The notes beneath the pieces are model-generated. The model was not told where the DNA came from, ran no database searches, and saw nothing but the letters and a program-made list of their open reading frames with translations. This document shows positions 1 through 64,000 of a DNA stretch of 64,000 nt, piece after piece. How positions within the stretch are numbered: the stretch's first letter is position 1; every line of letters begins with the position of its first letter. Both the position numbers and the translations under genes were made by a program. This DNA is from Schizochytrium sp. TIO01 (lineage: Eukaryota; Sar; Bigyra; Thraustochytrida; Thraustochytriidae): contig SMSO01000031.1 of the NCBI GenBank assembly GCA_004764695.1, positions 8,117,261-8,181,260 of the forward strand, written 5' to 3'.

Positions 1-783
1 AACAGTTTATATTAGAATTAGTTTATATTAAAATTTAATGGGCGCGCCACCTTTTAAAATGAAGAAGAAGAAGAAGAAGAAGAAAAAAAAAAAAGCATCG
101 ATTTTGTGGATGATGACGATAACGATGATGATTGATGGAAAGACCAAAGTTACATGAAATAGAAGAAAAGTACATTCGCGATTCGCGAGAAAGAAACAGA
201 CACTTGTTTTACGAAGCTGACCAATTCGCGCAAGGAAAACTCTACCTGCGGTAGAATTTCCTCGTGCATTTTAAAGATGGTCAACTGCATCTTCAGAAGT
301 GATAGTGGCCTCGTCCTGAGTTGCTGAGGAGATCATTCATCGATTGCATTTCCCAAATAAATGTATTTGTAAATTAATAAATTAATAAATTAATAAGTTA
401 AAACTGAAATGAAAAAACTTTGAGCAAGAACCATGATGCTGCTCTCTCGCTCGCTCGATATTGGACAGATTTACAGGCCTCCGGCTGCGTCTATCCTGGA
501 TCTCGCGCAGCTACAATCTCACGCCCACCACGCAGCATGGTTTATGCCGCGGCCGCAGCGCCATTTGCTCTGACGCCTCATGATCAATTGTAAAAACTTT
601 GAAGAAGTTGATTGAATTGGCAATTTCTCTTGAACTTATTACACAAAAACATGTGCCGAGAACGATGCAAAGACTGAGACGAAAAGCTGTTCAGCCTGAG
701 AAACGAAACGCGACAGGCGCGAGGGAAGGAGCAGATGAGAGGCCCTCTTCTCTCCAAAATTCCCTCGCTGAGAACAATATTCC

Positions 784-890
784 TCGCTTGCTTGCTTGCT
801 TGCTTGTTTTGCATTCATTCATTCATTCATTCACTCATTCATTCATTCATTCATTCATCATTCATTCATTCATTCATTCATCATTCATTT
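784..890. repeat. Tetranucleotide array (GCTT then ATTC)
   Basis: About five GCTT units are followed, after a short interruption, by roughly twenty ATTC units broken by single CACTC and CATCATTC interruptions. The change of unit inside one array is the same style seen at 38047-38101 and 38679-38761. Confidence 0.85.
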
Positions 891-2574
891 TTTATTGCCA
901 CTGAGCTATCAATGCCTATTTACAGCTAGTTAGCAAATAGCTTAGCAGTGTTACATTACCTCGTCACCGCTACTTAGGGTGGTACTAACCAGGTTATAGC
1001 ACGCACTACCACCGCATAACCCTAGTTGAGTTGAGTTGAGTTGAGTTTCATGGAAATTCACAAAAACCATAGCGCACGAATAACTTATGGCAGGTGGCCT
1101 GGGATAATGGAGATGAGCTATGGATAATGCCCTTCCCTCGCCACTTGTGCTGTTCGTACTTAAGAATTCTTGCTCAGGGCCCTGAGCAATGCAGCGGAAA
1201 GCTGATTGTTTTAGTACCCTGAGCCAGTTTTATGAATAAGGATTCAGTTTATGTTTAGATGACAATTTCTGAGAATGTTTCGTTTTTTATAAAAACTTCG
1301 CGGCACCTCAATCTGGGGCCGTGGAGTATTAGGCGTACATACAAGCTTTTATCTGAGCACCTTGAAGGGCAAGTTCTATTGTATTGCTGATGCTTTCCAA
1401 CTCTCACTGAGCTCCGACCTTGTTAAAAGTTCAAGCTGCCTTCGCAGCACTGCAGCAGTATCCGACCTTACACATCTGGGAGAAGGAGCACTGATCCTCG
1501 AAGGAATAGGACTGACAAAAGATCTTCGCAAGAGCTTCCAGTCGATGTACATTATGGTAAAGAACGAGTGTTTGAGCAAGCTTAAACAAGATTGATTGCC
1601 AATTCAATTTGTGTTCACTTGCCGTACAAGATCTGTAGCATCATTCAGGGAGATCCAAAAATCTGTTCTGATGGGTTATGAGCAACGAACACAAGAAAAA
1701 AGCTTGCTTGAGCTGCGACCTGAGGGCTGTTCGCCTCGCAGCTCGTAATAGAGCTCGTGAAAGAGAAAGCTCCGCGCACCGTCCACAGCTTTGCAGATGT
1801 CGAAGTCTTCCGCGCCGTGGAAACTTCTGCGCCTGAGGACATGTGATGAGCTGTTTTCCACACTTTGTGCACACATTTGCTTATTTTCAATTAACTTTTT
1901 TCTTCCTTCCTTCCTTTCTTTCTTTGCGGATCAAATAAGGACACAACCGATGTTTCACTTTCACGAAACGATCTAAAGCTACAGATAGAGAAACAAAATA
2001 AACATTGATACGCCCACATACGATACGACTTGTAGTTTCTGCAATGTCTGTCTTGGTTTGAGAAGATTTACTCCCTAAATTGCACAATCTCAAGCTAGCT
2101 TAAACATCAAGCTCAGGTTCGTTCGAATGAGGTTTCACGCGTACCTAGATGGTGTTGTGGAAGTCCGCCAAAATGTTTACATAATGCATGGCAACACCGC
2201 GAACATTGCCGATTAAGGATCTGAACGAGCTTCGAACATCTCTATAATCTTGGCATCGTTCAAGTTAGTGTGCGGTGTCCTCTCAGTGTGTCGATAAAGT
2301 TATTCTGCTGGTGTAGATAGATCTCCAGAACTGAAATACGTATCTAGCCTACTGTCAGCAGGATCTGTGCTCCCTATCACCATATCAAACGTTTTTACCG
2401 GCTAGTAGAGACTATCTCTGCCCCACCGTCTTGCAGCTGTGCTTTCCTAGCTTGCAAGTTTTCGTTTTACATACCTTGGTGAAATGAAGGTGCCCAAAGT
2501 ACTACCTTGTTAGCGGCCTAACCTGCCACTAGTACTTTTGAGGGGTATTACGAGGAGTGGTAAGGAGCTTAGAT

Positions 2575-2597
2575 GTAGTACTTTGGGAAAGTACTAC
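2575..2597. repeat. Perfect inverted repeat, 10-bp arms, 3-base loop
   Basis: GTAGTACTTT is followed by GGG and its exact reverse complement AAAGTACTAC. A further copy of AAAGTACTAC lies at 2496-2505. The site is about 235 bp upstream of the ATG at 2832. It may be a regulatory site or a hairpin; function is unknown. Confidence 0.6.
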
Positions 2598-2831
2598 GTC
2601 TTAAATTGGAAAGTGTACTAAAAGGCTATTTCTGGACAAAGTCATGGGTGTAAGAAGAAGGTTTGAAAAGTACAACACCTCATGGAAAGCGTAGAACTAA
2701 AATGCTACTTCTGAGGTACTCAGGCTTTTGCCCAATCTAAGACCCCCGTGTAATTGTTGCATGGCAAACCTGCAACATCTCCCTAGACGAGATTACGCCG
2801 CAGCGAGGCAGTGAGTGCCCAGGCGTAGAAC

Positions 2832-4253
2832 ATGCGCGTCTGGCTCGTGGGCTTGACAGTCTGTGGCATCGCAGTTGCTATCTGGAGCCTGTACGCCGCT
2901 TTTAGCTCTGTTGTAGGCTTCGAACAGGAGTCGATCGTTTTCATATATCAAGCTGTAGGCTGGACGGGAAACGAGACCAAACGCGAGGGGAATTTCAGAC
3001 AAGGAAGACATGTGAGGAGAGCAATAAGAGCCCTCTTGACCACAGAGCTCGCTCCAAATTTTGTTTGGCAGATGGAGACATTTTTTGGGCCATCTTGGAT
3101 TAAACTCGCAAATATGACGCGATCGATATTAGCCGGCGAGAAACCAATTGAGGTAGAATTGGCAAGTGAAACTCAGACCGTGGAAGAACCGGATCATGTG
3201 GTCGTGATGGACCTTTTCATCGCATGTGAAGAGAGTGCATGTAAAGATATTAAACGCTTGCTGCCAATGTGTATTTTCGTAAATGCCAACAATGTTTCGG
3301 CGACGGTAAAGAAAATCGTCGGAGTTGCAAACTCAGGTTGGCTAGGAATGGGCACTCCTTCCCGGCAGAGGACAAGCGGACCACAATGCTTTTATACGAG
3401 AACAACACCAATGCAAAGCAAGGGAGACGCATACTTCCAGTCTCTGAAGTTTCTGATGGAGCCTACTTACAAACACGCTCTCGAAACTGGGGCATATGAG
3501 TATATCTTGCGGACGGACGTAGATGCGCTTATGATGCCAGGTGCTCTGACTGAGTACCCAGTGGCTCACGACGTCTGGATTGGGAGAGGTTTTTCAGGTG
3601 TTCCATTAACTTCACATTTGCTTGCTGAGTTCACGAAAGCTAATCTGCACTGGAGTGAGGCCTACCCTGGCGCTTTCAAGGAGCGTGTGAACATGCAAAG
3701 TACATTTTATCTACGAGCGAACATAGCTTGGAAATTTACTGATCGTTTGATCGAGGCAAGCAATAGAGTTTATAAAGAGGCATTTCCAGAGGACTTTTGC
3801 AAGAATCTGGAGAATACTGAAGCGGCTCAAGAGCTTGCTCCAGGCAAGAAATCCCTCTGTCGCTGGCCTTATTGGCATAAAGGGGTATCAACACTATACG
3901 GCACTGCGATAGCAGCTAATACTTTGATTAAAAACCTTTTCATTACGGACAAACTCGATGTTTTAGCTGCACCTGTAGATGAACACTACGAAACCGATGC
4001 ATTCAAGCTTGTCCAGATGCACTTAATTTCACAAAAACACTTTATTCAAACGGAAGTAAAAGAACAGAGGGATCTACTTTGTAAAGACCCGGAGGTATTC
4101 ATCAAAGACCTCACAGTCAAATCCAAGCACAGCAGATTAAGAGCTCTGGCGGATGGTTACCTTCACAATGGTGGTCGCGATGTCAATGCCTTTGCCGGAA
4201 AACTTATATTTGAAAACTTGATACTTCGACTATGTCACAAAGAAACCAATTAG
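2832..4253 (+). CDS. Type II membrane glycosyltransferase-like protein
   Basis: A 473-residue protein, complete from ATG to TAG. Residues about 3-28 form a single hydrophobic segment after one Arg, which fits a signal anchor that places the rest in the Golgi or ER lumen. The lumenal part has N-glycosylation sequons (NET 47-49, NMT 94-96, NVS 154-156). The phrase YEYILRTDVDALMMPG at 222-237 resembles the DxD-type nucleotide-sugar/metal site of glycosyltransferases, here DVDAL at 229-233, and several Cys-containing segments follow. I cannot place it in a named family with certainty; similar uncharacterised proteins occur in algae and oomycetes. The start is the first ATG, after an untranslated leader. 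Substrate is unknown. The gene stands alone; the next features are tRNA genes on the other strand. Confidence 0.6.
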   Translation: MRVWLVGLTVCGIAVAIWSLYAAFSSVVGFEQESIVFIYQAVGWTGNETKREGNFRQGRHVRRAIRALLTTELAPNFVWQMETFFGPSWIKLANMTRSILAGEKPIEVELASETQTVEEPDHVVVMDLFIACEESACKDIKRLLPMCIFVNANNVSATVKKIVGVANSGWLGMGTPSRQRTSGPQCFYTRTTPMQSKGDAYFQSLKFLMEPTYKHALETGAYEYILRTDVDALMMPGALTEYPVAHDVWIGRGFSGVPLTSHLLAEFTKANLHWSEAYPGAFKERVNMQSTFYLRANIAWKFTDRLIEASNRVYKEAFPEDFCKNLENTEAAQELAPGKKSLCRWPYWHKGVSTLYGTAIAANTLIKNLFITDKLDVLAAPVDEHYETDAFKLVQMHLISQKHFIQTEVKEQRDLLCKDPEVFIKDLTVKSKHSRLRALADGYLHNGGRDVNAFAGKLIFENLILRLCHKETN

Positions 4254-5037
4254 TACCTAAACAGATCCAACAATAATAAGAAGCACGTTTTTCTCCTCGG
4301 CCCTCTTCATTCGATACTAGAGAGATCAACCTTGCAAATATAAACCCTTCATAACCTTTGATCCGGAATTTAATTTAAAATATGAGTACTACCTACCTAC
4401 TCACCGATTCATCAGAAACCTTTAATTTATATCTAGAATCAGATTTCTTGACTCGTCCTTTTTTTTTAATTGGCTACTTCGGCTCAATAGGCACTGTCGT
4501 TTCTTGAACTACAGTTCATAATGAACAATAGCTTCCCTCCTTCATAATCCACTATCACGATTGTGCTTCTGTAGATAAACTTAACTCTTGTTTCTCATTT
4601 ACATTGTCACAAGTACTACCTAGAACCCATCTTATGTTTAAACGTGCAGAGCCTCCCATTGCATAACCCTTTGCGAAATCAATCATTGGTCAAAGGCAAC
4701 TCTTGTGAATCCTCTCATTGGTAAATACTCAAGCCAGAACAGACACCCACTCCTGATAAGTTAGCCCAGCTCCTTCTAGTGCTTCTTCCAGCGAATTTCA
4801 TTGGTATCCATACTGTCACCAGAACTGTTATCAAAACTACCCATCCACTATGGATGGCATCGCAAACCCTATGAAAGCAAGCTTCATTCTCCAACTGCAG
4901 ATTTCGACCTACTTCAAGGAAAACAATAAAAAGAGAAAAATATCCTTTTCCCAAGGCAGTAGTAGGTAGAAAATACCTATGTACCGCTAGCTAGCTAGCT
5001 AGCTGATGGAAGCAGGGAAAAGGCAAAAAAGAAGGTT
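4254..5037. other. Spacer after the glycosyltransferase-like gene
   Basis: Non-coding. It holds two copies of GTACTACCT (4386-4394 and 4613-4621), T-rich stretches and a short GCTA array at about 4987-5004. A T-run on the minus strand at the right end would terminate the tRNA gene at 5038. I see no supported gene. Confidence 0.55.
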
Positions 5038-5109
5038 GGGGCGAGTTGGGGATTGAACCCAAGACCCCCTCTACCCAAAAGAGGGATGCTGCCACTACAC
5101 CACACGCCC
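5038..5109 (-). tRNA. tRNA-Pro (anticodon UGG)
   Basis: A 72-nt cloverleaf without encoded CCA. The acceptor stem GGGCGTG pairs with CTCGCCC with one T-T mismatch at the sixth pair. The D arm contains GTGTAGTGGCAGC. The anticodon stem CCTCT/AGAGG closes the loop TTTGGGT, so the anticodon is TGG (proline, CCA codons). The T arm is TTGGG-TTCAATC-CCCAA. A TTTTTT run follows on the minus strand, as expected for a Pol III terminator. It is identical over all 72 nt to the copy at 5262-5333. Confidence 0.9.
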
Positions 5110-5195
5110 ATATCATCTTGAAATAGAAGCTGCCACAATTGGTAAAGAACACCATGGAAGGTAGATCAGAAGGGAAAAAATAAAAAATGAGGTTT

Positions 5196-5240
5196 GGAGC
5201 AAGGCGGGAATCGAACCCATAACCCGATTATGGAGGTTGC
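5196..5240 (-). pseudogene. Truncated tRNA 3' half, Met-like
   Basis: Between the two tRNA-Pro genes lies a 45-nt piece that reads on the minus strand as an anticodon-arm-like segment containing CCATAA, then a T arm (GGGTTCGATTCCC) and an acceptor-like CTTGCTC plus C. No matching 5' half (GAGCAAG) lies upstream, where the sequence instead meets the trailer of the other tRNA-Pro. The anticodon loop has eight bases and there is no normal variable loop. A T-rich terminator-like run follows. It is probably a dead tRNA, with CAT as the likely former anticodon. Confidence 0.55.
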
Positions 5241-5261
5241 GAAAACCAAAAAAAAGAAGTT

Positions 5262-5333
5262 GGGGCGAGTTGGGGATTGAACCCAAGACCCCCTCTACCC
5301 AAAAGAGGGATGCTGCCACTACACCACACGCCC
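5262..5333 (-). tRNA. tRNA-Pro (anticodon UGG), second copy
   Basis: Same 72-nt sequence and fold as the copy at 5038-5109, in the same orientation, 152 bp away. It is followed on the minus strand by a run of eight T residues, a Pol III terminator. The identity extends a little into the 3' trailer (AAGAAG on the plus strand), which shows a recent local duplication. Confidence 0.9.
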
Positions 5334-7662
5334 TTAGGAGCTCTCGTGCTCCTTGAACTTAGACGAACTACACAGGATTATAACTGACATGCTCTGGAAC
5401 CAAAGGTAGTATTACTTTTCATGGATTCAAGCCCAGCGCACAGCCGAAGGAAATGTAAGGATAGATGGCGAGAGCTCAAGCTTGGTTGAGAGGTGGATAT
5501 TGATGCTTTATGCGGGCTCGAAAATGCTGTAGAGGCGAACTTTGATATCTTGCGAACCAAGCGACGTGGCTCTTGACGGTTATTTAGGGTTTACCATAAG
5601 CCTGGTGCCAGCGCGTGTCCAAGGATCGAAGTGGTACTGCGAAGGACAGTACAAAAGTGGGCCAATTACAATCGAAACTCTGGCACTCTGCGTGAACATT
5701 GAAATGCTGATAAGCAGAACCACTGGGTTCCCTTGTGAAGAGCACCTGGTAGTGATGTTTTATTACAGTCAAAAATAGATGAACTAAATTTGTTTCAATT
5801 AAATTAGTAGAAGCACAAAAAATGTAATCACTCAGATCGACTATGAGATAGCTCTGATATTTTACAAATAATATGTCGAGATGTCATTTATATTTGTAGA
5901 AAATGATATGGTGTGTCCGTCGGTTGGTCTGCCTCCTAAGAAGATTATTTAAACCTCCGAGACACACTAAATGCCTTAAAATACTTTTCTTACTGCTAAA
6001 TAAAATTTGATCTGCTCGATTATCATATGCTCGATCAACACGAATTTACTCATGCAAGTGTCATGTTTTATAGTTCCATTGTTAAATACGGAAATAGGCA
6101 GGCGGAATCTACTCCTGTTTGATCGTTTTCACCGTTTTCGATATCGTTATGGAACGTTACGTGAAACGAAGTAACTGGGTGTCAGGCGCGCCTTATCGCT
6201 TGGAAATTGAACTATAAAATGATGGAATCGAATTTCACATTATCAAACATGCAATAGACATATATTAGGGAATTTCCTCTCTTACCTCCCATTCATTATT
6301 ATTGAGGGATAGGTTCAACATGTTAATTTTATCGCTTTCAGATGGACAATATCACAAAATGAACTCTTCGGCACAGGAAAAAATGCATTTTGCTGATCTA
6401 ATGTGCAAGCTGCAGGATAACAAAGACCTTCAGCCTCTAGGAAGGAACCTTTGGATCATATCTAGCTGAATGAACCTTTGTTTTCGCATGATCTTCGGGC
6501 GTAGCAGTACAAAGTGAGGCAGTGATTTCCGTCAGGACAGACTTCTAGGTAGGTTTTGCACATTAACTTAAACTGGTATTAGTTGGTAATCTAGTTTTCT
6601 GAGAATTCATTCTAGTGAAAATTAGCTTGAATTGAATTTGATTGGCGTTGATGGCGTTTGTGACGTGTAGTACGTCTTTGAGTCTAAGCCTTTCAATTAA
6701 AGCTACACGAATATGTCCCAAATCGCTACCAAATCGGCATCGTGCAAGGTTAAATTATACAATCAGCTAGCGTTTTATCTCTTTGAAGGCGTCTTCTCTT
6801 CGTCCTAAGCAGTGCTTCACATCTTGTAGTGATTTCTCAGGACATATTAGAGGTGATGGCATTCAGATTAAATCTGCATACCCTCAAATGTGCTATCTCT
6901 TTGTGATCAAACCTATCATCGCCATTAGCTTGGGCAAGCTAAGTATTATTTTCAAAGTTTTGCGTCGTACTCCAAACTTTTAGTTACATTCCGACTTATA
7001 TGGCTAGCTAGAGAAGCACAATGTAAATAATCAATGATTCAAGACATAGAAAGCCACTGCATATAGATTTGCACAGACATTAGCTAACACTCTTTAGAGA
7101 TGCAACAGCATCTTATCTTCTTGTTTGACTTATACTGTTAGTGTTATAATTCCTGCTTCATACACAATACCTAGTATGATAGAGTTCCGTGCATCTCACC
7201 CGAGTCACAAGATTACAGACCAACATAGTTGTTAGAGTATAAACGAAAGATAATATTATGAGTACCCATATGATTTAGAGAGATACTGAATCTCTTGTGG
7301 CTCTCTATAGAAGTGCGACCTCCATGTGATAATGTTACGATGTTGTGCTTCATAGCTAGAGTGTATGGTTGGTCCGGTTGGTTCAGACTTTTACAGGCTG
7401 GGATTATTAGACTGCGGAATTGAAACAAAAAACCTAGAGCCGCGTTGTCTATTTCGTAATGTAATGATAATTACCTTGTGCGAGATACTTAATGAAAAAG
7501 CCATGTGATTTTCGCGAAGGAGACTGTTGCCAAGTGCTGCATATAAAGTCCCAGAATGGTCCACAAATGAATGTATCTGTTGCTCTTGTCGAAATGAAAT
7601 GGCACATGTGCATGGGAAAGGCCTACGGTTAATGATGTCCTAAAGCAGAATTTGATATTACT
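5334..7662. other. AT-rich intergenic region
   Basis: Only short frames with no recognisable product are present on either strand (largest 78 codons). The base composition is AT-rich, without clear repeats. No gene can be supported. The copia element inserts at the right end. Confidence 0.5.
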
Positions 7663-7861
7663 GCAAGTTAGCGTGAGGCGATCACCAAGAGATAGCGTAG
7701 GTAGAGAGATGAAGGAAAACTATAGTTAGCATTAACATTCAGGAACTGCTGACAAGGTATCTATTGTCTAAGTTTAGGCTTCTGGGCTTGTGAACGTTCG
7801 TACATGGGTGTTCTCATATATGCACACCTGTGTACACACCTAGCTGTTATACTTCAATACA
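7663..7861 (-). repeat. copia LTR (3' LTR of the element)
   Basis: 199 bp, beginning TGCAAGTTAG on the plus strand and ending CTTCAATACA, so it has TG...CA ends. It aligns along its whole length with 13239-13431. It contains the conserved stretch CAGGAACTGCTGACAAGGTAT shortened here to its core GAACTGCTGACAAGG. The G-rich tract lies immediately to the right. Confidence 0.85.
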
Positions 7862-8003
7862 CCCCCGCAAACTGCTTGACAGGTCCTATTGCGTTGAGGA
7901 TTCGACTCGCATGTGTCCAATGTGATTGGAGTGCAAGTGGTTTGGTTAGTAGATCATCTATATTATCCGCACTTTTGACATGATGTATTTTGAGTGTTTT
8001 ATT

Positions 8004-8610
8004 TTATCTTCTGTGAATCAGTACAGCAAGTTGTACTGCCAGGTATCCTGACTCACTATTGACATCTTCTTTCTTAACACATTTTACTAGTGGTTGATTG
8101 TCAACAAATAATTGCATTACGTCAATATGGATGCTCATATCTGCTAGCAATTGTCTAATGAATTCCCCATAAAGAACTCCTCCAACTGCAGCTATTAATT
8201 CAGCCTCATATGCACTCTCTGTCACTGTAGCCTGTTTAGCTGTCTTCCATAATACAGCACTGTTTGTTTAACAGTATAACGTATCCTGAAACACTACGGC
8301 GTAGCTTGTCATTCTTCTTGTTGAAAGACGCATCAGTGTATACCTGAAGTTCCAAATCTTTCACCGACTTAGCACCTTTTAGGGTAAGTGGCATAGCACC
8401 TTTTAGGGTAAGTGGCAGTGCATTTGTGTATTGTACATAACGGAATGCATGTTTAAGTGCTGCCATGTGCTCTTTACCATAATTTTGTCCATGACTTGCT
8501 AGCTGGTGCAGGGTGTAAGCCATATCAGGACGAGTTTTGTGCAGGTGCATAAGTGTTCCTACCAGAGAACGATAATTTTCATTCACTGACTCTTCAGGAT
8601 GTACACTCAA
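8004..8610 (-). pseudogene. copia RNase H region
   Basis: Two adjacent minus-strand frames (8610-8236 and 8225-8004) carry the C-terminal end of a copia polyprotein: YRSLVGTLMHL, TRPDMAYTL, a YTDAS motif (first RNase H aspartate), SVSGYVILLN, then ESAYEAELIA and FVDNQP. A stop or frameshift near 8226-8235 separates them. An in-frame 24-bp tandem duplication at 8371-8418 repeats the residues PLTLKGAM. The product cannot be functional as it stands. Confidence 0.85.
8371..8418. repeat. 24-bp tandem duplication inside RNase H remnant
   Basis: The unit AGCACCTTTTAGGGTAAGTG plus GCAT is present twice in direct succession with no differences. It keeps the reading frame and adds eight residues to the decayed RNase H region. 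Confidence 0.8.
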
Positions 8611-8749
8611 CTCTTTTCTTACAGCGTCTAAGAGCCCTTTTACGGTACTCTTTTTTACTGATAGTACAAATCTTTCGTGTTTTCATGTATACATGTGTAT
8701 CACTAAGATAATGACACTTCTGGTCTCGGTTCACTTTGATGCCTACATC

Positions 8750-9341
8750 TGCCTGTAGTTCCTCAACTATAGAATTAATTGCTTAGGGTGCTCCAAAGAT
8801 TCGCATGTCATCGACATGAATAAGTTTTCACCTAGGAAGAGTGATGCATCAGTTATAGATCTTTTTAGTCCATAGCTTTCTATAACCGCAGTTAGATGAT
8901 CCATCCATCGGCGAGGTGCACTTTTAAGACCATAAAAACTCTTGCGAAGCCTAAAGCAATAGCCTTCTTTCAGTTCTACCCCTTCTATGCCACGAATGTA
9001 CAAAAATTCATCATCTGGTAGTGTGCTTCCAGAAACGCAGCTGTTACGTCAATTGTGATTGCATCATAGCCTCTTGTAAGTGCAATAATCATTGCTACAC
9101 GAATGCTTACTACATTAACAGTTGGCGACTAGATATCGTATATATTTTTAACTTTCTCATCATAGCCTTGAACTACAACTCTAGCTTTCAATATCTTCGA
9201 TGGTGATGGCTTCTTTGTAAACACCCGTCTTGTTCCCATATGAGATAGTCCTTCTGGTACTGTGTCCAGATGTACGATTTCCAGAACTCCGGCACGTGCA
9301 ATATGCCTACATTCGCCATTCATTGCCTCAATCCATAGCAA
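8750..9341 (-). pseudogene. copia reverse transcriptase region (RVT_2), broken
   Basis: The minus-strand frame 9341-9129 has the RT start (KARVVVQGYDEKV). The frame 9003-8767 has the copia signature SFYGLKSAPRRWMDH. The catalytic motif, in the form LIHVDDMRIFGAP, lies at about 8775-8820 in a different frame from the preceding block and behind a TGA. At least two frameshifts and missing sequence between the blocks therefore separate parts of the enzyme. No continuous RT is encoded. Confidence 0.85.
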
Positions 9342-9733
9342 TTATAAAATTATTTGGTAGTTGTATCATTGCTTTATACGTTGTCGGTGCTTCTATGTCA
9401 TCGTAGGGATATTTCTTCATTTTCGGGACTGGGATATTGTGAGTCCTACTTCCTGCTCTCGACGTGTCTATCTTTATAAGTAGAACAGCGAGTTGCTTCT
9501 CAAGAAAAACCTTCTCTTTCTATTTATGTTTAACCGATTTCGAATCTGCCAAGTTATTATTCTTCCCCCCGATCCGGGATCGTTTTGGACTTTGAGCATA
9601 GTATTGGTGTTTACTAGCAGCGCCTTTGCACTGTAGTCAACATTTAGAGGGACGACGTGTTTGCAGAACCTTTTTGGATCTACGCCTGTCATCTCGAGAA
9701 TGTTGAGAACTACCAGCCAAATCTTGGGCTGTA

Positions 9734-10240
9734 TCACTCACTGTCTGAGTCACTTTGTGAGTCATCGTGATTGTCCAGTGTGTGATATTCATCACCGTCA
9801 GATTCACTGTACGAATCATCGTGATCTTCCATTCGAATTATTGTAATATTGTCTTTAGGAACATTATTCATTCTATCACCGAGAGCATCTGTGGCTCCTC
9901 CCCTTGTAGTGAGTTCACCGAAAGCATCTGTAGCCTCCCTTGTGGTGCCTCGTACAGCAAGACGTTCTACACCGAAAGCATCTTTGGCTTCCCTTGTGTT
10001 GTCTCCTACAGCAAGATGATCAGTACCTGTGGACTGTTGTAGCGATCTCGGAGAAATTTGTGTTCTGGGCGTGTGCTGCGCATCATCTTTTGAAGTCTTA
10101 TCAGTCACTGTCTGTGCATCATCTTGCGATGTCCTATTAGTTGCCTGCCGTGCGCCGTCGTGCGGTGTCTGGTCGGGCATCAAATAATCTTTACCATTGC
10201 TGCCTTGTGGAGAAGTGTTCGAAATGGGTAGTGGTATCAC
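9734..10240 (-). pseudogene. Linker between copia integrase and RT
   Basis: A 168-codon hydrophilic frame, rich in Asp, Ser, Thr and Gln, with an internal imperfect repeat of about 13 residues (REATDAFG-type units at plus 9900-10000) and an acidic end (SDSDSE). Position and composition match the poorly conserved spacer between integrase and reverse transcriptase of copia polyproteins. It has no recognisable enzymatic motif. Confidence 0.6.
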
Positions 10241-10715
10241 TATCTGGAGTTGACTGTCGACCAGAGGTCAAGTCATCGGAGTTGCTTCAGGTGTTACCTG
10301 AAAGTTTTCTCCTTCTATTTGTTTATTTGCATCTTCATATGCCCAGTGCTGAATTTCGTCAGTTGTAATGTCTAGGCCCGGAGATTCAATTCTATTGCGA
10401 ACATCTTCAGTAATTGCATCATCGTACACGATGACTTCTCGGGACTGTATAATTTTATCCTTTGGGTAAGTACATGGTAAGTTCCATGAGTGTAATTACT
10501 TGCATACCCTAGGAAATATCCTATTTCGTCTCTATCTTCAAGTTTTGGCGAAACTGGGAGTTTCTTGTATACACATGGTGCTCCGAAACTGTGAAACTTG
10601 CTATTGTCCTGGGCTACCCCAAAATGTTGCTAATATGGAGATGATACGTTCCGGCTGAAAGCCGTACGACTCCTTATATGTACAGTGTGGGAAAAGCAAA
10701 TGACCAGTCCTTTCT

Positions 10716-11342
10716 TCATAGTGAAGCAGTTTTCAGATGTGAACGAAGGCCATTCATGAGTACTCGATTAATTCCTTCAGCTGGATTGGTCGCATGTGAA
10801 TGTAGTGCCAAGAACTGATGTGTCCATTGAAGATCTTTAATCCGTGATGCAAATGATCCTCCTTTAAAGTATGTTGCTCCGTCAGTGCGGATCGTGACAT
10901 GAGGATTATTCGTGTCTTTTAACCAGTGCTTGCGAAATTTGTCTAGTGTAAGAACAACTTCTTCTGTCGATCTCATGAAATAGACATACGCAAAATCTGA
11001 GTATAGGTCGCGATAAGTGATTGCGTATATGGATCTCTATGGTAGCCCGGGGACATTAAATGGTCCCATCACATCAGCAGCAGCTGCTTGCCTAGGTGCA
11101 TTAGGATATGGCTTGTGTGGGCCTTTCATCGCAGGTAGTCGTTCAAAGTTCGCGATCTTACAGTCTATGCATCGGTAATTGATGCGAGATGCGGATATGC
11201 CTAAGGAACTTGCCAGTCTTTGTTTTGATGCATGTCCTAATTTTAAGTGTAATTCCAGCCAGTCTCTATTCATCTTCTCCAGTCCTTTCATAGCACGAAT
11301 TGTTAAAGCCGTGGCTGTCAGTGCTCTTACAGGAACTAGCAT
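10716..11342 (-). pseudogene. copia integrase region (HHCC plus catalytic core)
   Basis: The frame 11342-11037 holds the GAG-pre-integrase zinc finger (LHLKLGH followed by CIDC) and the first catalytic Asp in AADVMGPF. The frame 10976-10716 holds the second Asp in TIRTDGATYF and the Glu in NPAEGINRV, about 35 residues apart as in DD35E enzymes. A break near 10977-11036 separates the halves. The enzyme is inactive as it stands. Confidence 0.85.
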
Positions 11343-11599
11343 CGGTAGATTAGACTGTTTTTGTAAGATAACTATTTCACCATGTGGGTTTTCATGTAGT
11401 GATGATTCTTTTCATGATGAACTGAGTAACCGCATTGGGTGAGTCGCATTGTCGATATTAGAGTATGGTCTGAATCTGGAGCATGATACGCAGTGATTGC
11501 CATTGGGACGATTCTATTCGAGTCAGTCCTTAGCTGTATTCTAGCGTTCCCTTTCCTACTATGTGTACAGATTCACCTTGAGCATCTTTCATAGTCTTG

Positions 11600-11700
11600 T
11601 AGTTTTTGAGTAACTCTAGATGTGGTGTTACATGTAGGTTGCGTCCTGAGTCCATTATGATCCCTTTTGACTTTTGATTCGATTTTGTCGGATCTGTATT
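11600..11700 (-). pseudogene. copia aspartic protease fragment
   Basis: On the minus strand at 11652-11644 the codons read Asp-Ser-Gly within IIMDSGRNLHVTPHLE, the active-site form of retrotransposon proteases (DSG, with a following His). It lies between gag and integrase, as expected. The surrounding frame is short. Confidence 0.65.
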
Positions 11701-11715
11701 AACTCAACATACTCG

Positions 11716-13062
11716 TCATGCTCCTGCTAGGTTCACAGAGATACATGATTCATCATCTGAATCATATGCTGAGGTATGATTAAGTACCTTGTTGCGATTC
11801 TTTGCTTGATACCGTTTCCTTTTCTTGGTATGTTCTCTAGACTCCTTATGCAGTGAGTTGTTCTGCTGCGGACATTTAGTGTTCTTATGTCCAGACTCAT
11901 TGCAGATCCAACATTTCCTATTTGTGTAGTTACAATCGTCGGCTGAGTGATTAAAGAGTCCACAACGAAAACATGGCTCTTTTGAAGTCTGTGGATGTCT
12001 TTCCCCCCCCGAACGATGACTCTGAGACGGATGATTGGACCGTGAGGGTCTTGGTTTGAAATGTTTCGGACGGAACACGTGTGCCTGTAAATCATCAGTG
12101 TCATTGTGATTAGCAGATGAGGCCGCGAAGTTGTAATGTTTTGCATACCGTTGGATGTTTCCCTCAATCAGAGAACTGTCCGTTCGTAGCGTCGCTAGAT
12201 CTTTATAGCTGTAGTGTTTTGACTCCTTCATTTCATTAAACTTTGTGAAGGAGTTGACCCCAAGGTGTCCTTCATAAATGTTGTAAGTTGTAAGTACTAT
12301 TATATCTTCCACCGTCAGTTGTTGAGCTTTCATACTTGCAGCAGCGCTATTTAGATCTCTATTAAGTTGTATTCTTTCTCGAGGTGTCAATGTGTGAATA
12401 GGTCGTGATATAGCTTTATAAAGACATTGAATCAAACATTTGATATGCCACATGTTTATAGTTCCTGGACGGAGGTCCGCTTGAGATGAGAGGTCATGCC
12501 AGAGAAAAAGACCTGGGTATTCTTCGTCACAATCCAATAGACGCTCAATCGACTTTTTAAATGCAGGGCCTGTCTGAATTTCTAGAATCGTCATAAGTTC
12601 TCTATCAGCTATAAGCTTATCTATAGGATCCTTGATCTTCTCAACATCTTCAGGATGACAACCACAAAGCCCGAAAAGTCTTTCCACGTTTCTGATCCAT
12701 GTAGGCCAGGTGATCATGTCTATATCTAGGGGTTTAATCATAGCGTATTTATGCGCTCGTCCCTTTCTATAAAGTTTCTTCGATTTCCTAGATTTGGAAT
12801 AATCTTGATCAGATTGATCGCTTGAGTCGCTTTCATCTGAAGACTCAAGTTGTTTAGATCTTTTCGAAGTTCTCTTCTTCTTTTCATCGTGTTGTCTCTG
12901 ACTTAGTTCGTCAAACTTGTTGTTTATTAAAGACACCATGTTGTCTTGTAGCTGTTTCAACATAGCCATGGTAACAGCGTCTCCACTTTTGGGTTGACTT
13001 TTCTCAGAAGAAGACGAAGAAGTAGACTTCGCGTCAGAAGGAGACTTCGCGCCCTCGGACAT
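11716..13062 (-). CDS. gag: copia Gag with two zinc knuckles
   Basis: 448 residues from an ATG. The N-terminus is Ser/Lys/Asp-rich; a helical middle part follows from about residue 105 (a PTWIRNVERLFG block at about 120). Two CCHC zinc knuckles occur near residues 360-400: CFRCGLFNHSADDC and CWICNESGHKNTKC, both C-x2-C-x4-H-x4-C. These bind element RNA during particle assembly. The frame is intact although pol is broken, so the gene could still be translated. It ends shortly before the protease remnant. Confidence 0.9.
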   Translation of the reverse strand: MSEGAKSPSDAKSTSSSSSEKSQPKSGDAVTMAMLKQLQDNMVSLINNKFDELSQRQHDEKKKRTSKRSKQLESSDESDSSDQSDQDYSKSRKSKKLYRKGRAHKYAMIKPLDIDMITWPTWIRNVERLFGLCGCHPEDVEKIKDPIDKLIADRELMTILEIQTGPAFKKSIERLLDCDEEYPGLFLWHDLSSQADLRPGTINMWHIKCLIQCLYKAISRPIHTLTPRERIQLNRDLNSAAASMKAQQLTVEDIIVLTTYNIYEGHLGVNSFTKFNEMKESKHYSYKDLATLRTDSSLIEGNIQRYAKHYNFAASSANHNDTDDLQAHVFRPKHFKPRPSRSNHPSQSHRSGGERHPQTSKEPCFRCGLFNHSADDCNYTNRKCWICNESGHKNTKCPQQNNSLHKESREHTKKRKRYQAKNRNKVLNHTSAYDSDDESCISVNLAGA

Positions 13063-13221
13063 ATTGATGACTTTTCAGTACTGCTACAGTTTTGACTACT
13101 TTAAGTATTTTAGTGAACGGATGGGTTTTCCACTCAAGTGAATATATTCTACCTCTGTTGTGCTTTCACCTCCAAGACTTCGAGGGACCGAGTGATTAGA
13201 CTCGCAGACCCCTTTCGTATC

Positions 13222-13237
13222 TCGGGCCCCTAACCTA
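13222..13237 (-). promoter_or_regulatory. Primer-binding site, half-tRNA(iMet) type
   Basis: The plus strand reads GGGCCCCTAACCT immediately before the right LTR. This closely matches the anticodon stem-loop of eukaryotic initiator tRNA (GGGCCCATAACCC). Drosophila copia and yeast Ty5 are primed by that internal part of iMet tRNA rather than by its 3' end. Confidence 0.65.
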
Positions 13238-13238
13238 T

Positions 13239-13431
13239 TGCAAGTTAGCGTGAGGCGATCACCAAGAGATAACGTAGGTAGAGAGATGAAGGAAAAGAAT
13301 AGTTTGCATTGACGTTCAGGAACTGCTGACAAGGTATCATCTATCTAGGCTTCTGGGCTTGTGAACGTTCTACATGGGTGTTCTCAAATATGCACACCTG
13401 TGTACACACCTACCTGTTATACTTCAATAGA
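13239..13431 (-). repeat. copia LTR (5' LTR of the element)
   Basis: 193 bp, TGCAAGTTAG...CTTCAATAGA on the plus strand. It is the partner of 7663-7861, with about ten substitutions, a short indel region near 13344 and a one-base deletion near 13370. The outer end reads GA where the other copy has CA, a decayed terminus. Confidence 0.85.
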
Positions 13432-14538
13432 TGTGTAAAGATATTCCACGGTTGAGCTTTAAACGGTATGGTGTAGCTGCAGTGATTGACAGTTTATTGT
13501 GAATCGTTGATTGCAAAATTAAAATATGGAATATAAAAAAACCTTCTGAAGTCTTATAGGAGGTCGAGTCCCCACGCGCAGGCTATTTTGCTTGCAGAGG
13601 AAGGCAGGCAACTGGTATTTCTTTGCATGATTTGAAGAAGAAGAGAAGAGAAGTGAATTTACTATTTGAATTGGAGAATCAAATTACATGCAGAAGGAGC
13701 TTCGATGAAGTGCTCAATAGTATCATTGAAGTAAAGACTAAGGTGAGCGCAAGTTGTTTATGCTGACTTCGGTCAACTTTGTTTTGGTTATTCACCAACA
13801 TAAGTAGACTATTTATCATGAAGTAGGGTAGTACCTACACACCCACCTTTGCAAAAGAAAAGAAAAGGAATAGAAAGAATATTTTTGATACAAAATAGGT
13901 CATATCACCCCTTGGCGAATGTACTGCTTAAAACTGGTCCGTCCCCGACTCATTATCTGCTCCGCGTGCAATACTTCGCAAGGAAACAATTGTCTAACTA
14001 TTTTTCGTATACCACAATATATGACCGTTTCATGTAGAGTGTATCTTAGACAAAAGAAAGAGACTGTTTTTTCCCTATTTGAGAGCGCATAGTTAACTCT
14101 AGGAGCTAATATTGTAAAATACTCGTGTTCTTGTTTTTTATTTCATCATAGCAGACCAGAATATTTTATAAGGTATAAAATACCCCTCATAAGTGGCCTC
14201 TGTGAATTCGTTGGGCTTAGTGCTAAACCTTCAGGCGACCACTTCATGTATCAAAGGAGAGAAGTGATACACTCTACCAATAAGCATAAGGAAGGTCTAA
14301 GAGTAGTTCTGATTGTCTTTTACAAAACAATATTATAGAGACTTGCGAAGTTTGCTTCCAAGCTTAAAGCAAATTTTATTACGCTCGTGAAGCAGCCGCA
14401 GCAATTCAGGAACTGCAAAAGTTTAGTTTCTCCCGTCAGGTACAAACTGCTGAAGTCTGTAGACAACAAGCTTGGCGACTCAAAGTCCAGACGTGATATA
14501 TATATGCAAGAGTTGCTCGGTCAAAGAAACGTAAACTA
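13432..14538. other. Spacer upstream of the GAF gene
   Basis: About 1.1 kb without a supportable gene. The frame at 13849 has 62 codons and no recognisable content. AT-rich; the last part should contain the promoter and leader of the gene at 14539. No clear core promoter element is seen apart from a TATATATA at about 14497-14505, some 35 bp before the ATG. Confidence 0.45.
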
Positions 14539-16110
14539 ATGCCAGACGAAAGCACGACAGCAGGCTCTGCGTCTGCAGGCCAAAAACTTGGCAATAACGA
14601 GCTTGAAGCTGCGTCTGACTACCTGGCAAGACATAATTTCAAGGTGCTTGTGGAGTTTTTGACGGCAGACGTGATCTTAAATCGTCCCCGTGACCCGGTA
14701 GCATTCCTCCGTGATGTTTTAGACGAGAAGATCCAAACCCGGGAAGGGAAGGCATATTCCCCCGCAGACTGTGTTCAGTATGCAAAAGATTGCTATCGCG
14801 AGGCTTCAGCTACTGCAGACGAGAGTGGTCAAATCCATCCACGCAAAGTTCCTCGTAAACCTGGTACTTTGGCTGATACAATGCTCATGAAGCAACGGCT
14901 TGCAACTCTTGAGCAAGCAATTACCTCATCAAGAGCTATCGCTGGGCAGCTTGATCCATACGATGCAACCGAAGTCATTGTAAAGGAGACGTGCAAACTA
15001 CTTCATTGTGATCGAGCTACTCTTTTCACAATAAACCAGAACGCAAACCAGCTCCAATTAATGGTTTCAAAGGGTGCTCAAAGCATCCTACTTCCGATTG
15101 GTCAAGGCGTGGCTGGTTCTGTAGCTGCGACAGGAGCTCCATGTAATATTCAGGATGCATACGAGGATGCCCGATTTGATAGCGAGCATGACGCAAACTC
15201 TGGATATCGTACAAAATCAATTCTTGCAGTTCCTATCCAAGATGGGGACGGGAAAACTGTCGGTGTACTACAAGCGATCAATCGATTCCCGGAGAAGACA
15301 AAGCAGTACCAAGCGGGTATGGACAACTATGCTGACGAAAGTGCTGAATCAAAAGACTCAGCTCCAAGTGGAGGAAAGGGAGGAGACAAATCCAAGCATA
15401 TCTCCTTCTCCGCTATGGATGAAGAAATGGTTGGGATTTTAGCATCTCAAGCAGGAATTGCGCTACATAACACAGGCCTTTATCAGAAAATGGCAGCCTC
15501 ACAGACTAAAATCCAATCACTGCTTGATATCATTCAGGCCCTTCACAGTAATCTTGGTGTAAATTCGCTCTTGTTTACTATAACTCAACGCGCTCACGAA
15601 CTTGTTGAAGCTGACCGTTGTACAATGTTCTTACTTCACAAACAAGATAAAGAGCTTATGTCATTGCAGGGCGAAGTCAACTTACGCATTCCAATGGATA
15701 AGGGTATTGCTGGCGAATGCTGCATGACAAATAGCGAAATTATAATTGCCGATGCATACGCTGATGAGCGCTTCAATCAAGAAGTTGATCAAAAGAGTGG
15801 CTATAAAACAAAGACTATTCTATGTATGCCGTGCCGTGACAATGATGGAGAAGTTGTGGGTGTAATTCAGCTAATCAACAAGCTCAGTGGAGAGTTCACA
15901 GAAGAGGATAAACACATTATGCAGTCTTTCCTTAACATTGCAGGTCCTCTTCTGGCACAATCCCAGATGTTCCAAGCCCGAGCAGAGCAGAAGTCCCAAA
16001 ATGAATTTTCTGGAACACCTATTACAAGAACGTCTTCGTCTATGAACCGCCCCAAGACCGATACATCTATTCTTGAAGAAGGCGATGAGCAAGAAGAGGA
16101 CGAAGAATAA
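14539..16110 (+). CDS. RIIa/Dpy30-like docking domain plus two GAF domains
   Basis: 523 residues, complete. Residues about 21-62 (YLARHNFKVLVEFL, then NRPRDPVAFLRDVL) match the RIIa/Dpy-30 dimerisation-docking fold used by PKA regulatory subunits and several ciliary proteins to bind amphipathic helices. GAF-A spans about 141-312 and GAF-B about 338-475. Each keeps most of the NKxnFx3DE signature of cyclic-nucleotide GAF domains: GAF-A has NR at 248-249 and FSAMDE at 290-295, separated by a long Ser/Lys-rich insert; GAF-B has NK at 447-448 and FTEEDK at 453-458, where the final Glu is Lys. The C-terminus is acidic. There is no phosphodiesterase, cyclase or kinase domain. I infer a dimeric ligand sensor anchored to an AKAP-like partner, possibly in the flagellum. 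The next gene is convergent. Confidence 0.8.
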   Translation: MPDESTTAGSASAGQKLGNNELEAASDYLARHNFKVLVEFLTADVILNRPRDPVAFLRDVLDEKIQTREGKAYSPADCVQYAKDCYREASATADESGQIHPRKVPRKPGTLADTMLMKQRLATLEQAITSSRAIAGQLDPYDATEVIVKETCKLLHCDRATLFTINQNANQLQLMVSKGAQSILLPIGQGVAGSVAATGAPCNIQDAYEDARFDSEHDANSGYRTKSILAVPIQDGDGKTVGVLQAINRFPEKTKQYQAGMDNYADESAESKDSAPSGGKGGDKSKHISFSAMDEEMVGILASQAGIALHNTGLYQKMAASQTKIQSLLDIIQALHSNLGVNSLLFTITQRAHELVEADRCTMFLLHKQDKELMSLQGEVNLRIPMDKGIAGECCMTNSEIIIADAYADERFNQEVDQKSGYKTKTILCMPCRDNDGEVVGVIQLINKLSGEFTEEDKHIMQSFLNIAGPLLAQSQMFQARAEQKSQNEFSGTPITRTSSSMNRPKTDTSILEEGDEQEEDEE

Positions 16111-16294
16111 AAGTGATGACTATGTAAACAAAAGGAACTCAAATAACTTCTAGAATCCTAAAAAACAAGAGCAACATTTTAAAACTTTCACCAGTAGTAC
16201 GTATGCAGAACTTTTATTTCACCTGGAAGTCACAGAACATGATGACGGCCTATATTTTTTATTGTTAGAAAATGTTTTGTCAAGATTGTTCTTA

Positions 16295-18279
16295 TCAGTG
16301 AAAAAGATAAGACCCTCTTTTATGTGGTGTTGGAGATAATCCTTCTGTGGAACAACTGTAATTCTGCAAAGCTGTACCACAAGGTTGGGATTTCGCTCGA
16401 ACTTCACGTACAACAAAATGTACAGATGAAATAGGGTATTCTTCTTCTGAAGCCTGGTTTGAGATGGGGGGAAATCGACTCTGACGAGGCGAAGGTGGAA
16501 TATTAACATGTGAACGCGATTCGGGACGTGGCTTAGGCTTACGTGAAGCAAACTGGTATCTTTGTTCTTCTTCTTGTCTGACATTCTTTGCAATTTTGAG
16601 GAAGCGTTGACGCCTCTCTTTCGTTGCTTTCCGAATATCCTCTTCAGACATCCGCGATTTATATTCACGGGGTGGTGCGTATCCTTCCTGCTTTGCCATA
16701 GCTTCTTGAGCAGCACGAAGTGATTCTTTACGCTGACGAACGCGTTCCTGAGACTTTGCGACGAGATCTGCGGCCTCGCATCGACTTTGTGTTGTACTTT
16801 GATTTTCATCTTCATCCGTTCTGTGCTTTCGAGTTTGCGCTTGCTGTTTTCTGCGGTGCATAGCTATACGACGTTGACTAAGCTCTGCAGCCTGCCGAAT
16901 TCGTTCTTGCCGAGCAGCTTCTTGCTCTTCGCGTTCGGCCTTTTCCTTCTCCAGCGCATCTTCTTTTGCCTTTTCTGCTGCCCGACGAACTCGTGCTTGC
17001 TCTTGAATTCGAGCTTTTGTCTTCTTCTTTAATTCCTCGGCTTTCAACTCCAGCTCGGCAAGTCGTTGTTGGTCTGCTTCAAGTTTTCGTTGAGCTGCAT
17101 CCTCCGCTGCCATGCTTTTACGTTCAGTCGCCTCACGCCCCCGCGTGGAGCGAGCGATCCCGTTAGCACCTGCTGAAGCCACGCTTATTTCCTCGCATCC
17201 TTGTAGCCCAAATATGTGTCCCTTACCTGCTCGTCGAGCTCGACTTTGCTGTGCTTGGTCTACCTTTAGGTAGTGTACTTTTGCAAAAACTTTGACAAGG
17301 CCTTGATCTGTTCTGTCTCGGATACTGGGAACATTTGCAACAGATTTATCTAAGGTGAGCTTTATATTTACAGGAGTACCAGTCACTTCAATGTCAGAAA
17401 CTTTGTATATGTTTCCACAGATGAGTAAATCTTGCGTTGTGTTCTCCTTAAACATGTTTGCTTCTCGAATGTCTGTTCGAAAGTAGACAGAGTTGGAGCC
17501 ACGAGCAGTCATGCCACCTGCACTAAGAGGAATCCACATGAATTGGTGTGGTGGAGGAGCTACGCGAGGTGTGACAAGTGAGTCTGCACTTGCCACAGAA
17601 TCGGTGTCATGCATGTTGTCTTTGTCCTCATCTTGCAAGTCTGGCATAATGCAAGGCTCATTTGCGCTGAAAGTGTGGAAGCTATGGTCTGTTTTGTTGT
17701 TTGAACGAATGGCGTCTGATGGAAGCATAGAGGTCGACCTTTCATTTACGTCCGTTTGAGGGCTTGGTGTTTTGGTTTGATTAGATGGAGGAGGATTGGC
17801 CGTCTCTTTCTGGTCAGGAAATAGTGCATTGGCTTGACGCACAAATTCTCGAGCTCGAGCCAAAAGGTCATCCTCAACAAGTAAAGGAATGCATTTACTG
17901 ATGAAGCTTTACTTTGCTTCTCCTGTTCGGCTAGTAAAGTTGGTTTCCTTTCTATTGAAGGCGACTGGGATGGGAGCGACGATGGGACTAGTGAAGGTTC
18001 TCTTTTGATCTGACGTGATCTTGGATTGTGTGATTCCAAGGGTTGCTTTGTTTCATTTTCTTCGCGAGGCCTAGAGCTAGATTGTGCTCGCTTACGGGTA
18101 GGCCTAGTCCGCTTAGCATTCACGTTTGGTTTGGAGACCGTTCTTGCAGCCGTCTGTCCATCTTTTTGTTCTCTTTGTTGAGGCTTGTCAGTCTCCTCGT
18201 TTACCGTGCTTTGTCCAATGCCTCGTATTAAACTATCTAAGCTTTGTAGCTGAGCCTCCACAGACTCCAACACGACCAT
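16295..18279 (-). CDS. Glu/Lys-rich coiled-coil protein, frame broken once
   Basis: Two minus-strand frames appear to form one gene. Segment 1 starts at an ATG with good context (AAAATGG) at 18279 and is Ser/Arg/Lys-rich and disordered. Segment 2 (to the stop at 16295) has no ATG at its beginning, which supports the join. Segment 2 contains a conserved-looking region of unknown fold (FMWIPLSAGGMTARGSNSVYF and following, about codons 100-200), a long charged coiled coil (about 230-390) with AEKAKEDALEKEKAEREEQE, and a basic Pro-rich end. The frames meet near 17865-17899: removal of a 26-nt GT-AG segment at 17874-17899 or addition of one base would join them. The composition resembles cytoskeleton-associated coiled-coil proteins; I cannot name a family. 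Confidence 0.6.
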
Positions 18280-19141
18280 TTTGCGTGCTCACGTTTGCAA
18301 GTTTTGTCCACTGCCGTTTGTTCAAGAAGAAATGTAAAGCGTCGCAACCTAGCTCTTGGTCCCGAAGTACCATCCACCTGTACTGGCATCACCCAAGGGC
18401 ATAACAGTAGCAGTATATCCTGTAAAACCTCACATCTAAAAGCACGTACAATTGTTGATCCATCTTTCATCCGCTCGCTGCACTTCTACCTTTAGGTTTA
18501 GATAGAGTAACGTCCTCCTGGGTCTACCTTGTAAGTCCCTTATTTTGAACCTCCATGTTATTTAATATTAAAAATAATATGAGCCAATATTGGAAATATT
18601 TCATTAAAAACACGGTGTATTGCAAAGTTGAAGACGATGAAGGCGTCGAATTTGTCCGTTCAACCTCATGGAGGAATTACGGAAAAAGTCGAGTTTTTAT
18701 ATTATGAGAGAGAAGGTTGACAGTGCATTCATAACATCTGATGGAGAACATGTGTGACTAGTCGATAGGCGAATAAATAAACTAGGGAGGAGCGTTGTAC
18801 TAGATAAAGCTATGATTTCTCGATAAGGTCCTCATATTACTTTTATGTTATGACCACTCTTGTTATAATTGCAGGTTTTTAAGGACAGAAAGGAACCTTA
18901 AGACTCTTGTGGACGCACAAGTTGGTTGTTGAATGTTTCTGCCAAGCTAGAACAGGGTACAAATTCAGGATTGTTTACGCTTTGTGTGTGGGTGGGGGCA
19001 TATGCACGCGTGTGAATGAGGTTCGTGTGATTACTCTTCGCTGGTAACAAAGAGAGAACACAAAGTTGCAATTCGCAGCGATCAAGGCAGAAGACGCCAG
19101 AAGAAGCAGCTACAATCTTCACAAACACAAATAAAATCAAA
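18280..19141. other. Bidirectional spacer between two divergent genes
   Basis: 862 bp between the starts of the coiled-coil gene (minus) and the docking-complex gene (plus). The centre (18540-18600) is very AT-rich. The 157-codon minus frame at 18898-19371 overlaps the docking-complex start and looks like a shadow. The region probably contains both promoters. Confidence 0.5.
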
Positions 19142-21531
19142 ATGTTCAAGTTCAAACAAGCGTCGCCAATGGCAAGCCTTGTCCAGGCTGCAGCAGTGAA
19201 TAGTGCTGCGAGCAAGGAGTCGTCGAAGAAAGATTCCAACCAAACAAGACCTCCTTCGAAAGCAAACAAAAGCAGACATCCAAGCAATGGAAAAGTATCA
19301 CCAACTACATCACCAGCAACGAAAAGTCCTCGAAGGCCTGTTGATAAGCCAGCGCATGGTGCAGCGCACAAGAAGAGTACTCGTGATCAACGAATGAAAG
19401 AGGGATTGCGCGCAGGTCGCGAGAGAGGGAACAACGTCAGCAATAATGCTTCAACGCCTACTGGACTGAGATCAATATCCCCAGTTCGGCGTCGAAAGCC
19501 AAGGTTCGCAAGTCTTGATGATCGCCCCAGTTTGATGGAGCGTGCTACTCAGAGCCGGACATCAGAAATGATCTCAAAGCTCGTTGAGAAGAATCGCAGT
19601 CATCAAATCAGTGCGGGTAGCCCGGGTGGTGGTCTAGCATCTCCAGAGCAAGGGGGTGAAGAAGATGGTGATCTACTGAACAAATCTTCTCGTACAGGGA
19701 AAGGTATTAAGCTCTTGCTACGCATTACCGATGAAAGCAACGAGCTCACACGAAAAGTGGAGCGTCAAAAGCGTATGATCGAACGGCAGCGCGAACAAAT
19801 GACTGATCTTAATCGAAAAGTTGATGCTGCACGGAAACAACTTCGAATGCTACAAAAGAATGAAATTGGGGGACGTCGAACCATACCAAAACGAGAAGGT
19901 TACATTGTGCGGCTGGATGCTCTTCATATGCGCTTGAATGATGCTACCACGCGTGACGGAGACTTGCGTGCAAGTATTAACGAATTGCGTTTACAGCAAC
20001 AAGACAATTTTGCTTTACAGCATGAACTTCGCTTGGAGAGGCAAAATCTTAAGGAGCAGCGAGATGATATCCTCAAACGCATAGCTGCGGCTCAGGAACG
20101 TGAACAGAGTTATCGTCTTGAGGCCAAGGAAATCTCTGAGAGATCATCCACTGTAGTGAAAGACCTCAAGGAAGAATGGGATGCTTTGAGTATTTTTGTT
20201 AATGCAAAGACTGAAAAAGAGCGTGAGAGACTATGGACCGAGCGTAAGAAGCAAGAACTAAGGCATATGAAGCAGAAAAGGAGCGACAGGAAGCAGCTAC
20301 CAAATCTCTAATGCAGTTATCACCATTTTCATCTGTCCTTCTTAAGCATAAGCCCGATGAAAGGGGTGGGGATGACAATAAAAGCAGCGATAAGCGCGGC
20401 ATTGGAAGCGTGATTGGTAACAACAGTGGAGGTGGTAACGGTCGGCGTAAGAATTCATTGGAAGCCAAGATTCTGAGACAAACATTAGCTGGTGGTTTCA
20501 ACATGAAACTGATCCATCACGACTCTTTGAATGATTTAGCGCTAGCAGGAAACCTTACAGTTAATGAAGAAAAGGCCCTCAAAACAAACATTCAACAGAG
20601 CCGATGGCAGATTGCGCGAGGGCAGGTTGCTTTGCGGTCTTTGGAGGGTAAGGCTGACTCATTAGAACAAGGGTTTGAGCTGATCAAGGAAAAATCTGGA
20701 ATTGAGTCTCCAGCGGAAATGGTTGAATTGTTTCTTCAGCGTGAGGAGGAAATCTTTAGACTTTTCACGCATGTCAATTTACTAAGTGAACAAATCGAAG
20801 AATTGGAAAGTAGTGTTGAAATGGAACGTGAGGAAATTGAACGTTTCAAAGGCAAAGACGGAGAAACGAGCCAAGGTAGATCGATTGTTCGTCAGCTTGA
20901 TGACCGTCTCCAGAGACTTCAACGTCGTACTGCTCTCCATGACGAGGTTGGCTTACAAGCATCTAAATTTATTGACAGAGTAAAGGCCTCTGTGGCCTCA
21001 ATTTTTGTTCGCATCGGCTGTGATACAAAGTTGATTGAGGACTTCGTTTACCAAAAGGGTATCGGAGTTCCCGCTGGAACTACTGTAAGTTCCAAACATG
21101 TTCCAGAGGCTAAACCTAGGAGTCGTCGACGCTTCAAATCACCCGAGTCTGAGCGAGCAGCTGCCGAGGCAGAATCAATTTCAATGAAGCAGTATGAAAT
21201 CACTGAGAAAAACTTGCTTCAATATATTGGTGTTATAGAGCAGCGTGTGTCTGAGCTTTTGTTGTTACATAATTTAGTTGCGCGGCAGAAGCAAGGTGAG
21301 AACGGTGGTCAAGGCCGGCAACAGATGAACCAGATGAACCAACAGCAGTCATATCATCAACTTCCAACTGCACAACAGGCACACTTGGCGATTGCAAATT
21401 ATGAGTCCCTGCCATCTGTAAACAAGGGTGATGAGGAGGAGTGGTCTGAAGACGAAATGGACCCAGACTCTTACCCGCGCCCACTCTCTCACCAAGAGCT
21501 GCTAGAAAGGATCAAGACTCAGCAAATGTAA
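19142..21531 (+). CDS. Outer dynein arm docking complex subunit (CCDC114/CCDC63/ODA1 family)
   Basis: Two abutting frames (19142-20311 and 20311-21531, overlapping as TAATG) form one coiled-coil protein of roughly 790 residues. The N-terminal 180 residues are basic and disordered. Residues 235-345 (IVRLDALHMRLNDA, LRASINELRLQQQ, then EEWDALSIF) follow the family's central coiled coil. The second frame has the hallmark FELIKEKSGI followed by FLQREEEIFRLFTHVNLL, matching the family's kI-x-TGi...FxxxEdxNFxLFxYVNeL block. These proteins anchor outer dynein arms to doublet microtubules. The frame break can be closed by one extra base near 20262 (reading ...QELRAYEAEKERQE) or by removing a 26-nt GT-AG segment at 20223-20248. 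The second frame also reads sensibly upstream of its ATG, which supports a single gene. Confidence 0.8.
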
Positions 21532-21975
21532 GTGAGCCGTGTTCATTCTTCGTATTTTCAAGCAAACATTACGGGTAACGATTGTACGTATTAGTGTTAT
21601 TAGAGTATATCATTCTATTTTGATAGGATATTAATGGTAAGATATACCTTCACCTTTGTCCTCTCGCGATGTTTGAGTGTTCGGTATCAGATGACATCAA
21701 GTATTAATCACCACCTAAAGGGTCGGTCTTTTGTATGCAGAAGGCACACAAAGATTAGAGATTACACAAGGGGATCGTGTACATGAGAAATGTAAGCTCT
21801 TGAGTGGAAACATCTGAAAAAATTAAATTATTGAACAGTTGTTGAGTGCACGAAAATGTTAGCAGCGAGACCTTATTAAAAAATACTACTAGAAAAATAT
21901 AATGTTGACAAGTTACTTTTATGTTCTAAAAGACATGATTAGCTAGAGGGACATATAAAAGCATACAGGCTCATT
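21532..21975. other. Convergent spacer
   Basis: 444 bp between the 3' ends of the docking-complex gene and the cyclin gene. AT-rich, with no frame worth reporting. It should contain both 3' untranslated regions and polyadenylation sites. Confidence 0.5.
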
Positions 21976-23742
21976 CTATCTAACATGAAACACTGTGTTT
22001 CTCCTATTTTGACAACGACGCACTTGCTGAGATAGCGCGTCGTCTTGGGTCTGTACAATGGGAATGCCGAGCACCTTACGCATAGAGCGCAATTGGAAAA
22101 AATACTTGGCATATTGGCTCATAGAGACGCGGACCTGGTACTCCATCGCCTCAAGGAGGCAGACTTCAAGCTGATTGATCCGTTTGATGGGAAACGCGGG
22201 ACAAATCTTTGCGAAATCGCCATTCCACATGGAAAGGTCGTCCCAGACTTTGCTTGCAAGAATCATTGTACTCAGGACGACACCCTTCCAATTTGATTCG
22301 TTAAGAGACAGCTGGCCGCGAGTTGCCTTGAGCAGGCGCTCGAGATAGACAAAGGACATTAAAATGCACTCTTTCTCCATTTGAGCTTTCACATAAACAT
22401 CCTTAAGAAAGGAAAAAATAGCTTCACGCGTAGGAATTGCCATACCTACACTACTACGCTTACGGCGACGACGTACCCGCTCTGTATAGGGGGAGGCGGC
22501 CCCATTCGCGCTTACATCTGTAGCGCTGTCATCTTGGTTATGCGCAGCAGCATCTGCTGCGGCTGAGGCTCCCGGAACTTCTTCGAAAATAGCGTAACGA
22601 GGGTGGATGAAGGTTGATGAAGCCAAGACAAATTGCACAATGTGTGCATGAATAACTGCACTTACACAGTGAAGATCCTCTGTTGCATCAGGGTTGTATA
22701 GGGCACTTTCGTCATCACCTGAATCAAATGAGCGGCTGCGTTGCCGAAAGTTACCTGCACGACGCTCAGAACCACGGGCTATAGCAAAGCTTGAACCGCG
22801 ACGGCGATTGCCGTTGAGCGTTGAGCTAGGGTTGGCACTATCTGTAACGCAAAGAGCGTCTGTATCTAACACAGCACGACTTCCACGGCGTCTGCGAAGC
22901 CCATAAGCAGCGAGTTGCTCAAGACTCTGCTGATCAATTGAGGAGAGCGACCGAAATCGAGTATGGTGAGGACCTGGTTCTGGAATAGACACATGTTCAA
23001 AGTTGCGCAGCCTTTCTGGTCTTCCCCAGCAACGCACATCCTTGCCATCAAAAAAGAAGGAATCCTCGTCAGCCTCGCTAAACTCATCCTCAAGGTCTAA
23101 CTCTTCAGAGTGCCCATCTTCTTCTGTGCGAGCGCTCCCTCCACAATTTCCGTCAGGTTGGCCGATGGTTTCTTGCTGGGCATCTAAACGAGTATCTAGA
23201 CAACCATGCGGCGTTCTAGAAAGCATATGTTCATCGTGCGTATCCACGCTAGATTCCGTCGCCAACTCTTGGTATTGTTGCTCTTGAAACTGACGAGCAT
23301 GCTGAGGAATGTGCGGAATGGTGGGCATACTGTTCATCGAACACAAATGCACTTCTTCATCTTCACTTGGGTCGCCATTGTCAAATCCATCTTCGTCATC
23401 GTCCTCAACTTCGTTATGTTCTGTGACAGGTGAGAATTGCTGCATTGGCATTTGCTGGTGTAAGGTCATATGGTTTTGAGTTTGTTGCAACTGATAGTGG
23501 TGTTGCTGTTGTTGATGATATAAACTTGCAGCGGGCTGCTGAGGGTACACAAAACACCGGGCTGGGTCGGCGAGTAAGTTAGCACTTGCTGGCGGGTACC
23601 ATGAGGTTTCGCCAGACGCCGTATTGAAATAGTACATTCTCCCGGAGTTTGCATCTAGTACCTGCATCCATGAAGCCTCCGCTGCATGTGTAAACCCATG
23701 AAGGTGCTGCATATGCGGCACATGTGTGCTATGCTGCTCCAT
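21976..23742 (-). CDS. WW-domain cyclin Y-like protein
   Basis: 588 residues from an ATG at 23742. Residues 22-52 form a WW domain (first Trp 25, second Trp 48, YYFNTASGETSWYPP), a module for proline-rich ligands. Gln/His-rich and acidic disordered stretches follow (80-235), then basic phosphorylation-type sites (RRRRGS 283-288, RRRGSS 313-318, RQRSRSFDS 333-341). A cyclin box of the cyclin Y/PHO80 type covers about 430-555: EKECILMSFVYLERLL, then ILASKVWDDLSMWNGDFAKICP and YAKYFFQLRSM, which closely track animal cyclin Y. Cyclin Y activates CDK14/16-type kinases at membranes and binds 14-3-3 through phosphoserines. The basic Ser sites here could serve that role (inference). No N-myristoylation glycine is present. 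The C-terminus is short. Confidence 0.85.
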   Translation of the reverse strand: MEQHSTHVPHMQHLHGFTHAAEASWMQVLDANSGRMYYFNTASGETSWYPPASANLLADPARCFVYPQQPAASLYHQQQQHHYQLQQTQNHMTLHQQMPMQQFSPVTEHNEVEDDDEDGFDNGDPSEDEEVHLCSMNSMPTIPHIPQHARQFQEQQYQELATESSVDTHDEHMLSRTPHGCLDTRLDAQQETIGQPDGNCGGSARTEEDGHSEELDLEDEFSEADEDSFFFDGKDVRCWGRPERLRNFEHVSIPEPGPHHTRFRSLSSIDQQSLEQLAAYGLRRRRGSRAVLDTDALCVTDSANPSSTLNGNRRRGSSFAIARGSERRAGNFRQRSRSFDSGDDESALYNPDATEDLHCVSAVIHAHIVQFVLASSTFIHPRYAIFEEVPGASAAADAAAHNQDDSATDVSANGAASPYTERVRRRRKRSSVGMAIPTREAIFSFLKDVYVKAQMEKECILMSFVYLERLLKATRGQLSLNESNWKGVVLSTMILASKVWDDLSMWNGDFAKICPAFPIKRINQLEVCLLEAMEYQVRVSMSQYAKYFFQLRSMRKVLGIPIVQTQDDALSQQVRRCQNRRNTVFHVR

Positions 23743-25289
23743 GCGTTCAATAAAGAACTAGTGTCTTGCAGGCTGCGTCACAATTCTGCAATTCCGACGA
23801 CCGCAATCAAGACTCAAATTTGTGAAAGGAGTAAATCAACAAATGTAAGCAAAGACAGCAGGATTTGCCCAAAAGAAATATTTCCTGCGTAAGCACAATA
23901 GTTGAGGTCCCACGGCAGTGTATAGTGGGCCAATTTCACCTCGAACACTGGTGTGGACGAGTTATATATATATACTTGACTAACAAGCGAAGGACCTAAT
24001 TTCGAATGAGCCAATGCCCAATAATCCGAGGCGCTACTGCAGCGCGGACACACGCCAGCAGAGCCACTGCCTGATAGGGCCGTGGCGGCAAGGGCCTCGT
24101 TGCGAGCTACCTCGAACAATCGCAAGCGGGCTAGCGAAGAGGGTTTGCCGCGGCCTAGTCAATCAATTGATTGACTCGTCTGCGTCAAATTATTCATATT
24201 TTTCTTACATTGACTTACCTACCCATAGCATCGAATAGGAAACTCCTAATGGTTTCTTTCCCATGGCTTTATTTCCCTCGTGGACTCCTATCAAGGCTTA
24301 GGAGGGTCCTACCTACGCTGGTGGTCAAGGAGCACCAGAGACATATAACAAAGAATTTGTGCAATTTGGAATTACGATTGTTCGCGTGGACATTTGGATT
24401 ACATTGGTCGGTAAGCATCGATCACTCGCTCGAAGCGTGGATGATGAGTGTCAAGGTGAGTGCGGAGTGTGATTTGACGATGGGAGTGTTGTATATAGGG
24501 GGCTGGAATATTTGATGATAGGAGGTTTAACAAAGCTGCGGGCAGGCTTAAAGAGATAGATGCTGCCGGTCTATTCTGTCGATCCGCCGATTGCTTGTAG
24601 TTAAACGAGAGCATCTCTGAGAAGACTAGGACGCTTTGCTGGTACTTAGGCTTGGTAAATCAAACGACAGTATTATTTTCTTCTTAGGAGACTCGGGCTC
24701 TAATGCCGCTTCACATCAAGTATGTAAATGTAGAACAAAAATGATATATATGTATATGCAATACACGTTGTGCACCAAGTTGTAAAACGTAATTTAGCTA
24801 CGACTGGTTTCTTCAGGAGTAAGGGATATTTTGAAACAAAGTAAGCCCTCGAAAGTGGGCTTTTTCTTAATGGTGTGTGATCCCTGGTTACAGAGGACAA
24901 ATTGCAGCCCAGGGATACGGCCTTTTCTGGCCAAATTAATTACTAATCACACACAGAGACACATGCCAGTCGCCAATACAACAACGCGATAAACAATCAA
25001 TCTGCAGCAGCTCCCCGTTATGACTGAGACTAATGGTCTTTTGTCTGCTTCTTTACCACATGTGTGCCAGGAGTACACACCCATGATGCTGCTTCTCCAA
25101 TTGATTTTGAAGTTACTAGTACCTACTATTTATGATAGTAGCATCCACACATATAGTTATAGCAATAAGTCTGAGATAGACCTAGGCTAGTTGTTACGCT
25201 CATGTTGGGCATCTAGGAAACAAAAGATATAGGGAGATTATTTTCTTGTCCACGCACAAGATTAAGAGCGGCCTAAATTTGAGGTGAGC
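23743..25289. other. Intergenic region with 20-bp palindrome
   Basis: About 1.5 kb without a supportable gene. Features are a TATATATATA run at about 23966, a GC-richer stretch at 24020-24150 and a perfect 20-bp palindrome at 24157-24176. The 103- and 114-codon frames at 23814 and 24171 overlap opposite frames and show no known motif. Confidence 0.45.
24157..24176. repeat. Perfect 20-bp palindrome
   Basis: AGTCAATCAA is followed directly by its reverse complement TTGATTGACT with no spacer. It lies 415 bp upstream of the cyclin gene start, in non-coding sequence. A dimeric DNA-binding protein site is possible; function unknown. Confidence 0.6.
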
Positions 25290-26453
25290 TCATGATTTCG
25301 CTGCATAATCTGCCGCATCTTCGTCATCTGAAAAGTGGCCATCATGGGATTCATCATCCTGATCCTGATCAAACTCTGAGTTATCTTCTTGATCGATGGC
25401 ATCTTCATCATCTGAAAAGTGACCATCATTTTCTTCTATCTCAGCCAAGCGTGCATCTTCTTCCTCCTGTGCGCTCTCGTCAAGGGCTAGTGATCTCTCA
25501 TCATCATCCAGAGAGAGCGCCACCCCAGGAGCGTCTGGATCAGTTCGCCCTGTAGAAGACTCAGATCCAGGACTGAAGAGATTCTGGTCCATAAACTCAC
25601 GAATTGTATCAATATGTGCCTGGAGTTCGGGATTAGGCTCCATTCCCGGAAGATCCGTGCGCTGGCGCCTCTCAACAGCGATCTGGAGTTTCTCGATAGC
25701 TTTGAGTGCATCATCGAGTTTTTGCTGAAGCTCCATGGCGCGCTGATCCTCCATCTCCTGTTCCTTCTGCTCCTTAATAAGTTTTGCGTTGTGCTCATCG
25801 ACGTCATCTTGAAGAGCCGCGGCTCTTTCACGCTCCTGGAGAAGGTCTTCCTCAAATTTGCGCTGACGCTCAAGTTGAGACTCCATGAGCCGTAACTTAT
25901 CCTCGCGACACTCCGCCATGAGTTCTGCCTGGATCCGAGCCTCTTGAAGGGCTTCCTCTCTTTCCTTCTCGGCAGCAGTTCCTGCATGTTTGAGCTTTTG
26001 GATAAGAGCGTCGCCAAGCATCGCATTCTGCCATGTGGCTTTGCTGCTCTCCTGAAGAACCTCAATCCAGTCGTCAACAACAGCCTTGTCCTTGCTCTTA
26101 AGTTGGAGCACATTCCCGTCAAAATCTGGGTGCGAAATCTCAAAAACAAAACCGCCATCTTTTTCTCTGCCCATTGGAAACACTGAGCACCCTCCGAGTG
26201 GCAGACATCCCGCAGGATTCATATCAAAGACGCGATGAGGCTTGCCCTGATACCAGAAGAGGAAGCTATCTTTTAGTACAAAGTATCTGCGCTGCCACTG
26301 GCCCCTGCCGCTGCTGCTGCTGAAAGGTTTTTTATACAGGAACCCCTGCCGCTGGACGGTGAGCACGCGGTTTTTGTTGTTGGAGCTCAGGCCGAGCATC
26401 TCCTGCGCTTTGGAGCCCACCGTGCGGCTCAAGCTCGCTCGCATCTTGTTCAT
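25290..26453 (-). CDS. PH-domain coiled-coil protein with acidic tail
   Basis: 387 residues counting from the ATG at 26453; the frame is open three codons further, to a TTG. A pleckstrin homology domain covers about 33-140: GFLYKKPF, WQRRYFVLKDSFLFWYQ, FVFEISH, and the closing helix with its conserved Trp in VVDDWIEVLQ. PH domains bind phosphoinositides or proteins at membranes. A charged coiled coil follows at about 155-265. The last 100 residues are Asp/Glu-rich and contain the decamer DGHFSDDEDA twice, visible in the DNA as two similar 25-bp stretches near 25320 and 25405. The domain order resembles scaffold or adaptor proteins of signalling and trafficking; no enzymatic domain is seen. 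Confidence 0.8.
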   Translation of the reverse strand: MNKMRASLSRTVGSKAQEMLGLSSNNKNRVLTVQRQGFLYKKPFSSSSGRGQWQRRYFVLKDSFLFWYQGKPHRVFDMNPAGCLPLGGCSVFPMGREKDGGFVFEISHPDFDGNVLQLKSKDKAVVDDWIEVLQESSKATWQNAMLGDALIQKLKHAGTAAEKEREEALQEARIQAELMAECREDKLRLMESQLERQRKFEEDLLQERERAAALQDDVDEHNAKLIKEQKEQEMEDQRAMELQQKLDDALKAIEKLQIAVERRQRTDLPGMEPNPELQAHIDTIREFMDQNLFSPGSESSTGRTDPDAPGVALSLDDDERSLALDESAQEEEDARLAEIEENDGHFSDDEDAIDQEDNSEFDQDQDDESHDGHFSDDEDAADYAAKS

Positions 26454-27671
26454 CTCGCTCAATCAACAGTGCAGGTGAGGTGCACGGTACCTGCTCGCTC
26501 TTCTGCTGCGTCGTCAACACGCAACCAAATGGGGCGAGGTGTCCTTCCAGGCGGCGAACCGTTCTGCCGCGATGCCAAGCTTTGCAGAGGCCTTCAAACC
26601 CCTTCTACTGTCAAAAGCGGCACGTGCACAGTTTCACATCACCCAATTCATTATCATAATTCCTCATAATGCATAGTAACAAATAACTAATAATCAGTCG
26701 ATCAATGACTGATCAAAACATTTATTTTTAGGGCCACAATTTACCCCGCGAGTGCTAGTGTTTACAGTAGGTACCTCTACGGAAGTACTACTTTCGCTTT
26801 ATTTTTCATGTCTTCAACACTTTTTGTCCAAATGTGGCGTCTGGGCCCTTTTAATTCACTCCTCGCGCCTCACTGCATCGGTTTACAGCAGGTCTGCACT
26901 CAGCGTGGCTGGTCTGCCTAGGGCTCAAGCTGACCTCTGCGACCTCGAGAGGATAGCGCATAGCGAAAGCAAAGGCAAGCACCGAAGCCGAGTGCTCGCG
27001 GATGTCTGGGTCTTATATGAAATGCACGCGCACACACCAGCTCGCTCAAGTATATAGCATACAGGAGGTATTAGGACTTACCTATGGAGCTCTAGAGGGA
27101 ATTTCAAGCTAAAAAACTGTGGCTTTCCAAAGAGGTGATTATATGCCCCCCCTGTAACTTATGAATCGTTTAGTACACCCCAAGTGGACGTCACTCGTTT
27201 CTACTTTGTCCTTGAAAGGGGGCAGAGGGAAAGAGAGAGGGTACCAGCGTGAGAGGGAGGGGGTACAGAGGGTAATGAAGAGAAGGCACGAGACAGCGTG
27301 CCTATGCTAAGGAACTAGTGTATGTTCCCTGATGTAGTTCACGTTCTTTCTATTGTATGTGAGGATTTGGAAAGGAAAAGCAACCAAAGCAAAGCGTAGG
27401 CAGGAAGAAACTTGGCGATACTCGTCTCATAGGTAGTACCTTCAACTTTCAGGAGACAATGCCAGACGGTTCTTCTTGCTCTTTCGAAGGTTGCGCCTTC
27501 TACAGCAAGGTTAAACGCTCTTCTCTGGATCGTTTGTAAGGAAATGACACGATTCCTGTACCTTGACTAAGTTCCGGAGGGGCTTCTGCGTCGTCGATCG
27601 GGCCCGGTCGCCAAGGCCTACTCGCGCGCAGTGGCGCGACCCTGGCCAGCGTTGCGCGAAGGGCTACCGGA
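26454..27671. other. Intergenic region
   Basis: No supportable gene. Contains a Cys/Arg-rich 101-codon frame at 26752 without known motifs, a G/A-rich stretch at about 27219-27290, and one AGGTAGTAC motif at 27431-27439. Confidence 0.45.
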
Positions 27672-28341
27672 GTGCGCGGCAAGAACCGTCGCTTATCCGA
27701 GCAACAGAGGATTCGCGACCAAGCCTTTGCCGAGTTCTGCAGGAGTCGTACCAATGCGCTTCTGTACTCTGTACGCGTAGCCAACGCCGAGGCGTGCGTG
27801 AACTCTATCAACCTCCCGCGCTTCGTGCGTATCCTGACAGCTCCCTTCACGAAACTGGCCCTGCGCAAGGCGCTCTGGTTGGCATCCTTTGTGCTCTTCA
27901 AGTCCTCACAAGCGGAGGGAACCGTCCCGGAGTATACAATCGTCAACGTCCTGCATTGCCTTCACGGACGAGGAGATTTACGAGATCATGGAGCTCGCCG
28001 GAATTAATAGTACAGCCAGGCGCACCCAGCGCAAGGTGATCAAGCTTAGTGACCTCCTGGGTGGTGGGTTCGAGATTCCTGATGTGAATGCAGGCTTCTC
28101 GTTCGAGTACATTTTCACCGACGAGACTCGTATGGTCATTCATAGCTGTCAAGATGTCTGCGAGCGCATTCTCTCCAAAAACCTACCCAATATACAAGAG
28201 CTCAACATACCGTTGATCAGGGGCGCCTCTGGGTGCGGGAAAACACGTCTCGGCAGGGAGATTGCTGTAGGCATCATTGAAATGGCTTCCGCTCAGAACA
28301 AGAAAGCTTTACTCTTCGGAGAACCTCAGTGGTTGATTTAG
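27672..28341 (+). pseudogene. Fragment of a P-loop NTPase gene
   Basis: Two plus frames, 27672-28007 and 27889-28341, both begin at non-ATG codons (GTG and TTG) and probably belonged to one gene, joined near 27940-27980 by a frame change. The downstream frame has a clear Walker A motif, IRGASGCGKTRLGRE, at about residues 113-127, then ends abruptly at LLFGEPQWLI-stop with no Walker B or other ATPase motif. The region is more GC-rich than its flanks. It looks like a truncated, decayed copy of a larger ATPase gene, of a kind sometimes found in multicopy families of stramenopiles (inference). No function should be assigned. Confidence 0.5.
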
Positions 28342-29799
28342 CTTGAAATTTCAACCAAAGTCAAAATCTTTCTACTCAGTACCTGTAACTAGTGAGAGTG
28401 AAGAGCAAAATTGATTGTATACTCGCAGCGTTCGACTCATGTTAATATTTGATGTTTTATTTTCTAATAGAAAACAGTTTTTTAGTGCACATTCACCTTC
28501 AGGTGTACGCCGCAATGCTTTATATATGTCATACACGTTTATTAGAAAAGTTAAACAACTACTTTGGATATAGGGACATTAATAACATACACCATCACCT
28601 GGCACTGGTTTCAAAATGCAAGGCTCGCGGCAGTTTCGAATTCGCAGATTTGTCTAATTATGAATAGTAAATAAAGCAACTTGATAAAAGCACACAACCT
28701 CGATGGCGTGCGGAAAAGGAAGACAACCAGGATTGCATGTCCTAGCTAGTTACAATTTTCGATTAGAAATTAGAAGTTTTAAAAAATACATGATTTTGGT
28801 TCGTTCTTCAATCTAGTCAAATGAGGATTAGAGCACGGGCTAACTTGAGGACTTCGCACACCTTCCGATGATTGGGCTAAGCCCTTAACTTCTGCATTCC
28901 AAGGCAGGTGATACCATGAAACCCGCAAAGGGACCGGGGAAGACCCTGGCGAAAGAACGAAGCGCTGAACGTTGCTGCGTTGTGTATTTCTACAGTAAGA
29001 ATTCTCTGTTTTCAATTGATGAGAGGGTTCAGGAAGTATATATATATATATGCGACATTTATATGCATCGTGTGATTTATGGTAGGCCCACGGGTCTGAG
29101 ATTCAACTTCATCCATGAGGTTTAAAATGACCAAGTAGTGGACATTCTGCTTCCTCACTCGGCAACTAAGTCAACACAGGAAAGTACAACGGTCATGGTA
29201 TATATCAATATCAATAATAAAAATCAGTACAATCTTTGTTGGTTTGCTATCAATAACATCAGTAGCACCTACTAGAGCCATGCTAGCAGCTCCTAGTGTA
29301 CGAACAGAGAACGGCAAAGTGATGCTGAAGAAAGTAGCAAGAGAGCTCTCTCACTGGTCTGACAGCTTTTGTTGCTACAAGGCAAGTGAGCTCTCTGTTT
29401 ATCGAGATTGCGCCTCTTAAAACTTGCTGTTTAGGACATGGGATCTCTACCACCATAAGCTTGGGAAGCGCACAAATGTTTGTGAGTTGAGGGATAGCTG
29501 TGTAACGAGGAAATACTTGTAACGGACAAAGTAAGCTTTTGTAAGAGGAAACTAAGGTGACGAAGCCTCGGAATATGGTCAGGTAAGTGCACCAAAGAAA
29601 GAAGTTGGGTTTTTTGAAAGAAGAATTCAACCGCCCATTTGAAGTTCAAGTATGGACTGCAAGTAGGTTATTCATCTGCCGAAGAAAAAAAGAAGAGGTG
29701 GCAGTATATCCCCAAACTCGAAACGTACGGTGCCTGACCAAACAGGTAACCAAAGAGGGTAAAAGCAGAGGCCGCGGAACACGCATGTAGAGAGCCACC
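28342..29799. other. Intergenic region upstream of the ABC transporter
   Basis: About 1.45 kb, AT-rich, including a TATATATATATAT run at about 29038-29051. The frames here are short and overlap on opposite strands. The last few hundred bases should hold the promoter and leader of the transporter gene. Confidence 0.45.
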
Positions 29800-32700
29800 A
29801 TGGGACTAGCATCAGGCTTGCGGGAGTTCACTCGACAGGTGGTGGTACTAGCAAAGAAAAATGCAATTCTCCAATGGAGGAATAAAGCATCAACCGCAAC
29901 ACAACTCTGTATTGGCGTGTTTTTCTTATTTCTCCTCTTGATTATGAACAATGCTGTTAAAAAGCTGAATGAACAAGATCAATATATGGTGGAAACCTTA
30001 CATCCTAATGTTGTGGATGCGTCATCAATAAAGCACTGTTTTGGTGTCAATTGTTATGATTTTGTCTATGCCCCAGCAGAGACGGTAACTAATTCATCCC
30101 TTGATGAAGCTCTAGAAGGAGTAATCGAGCTTGTTCGCGCTAGGCTCGACATTTCTGAAAGTCAAACCTTACGTTTTGAAAATGCAACAGTAATGAAATC
30201 TTGGATTTTGGAAAACCAAAATCGTACGAGTGCTGCGGTGTACTTTCCATTTCTTGAATCTTGGCTAGACTTAAGCGCAGGGGGCGTTTTTGAGGAATAT
30301 GTCTACGTTCTTCAGGTAAATCAGACAAAGACCTGCGCGGCAATTGGTGCCTGGGGTTGTGATGATCCTATTGCCGAAGTGGCAATCCCATTACAAACCT
30401 CGATTGATGGTGCGTTGGCGTCTTATTTTGGTGCTGCAGGTTCAGAAGGCGCATCGATTCGTGCATCCTTCTCTGACTTTCCACACCCTGACATGCCATC
30501 AAACTTCGATGTGGTTTCTTCGTTTGGTCCTTCGTTTCTTTACATTGCTGTAAGCTTCAACTATGTTATCCAACTTACTTTAATTGTTGAGGAGAAAGAG
30601 CTGCATTTACTTGAAGCTATGAAGCAAATGGGTATGATGTACAGTGCCTATTGGACATCATGGTTTTTAGTCAACACTGCGGTCAACACTCTCATGGTGT
30701 TACTGTTGGTTGCATTTGGTTCTGCATTCAAGCTAGAACTTTTTTCGGAGACTGCCACCGGGCTTCTCATCGTGTTTTTCTGGTTGTCTTCAATGTCATT
30801 CACTGCCTTGGCATTTCTGTTCTCAACTTTAACTCGAAGCACTTCAAGCGCTAGACTCATGGGTATTGGTATCTTTATTCTAACTTTTATCGCAGCGCCA
30901 ATCATGGTGTCTTTGCTAGTGGAGACTGGGGATCCTGCGGATGATACAGCACGTCGAGTCATGAGCTTGTTACCAATTTTTTCATTCTATCATGTATTAG
31001 ATACCATGATCGCTGAAAGTTCAGGCTCCTCAAACTTAGGCATGTCTTGGGATGATCGCCTGTTGAACATTCTCCCTGCTAATGATGATGGAATTAATGC
31101 GGTGTGGAGTATTCAAGATTCCTTTGGAGCTCTTATCAAAGGGTTTTTAATCATGACCGCGCTTGCTTGGTACTTAGATCATGTGATCCCAAACGAATAT
31201 GGAAAACGGGAATCTTTCATTTTCTTTTTGAAACCGTCGTACTGGTTGCCGCGCGGCACGAGACGTCAAGTGGCGCCAGAAGGAGGAGCCAAGAATCTAA
31301 AACAGAATAATCATCGCCGAGTTGAGCCAGATACAGCTCAGATGGATGACGATGTGGCTGAAGAAGCTAAAAATGTCTTCTCCCGTGACTTTGGAGGTCG
31401 AGAGGTTGCACTGGTTTTCGATAACTTGCGGAAAACGTTTCCAGGGGGCATGTTTGGGGTTGACTTTCACGCAGTGATGGGTCTCGATCTTGCCATTGAT
31501 GCAAATTCATGCTTCGTATTGCTTGGGCACAACGGTGCTGGGAAAACAACAACTCTTCGCATGCTAGCAGGAAATAGCGACGTTACACATGGTGATATTT
31601 CAGTGTTTGGGCGCTCCATTGTGCATGATATGGATGAAATTCGACAAATGATGGGGGTTTGCCCTCAGCATGATATTCTCTGGGATAAGCTTACAGCACG
31701 AGAGCACCTTCGTCTTTTCGCTGTAATCAAAGGTATGCCTGCAGGTAAAATTGAGGCTGAGGTGGAGCTCCGCCTTGAGCAAACTTCGCTCACGTTTGCC
31801 GCGGATGCTCCATCATCGTCCTACAGTGGAGGCATGAAAAGACGTCTGTCCATTGCCATCGCACTGATTGGAGATCCCAAACTCGTAACCTTAGATGAAC
31901 CTACAACTGGGATGGATGTTGAGACACGACGCGAAGTATGGGAAATGATTAGTAAGGCTAAAAAAGGTCGGGTTATTATTCTTACGACTCACTCGATGGA
32001 GGAAGCTGATATCCTTGGAGATCGTATTGGTGTTATGAGTAAAGGTCGTATGCAGGCTCTTGGAACTAGTCTACGACTTAAGTCCAAATTTGGTCGCGGG
32101 TACCGGTTGGAGGTTATGCTTTCACCACAAGCAGACCGTGCACGTATCGAAGAGACATTTCGGCCCCAGGCTCCTGAAGGAACTATAATTCAGGCAAAAT
32201 CATCCACATCCTCCACTGGTGACAATCACATGGTTCTTCAACTACCACGAATGAACGAGAGCGAAGTTCTTGTTCGCTTTCTAGCTTTCATTGAGTCGTC
32301 TCAATCTTCTCTTGGGATTGAAGATTTAGCATTGAGCCTTTCAACACTTGAAGAGGTCTTTATTCGTCTTTCACAGGAAGATCATTTCATCGCTCAGGAA
32401 GAAGAGATAGCAAAAGTACCAGGGGCACTGACAACAGAATTTAAGGCTAGAAATATGGGCACTCGAGTTCAGTTTAATGCTCTCTTGCAGAAGTCTATCA
32501 CGTACCAGTGCAAGCAAAAGACAAGCTGTTGTATGCTTACGATTTTCCCCATGGTGATTATGCTTTTGTTGCTTGCACTTGATTCTGCTCTCTTAACTCC
32601 TTTCAAGCTTGAGGCTATGTGTGGATCGGGAATTAAGACGAAAGAGGAATGCATTGAGTCTGGCTACGACTTGGATTGCGTGAGCCAGCTTGCAACGTAC

Positions 32701-35700
32701 TCTTCACCGAGCGCGCTTTCAGCAGTCGTTGGCCAGATCTCTACGTCAGGTCGACGTGGAGGCATTAATCCTAACTGTGATTCATCTGGATGTTTTACAG
32801 GTCTTGAGGTACCGCGCTATGATCAAATTCCTATCTACGTCAGCACAGCAGCAGGATCAGAATACCTAGGCTCACACAGCTCTTCTCAAACATTCGAAGC
32901 AACTACAGCTCGTGAGTCTCTTGCAGAGTGGTGGGCCAATATGAACTTCTTGCTACGGAATGATACATGTGAGCAAATATACAGTAACCATCTCGATGAG
33001 AGTGAGGCTTGTGCCGATGAATCAGGTGCTGACGCGGTATCTTGCCAGGCACGAATTCGATCATTGCAGTCTGCTGCTGATTACGTAGACTCTGATAATG
33101 GCACGGACACTTCCAGTGCAGGCCTTGGTATTTGTTCGCGGGGGTCGGATGGTAATTTGCTAGTGCCTACGCTGTCTGAGATTGTGCAAATTTATACCTG
33201 GCAGCAAGAAAGAGATGCTTGCTTAGCACTTGCAGATGCGCAAGTGTGGGCACACTTAGCTAGTGCAAATTTTTCTGACTGGTTCGCCACAATTACAGCC
33301 GAAGAAACCATTGAAGGTTTGTTAGGAGAAGTTGAGTTACCTATGTTTACTCAGTCCTACGTACAAACTTTCACAAAAAGAGTGTTAACAATGCTCCTAA
33401 ATGGCGCTGGAAGTATGTTTCAGCTTGATCCTATAGCTGGCGTTAGCTATGGCTGCGATGTAGCAAATTCTGAAGTGTTCGTTATGGCTTCTGTTATTCT
33501 TTCTATTGTCAGCAGTGCTAACCTTGCTGGCATTGTGGTTGATGGGGACAAAGCATTCCAGAATGTCTGCCTATTTGCTAAACATTTGGATATAGTTCGA
33601 GGCCTCTCATACAACCAAACATGGTCATCGGCTTCCGATATGCGTCTGCGAGGTATATTTGATGCCTGGGGTGGTCATGAAGTAGAGACCGAGCTCATGA
33701 GATCCTCCAAGGAGTATCTTCTTGAGGAATCGCAATATTTTGCTCACCAATACTACGCACATTGGCAGGCGTACGAAATTCATGATATTTCTACATCAGG
33801 TATTAATTTTACTGCCTACTACAACAACTCTGCCACATCAAATACTCACCATGGAAATTGGTATGCTTTGGTCAATCTCATTGATAATGCGTTTGTAAAG
33901 AATGCAACAGGACGTGGGGTGCGAATGCTTACGGAGAGCTTTCCAACAGCATTTGTCTGCAACCGTGACGAGTGGCTTCAGGGAGAGGCCGAATCTCTGA
34001 AATGTGATTTGCTACAAGGATTTCTTGCTCTCTCGGTGCTCGATTTTCTAGGCATCACTTTGTTTCCTTATTTGCTGATGGCTCATATGTTTGTAGTGGT
34101 CAACTTGGTTGTCTATGAGAAAGAAAACCGTCTGCGTATGATCATGAAGATGATGGGACTAAGTATGCGTGTTTACTGGGCTGTCAATTATATCTTTTAT
34201 TTTACTCAATACATATTAATGGTATTGATGATGTGGGGCATGGGCATTGCAGCAAATGTACAAACGTTTTCCCTACACGATTCTGCGGTCGTGTTTTTGG
34301 TCTTGTTTTCCTGGGGAAATCTACTTGTTGTGTTTGCAATGTTTTTATCAGTCTTCTTTAAATCATCGCGCACCAGTACGGCAGGCGTCTTTCTTTTGAT
34401 GCTCATTCTAAACACAACTGGAGCAAGTTTGCTTCAGACGCTCACAGAGGACCCGAATACTACAGAATCTGCATTTACTTTCTACATGCTAATCCCTCCG
34501 CTTGTGATGATCCGAGCCATGCTTTGGCTCGGATTGGCCGGAGCGTTCAATGAAGCAATCACTTTGGAAAATTGGAACACGTTTGCAGATGGTGCTGTGC
34601 CTCGATGCGTTGGTTTTATGTGGATGCATGTGATCCTCTTCGGCCTTTTGATGTGGTACTTGGATAAAGTCCTAGCAGTCGGATACGGTGTACCAGAGCA
34701 TCCCTTGTTCTTTTTGAATAAAGAGTACTGGAGGCCATCTACGAACCAGGGTACTGGTGATTTGGCATCGGAGCCCCTTCCAGACTGTATGAAAGATGCT
34801 TCTATGCCTGAGGATGTGAAAGCCGAACATGAGCGGGCAGTCAGGTCAGACTGTAATGATCTTGTACGGGTTGCCCGCTTGCACAAGCAATACAGCAAGG
34901 ACAATATTGCTGTACGCTCTGTTTCTTTGTCTATTCGAGAGAAGGAGTGCTTTGCCCTTCTCGGACACAATGGGGCTGGCAAAACCACAACTATCAACTG
35001 CCTGACAGGTCTCTTTCCTCCAACCTCTGGCAATGCGATGATCCAAGGATACTCTATTCGAACAGCTTTAGATAAAATCTATCAAAGAATGGGCGTATGC
35101 CCGCAGCATGACATAATCTGGGAAACTTTAAGTGGGCCTGAGCACCTGCGCTTTTACGGGAGACTTAAGGGCCTCCGTGGTACTGAACTGCGTGAGGCTG
35201 TGAAAAAGGCATTGCATGACGTTAATTTGACCTACGCAGGCAACAGGCCTGCTGGAAAGTATTCTGGAGGCATGAAACGCAGACTTTCAACAGCTATATC
35301 GCTCATTGCAGATCCACTTGTTGTGTATTTAGACGAACCTAGCACAGGCCTTGACCCAGCATCTCGACAGCAATTGATCCAGGTGATATCACGAGCAAAG
35401 GGCGATAAAGCAGTCGTTCTGACGACACACTCCATGGAAGAAGCTGACCTTCTCGCAGATCGTGTTGGGATTATGTCGCATGGCTTGCTGCAATGCATCG
35501 GGACTCCTGCAGAACTGAAGCAGCGTTTTGGCAAGGGTTACACCTGTCAGATTACGACCAAAGAAAAAACAGAAGCCGCACATAAACATGTGCTTGACTT
35601 TGTGCAGCAGCTGTTCCCCTCGGCCAAACTCCGTAACGAGCAGCTCGCTGGTACCTCGAATTTCGAAATTGATCGAAAGGAAATTGTTCTTTCAGAAACC

Positions 35701-35817
35701 ATTCGTAAGATCGAGGCAGCTCGACAGGACTTGGGTATCATAGATTTTGGTCTTTCGGCAACGACCTTGGAGGAAGTTTTTGTTTACCTTTCGAGAAATC
35801 AGCCTGTTGCTGCGTGA
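29800..35817 (+). CDS. ABCA-family full ABC transporter
   Basis: 2005 residues, complete, with an ideal start context (GCCACCATGGG). Layout: TM1 near residues 33-52, a large lumenal/extracellular loop to about 240, a TM cluster at about 245-465, NBD1 at about 540-780, a second TM1 near 900-920 with a long Cys-rich loop, a second TM cluster at about 1400-1620, and NBD2 at about 1685-1920. Both NBDs are intact: Walker A GHNGAGKTTT (near 577 and 1722), signature YSGGMKRRLS (near 674 and 1819), Walker B LVTLDEPTTG and VVYLDEPSTG, and H-loop TTHSMEEAD. The two-large-loop layout and the NBD sequences are those of ABCA1/ABCA3-like lipid transporters. The likely role is lipid export or translocation across plasma or organelle membranes, powered by ATP; the substrate cannot be read from the sequence. 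Several N-x-S/T sequons lie in the loops. Confidence 0.93.
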   Translation: MGLASGLREFTRQVVVLAKKNAILQWRNKASTATQLCIGVFFLFLLLIMNNAVKKLNEQDQYMVETLHPNVVDASSIKHCFGVNCYDFVYAPAETVTNSSLDEALEGVIELVRARLDISESQTLRFENATVMKSWILENQNRTSAAVYFPFLESWLDLSAGGVFEEYVYVLQVNQTKTCAAIGAWGCDDPIAEVAIPLQTSIDGALASYFGAAGSEGASIRASFSDFPHPDMPSNFDVVSSFGPSFLYIAVSFNYVIQLTLIVEEKELHLLEAMKQMGMMYSAYWTSWFLVNTAVNTLMVLLLVAFGSAFKLELFSETATGLLIVFFWLSSMSFTALAFLFSTLTRSTSSARLMGIGIFILTFIAAPIMVSLLVETGDPADDTARRVMSLLPIFSFYHVLDTMIAESSGSSNLGMSWDDRLLNILPANDDGINAVWSIQDSFGALIKGFLIMTALAWYLDHVIPNEYGKRESFIFFLKPSYWLPRGTRRQVAPEGGAKNLKQNNHRRVEPDTAQMDDDVAEEAKNVFSRDFGGREVALVFDNLRKTFPGGMFGVDFHAVMGLDLAIDANSCFVLLGHNGAGKTTTLRMLAGNSDVTHGDISVFGRSIVHDMDEIRQMMGVCPQHDILWDKLTAREHLRLFAVIKGMPAGKIEAEVELRLEQTSLTFAADAPSSSYSGGMKRRLSIAIALIGDPKLVTLDEPTTGMDVETRREVWEMISKAKKGRVIILTTHSMEEADILGDRIGVMSKGRMQALGTSLRLKSKFGRGYRLEVMLSPQADRARIEETFRPQAPEGTIIQAKSSTSSTGDNHMVLQLPRMNESEVLVRFLAFIESSQSSLGIEDLALSLSTLEEVFIRLSQEDHFIAQEEEIAKVPGALTTEFKARNMGTRVQFNALLQKSITYQCKQKTSCCMLTIFPMVIMLLLLALDSALLTPFKLEAMCGSGIKTKEECIESGYDLDCVSQLATYSSPSALSAVVGQISTSGRRGGINPNCDSSGCFTGLEVPRYDQIPIYVSTAAGSEYLGSHSSSQTFEATTARESLAEWWANMNFLLRNDTCEQIYSNHLDESEACADESGADAVSCQARIRSLQSAADYVDSDNGTDTSSAGLGICSRGSDGNLLVPTLSEIVQIYTWQQERDACLALADAQVWAHLASANFSDWFATITAEETIEGLLGEVELPMFTQSYVQTFTKRVLTMLLNGAGSMFQLDPIAGVSYGCDVANSEVFVMASVILSIVSSANLAGIVVDGDKAFQNVCLFAKHLDIVRGLSYNQTWSSASDMRLRGIFDAWGGHEVETELMRSSKEYLLEESQYFAHQYYAHWQAYEIHDISTSGINFTAYYNNSATSNTHHGNWYALVNLIDNAFVKNATGRGVRMLTESFPTAFVCNRDEWLQGEAESLKCDLLQGFLALSVLDFLGITLFPYLLMAHMFVVVNLVVYEKENRLRMIMKMMGLSMRVYWAVNYIFYFTQYILMVLMMWGMGIAANVQTFSLHDSAVVFLVLFSWGNLLVVFAMFLSVFFKSSRTSTAGVFLLMLILNTTGASLLQTLTEDPNTTESAFTFYMLIPPLVMIRAMLWLGLAGAFNEAITLENWNTFADGAVPRCVGFMWMHVILFGLLMWYLDKVLAVGYGVPEHPLFFLNKEYWRPSTNQGTGDLASEPLPDCMKDASMPEDVKAEHERAVRSDCNDLVRVARLHKQYSKDNIAVRSVSLSIREKECFALLGHNGAGKTTTINCLTGLFPPTSGNAMIQGYSIRTALDKIYQRMGVCPQHDIIWETLSGPEHLRFYGRLKGLRGTELREAVKKALHDVNLTYAGNRPAGKYSGGMKRRLSTAISLIADPLVVYLDEPSTGLDPASRQQLIQVISRAKGDKAVVLTTHSMEEADLLADRVGIMSHGLLQCIGTPAELKQRFGKGYTCQITTKEKTEAAHKHVLDFVQQLFPSAKLRNEQLAGTSNFEIDRKEIVLSETIRKIEAARQDLGIIDFGLSATTLEEVFVYLSRNQPVAA

Positions 35818-36747
35818 TGAGTGTTATTTCCTATAAATGTTGACCGAGGGGAATCTTGATATGTTCAAGGTTTTCAAGGTTTTTATTTTAATTAAAGTTT
35901 TATTCTTTATTAATTAGCCGGGTGGTCTTGAAAAAGAAGCTACACTTCACTTCGTGGATATATAATAACTAATGTTCTATACTCCTACAAAACTCTGTGA
36001 ACGCCCTAGAACTACTGAGACTTTGGTTTTTGAACCACAAAAGAAGTAACATATAATGCGGATAATTTGGGGTTTGATGTATCATACTTAACATGGTGGC
36101 TTGTCCCAAAGTTTGAATATATATGTATTGTTTTCAGTAAAAGAATAAAAAAAAGAAATTTAAATTATGCTTAACTCTAAGACACCCCTCTCATATATTC
36201 TTCGACAGTTGCTCTATAAAGCTTTTCTCCCTTAGAGAGACCACGATAGAGCGCTAAGTATATGCACTTCGGAAATGAAAGAGTTTATTTTTGGTCTAGC
36301 TACACGTTTTGGCACCCCGCGTGGGTTTGTTTATTCATATAAAATGCTACGAGGAAGGGTGCAATGAATCAGCAAAGTGTTTTTCAGGAATGGCCTTTGA
36401 CACACAAATGCACACAAACGTGATGAAGATAGCACTATAAGAAAAGTTGCTCCCAAATCGCAATTAAATCAGCACATACAAAGGTCACCACGCATTTTAG
36501 AATAACAACAGGGTGAACGTGATGAATACGTTTTCGCAATTTTCCCATTTTCCCATCTCATCGAACGAGAACTTATTTCAAGGCTAGCATGGAGTGAGAA
36601 TTCCTTTCTGCCGAGGTACAAATGAAGTCTTGGTGTTGTAAATAAATCAGCACACAAGAGGATTGAAAACGACTCCGTGTGCTTCTTTGCCATCGATTTG
36701 CTGCATGGCGTTGAAGGAAAGAGCTTGGGAATAACCAATTATACTCT
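35818..36747. other. Convergent spacer
   Basis: 930 bp of AT-rich sequence between the 3' ends of the ABC transporter gene and the HIBCH gene. It has A/T runs near 35880-35910 and 36145-36165 suited to polyadenylation. No gene is supported. Confidence 0.5.
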
Positions 36748-38046
36748 TTAAGAGAGGCTCAGCTCACCACGAGGATGGTTGGGGTCAAGGGGCTCAAAAT
36801 GGCTTTCAATGAAGTCTTGCGGGACGTCCTTAACAGAAGAAAACTTCCACTTGGGCGAGTGGTCCTTGTCAACTAGAACAGCACGCACACCTTCAACGAA
36901 GTCGCCTTCCGGGTGGCAGATTCGCTGGGTAAGGCGGTACTCGTTGATAAGAGCATCATCGATACCTACTTTCTCGTCAGCATGGCGGGTCAAAGCCTCA
37001 AAGGAGAGGCAAACAGAGCTAGGAGAAGCGTTTTGGATAGCCTTGAGAGACTTGCCAGCCCAGGTGCGGTCATCTTCATGAACTGACGAATCATTGGCCA
37101 TAGACTCAAGGCGCTCGAGAATCTCGTGTACAGACTCGGCCTTAGCAAAGCACTTTTTGATGGCTTCATGACGCGCTTCAAGACTCATAACAGCGTCCTT
37201 TGGTGCCGGAGGCTGGGCGTTCTTACCAAAGTACTTCAAAACTTCGTCGATGGCCTCAGGGGTAGATGAAACCTGCGCGATCTCGCGGCAGACCTCGTCG
37301 AAGGTAGCTTCCGGTACGTAATGTGTGGTGAGACCAGCGTACATGCAGTCCGCAGCGCCCAGACGTGCGCCACTCAGCGCGAGGTACATGCCAATCTCAG
37401 GTCCACCCGAGAGACGCGAAAGAGCGTATGTGCCACCAACGTCGGGGAAGAGTCCAATACCAATTTCCGGCATGGCAAAGAGCGTCTTCTCAGTGGCCAC
37501 ACGGATCTTGCCATGCAGACTAAGGCCAACACCACCGCCCATGGTGACACCATCCCAAAAACTGACTTGAACGAGTCCAGAGCGGTCAAACGCAGTGGCA
37601 ATGCGGTGGTTGAGCTGGTATTCTTCGTAGAAGAAGTCGTGAACAATCTTGCTGTCGGTGAGGGCGCTTTCACGGACTGAGGCGACGTCTCCGCCGGCAC
37701 AGAATGCCTTGTCACCAGTTCCGTGCATAATAAGCGTATGGGGTTGTCCTGAGCTCACCCAGCGGTCGTAATGCGGTCTGATTCTACGTACCATGTCAAG
37801 GTCTAACGCGTTGAATTTCTTGGAGCGGTTGAGTACAATTTCATTCACCGTCGGCGCCCGCTCACGGATAACAACGGGATCATCGCTTTCCACCTTGGAT
37901 GCGGGAGTCTGCGAAAACACTGAACCAGCCGTCGAGGAAGCCATGCTGCGCAGGAAGGTTGTCCCCTGGACGTCGCGTCTCAAGATACCCGAAAGGTTTC
38001 TGCTGCTGCAGAGAACCGCCACTCTACCACTGCTTCCACTGTGCAT
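36748..38046 (-). CDS. HIBCH: 3-hydroxyisobutyryl-CoA hydrolase, mitochondrial
   Basis: 432 residues. It hydrolyses 3-hydroxyisobutyryl-CoA (and 3-hydroxypropionyl-CoA) in valine breakdown. The N-terminal 40 residues are Arg/Ser-rich with almost no acidic residues (RVAVLCSSRNLSGILRRD), as in mitochondrial presequences. The crotonase fold follows: oxyanion-hole segments KAFCAGGDV (113-121) and GVTMGGGVGLS (166-176), and the family block FAMPEIGIGLFPDVGG with catalytic Glu194 and Asp202. The C-terminal half has the HIBCH-specific helices ending near FIESHFEPLDPNHPRGE. Length and motifs are typical. The ATG lies directly against a tetranucleotide array, so the leader is repetitive. In-frame Met35 is an alternative start that would remove most of the presequence. 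Confidence 0.95.
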   Translation of the reverse strand: MHSGSSGRVAVLCSSRNLSGILRRDVQGTTFLRSMASSTAGSVFSQTPASKVESDDPVVIRERAPTVNEIVLNRSKKFNALDLDMVRRIRPHYDRWVSSGQPHTLIMHGTGDKAFCAGGDVASVRESALTDSKIVHDFFYEEYQLNHRIATAFDRSGLVQVSFWDGVTMGGGVGLSLHGKIRVATEKTLFAMPEIGIGLFPDVGGTYALSRLSGGPEIGMYLALSGARLGAADCMYAGLTTHYVPEATFDEVCREIAQVSSTPEAIDEVLKYFGKNAQPPAPKDAVMSLEARHEAIKKCFAKAESVHEILERLESMANDSSVHEDDRTWAGKSLKAIQNASPSSVCLSFEALTRHADEKVGIDDALINEYRLTQRICHPEGDFVEGVRAVLVDKDHSPKWKFSSVKDVPQDFIESHFEPLDPNHPRGELSLS

Positions 38047-38101
38047 GCTAGCTAGCTAACTAACTAACTAACTAACTAACTCACTCACTCACTCACTCAC
38101 T
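38047..38101. repeat. Stepwise tetranucleotide array at the HIBCH start
   Basis: On the plus strand the array passes from GCTA units to ACTA units to ACTC units, each changing one base of the unit. It touches the HIBCH start codon, so on the gene's strand it forms the immediate 5' leader. Confidence 0.85.
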
Positions 38102-41100
38102 CCTTAAAAGAGCAATCTACCTTTTCGATCCCAAATCAACGACCGCCTGCAGGCCAATCCGGGCGGCAAACTAGCACCAGTCAGCGCCAACCCTCCACGC
38201 CTTCAACTATCCTTCGACTGCGCAGCCTTAGCCCAAGTTCCCTTCGCTGCGGCGTTGGTTTCCTCTATTCGCAAACCCAAGTGAGTTCTGGTTCTGCCGC
38301 TCCTTTGGCGATTCTTCTCGTCTCGAGCGCTCTTAGGCCTTCCTTACCAGCGCTACCACGGCGGGACTCCTACCCATACCTATAAGTGGCCCCTAGCGCG
38401 CCCCTGGGTGGACTGAGAGACAATCTTTGGCAAATCTTCTTTCTAATTTGGAGCGTCATCTTCATCGAAAACTTTGCAATTCAGTCTGTGGGTCGCAAGA
38501 AAACTCGAGACGAAGCCGATCGTCTCTGCCGTCACCTGCGTCGAAGCCTTCTCTGAAGGGTCCACCTGCGTCGAAGCTTTTGGGGCACTGCCTCTGTTCA
38601 AGTGGAAGAAGCTGAGGCCGACCGGCGCAAGATCAATCTTTGTGAGAGTGAGTGTTTCGTGTTATAAACAAACAATAACAATAAATAAATAAATTAATTA
38701 ATTAATTAATTAATTCATTCATTCATTCATTTACTCATTCATTCATTTACTCATTCATTCATCGACTTTCATTATTCGCGCATTGCAAATTGTAAAAGAG
38801 AGCATTCCACACTGCGCGATAAAGAAAGAGGTCGCGAGTTCCATCATTCTCAAGGTTTGTGGAAATTCAATGACGCAGTTCGCAAAGGATGCTTTGTGGA
38901 CTTTGTTTGGCTTTGGTTGAAGGCGAAGATTGAGCTGTTCCGCGTTCTGTTCTGTTTTGGAGCTGAGTTTGTGCCCTCTTTGGAGGTTGAGAGTTCGCAG
39001 AACTTGGACCAAACGAGGTCTGCAGGAGACCTCGAAGGCTTCGAAGACGTCGAAGACGCGCGGGGCTGCGAGGAAAGGAAGCGAGGCAGGGAGAGAGGGC
39101 ACGGAGAGCACGGGCGAGCGGATACCGTGAGCTGGAGCGGGATACGATTGGTAGGTACCCAAGAAAACTTGAGGAAGCTTGGGCCCGTATTGTTTGTCAT
39201 TGCGCAGAATTCTTTATCGATTCTGAACATTTTTTAAGTTATGAAGTACAAGAATAGAATAAAATAAAATAGAATAGAATAAAATAAAATAGAAATTGTT
39301 GTCGTATATAGGTATATAGGGCCTGTCTTCTTTTTTAATCACATTTTGGATAATTATTTTTTAAAATGGGAAACTTTAATTAGTATATGATGAAATAAAA
39401 TAAAATAAAGGAGGCGCTAAAAAAAAATATAATATATATTTTTTAGAGCTTAGTATTCGAGGACTGCAAAGCAGAAGAGAAGAGGTGGAAATAGACTAGA
39501 GATGGCGTATGGGGCGTTGTCAGCTGAAGCCGATTCCCGCTTCTGCTGCGATTTGAGGGTAAAATTGAAGAGTACGGGGATCCTATTAATTTGATAAACA
39601 TAAACAAGAAGGCTTTTGATTTTTATTTAATTATTATAAAATTAAAAAAGAAATTAAAAGGGAAAGAAGAAAAAAATATAAAACATTCGGAAACAAATTT
39701 GGATAGGAATCACAAAATTGAACCACAAATTACGGAGACCCAAATCTAAGCTGAGCCATCCTTCGATTGCACGCCAATCTGAGCCTTCACGACGTCCATG
39801 CGAAGGCGCAGTCGCTCCCTCTATTTACACTTTTGAGCTTTGGCCTTTGCAAGTCGAGCTGTTGTCAGTTTGTCTCGAGTTTTGATCTCCTTGTACGTGT
39901 TCGAACTTAGAAATAATCAAACACACAGAGAGAAATCCTGCTAGGCTCTAACTAGCTGTAACACTAGTAGGCCCTGGCAGCCAATTGGTACTACCTTCGA
40001 CTACCAAATCAAAGTGGAAGGAAACGCGGAGATTCTTGGATCGCTAACGATGTCGTTTCCGGCGGCAAGTTGGATCCCGTTCGAGTGCGAAGTTATTGTC
40101 GTGGTTGGCGTTCTTGAAGCACCCATTGGCCAAGCCTGGCACGCTCTGCGCTCGCAGCAATGGCCAAGGCCTCGAAGCGACGAAAGTACCGGCCCGCCTC
40201 GAGGCAAGCCTGGCGATCGCCGATCTGGTCAATCGCGCCTCGAAGGGTTGGACTGAGCTAGTTATCGAGATCTTCATCAGTTTGGATGCCAATCAGATAC
40301 GAAATGATTAGAGCTGCGGCCTTTATTTGTTTATGGAAAGCGTGGGTTGGCAGAAACTTCCCGAGCTGACACCGCCGCGACCACAGAAGACTTCGCGGCC
40401 GCTCCGGAGCTGAGTGACTGCCCGGAGGCGGGTAGCGTTATCTTTTTTATTGGAGCTTCGCTTCTGATCGTGGGGAAATTGTCACCATCGCTCTTAGGAT
40501 GCAGAGCACATCTCGTTGGTGGAGCGCGATCGTCGCAGTGGCATTAGGTGCTGCGATGATCACGACGACGTCCGTTCACGCAAGCCGACTCTTCCTCTTC
40601 GGCTTCGGCTGATCTCGTATCATTACCAGGACATCGAAACCACACATCTTCAGTCGAGTCGAAGAAGGCACCCCGTGCTTTGTCGATTATTGCTCAGACC
40701 GATTGTTCTGAGCATGCCTTGATGCCCATGGGTGCGAAGACTTCTTTGTTGGCGAGTTCCCTTGGCCAGCGGCCTGGAGAGTTTTGAGAGCTATGGTGAA
40801 TGTCGCTCACTGGAAAAGACGATCCGCTAGCGAACGAGAAAACTTTGCGTCACCTAGCAGCCATGTTGGAAAAACACCAAAACAGTATGGAGGAAAGCTA
40901 ATTAATCATGTCTTCCACCACCATGTGACTACTGTAAGTGACAGTCAATTACCAAGACTCCACTGCCTATCACGTTGAAAAGCGCGGCAGTGGCCAAAAC
41001 ATACAAAACTCCTTTTCCAGTGACTACAGAGGAGGGGGTCATCAGAGGCCATTCAACAGGTGAGACTTGTAGCTACCTGAAAACTGCATCGTAATCATGG

Positions 41101-41562
41101 GAACCGCATCTCAATGCCAACGGCAGTAGAGTATATTGTAAACTTCAAGAGAAGGTTGATCGATGGCGACGCCTGACAGCCGATTTCTAGTCTTGTTATG
41201 GAGAAAAGGAAGGTGCATTGCGAGTCCACCTAGCTCGGAGAGATTAAAATGCTGCAACTCATATTTTAGGTGTCTAGTAGTTAAAAGATGAAAGGAAACA
41301 GTTTTAAAGACAATATTTATTCTTCTTCTTTTTAAAAATATGAAAAGTGGAATAAAATTCTACACTAATGTTGCACATTTTCGATTTCAATAGCCCATGA
41401 GAGTAGCGACGGGTTGAAATAGCGCAAAGTTGCAGCTTTTGAAATTTACACAGGCAAGATCAAAGCAGATATATATAAGGTTAAGGAAAAGGTAAAATAG
41501 CAGGAAATGGAGCGTGCATACTGAGCAGCAAGACAGTGCCGAAAAGTTGATATAGGCCGCAA
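38102..41562. other. Long intergenic region with repeats
   Basis: About 3.4 kb without a recognisable gene. It contains a direct repeat of CACCTGCGTCGAAGC near 38530-38575, a tetranucleotide array at 38679-38761, a GA-rich GC-richer block at 38990-39120 with small inverted repeats, AATA/AATAG runs at 39255-39300, very AT-rich sequence to 39700, and a GC-richer block at 40020-40260. The 126- and 135-codon frames near 38755-39237 run on both strands and show no known motif. A spliced or fast-evolving gene cannot be excluded. Confidence 0.4.
38679..38761. repeat. Stepwise tetranucleotide array (AATA, AATT, CATT)
   Basis: Three or more AATA units are followed by about seven AATT units and then by CATT units broken by TTACTCATT interruptions. 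Unit identity shifts by single bases along the array. Confidence 0.8.
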
Positions 41563-42351
41563 TTACCACTTCTCGCAGTATGGGCGTATATCTGTCTCAA
41601 ATGACCAGGCCGAACGGTGCTGGCAGTGAATATCATAGTACGTGTTGGCAATTTGATCAGGCTGCAAGAGTCCTTCGGCCTCGCGAAGCTCCATGAATTT
41701 TTTCTCTCCCCAGATCTCTTTGACGAAGGCTGTATCGATGGGACCGTCAATAATCGTGTGAGCAACATGAATTCCCTTAGGACCTAGTTCACGCGCCATA
41801 GATTGCGCAAGGGCCCGCTTGGCGAATTTCGCGCCAGCAAATGCAGCGAACCCATCTCCACCCCGGATACTTGCGGTGGCACCAGTGATGATTATAGTTC
41901 CACGCCCACGCGGGGTCATAACACGCGCAGCCTCGCGACCTGTATGGAACGCAGTAAGAGCTGCCATCTCCCAGATTTTGACGTATTTACGAGTGGTGGT
42001 CTCTGTAATCGGGAAGCGCATATTGGCTCCAATATTATGCACAGCGACTTCAATGGGGCCCACTTCGCGCTCGATCTGCTGCACAAGGTCCACAACTTGT
42101 TCCTCTTTCCGAGCATCGCATCCGAATGCCACAGCTTTACCACCTAGTGACTCAATTTCCTGCACAAGGCCCAAGAGAGGCTCTTTGTTACGTCTCACCA
42201 CGCATGCTATGTAGCCTTCCTTGGCAAATTTGCGTGCAATTGCCCCTCCTGTAGCGTCTCCGGCACCAACAACAAGACATACGCCCTTAGGTGCAGCACT
42301 TGTCGTGTTTGTCGTAAGTTGTCTTGCGAAGAGCGCTGCTCTCTGTGCCAT
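41563..42351 (-). CDS. Short-chain dehydrogenase/reductase-like protein lacking the catalytic Tyr
   Basis: 262 residues from the ATG at 42351 (context AAGATGG); the frame is open upstream to a GTG. Rossmann fold with cofactor motif GAGDATGG at 29-36 and the HNIG version of NNAG at 105-108. The strand before the active site reads IIITGATAS with Ser161. The usual YxxxK is FAGAK at 171-175, so Tyr is replaced by Phe while Lys is kept. ARELGPKGIHVAH and IDGPIDT follow, as in a known group of bacterial and eukaryotic SDR-like proteins that share this Phe. The first 20 residues are Arg/Ala/Thr-rich and could target mitochondria. Normal SDR catalysis is doubtful; substrate and cofactor preference are unknown. 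Confidence 0.8.
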   Translation of the reverse strand: MAQRAALFARQLTTNTTSAAPKGVCLVVGAGDATGGAIARKFAKEGYIACVVRRNKEPLLGLVQEIESLGGKAVAFGCDARKEEQVVDLVQQIEREVGPIEVAVHNIGANMRFPITETTTRKYVKIWEMAALTAFHTGREAARVMTPRGRGTIIITGATASIRGGDGFAAFAGAKFAKRALAQSMARELGPKGIHVAHTIIDGPIDTAFVKEIWGEKKFMELREAEGLLQPDQIANTYYDIHCQHRSAWSFETDIRPYCEKW

Positions 42352-45300
42352 CTTGGTCTTCACTTCAAACTTGTCAAGCCCTGAGAGTTGGAGTTCTGCC
42401 GTCTGTTAACTTCGTCAAACGTCTCCAAGTTCACGCTCACACCGGGTTCTGTAACTGTTCGGTCAAACTCACGCAAGAGCACGAGATTCCTTTGTCCGTT
42501 TGCTTCAAAACCCCAAGCTTGGCTTTGGTGGCGGTGCCAAGACTTGACATAGATATCGTTGTTAGATCAAAGCGCGCGGTTCCAATTGTTATGAATATAT
42601 AACAAATAAACGAGGAGAAGTGCAATAGGCGGTTCACATGCTCACACCGCTGGTTTGGATTCGGAGCTGGAATCCTACTACGTAGAGGCTGGTTTTATGC
42701 AGTAGCTGAGCGAGAACTTAGGACAACAGCATGAGGATGCATGCTTTATTCAAGGCCCGCCTATAGAAGTTTTTTGAATCTCTTCTTCAATGCTTCTAGC
42801 GCGATCATAACAAACTACCAAATATCTATTACTAGGCCTATATGCTATGAAATAAGGCAGGTTTGGCCAAGGTTTGAGGTTTGGTTCTGGTCTTTAAAAT
42901 CAGCTAGCCAAACAGCCCCTACTAACTATTTGACCAACACTATGATGGCCTGTTTTGAGGAGAAATACCCTAGCTACTGTAAACGCTGCTGTGGTATTTG
43001 AGAATTGTAGTTTAGAATTATGAGGAACCTCAAGGTCATGTGAAGACAAAATGGTCTCGAAAGCCTATATTGTGTTGACTCACCCAAGTTAAAAGGTTTT
43101 AACTCACTACCTCTGACTATAGAGAAAGCCGTATTGTAAGCTACCGTGACCATCATGGCCACCTTGTCTTTGAAACCCACCGAGTAAAAGAGCGGGTAAA
43201 AAAACTCTCAAGTCAAAACGAGCTTATGACCCGAAGAGCCTTCAGTACTTCGTACTACTTTTCTGCGGAATGTGAATCTACTACTTTGGCTTATTGAGTT
43301 TTCCTCGACTAGCGAGAGGTAAGACATATGTAGTACTACCATAACCTTGATCATGATTCAAAGAGTGATTCATTGTTTTGGCTTAGTTTTTACCCAAGTT
43401 AAAGAGGTGATAGGAGTTGCTTTGACTAATGAGAGTGATCATGGTTGTCTTACCTCTTTGCAGCCCTCAATTCCTACTTTTTGGCGAAAGTGTTGCGCTT
43501 CTTCGAGCCCTCCTATGACCGACCCCACCCCCCACTGTCAGCACCCGAATGCACGATGAGTGCTCTCTATAACGGCATAGAACGAGGAAGCTCTAATCCG
43601 TTTACAAAGCACTATCGCACGCCAGTGCTCTGATGAGCGGAATGTTGTAGTAGACTCGGGCTCAGGGAACAAAAGACTTGTGAAAAGTTAGCTCGCAGTC
43701 CCAGACCTAGAAGACACTCAGCTCTACCCCGCGCCATCCACAGCCCCGTTCGCAACTCGGAACATCTATCTCTACGAGATGCCTCTGCTGCTCCGGAGAC
43801 CTTGGCGCAGAGAACGGAGTGAGGATTCTCTTGAGACTTGCACTCTTGATTTTAAGAAGTCCCAAGACGAGGGTCCGAGTTCGAGCGGCATCGTCACTGC
43901 AAGCAAGAGATCAAGCAGTTCTAGCTCCCTGACGCTGACGCTGACGATGTGCGCTGCGCAGCAAGGCACCACCTCACGGCGCACCTCCCCAGCTTGTGCG
44001 AGCTCGACCTTGAGTTCCTGAGCGAATCTGTCTGTGTCTGTGCATACAGGCTACGCTTTGGAATCCGTGGGCGCCTACTGCCTGGGCACGGAGCTTGGAG
44101 AAGACGAAAGAGGCGGGGCGTGCTCCCTCCCACAGAGCACGAGCTGGCACGCGACGCACCTGAGCGTGCCCGCCGCATCGGCATTTCAGGTCTGCGCTTT
44201 CAGGATTCCGAGTTCAAATTCAAAATTCCTCCTCCAAATTCAAGCTCAGGAACCGCACCCAAAATTCAAAGTCGATTGATTGATTCCGGAATTCAAATTT
44301 CAACTTTCGCAATTCAAATCCTTCGCAATTCAAATCCTTCGCAATTCAAATCCTTCGCAATTCAAATCCTTCGCAATTCAAATCTTTCGCAATTCAAATC
44401 TTTCGTAATTCAAATCTTTCGAAGCGCCTTTCTCTGAGAAGAAGGGCGTTTTCCCTCTTCAAAGGTCAGTCAGTCGAAAGCGGAAAGCATGCTGAACCAG
44501 AACGTTCTCTCGGGCAGCTAGCCAGGTACATATCTTTTCATATAGAAACCGTTCCAATTGAGGTAAGCCCTGGCTTAGTCTCGAAAGAACGAAAAGGGAG
44601 GAGTGAAGGGAAAGCTAAACCTCACTGTTCTCTTCGTTCTATTCGCGCTCCGGCCGTTCTGCTTTCTTCGCCTGTTCTCTGTTCTCCTGGGCGCCCACCA
44701 CCTAACCGCAACCATAGCACCACAGTAGCACCCGTCCGGACCCCTAACTGAAAGAGAACGCAGAAGAGACTGGAGAGCCACCTTAATTATGCCCAGTCCG
44801 CTCTGAGTTAGAGCCGCTTTTTAGAGAGGGCGGACCGGCAATTAAGGAGGAACAACGAGCGGAATGAAAGGCACTAGGGGTCTCCTATGGGTAGCTAATA
44901 GTTAAACCTCTATGACCTGTTCACGCCTGAGGGTCAGTGGGGACAGAGATATGTTGTCCATAGCATGTGTATGTTTATTTGTTTCTTCATAGTAGTGATC
45001 TAAAAAAGAGGAATAAATGAATGCATTGTTTGGGATTTGTCGATGGACCATGAAGTATGAATCATGTTGCACTCAAGCTGGGTTGAAGAGAGGACGAAGG
45101 GACCTGGTTCGGGAGGAGACTGAGCGCAGCGTGACAAGTAATCGCGTCGGCTTGCTCCGTCCCTGCTTCGGCTGAAGAAAGCACATCATCAGTCCATCGA
45201 TCTTGAAATTGTGAGAACGGCACACGAAACTGATCGTGAAAGGTAGGTAGGTACCTATATCATTGTTATTATGGGGGAGAAAGAATAGAAAGAGAAGAAT

Positions 45301-45762
45301 AAAAAAAGTCTTTGAAAAATTTGAATTGTTCAAATCGATTTGTCGATCCGAATCAGAAAGCAGACCCGAATTGAGCAGAATCGAGCAATTGAAAGTAGAG
45401 AAGGTACGTGACATGACAACCGCACGACAAGGCCAACTCGTCGTGCAAAACAGCAGCAGCAGCATAGTAGCAGCTGAGTTGGCGCAGGCAGACCTCACAG
45501 TTCGACGAAAGCTGTGAGGAAACTAGATATGAAGATGACCGGCACGGAGGCCATGACGAACTTGCTGACTCGCTTGCTTGCTTGCTTGCTTGCCTGCGTG
45601 CTTGCTCAGTAAGAAGCCTACACCCAGGGACATGTCTCACCAGCTACAAGTCAACTAACTGATAAAACCGTGGGAACTCAACGATCATCTACGTACAGGC
45701 AGTCTCTCTTGTGGACGTATTTTTCAAACCTATCTATCTATTTTACCTATCTATATCTCAAA
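42352..45762. other. Intergenic region with 16-bp minisatellite
   Basis: About 3.4 kb without a supportable gene. 43730-44210 is GC-richer, with several overlapping frames (80-162 codons) on both strands and no motif I recognise. The minisatellite at 44306-44420 follows. A CTTG tetranucleotide array lies at about 45571-45603, and the leader of the nitronate monooxygenase contains TATC units at 45731-45757. The 141-codon minus frame at 45073 is not convincing. Confidence 0.4.
44306..44420. repeat. Minisatellite, 16-bp unit, about seven copies
   Basis: The unit TTCGCAATTCAAATCC is repeated head to tail. The first copies are identical, then the last base becomes T and finally one GCAA becomes GTAA. 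A looser set of AATTCAAA words lies just upstream (44217-44300), suggesting the array grew from that sequence. Confidence 0.85.
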
Positions 45763-46833
45763 ATGAGCTACACTCTCAAGACCCCTCTCACTGAGCTCTT
45801 CAATGTGCAGAACCCGGTCATGCTTGCCGGCATGAACCAGGCCGCTGGCCCGCAGCTCGCAGCCGCCGTTTGCAACGCCGGTGGCATTGGCAGCATTGGA
45901 GGTGTGAGCTACACGCCGAAGGTCTTGCGTCAGATGATCGCGGACCTCAAGGCCGACCTCAAGGACAAGAACGCCCCCTTTGGCGTGGACCTTCTCCTGC
46001 CGCAGGTCGGTGGCAACGCTCGTAAAACTAACTACGATTACACTAAGGGCAACCTGGCTGCCCTCATCGATATCATCATCGAGGAGAAGGCTGCACTCTT
46101 CATCTCCGCCGTCGGTCTCCCGCCCAAGTGGGCCATCGACAAGCTCCACGCTGCTGGAATCCTTGTGGCTAACATGTGCGGAGCACCCAAGCATGCCGTG
46201 AAGGCTGCGGAACTTGGCGCGGATATCGTCATTGCTCAGGGAGGCGAAGGTGGAGGTCACACTGGAGATATCCCGACCAGTGTGCTCATTCCGGAGGTCG
46301 TGGACGCCATGCGCGGACGCAAAAGTGCATTTACCGGCAAAGATATTATAGTTGTCGCTGCTGGAGGTATCTACGATGGACGTGGACTCGCAATGGCTCT
46401 CGCCCTCGGAGCCGCAGGAGTCTGGGTTGGAACACGCTTTGTTGCTTGCAAGGAGGCCGGAGCTCCCCCCCGCCACCAGCAGTCTGTGGTCAAGGCTGGT
46501 CACAACGAGACTGTGCGCACAATTATCTACACTGGCCGCCCCATGCGTGTGCTCCGTACCCCGTACATCAATGACTGGGAGGTGAACCGCTCGCAGGAGA
46601 TCCGCGAGCTTACTAGCAAGGGAGTCCTCCCTGCTCAGAAGGATATTGAGGACAAGGAAAAGGCTGGTAAGGAGGTCACCTTTGAGGACCGCATGAACAT
46701 GACGCCTCTGCTTATGGGAAAGAACGCTGGAGCCATCAAGGATATCCTCTCTGCAAAGGAGATCGTCGACGAGATGGTCTCGACAGCTGTTCAGATCACC
46801 CAGAACAACGCCAAGCTTGTCTCCAAGCTCTAA
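45763..46833 (+). CDS. Nitronate monooxygenase (2-nitropropane dioxygenase family)
   Basis: 356 residues. An FMN enzyme that oxidises alkyl nitronates such as propionate-3-nitronate, removing toxic nitro compounds. It has a TIM barrel with N-terminal PVMLAGMNQAAG, the catalytic His166 in QGGEGGGHTGD, and FMN phosphate-binding VVAAGGIYDG (197-206) and GVWVGTRFV (219-227). I chose the ATG at 45763 (context CAAAATGAG); the frame is open further upstream only through a GTG and a TATC-rich leader. Length is normal for the family. There is no targeting signal, so it is probably cytosolic. Codons are strongly biased to C-ending and AAG/CTC forms compared with the dynein next door, which suggests high expression or a different origin. 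The gene has no partner nearby. Confidence 0.93.
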   Translation: MSYTLKTPLTELFNVQNPVMLAGMNQAAGPQLAAAVCNAGGIGSIGGVSYTPKVLRQMIADLKADLKDKNAPFGVDLLLPQVGGNARKTNYDYTKGNLAALIDIIIEEKAALFISAVGLPPKWAIDKLHAAGILVANMCGAPKHAVKAAELGADIVIAQGGEGGGHTGDIPTSVLIPEVVDAMRGRKSAFTGKDIIVVAAGGIYDGRGLAMALALGAAGVWVGTRFVACKEAGAPPRHQQSVVKAGHNETVRTIIYTGRPMRVLRTPYINDWEVNRSQEIRELTSKGVLPAQKDIEDKEKAGKEVTFEDRMNMTPLLMGKNAGAIKDILSAKEIVDEMVSTAVQITQNNAKLVSKL

Positions 46834-48110
46834 GTTGTCGGATTGAGACCTTGTCCTCTTCCAGCACTGCTACAACTATTTACAATGCAAGCAAGGTTCT
46901 TGCTCTGTTGATCTAGACTTTCACAATCCACACCATCTTTCACTTCCCCCTCTACGTATTACATATACAGAAAACATTTTTTTATATCGTTTCTGTTCAC
47001 ATTCTTTCCTTCTGCTGTCACCTACTCCTCCGGACGAGTACCTTTACTTGCCCTATATATGTGTTCCATAGTACTTGGATTGAGATGTAATAATCTCTAA
47101 GTTATGTGGCAGTCTCCCCAAGTTTTGTTTTCATTTCGTATATTCAAGAAACTTCTGTGGTATAATTCGTAAAATAACTGTTGGTTCGCTTCGTTTCATA
47201 CAAATCCTAAACTTTGTAACTCTGAATTGCGCTTACTTCCATCGAGATAAACACCTTTAAATTTGCCTTGTGTAGAATCAATACATTCGGTATTTAGAAA
47301 AACAGAGCATTGGTCGTCAATTGGGACTGGGACACTTTTCCATCCAAAAGCTCGAAACTCTAAAACCATTAGGGTAGTAGCATGGGTAGTAGTGAAACAC
47401 CAAAAGAATCCAACACGCTGGCCGGGGGTGTGATCTTGGTAGCATCACTCCAGGGTTAGGTCATCTTTGCGTTGGAACGCGTAGGCTGCGCCCAGCCCGT
47501 TGCTTTCCCCCACAGCACCTGCAATGAGCCAGGTATCGCTACACACGAAAGCCTCACCCAGAGCCTCTTGTGAAGACCGTGCTTCCGCTGTAAGCCAAGC
47601 TTGCCTAAACCAAGAGGGGGCAGGCGAAGATCACAACGAAAGTTGTGACCACAAAAAACCAGAGGGGCGGCATTTTAATTAAACCCAAATATCATTATCG
47701 TCAAAATTCATTTATAATCCTGACCTATGCGTCTATTCCCTTTTTTCTCAGTTAGTCGTAAATTTTCTCTCATCTCGACACATATTAAGCTAGTAATGAT
47801 GAGAGCCCCATGATGGAGATAAAGGGTGTCATGATGACAATGCTGGCCTACAGCTGCTGCACCTTAAGTGTATGGTGATGATTGTCGTCGCTCAAGATAA
47901 AACCAGTGCTTCTTTTTCTTGAAACTATTAGCAAGGTGTTCATGTACAGCTTTTTTCTCCTGGGACTCTATATCTGATCCATCCCCGTCGTCAGAAGAAG
48001 AATGCTTTCTTTTCTTTTCTTTTCCTCTTTTAACGGCCTGCGGCGAGCGAGCTCAAAATAATAAAGATAACATCACACTATATTACTTATGTGTATCAAG
48101 AAAGGCTTCT
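46834..48110. other. Convergent spacer before the dynein gene
   Basis: About 1.3 kb between the 3' ends of the nitronate monooxygenase and dynein genes. T-rich stretches near 46975-46990 could serve polyadenylation. The short plus frames (60-77 codons) have no known motif. Confidence 0.5.
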
Positions 48111-51100
48111 CTATATTTTAGGTACCAGGTACCCTACCCCAGGCCATTTTGAAACAGACAGCTCGCACGGGAGCCAAAATTTAAATATGTCCTGCTCAAA
48201 TTCATCCTTTACATGTATCAGGATGCTTTCATCATCGCTTTGAACGCCATCTTCCCAACTTGTTTCCAAACCAAAAGGGTCGAAAGGCTCTGCAGCGATG
48301 TCTGACTCAGTTTCGTTAGTATTGTTATTATACGATGGCCTCGCAAACCGAATAAAAATTGTTGGGCCCAGGCTTCGCTTCCCAACCAAGTATGGCCCTT
48401 CTAATTGTTTCAGACGATGATTCCACCGTAAACCTTCAATGAAAACTCCATTGAGCCCTACATCTGCCCAGTCGGTGAATTCCCCTGGTGCTCCAAACTG
48501 TACCTTTGCATCTAGTTGTTGAACACTGCAGTTGAAGAATTTTGCAGAGTCAACGAAGGCTTGCCACAACTGCAACCTAGCTGCACCTGGAGATTTCACT
48601 GCAGTTTCCGAAAAGGACAGAGGGGTCATCGGTTGCGTCTTCGAAGGATGACTTTTTGCCTTTGGTGGCAGCTGCTTAAGACACCCATCATCGCCATCCT
48701 CAACGTCTTTATCTTTATCTTCTATGTACCTCGCATCTGATTTGTGTTGGCTGTTCCCGGTATCCTGATGCCGTAATCCACCCTCATCAGTAGCAAGATT
48801 AGGACTCTCGCTCAGATTGGTTACACCTTTGCTAGGTGAATCGATTCCAGGAAAACGGCGGTTGTCTGTCTTTGATTTGCTACGCTGAATAGGTAGTAAT
48901 GTAGACGTCTCAGCGTGGATGTCGCTGGTCTTAGGAAAAAGAGTTTCCGCAAGTGCTCGTCGAAGCTTGTTAGACTCTGCACTTGCATATCGAGAATCTT
49001 GAGTGGTGTCTGCACCACAGACAACAAACCAATCTGAACGATCGATGTCTTCCAGAGATGTGCCCGAAGAAAAGGTATATGTTTTCGAAGCATGATGCAC
49101 ATTAAGTACTTGTAATTGATATGCTTTGGCCCATGGAGTTGCACGAATTAAGCAACGTCTCTGACCATGCTCAGAGAGTGGGACAATCAATTCGGAGGAT
49201 GTCATCGCTGCTTCAAGTAAACATCTTCCAGCTGGATAGTCTCGGAATATTTCCCCAAGTCGTAGAAGGAGACGGTGTACATCGATCTGGCTCCCACGGT
49301 CATCCATTGTCGCCTTAAAATCGAGTATCATCCGTGCATGAACTTCGCCTTCTGCCTTGTTGCCAGGTGATGAAGAGACAGATTCTTGGCTTTCACGACG
49401 TACAAGGAAGTCAAGTTCGGTGTCGCGCTCAACTCGCGCAAGGTATGTCAGTAGCTGCTCTCGATCTTGTCCCGCTACTTGATGCTGTCTGAGGCAGGAG
49501 ATGACTTCATGAGTATAAATGCCTGCTAAGATCACCTGCCTCCACAGCTGTCGATACGGGGGCAGAGATTGAGCAGATTGAGCAGATTGATGAACATCCC
49601 AGCTATGCAAAGCACTCTTGAATCGATCACCAAGGTTAATACTTCTGCTTCCTGGATCGTTGAAATCAAAAACATGCGCAGCATTGAACAAAGGACTTGG
49701 AACTTCGGATCTTGTTGGTGCAACAAGTATAAGCCGGATCGATATAAGCTCGAGAGCAGCTGCAACAGAATCAGTCTTGCCGGTTTGACTCTGTGACTCA
49801 GAGTCAGAGTCGCAACTATTACTACTACTACCACTACTCCCTGATGATGATGACGATGATGATATCTTTCCTTGTGTGCCTTGAATACCAGAATTCGCGC
49901 TATCCTGGCCCTGCCGCTTTTGGTACTTTGCAAACACCGTCTTGACCCAACTTTGTGGATCGTGTAGCTTTGCAAGGAGACCACTAGCCGCATTAAAATC
50001 TAGCTGCTGAGGGTTGTCTAGGACAATCCACAAGTAGCCTTTGTCTTCTACATGAAGAGACTTTGACAGGAAATTCTCTAATGAGGTATCCAAGTCATCC
50101 AAGATTTCAACATACAGCATGTTTACCTCAATACTTTCCTGAGAAGCCTGAATTAACATTTTGCGTGTCTCGATGACACCAGCGAACCCTTCACGCAAAA
50201 TAACGATTGGATTCTTCCCTGATAATCCACATATAGCTTTTCTAAATACCCCTGCTGACTTGAAGTGCTTCAAATCCATTGGGCCGCCATCTGAAGTCGC
50301 ACTAGGCTTGGCGGTGCGAATATTCCTTAAACTGATCCGATTCTTGGTATTTCCAAGGTTACGAAGCATTCTCCGCGGTTGGGCTTGAGGTTGATCTTGC
50401 TTATTATCTGAGTCTTGATTTACTTCACTCGCGTCGAATTTGTCGTTATCTCCTTCGCCCTGAGAGGTTCTTTTGGCTAGACCATTACGAGCTGGCAGAA
50501 ATTCTGATGGCCGACTCTGTTCATTACGAAGCATGTCCTGAAGATTTTCATGGAAGTCACGCAAGTATGACGTTGCAGCACGGACAAGAAAGGACGGGCA
50601 AGAGTTTACAATAACGATAAAACGTATGAAAGGATTCCAAGCGTTCTCCATCTCCGCTTTCGCGAGCTGGCTCTCCAAAACTTTAAGAGGGTTGTTTGCA
50701 AGCTTCAACTGCAGTATATCTACAACAGAAGCTTCATTGAAAGGTAGCATTAGTTGCGCAAGGGTCTCTATGTGATCTGCAGCCTCACCCAAAGCACTTT
50801 GTACTACTCGGGACCAATCGTGAGTTGTCATGCGAGCATGGCTTCCGTAATCAGGCTGGATTGCAAGAGCAGCAGCCATACTAGGATCTGTCTGCAAAGA
50901 AAGAGAGCTGCTGTGACGTCGAATATGACCGGATGCTCTGCGCGCAGCTTCGTTTAAGTCAAGCCGAGCTGTTACTCGACGTAGCTCTTCAAAATTTAAC
51001 GTAGGGCGTGTTGTATTCTGATTTCGAGTCGATAATTTCCCAGTTGATCCTGGTCGTGAAAGACCACGAGCAGTTCTGACTCTGCGTCGAGTCACATTCC

Positions 51101-52568
51101 TTGGGCCCTTTGAGTTCTTCTGTTCACCATTTGCAAGGCATTTATTTGTTCCGTCAAAAAGTGTGATTGCAACAGAACGAACAAACGCCCGCGTTTCACT
51201 CTGATCAATTCGAACACGCTGTGCATAGATAAGTTCAAAACTGCAAAGTAATTGAAGAGTCAAATACTGCCTTCCATCAAGTTGCGGAGCGAGTAGTTCC
51301 AGCGTTTTATAAAGAAGCTGTGCCATCGCATAGTAAAGCTTTTCCCAGTGTAGTGTAGCAGAGTGGTCTACCCAAACAGTGCGCCCAAGTTCCTTCACCT
51401 TCGTCGCGAACGTAGAATATATGGGCCTGCCATTCATGGGTAAATTAAGCGTTTGTAGAAAGGAAGTTATTCTAAAGAATAGCCTACCTGCAAAAGAAGC
51501 TAAGGGCCAGCTTCTTCGTAACATCCGCCCAAGGTTACCCATGCGGTCAAAGGTCCAGCTTGCAAAGCTCTGTAGTACTTGAAGATAGTCTTTTCCACTT
51601 TGTACAACACGCTCAAAAACTTCTTTATCTTCGAGAAGAATTTCTGTGGCCTGGCTGCTTTCTACCTGTGTACTTCCAATAGGTGAAATTGGTGAGCTCT
51701 CCTCCTGAGAATTCTCAGAAGGATGACGCTTGATGCATAGTTCAGCCATTAGTGCACGGTGCAAATCTGTTTTACGCCCTAGGGTTGAAAGATGGACAGT
51801 AGCAAATGCCTGCCAAGCTTGGAATGAGGCCAAATGAGCTGGTGCCTCGCCTAGAAGTGTTTCTACAAAGCCTAGTGTGAGGGCGTCAATTGTATTAGCA
51901 ATACGGAAATCGTACATTGTAAAGCATTCCCTAATGCAGTCTGCTGTGTGAAGTTCTTCTTCATCTAAGCACACCACAACGAGGTCAAACTCCATTCTTT
52001 TACCTTGTGGGATAGTAGAGACGAAAGATTCTTGAGCGATTGACCGCCCCATGTACTCGTAAATTTGGTTGACGACCTCAATCGCAAAAGATTCGTGACA
52101 GTTTCTTGCTACAATGGCAACCATATCAATCCGCCCTGCTTTAGCCTGTTCAAAGACGCGCTTGGCACTCTCTTTTGACGCACAGGATTCGAGTTCAACT
52201 ATCCTCCTCTGGGTACACTCAGAATATCCTCTCAGCCAAGAGAGACCAATCTGATCAGGGTCTCGCATGTATGGAATTCGAACTGCCCAAGGAAGAAGAA
52301 TGTTTGTGATGCTGTGTTCTCTCACCTTTCGGTTTTCTTCAACAAGACTTGCCATGAGTCGAGCTTGCGCAATTAAGGCACGATCAACTGGCAAACGCAT
52401 GTTTAACCAGGCCAAGACTGTATTGATACTCGTCGAGGTGTCGAGAATGTCTCCGACTGGAAAGTATAGACGCAAGTCGGTAGCACCAAAGCCAACTGGT
52501 ATGCAAGCCAAGGTCCCTGGAAACGAGATTTGTAGGGCCGTTTCCATTTCACCTGCATCATCAAACAG

Positions 52569-52623
<55 letters not shown>

Positions 52624-55600
52624 CTGGAACTATCCTTAGTTCCTGAGCCTGAGCTATTGCTTTCACCGCCATCTGAAGCATCATCAGTATTAACAGCGAC
52701 TTGAACAGGCTCGTGAGATCCAGACCAGTCAACTAGTTTTGACCCTGAACTCAAACTAGGTCTCAGTCCCCTGTTCAACAAAACCTCCATCCAGGCACCC
52801 ATGCAGGCATCCCGCATGCTGGGTTCAATACTGCCTAGATAGACTTCACATGCAGCAACAAGGATAGCGTTCGCGGCCTGTGTACCATCTGCGGTGTCGT
52901 CTTCATCGCGGCGTCGAAGTTGAATAAGGTCTTTATGCCAAGCGTCCTTTATATCTTCTCCAAAGATTTCCTGAATCTGTTTAGCTCGCAGACTCTTTCG
53001 ACCAATCACTACAATTCGAGCTTGTGTTTGATCGCGAATCGCTAAAGCATCCTTACGTCTCTTTGTAGCCTCTTTGAGCAAAGAGCGCAAAGTTGAAACC
53101 TTTTGCATGAGTTCATTGCGAACAACATCAAGGACCCCTGCGTCTGATGTTGCTTGGCTAAGCTCTTCCTGCAATGGCCTGATTGAAGCAAGTACCTCTC
53201 GGTACTTGAGAACCGCTAACAACCAAGAGAGAAAAACTTCCAGCACTCCTCTACACTCAACAAATTTCTTTCGACCACTACTCGCTGTTGAAAGCGAGCC
53301 ATCAGATAACACATTGAATGTCTCTGTCACAGCAGATGTGTGCAAAAGTCGTTTTACCTCTTCAATAATCTCGTCAGGTATTGCATCTTTCTGAACGCCA
53401 AGAAGACGTTGTGCAAGCGCATTATCATCTAATAGAGCGGGAGAACGTGCTCGATCCCAATAGTATTCCTTTGGATGGAACCGTTCTGCAAGCTCTTGGC
53501 GAAGCTGACGAATTCCATCAGGGGACTCATTTCTTGCCACAGCTTCTTGTTCTTGCCGGTGCAACTCTTGTTCATGTAAACGTTCTGGAGCATCCAACGA
53601 TTCACCACTAGAAACAAGATAGAGAGCCCGAACAACAGCTCGTGTTGCTGCATTAGGATTACGCAGATTTCGTAACTCTACGACGCGGGCTCGTGGTAGA
53701 CGATTTAGATTTTCGGAAGAAGTCGCCAAAATTGGACTGACTTCATCAATTGCAAATGTAATTGTATCTCGAAGCTCTCGGACACGCGCATCTACTGCTC
53801 TCCATGATTGTGTTTCTGCATCAAGCTTTGAAGTTTCAAACCCCAGCTCCTCTTCTAACTCTTCAACTTGCTCGCGAGCTCGCTCATAGTTTCGTTTAGC
53901 AGTTTCAAGTTTTGGTTCGAGTGTTGCGAGTTCACCCCGCATACTCACAGCAAAAAGCGAAGTTACATCAATCATCAGTAGAGCTTGCTCGGTTTCCGCG
54001 TAGTGGCTTTGTAAATCCGTGCGAACGCGTACAAGTCGCCTTGTAGCAGACCATGCTAATCGCAGCATACTGTTCACATTCCCAAGAATATCATTTTGGT
54101 TATGAGTTGCTAGAGAATGAATCTCCAAGAGTACCTGACTGAACTCTAGCAGGCTATCATTAGCACTTGTATCTCCAAACTCCATACCAGAACGCTTAAA
54201 CAACGACACTAGCTCAAAAGGTTGAGGATGTTCTTGAGGGGAATGTAACACTGCCTGGCGAATAACCTGCACAGTGAGATCAGCGAGCTCCTCCAATGAA
54301 GGTCGTGTAATGGTCAAGCATCTCGCACTCTGCAAAGAGCCTTTAAGATCGTGTGTCTTACTTGCATGCACAACAATGCGCAGATTTCGACACACGTCAA
54401 TCAAAAATTCATCCTGAACCAGCGAACGGTAATTGCCTCTTGACATACTTTCAAGGCGCCTTGGGTGTTTGACAGCAACACTTTTGGTAGATTGGGTATT
54501 TTCATTATCATCTTCCCCTTGGCTATCCTCCCGCGACTTCCAGATCTCCTCGCGAGCCAAAAGTGCGCTTTCGGTAGAATGGGGCACATTCTTTATGCCA
54601 GGGAATTCATTGAGCTGCACTTGTGACCAGTCTATAATGTGCTCAACTGTACCACGACGGGCTAGCTGTTCAACATCTCGCAGCATATGCTGTTGGTGAT
54701 AGTAAACTGATGCATCGAGGTAGAGTAGGCGCTTACGTCCGGATGGATTTTTCTTACCTGCCTGTAGCAAAAGATCACGTAAACTAGTTTGCCACTCATC
54801 AACCGTTGTTGGTATTTGAGCTTGCACAAGTTCAAAACCATTAACACGAGCAACTTCACTAATTAACATAAAACGCAAGCTTGGAACTTGCGAAGACTCA
54901 ATAAGAACTATTGGGTCGATGGATGTATTTGATTTAGGCAAGTCAAAACAAAATTTCAAGCGACTCATGTAAGTAGCCATAAGACGAGTAGGGAATACTG
55001 GTATGTCGTGCATAAAATCTTGAAGCCGCTTTGTGCTTATCCGGTGCTCTGCATCACGATCTCTTATGACTACTAGCACCTCTTGCTTGTTGTCGTATGA
55101 ATCTTGTGGTTCCGTCACTGTCGAACTATGGGCCGATGATCGTGCCTGGTTTATGCTGCCATAACCTTTACTTTTTCCTGTACCGGGTAGCTGGTACGCA
55201 TTGCCCTCTTTAAGATCCTGTGTATCTTCGTCTTCCTCGTCACTGTCATACTCTTTTTTAGCTTTCGATAAACTCAGTGCAAAGTTAAGGCTCTGATCGT
55301 CTCCAGCTTGATTTATATCAAGCAGAGCTTCATCATCGCAAAAGGCATCTATTAAATTTTCCTCAAGCTCAGCAAAAACGTTTGCGTCTGTGTAGTGTCC
55401 TTGTACAAGAGGTAGAATTTGCTCAATTAGTTTTCGCAAAAGAAGTTCATGATCTTTAAGCGAGATCTGAAGCCTTTCTCGAGCCGCGTAGGACCAAGCA
55501 CACAAGGCTGTCTTGATGACACTTAACATACTCGAATTTGGACTGAGTCCAAACTTGAGAAGGTACTTGCATGCATCAGCTGCAAGGACTCCATTTTGAA

Positions 55601-58600
55601 GAACTGCAGAGAAGGCCTGAAAAACCTCAAGCCATGGAAATTCTTCATTTGGAGCTTGGACATCTCGGCTTCTGCAAGCTCTTCGGATCGCTGGCGCATA
55701 CACTGCGACGACTTCGTCCGCATGAAGGTCACGAAGACGAATCTCTGTCATGAACTGTGTCTCAAGACGTCTTCCATTACCATGTTCAAGGGCTGCAGAC
55801 GAAGTCACCGCAACAAAGCTGCATCCATGAAATCGAACCTTCTCACCTTGGGCACCAAGAAGCGCACCAGTGCTCAGTGCCCCGCGCAATTGCTCGCGAT
55901 CAAACTCTGCTTCCACATGCTGTAGTGCTAAGTCGTCAATGAATATGAAGCCCAAGGGTTCTCGCTCACCAGCAGCATTAGTGTATAAAACATCATCGGC
56001 GAATGTTGGTGGGGCAAACAATCGCTCTTTTACACGATCAAACTTCGCAAACAAGTTACTTAGCAGGCTCAATCTCTGTTGAGACAATCCAACCCGCTGT
56101 ATTGTTGTTGCTCGCGAGAACTTTGACTCCATTTGCAGCTTGTGTTTAGCCAAAGCACGCTCAACAAGGAACCTCTTACCACTAAGAGCCGGGCCGGTGC
56201 AGAGAATGTCTGCTCTATAGGCCAGCTGCGTAGATAGTAACCAAGCTGCACGCCGCTGGTCAGAGGTTGGAACACGAAGCGAAAAGTGAGCTTGAAACAA
56301 GTCCGTCTCATAAGCATTGTCTTCTCTGTGAAGTGCTGCTTCAGCTGTGTCCATGAAATGTTCCCACAAGACCCAGCTAGACTGCTCCACAGAGTACCCA
56401 AAGTCAAACAACGTTTGATCAGGTTCAAGATCTGGTAGAAATATAGCAACTTTCATATTCACACGTGATGATCTGCGAGCATCTTTGCCAAACAGTACAG
56501 CTGCCTCGACTTGCGGGGATAAGGCGGAAGGTCGAGCCTTTTTGGGTCCAAGCACTCGCCTCAAGGCTGCATCAACTTCCCTCATATCTAATGTGGGAAA
56601 TTGACCCACAGTCCATAGAATCCCTAACAAAACAGCAGCTTCAACATGTTGTCTCGCAGGGACGTTTTGCTCCTCAGTTAATACTTGTGCAGGATCAGGA
56701 ACACCCTTGGTCCACTTTCCGTGAAAGTCTGCTAAGATTGAATTCACAGTTGTCGCGAGTTTTGCAACTAAACGTGCTGGAAAAGGTGTGTCAGGCGTAG
56801 GCGAAGCTAAAGCCCAAACAACAGGAAGAGCAGCATGGCACATTTCTTCAATACGTTTTCGATGTGGAATGAACTGAGCCTGTAAACCTAAAGCTGGTCT
56901 TCCAGTATCATTACTTGAGATTTCTGGTGAACCATGAAGCCAAGCATAAAGAATATCCCGAAATGGCAAGGTTCCTTCGTCTGTGTGAATAAGGGTGCAT
57001 TTTGTTAACAAAGACGGTGACACGCCGGCAAGTGTATCGGTTTCAAAAACAACGCTAGTTCGCCCTGGTAGGGCGATGCGATCTCCTTCAATAGTCGTCC
57101 CTGTGCAGATAGCGCGATCGACTGTCTCAACAAGATGTTCAACGAGGTGGGCTGCTTTGTTGTTTTGTAAAGGTCCATCAAGAATGAGCCAAGACATGTG
57201 TTTGATTGCTTTCAGAACATGAGCTGCAAGCTTTTCATTATCTATGCCTCCAATGAAAATCTGATTTGGGGTAGATTTTTGCTGTGTTGCTTTGGATCGT
57301 CCTCCACTTTCAGATGTTGCAGATGATGATGAAGCTTTTGAGTTAGATGTGCCTATGCCTTCTGCACCATCGTCAAATGAGGGCTGCTCGCGATATGTAT
57401 ATGTACGCTCATCACCAAAACCTACCCAAACTTCATGCCCAGCGGAAGTTGGCCCTGAATTACAAAGCACATTCAGAATTGCGCTGCAGTCCTGGTTGCT
57501 TTGAAGTTGCTCCAGTGACATCCCTTTAGTAAACAGCCTTACAGAGCGTATGCGAGACTCTTGCATTATATTTAACGCCTGAAGAAGCACCTTCAGAACA
57601 AGCGACTTGCCTGTGGCAGGTGGGCCGACTAGGATAATTCCACATCTTTGAACTGTGTCTGTCTGAGAAAAAACGCCAGATGCATGCAATAAGTCCAAGC
57701 AGACTGGAGCAATGCCATTAGCCTGAGCTTTGAGGCCGAGGCGTGTCAGTGCTTGACTGAACAACACGTTGCAAAACTTATCAATTTGAGCATCTGAAAA
57801 GGCGGGCATACCCTTTGCAAGAGAGCCACGATCTGATGGCCTCTTGACATCTGGCTGAGCAAGCACGAGATTTGTGCGTTTTCGTCTCAAACGTGACCTT
57901 CTCTGTGAAGGTACAGAGGCGCCAGCAATTACCTGCACTGCATCTTTTGTAGCAGCATTATCTTTACCAAAAATTGCAGCAACAATTCCAATGCTTGTCT
58001 CTAAGTCTTGAGCTCGACCCTCAATTACATGCAAAAGAGCATCTGCAATGAACCCACGTAGGCTTTCTGCAGACGCAGAAGCTTGCAAAGCACTTGCGAG
58101 GAGCATCGATCGACGTCCCTTTGTACTAGAGTCCGCTTTAGCCTCCGCACGCGACTTAGCTTGCCAAGCTGCTGCTATGACATGGTTCACAACAGAAATG
58201 TTCCAATGCTCTCCACAATCGATCAGTCGAAGGGCAACACTAAGTTCACGCCCAAGACGACGAGCGTCATTCGCCCCAAGCTGGAAACGAGACATGAATT
58301 GCAGCATAGCTACAATTCCACAATCTGGCCCCGGCACTCGATGTACACGAACCCATAAGTTTGTGTCATTTAACATTTGCTTTCCTTGCATAGTTCCAAA
58401 AAGGGCCGGGAGACTGTGACCCGGCCGAGTTGTATGTAAAAGCTCCTGATGAGCTGCACGAAGCCAGGAATTTAGGACATTCTGGTGCTTGCTTGAGAGT
58501 TGATCAAAATCTTCAATTAAACCCCATGAATTGGATGCTACGAGACCATGCAAGATACGCTGAAAAGGCTCTACTTTGCTGAGCCAGAACGAGGAAAGTA

Positions 58601-61600
58601 CTAGGCATCGGGTTCCTGTAAGTAGCGCAAGCTCGCGGATTGTTGCAGTCTTTCCCCGTGCCTCAGGCCCCAGAAGGCATCCTACGAGTCCATTGGTTGC
58701 AGTTAGCGCCATTGCACGTAAGCACTGAAGCGTTACTGGGGATATAACCAGCCGAGGATTCTCAGGGGCATCCCATGCAAGACCATGGGTAAAGTGAGCA
58801 CCTAGTGTTTCGATACGTAAGTTGAATCCCTGAGTTTCGATGACCCTCTCATCCATGTAAGATCGAAACCCTAGTTCCCAACGAAGGGGTTCTTTAATTG
58901 CTTCTAAAGCACGATCTCTGAAATCTTGCAAAGTGTTAATAACTGCTGCATTTCGCAGGTAAAATACCTGGCTCGAAAGACCTTCAGGCGCAAGTTGGTG
59001 CTTACAAAAGAATTGAATACCTTTGTCAAGTTGAGCAATAGCACCTTCGAGATTTGCTTCTAAAGGAGGTAGAGTTAGAATCGTGCTTTTCAGAAATGAC
59101 CCGGAGTTTATCAGCTGCAGAGCAGGCTTGTCATAATATTTGTGAATGTCTCCCATTTTGGTCTCTACCAAGTGAGTGCAGCAAATACGTAGAGCTGTTA
59201 GTACAGCTCCAAAAAGAGAAGCATCCTTCACTGCTTGTAAGGCTTGGTCCCATGAATCAAGTTCGCCAAGCTCCTGTGAGACCTCTTTCACTTGAGACAC
59301 ATACAATGCTCGACAATTTTCCTCAAGTTGTTGAAGCCAACTCTCTACGGGAACTCTACGAAGTATCTCAAAGTCCTCAGAGGGCTTGGTCACTTTATGA
59401 GCAAGAGCTATATTGCCAAAGATAAGCATGGGGTGTGTCAAATGATGGAAGTGGATTGATTGCACTTCCATTTGATAAATCTGAACGGAAGACAGATCCG
59501 AGGCTCCGAGATGTTTGACATGCTGACCGAGAATGGTTTCTGCCATTCGGTCCGCTCTTCCAAACTCCAGTGCGCCCCATTCAAAATTAATTTCGGAAAC
59601 ATTATCGAAGAGGAGCCCAATGTTCTGACGAAGGTAGGCGAAATCAGCCTGTCCAGAGCTAATAAATTGCATAAGCTGCGGATCAGAAATAAAATAGAAG
59701 CGTGGAAATTTTGCCCGGTGCACATCAAGTTTGCTACACAGGGAGTCGTTTATTGCCTCAATACACTCATTGAGATCTTGTACCAGTTGCAGGCCTGGTA
59801 CTCTGAATTCTTGTTCTAACTGTAATTTTGCTGCAACATCAAGCTTGCGTCCCTGCAGAACATCCATAAGTAGGTGTAAAGAAACACGTCGATTACTCAC
59901 AGTCTGGGTAAATTGATCCCAGAGTTTGTTTGCGAAATGAAATGAGCGAATTTCTTTCTGGCTCAGCTGAATTCCAGGCATATCACTTAGAGACTCTGCA
60001 AATAGAGCCTCGATGGGTTCCCATTTGCTCTGAAACGCTTTAATCGCTTGAAGCCAATGCCGCAGATGTGTAATACCCTTTGTCCAGGCCTCTGCGCGTC
60101 CTATCATATCGCCAGAGCGCGTGTATTTCGAGGCTTGTATATTTTGCATTTGTACCAGCTGATCTTCAATCATCCGTACAATATTGTCCACGTCTAAGGA
60201 TTTGGTAGGTCTGAGCTCAGCAATGTCATCAATAGAACCATCTTCTACCTCTCCCTCAGCCCCACCCCTAGTGTTTCCATGAGCCCCTGACGAGGATACT
60301 GATTTACTAGAAGCCCGCGAATGATCACGATGAAGCATTGCTTTGGAGGAGAAATTTCTGGTCAAGGGTACTTTAAAGCGACCATCAGCTCGTGCTTGGG
60401 CATGCTCACCATGATCAGATGATAATGCTAGAACATGCATAGCTGTAATTCCTGTTTTTACAGTCCGAATGCGGTGCGTATGTAAAGCAGTAGCCATTCG
60501 ATCCATGTTCTTCTCAACTTCGTATTCATGCTCTGCAAGAGCACATATTTCAACAATTTCGTCATAGTATCGTACAAGATTGAGATCTTCTAATGTTCGC
60601 AGGCTGACTTTGTCATACTGAATGGCTTCGATTGACTTTCCTTGGTTCAACGCTGCACTCACAGAAGTAGATACATGCAAAGAAGGGATATTGATGCTAT
60701 CCCCATTTTCACCTTCTAGAGATTTACTTCCATTTTGACCACTGGGAGAATCTTCAGTTTCTAAAGCTGAGTGTCCGTCCTCAGCACAATTGCCATCGTC
60801 GTCTTTTTCGCTATCATCTTCACAACTCTCTAACCCCTGTTCTTGTTCATCATCAGCATCCATTCTGATAAGTCCCAAAAGCTCACCAAGGTATGCCCCG
60901 TCTAAAGGAACCATGATTGAGACAATTTGCCGCCAGTGTCTTGCTCGCAGGGCTTTGCTACTGAGAAGACGTAAGAGAGGGAGCTCATCAGTGAAATCAA
61001 GAAGAGTTTGTTTGACGGAGAGGCAGATTGTCAGTGCAGTTCCATCATCAGCTCCATTAAGATTATCAAGTAAACGATCAAGATTGGATACCCATCCAGT
61101 GTTTGGATCAAGAATAAGCTCCTCCACGTAATCTGCATCTAGCTGTACAAAAGAACCTTGGCGCCAAAGCTGAATTGCTTCGCGCGAGTCTGCAACAATT
61201 GACCAGAGCTGATTGTAAAGATTTGCTCGCTCTACTAGCTGCTTAACTTCTGCCAAAACACGTTCTGCATCCAGGGTACTGTTGCTCTTCACTACTGGGA
61301 TACCTCGTACAGCTTTCTCAGGTCTATCAAAGACACGAATTCGTGAAGCAAGCGTTTCCATAGTAGAGTATGCGCTCAATACTGCCTCATTCACATATTC
61401 TGCTTCGGCTGCAATCTGTGTAGCCTCTTGAACTTGATCTTTGGCTGCGACTTGAGCTATTTGGGCTCGTAGCTGTTGCACATAGTCTTTGAAGCGCTCT
61501 TTCTCAGCATTCAACTGAACTAAGAATATGCTTTCTTGCGACTTGGCTTTCTCTACCCGCTCCTTACAGACCTTTATAATGCGCGCCGGTTCAGCTAGTA

Positions 61601-64000
61601 GTGCAGCTTGGAAAAGCACACCTTCATGACTTCTCATGTAAAGTAGACGTTCAAGAACTTCAAATCGTCGTTCCGCAGGAGCTATCCATTTGGACCAGAT
61701 ACGCGCAAGAATTGATTCTAGCTCCATCTCAAACTTCCATAACGCGCTCAAGTCATCAGCTGTGCTAATCCGTAGTTGGATGCTCTCAAGAAGCTCACTG
61801 TACTCTTGTTGAGCATTTTGAAGAGATGCCATTGCTTGACTATGAAGTTCGTGCATAAGGCGCATAGCCATATCTTCACAGCGTTGTCTGAGTGTCCTCT
61901 TTGCTTTTCTCGATTCCACCTTGAATAAAGGTATATGTACATCACTTGGTAGCTCATCATTAATATGATTTGCAGCCTCGCGAAGACGGAGCACCTCTGC
62001 CTCGCAAGCTTGTAACATGAATTTCTCTACTTCTAAATGCACGCTGAGCTTATAGTTTGCTTCAAGGCAAGACTGATCTTGCGGAAACGCGTCCACCTCT
62101 CGAAAGCTCAAATCTTGTGTAGAAAAAAACTTCCCAGAAAGGTCTGCATCATCACCGTTTGGATTTGCTTGATTAACCATTGCAGCATTAATAAAGTCAT
62201 TTTCTGTGCCAGTTCCAAAGACATCATGACTTTGCTTCATGAAAATATCTTCCTCTTCATGAGATTCACCGAAACCTGAAGATGAAGATGATGAAGATAT
62301 ACTATCGTGACTCTCTGCTGAGATTGGAGATTCTCCGCTTTGACCCCAGCCGAGCGATGAATTATCCGAATCACTTGCAGTGTCATTTGCGTAGAAACCC
62401 GGTAAGGCGTGTAGCACCCCAGGCGTGTCTCCAGTAAACATTGATGTAATCATATTTGTGTCATCTGGTATTTCACGGCGGACTGAGCGGCGTACCCAGG
62501 GTTGTGTGAACCACTGGACATACATGTCAAGATCAAGTCGAGCTATGTGTGTAACTTTTGAATGTACACCCTCTAAGATTTTGCTCTCGAGGGCATCCAT
62601 TTGATTCATAACTTCATCTGCTGTAGCTACAGACTCACTAATAATTGCGTCAAGACGACATTTAGCTGTCCAAATGCTATCAACTACAAATTGGAATGGA
62701 TCACCTGTTTGTATAGTTCTGTGGAACATATAGTGAACAGGTGTTCCAACCCAACGCTTACGGCGGATCGTCATTAAACTTTGTAACACTAGAGGTATAA
62801 GGGGACCAGGAGGCTCAACTGCTTCTTTGCCACTAGCGACAGCTCTCAGGGCAGCAAGCACTGGAACGAGATCGTCTGTAGGGTTTGTGATTGTGAGAAG
62901 AATATGGGCAAGTTTTTCAACCGTGCTCAGTACTCGTTGGCGAACCTCGTCAAGGGTAGGTTGGAAAAAGGCCCCTTCTTCGAAGTGCAACTGGACGGTA
63001 AATAAACCCTCTTTTACACTTTGCACAGAAAGACATTTCTCGAGATAGACGTCCAAACGACGCCCATCAGATTCTGAAAGTAGTTTGGCTGAGGTCGTGA
63101 ATCCGCTGCTACACTCAAATAGTGTCACATAACGTTGCAATGAGCTATGCATATATTCAAAAAGATATTGCCGAGCTACTAGGCGCGTACGATGCACAAG
63201 GCGCTCAGTACAGCTGCCGTAGTATTCTTCGAAACTACGGGTGTAAAATTGATAGGTACTTCCGTCAGGTCCTGGGAGACCTTGAAGCTTTCCCAGACAG
63301 AGCATGATAATTCCATGCAGCCATTTGCTACTTAAAAGGTGTGCTACTGTTTGTAAGTGATTGCTTTGCTTTTTTGTGAACGACTCTGCTCGCATTGGTG
63401 GAGCAAGATCCTTAATGCCAAGAAAAAAATCCATCTGCAGCTCTCCCTCAGCGAGAACACTAGGAAGATCCACACCATTTTGTTGTGCCAAGAGCATATA
63501 TTCACGAAGGTGGTCAAAACAAAATAATGCACGAGCTTGGACAACTTGTCGAGCTTCACTAAAGTTGAAGAGTTCCTGGATCGGCTTTTGTGTTCGTCTT
63601 TGCCAGTCCATGAAACTCTGCTGTTTAAGCTTATATACGGCTCGCAGACGCCATTCCTCGATTGGAAGTGCGTGCATTGCAAGCATACGAGGCCGAGCCC
63701 ACTCTGGAGTTCCATGCCAATTATGGAATATTTTGTTGCGTCTCCGCTGAAGCTGGTGTGCTGGTTTGCTACTTAGGAAGATTGAGTATGCACATGCAGC
63801 TTCATGCATATGAGACTCTGTTACCTCAAACAGCTCCTTTCCAAGCATCTCATGGGCCTTTTCGACAACATGCCGTAGAGCGTGTTTAACACCCTTTTTG
63901 TCTAGCGCGCTCGCTACTCCATGTATCAAAGCATCGTGGTTTGGGGTGCCTTTATCGCTTGAGCTATTTTCTGTATCATCTACAGATTTTATCACAGATG
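48111..64000 (-). CDS. Very divergent giant dynein heavy chain (5' end outside window)
   Basis: More than 5290 residues in one frame; it starts beyond 64000, because the first in-window codons are TCT and GTG, not ATG. Numbering from 63995: tail about 1-1250; linker about 1280-1650 (KWEPIEALF, then FPRFYFISD); AAA1 P-loop GPEARGKTAT near 1776; AAA2 P-loop GPPATGKS near 2124, with LILDGP and LAGVSPSLLTKC further on; AAA3 P-loop GPALSGKR near 2602 and FIFIDDLAL; AAA4 near 3028 without a P-loop; stalk coiled coil about 3360-3480, then ELRNLRNPNAATRAV; poly-Asp insert near 3792; a long AAA5/AAA6 part; C-terminal NGVFIEGLRW and GPTIFIRFA as in dyneins. Ser/Asp/Gln-rich inserts are frequent. It is larger than usual heavy chains (about 4100-4700), with the excess after AAA4. 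It could be a DNHD1-like degenerate dynein or a lineage-specific paralogue. Motor activity is doubtful. Confidence 0.85.
52569..52622. repeat. Trinucleotide array encoding poly-Asp in the dynein
   Basis: About eighteen ATC units on the plus strand read as GAT (Asp) in the dynein frame, flanked by Ser/Asp-rich codons. The array keeps the frame; its length should vary between strains. Confidence 0.85.

Follow-up and report, generated by a model that had tools for sequence, protein, structure and literature searches.

A giant dynein heavy chain with altered AAA1 catalytic positions in Schizochytrium sp. TIO01: a possible pseudo-motor of inner-arm descent

Single-headed inner-arm dyneins bind actin and p28 or centrin and are docked in the 96-nm repeat, their docking place on the doublet being set by the tail of the heavy chain. 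To our knowledge, natural dyneins without working AAA1 chemistry have hardly been described, DNHD1 being the usual odd one out, and the Kollmar 2016 scheme is the main dynein classification. Human DNHD1 (4753 aa) is a dynein-related chain that stands apart from the standard ones and has been termed an orphan or ghost gene (PMC8754002, PMC9916431); any likeness of the giant dynein heavy chain reported here (hereafter giant DHC) to DNHD1 would lie in such a standing apart. Among the kinesins, Vik1 and Cik1 are non-catalytic partners of the kinesin-14 Kar3, in which a motor-homology domain without ATP chemistry holds microtubules (PMC4338441). Any likeness of these proteins to the giant DHC would be one of principle only, as they are kinesins rather than dyneins and share no homology with it.

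The closest described systems are the single-headed inner-arm chains (DNAH3/DNAH7/DNAH12; Chlamydomonas IDA chains, 8glv), which have in common with the giant DHC the domain order, tail similarity, the favoured position in tail/linker trees, a weakly matching N-terminal module and the predicted fold of the stalk tip. Unlike them, the giant DHC has replaced catalytic residues in AAA1, a damaged P-loop in AAA3 and an unrecognisable one in AAA4, is ~1600 residues longer and sits on an extremely long branch. Matches of the p28 type are present in the same genome.

The window analysed in this study, a 64,000-nucleotide stretch of the Schizochytrium sp. TIO01 genome, contains 5295 stop-free codons of the giant DHC, the open reading frame of which leaves the window at its right end. 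Reading of the neighbouring DNA completed the 5' end, with an ATG at window-equivalent position 65921 and an in-frame TAA 30 bases upstream of it; the full frame is a single exon of 5936 residues, in agreement with the single frame of more than 5290 residues reported in the preliminary description. A candidate first exon of 50 bases (window-equivalent 66021–66070), as read from the sequence, would join in frame across a 95-base GT..AG intron and extend the protein to ~5954 residues. The probability of 5936 stop-free codons arising by chance at the local base composition was ~10^-141, which bears out the earlier claim that the frame is kept open by selection. The codon-usage score of the giant DHC was 0.023, compared with 0.061–0.095 in five canonical dyneins of the same genome and ~-0.085 for random sequence. 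A decaying pseudogene was ruled out by this coding-type codon usage and by the absence of stops and frameshifts from all 5936 codons, a fusion or read-through of two genes by the single-dynein domain order throughout, and a second genomic copy by the C-terminal 2399 residues, which matched only themselves and one canonical dynein gene (3.2e-4).

Identity as a dynein heavy chain, also part of the preliminary description, was confirmed by Pfam matches within the last 5000 residues (DHC_N2, 3.1e-39; AAA_6, 1.5e-11; AAA_7, 5.6e-6), by a best dynein match of 1.4e-36 among solved structures, and by a full-length alignment which recovered the tail, linker, six AAA positions, stalk with microtubule-binding tip and C-terminal domain. 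The giant DHC is thus a full-length chain with all domains in canonical order (Table 1), the evidence for homology of AAA3 to AAA6 consisting of collinearity, motifs and models. Approximately one third of the small domain following AAA6 aligned against gaps. The stalk and tip keep their length and, in models and fold comparison, their predicted fold; confidence in these models is low (mean pLDDT 61.6 and 56.7), and the canonical dyneins in the model alignment bias them towards the canonical fold.

Table 1. Features of the giant DHC within the window
Feature	Position	Strand	Basis
In-window part of the open reading frame	48111..63998	-	Frame reading; continues to window-equivalent 65921
Distal tail, residues ~1318-1885, least eroded; resembles single-headed inner-arm dyneins	60267..61970	-	Alignment
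Linker, residues ~1886-2349, DHC_N2	58875..60266	-	Pfam, alignment
AAA1 large domain	58182..58796	-	Alignment
AAA2 large domain	56922..57650	-	Alignment
AAA3 large domain	55500..56267	-	Alignment
AAA4 large domain, core strands predicted	54264..54974	-	Alignment, structure model
Stalk CC1, microtubule-binding domain and CC2, predicted two long helices and helical tip	52893..54032	-	Alignment, model
AAA5 large domain with inserted acidic loop (18-Asp run)	51642..52892	-	Alignment
AAA6 large domain, strongly diverged	49476..50489	-	Alignment
C-terminal domain, recognisable only via alignment to canonical dynein ends	48114..48995	-	Alignment

Within the set of AAA1 positions expected of an active motor, the P-loop is present (GPEARGKT, 58647–58670) and the other five of the seven tabulated positions are changed, although each of the five is the same in all 20 dyneins used for comparison. 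These comprise the Walker-B Asp and Glu (FDEFNR to IEDFDQ, 58500–58517), the sensor-I Asn (TMN to TMQ, plus a short deletion; this stretch varied between two alignments, and TMQ is taken from the later one), the sensor-II Arg, and the Arg finger in AAA2 that serves AAA1, which has become Lys (SPATVSRCG to SPSLLTKCT). AAA2 retains its P-loop (GPPATGKS) and Walker-B Asp. The AAA3 P-loop (GPALSGKR) retains its Lys, with Arg in place of Ser/Thr, and the Walker-B motif FIDDL is likewise retained there, while no P-loop was recognisable at AAA4 in the alignment. Given the five changed AAA1 positions, the giant DHC probably lacks a normal ATPase drive, as had been suggested earlier. Most of the substitutions at the AAA1 site are mild in chemical terms (D/E swap, N to Q, R to K), sensor II being the only non-conservative one, so that the giant DHC may still hydrolyse ATP slowly. 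In that case, the P-loops of AAA1 and AAA2 being present, the exchanged acids of Walker B could form, together with the Gln sensor and the Lys finger, an altered working site of a slow, unusual motor; the invariance of the same five positions in all other dyneins compared, together with the state of the AAA3 and AAA4 P-loops, makes this alternative quite improbable.

Erosion along the chain was uneven. No Pfam dynein family was found in AAA4, the stalk, AAA5, AAA6 or the C-terminus, and the other Pfam matches from AAA4 onwards were few, weak and unrelated. Taken singly, AAA3, AAA5 and AAA6 scored at most ~2 bits against six dyneins of the same genome, which among themselves gave medians of 312, 456 and 287 bits, respectively. 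The stalk was no better preserved than the ring (identity ratio 0.42–0.44), its best score being 26.8 bits versus a canonical median of 279. For want of shared columns, the C-terminal domain yielded no identity ratio and a separate alignment was used. The tail was far less eroded than ring and stalk, with two of its six scores (-12.8 and 2.5 bits) under the canonical minimum. The eroded ATPase modules of the preliminary description are therefore real by both Pfam and bit scores, although the AAA1 P-loop is still there and the least eroded part is the tail.

Two further heavy chains of the same genome are apparently de-motorised. One (own_C32b) is outer-arm beta-class-like, nearest DNAH9/DNAH17, with a branch of 3.13, and shares with the giant DHC a changed AAA1 site (natural Walker-B Glu to Gln, sensor-I Asn to Arg); unlike the giant DHC, it keeps the P-loop Lys and Ser/Thr in AAA1, AAA2 and AAA3 and is much less diverged. 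In the other (mini, 1906 residues), the tail and a portion of the linker remain and no ring is recognisable; the N-terminal part of mini matched only antibodies among solved structures (best E 0.004), and the N-terminal module of the giant DHC was absent from it in a profile comparison. A chain of this kind, like the far lower erosion of the tail, would fit a giant DHC selected for its docking tail, with ring and stalk as a passenger that folds and fills space. We regard such a tail-only function as unlikely, since neither the length nor the predicted fold of stalk and tip has been lost and ~3500 ring codons are free of stops and frameshifts.

The terminal branch of the giant DHC in the motor-region tree measured 8.09 substitutions per site against a median of 0.51, and motor-region trees left the chain unplaced; it did not fall inside a standard axonemal class with a normal branch. 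Tail matches and tail/linker trees favoured the single-headed inner-arm group (DNAH3/DNAH7/DNAH12 type), and the giant DHC lay outside the cytoplasmic chains (DYNC1H1, DYNC2H1) in motor-region and tail/linker trees alike. AU tests on tail plus linker rejected a cytoplasmic-alone placement (p = 0.024, the sole rejection among four tests, uncorrected) and none of the DNAH6-like (p = 0.149), two-headed-plus-cytoplasmic (p = 0.152) and with-or-beside-all-others (p = 0.487) placements; from the linker to early AAA3, cytoplasmic placement gave p = 0.0597. The constraint 'goes with the others' (p = 0.497 for the giant DHC, 0.223 for mini) permits a sister position and is hence uninformative. The N-terminal module weakly matched three own-genome chains of the single-headed inner-arm group, using a profile of three rows only, picked after the giant DHC had been seen; searched alone against solved structures, the N-terminal part gave zero matches. 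An origin within the single-headed inner-arm group (DNAH7/12 type) is favoured, not proven; under it, the giant DHC would be a paralog that has degenerated and not an ancient class of its own. The 'unreported class' raised in the preliminary description was not demonstrated, and the AU tests leave other placements open.

Approximately eight changes per site with zero stops are hard to explain without direct selection. This bears on the possibility of a DNHD1-like ghost gene, that is, a decaying duplicate with little function of its own, the frame of which stays open mainly because truncated forms are harmful. The same proposal is reported for DNHD1 (PMC8754002), and the weaker codon usage (0.023 versus 0.061–0.095) would agree with it. 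However, the tail has been selectively kept, a truncated relative (mini) exists in the same genome, and mutations in DNHD1 itself have been reported as a cause of flagellar defects in the sperm of men (PMC9916431); we consider a ghost gene very unlikely.

Three protein searches covering residues 642–5936, limited in sensitivity by their dependence on shared exact words, recognised no ortholog of the giant DHC. Residues 1641–3241 gave 51 matches among the top 1138 candidates scored, all with dynein Pfam domains (best 2.3e-20, 23% identity), residues 3201–5936 gave two matches, both with E above 1, and residues 642–1701 gave none among the top 1195 candidates scored. No description of the giant DHC or of a similar dynein set was found in the open literature searched, the extra classes of Kollmar 2016 lying outside this comparison.

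Our preferred reading of the giant DHC, which we judge about as likely as not, is that of a former inner-arm dynein which has become a pseudo-motor and links microtubules passively. On this reading, duplication of an axonemal heavy-chain gene of the single-headed inner-arm type would have left one copy free of motor duty. Constraint on the docking tail would have stayed far stronger than on the ring; the ATP-hydrolysing residues at AAA1 and the P-loop at AAA4 would have been lost, presumably along with hydrolysis, and the architecture of linker, ring scaffold, stalk and microtubule-binding domain would have been kept. Such a protein would dock in the flagellum by its tail in an inner-arm-like manner, and its stalk may reach and bind a neighbouring microtubule, serving passively to link, space or brake.

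More tentatively, and with some doubt, thraustochytrid-like flagellates could possess a graded set of de-motorised dyneins serving as structural flagellar elements, a counterpart of non-catalytic kinesin heads; its stages, which we hold to be equally speculative, would be a disabled AAA1 only, erosion of the whole ring with the stalk kept, and loss of the ring. If the pseudo-motor reading is true, a passive-linker role of dyneins, akin to that of non-catalytic kinesin heads, becomes testable, and dynein gene counts may overstate motor numbers.

Completion of the 5' end from adjoining DNA bore out the preliminary observation of a giant, eroded dynein heavy chain: the frame begins at an ATG at position 65921 (window numbering continued beyond the right edge) and encodes 5936 residues, with an in-frame stop 30 bases upstream. 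A candidate 50-base upstream exon joined through a 95-base GT..AG intron would, judging from sequence, lengthen this protein (the giant) by 18 residues in frame. The probability of such a stop-free length by chance was approximately 10^-141, and codon usage was coding-like (0.023; random approximately -0.085) and lower than that of five canonical dyneins of the same genome (0.061-0.095). A rival reading, that the giant is a ghost gene, has to be weighed with both the long coding-like frame and this lower usage. PMC8754002 describes DNHD1 as an orphan and as a ghost gene, and PMC9916431 reports that its mutations cause sperm flagellum defects.

Features of the window and of the wider genome (64 Mb, 37 contigs); unprefixed positions are those of the window, which is G000:C30:8117261-8181260
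Feature	Position	Strand	Remarks
Giant ORF, in-window part	48111-63998	minus	stop-free as far as window edge
ORF with ODAD1 (outer-arm docking complex) coiled-coil match	20311-21531	plus	5.7e-21; shares window with giant
ABCA-type transporter	29800-35817	plus	single frame, 2005 residues
tRNA-Pro (TGG)	5038-5109	minus	~150 bases to next
tRNA-Pro (TGG)	5262-5333	minus	
PfaA-type polyunsaturated fatty acid synthase (PUFA synthase)	G000:C4:591651-617209		above curated cut-off
Mini (tail-type heavy chain)	L054:3392-9112 (G000:C33)	minus	1906 residues, DHC_N2 4.5e-13
Candidate peptidase ORF (by appearance)	L054:1705-3177	plus	convergent with mini
C32b (outer-arm beta-class-like chain), AAA1 locus L044	G000:C32:2357030-2362429		full-length frame, 4266 aa

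Model matches were repeated in the middle of the PfaA-type synthase, and a second large gene nearby on the opposite strand matched the same model, an arrangement that is a mark of thraustochytrids and from which the organism is inferred to be a labyrinthulomycete. The curated cut-off was reached in none of 14 control genomes, 11 of which gave weaker matches.

When aligned with 17 further dyneins (11 of them retrieved proteins, the other six chains of this genome; some incomplete), the giant proved to be a single dynein throughout, comprising tail, linker, AAA1-AAA6, stalk with tip and C-terminal domain, with 20 insertions of at least 20 residues (~770 residues together), including an acidic stretch and runs of Ser. 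A table of catalytic positions set the giant beside 20 other dyneins (17 from this genome, three others), with C32b shown apart; we took the tabulated residue in SPATVSRCG to be the Arg finger and the Arg of HYDFGLR to be sensor II. The AAA1 Walker-A K and T were kept, while five positions of the site, each unchanged in 20/20 comparison dyneins, were altered (Walker-B D to E and E to D, sensor-I N to Q, sensor-II R to S, AAA2 Arg finger R to K). AAA2 kept its P-loop and Walker-B D; the AAA3 P-loop kept K and had R for Ser/Thr (G in one other row), and no AAA4 P-loop was recognisable in the alignment. According to PMC8304172, Walker-B Glu, sensor I and the Arg finger are catalytic, and a dynein with the Glu-to-Gln change is taken to lack ATP hydrolysis. 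A slow motor with an altered site, a rival explanation, would draw on the kept Walker-A residues and has five substitutions to accommodate; in the docked pseudo-motor that we consider the best reading, AAA1 and AAA2 may hold nucleotide without normal hydrolysis.

Erosion was uneven when the giant's best scores were set against six own chains grouping with DNAH12.

Best bit score of the giant by module, with the median of the six reference chains
Module	Giant	Own-chain median
Tail	40.6	91 (minimum 14)
Linker	34.3	291
AAA1	29.6	462
AAA2	37.2	252
AAA3	2.0	312
AAA4	6.4	252
Stalk	26.8	279
AAA5	1.7	456
AAA6	none above 0	287

The tail lay partly within the normal spread (4/6 scores above the canonical minimum, 2/6 below) and all other modules fell far under it. 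Identity ratios were 0.77-0.89 for N-terminus and tail, the tail ratio being compressed by low baselines, and 0.30-0.66 for linker, ring and stalk; by this ratio the stalk was no better preserved than the ring. Selection on the tail alone, hence a tail-only function, is the rival that this gradient brings forward.

A 38-row tree of the motor region, from linker to early AAA3, gave the giant an end branch of 8.09 (median 0.51) and no supported close kin; in a 33-row set, inner-arm placement was not rejected (p = 0.641) and cytoplasmic placement was nearly rejected (p = 0.0597). The tail alone gave 12 matches, 10 of them dynein rows, the best being 8glv_Kg (1.2e-11), a Chlamydomonas inner-arm chain that is single-headed by elimination; class-named matches were DNAH7 and DNAH12 (E 0.004-0.19). 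A tail-linker tree placed giant and mini inside a single-headed set (own C31a, C35b, C6, C31c, C33a and C24b, P0054, which is DNAH12, and P0008) with support 100/99; the giant stayed there at 97/99 without mini and P0008, and mini at 93/100 without giant and P0008. AU tests on the tail-linker rejected cytoplasmic placement (p = 0.024); a DNAH6-like position (0.149), one with the two-headed and cytoplasmic chains together (0.152) and one with/beside all 12 others (0.487) were not rejected. Residues 430-530 scored 9.9 bits against an N-terminal-module profile (C31a, C33a and C24b, picked by eye; best of 300 shuffles 2.7), and the N-terminal part matched nothing among the solved structures searched. 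On the tail matches, trees, AU tests and profile together, a single-headed origin is favoured, not proven. No ortholog was recognised in protein searches of limited sensitivity, whose queries covered residues 642-5936. The retrieved P0008 (4570 aa, canonical AAA1 motifs, long branches of 2.18 and 2.68 in two trees) falls near the favoured inner-arm group.

Of the suggestion that the giant is a non-motor dynein or an unreported class, the degenerate, probably non-motor character was upheld, and inner-arm ancestry is favoured over a new class. On the best reading, the docked giant would offer its stalk as a linker, spacer or brake of a passive kind. By analogy only, the closest precedent known to work is the non-catalytic Vik1/Cik1 head in Kar3, described in PMC4338441.

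Across the genome, an AAA4 search returned 19 matches in 18 heavy chain genes, a count from which the organism is presumed to be a flagellate; the best solved relatives of one of these genes, C34c, identify it as DYNC2H1. A DHC_N2 search returned 26 matches in 20 genes, namely the same 18, the giant and one on contig C33. Mini has a dynein-type tail and an incomplete linker, with no AAA family match and no recognisable ring; its sole dynein match among solved structures was Chlamydomonas DHC2 (1.9e-9, across tail and linker start). In AAA1 of C32b, Walker-B Glu is naturally replaced by Gln and sensor-I Asn by Arg; AAA1, AAA2 and AAA3 all have their P-loop Lys and Ser/Thr. C32b grouped with own C4b and C24a and with P0006 (support 97, quick tree), and its nearest relatives are the outer-arm beta chains DNAH9 and DNAH17 (outer-arm background in part of PMC12338079). 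Three of the 20 heavy chain genes of this presumably flagellate organism (giant, mini and C32b) thus look de-motorised; the remaining 17 chains are intact at all tabulated AAA1 positions.
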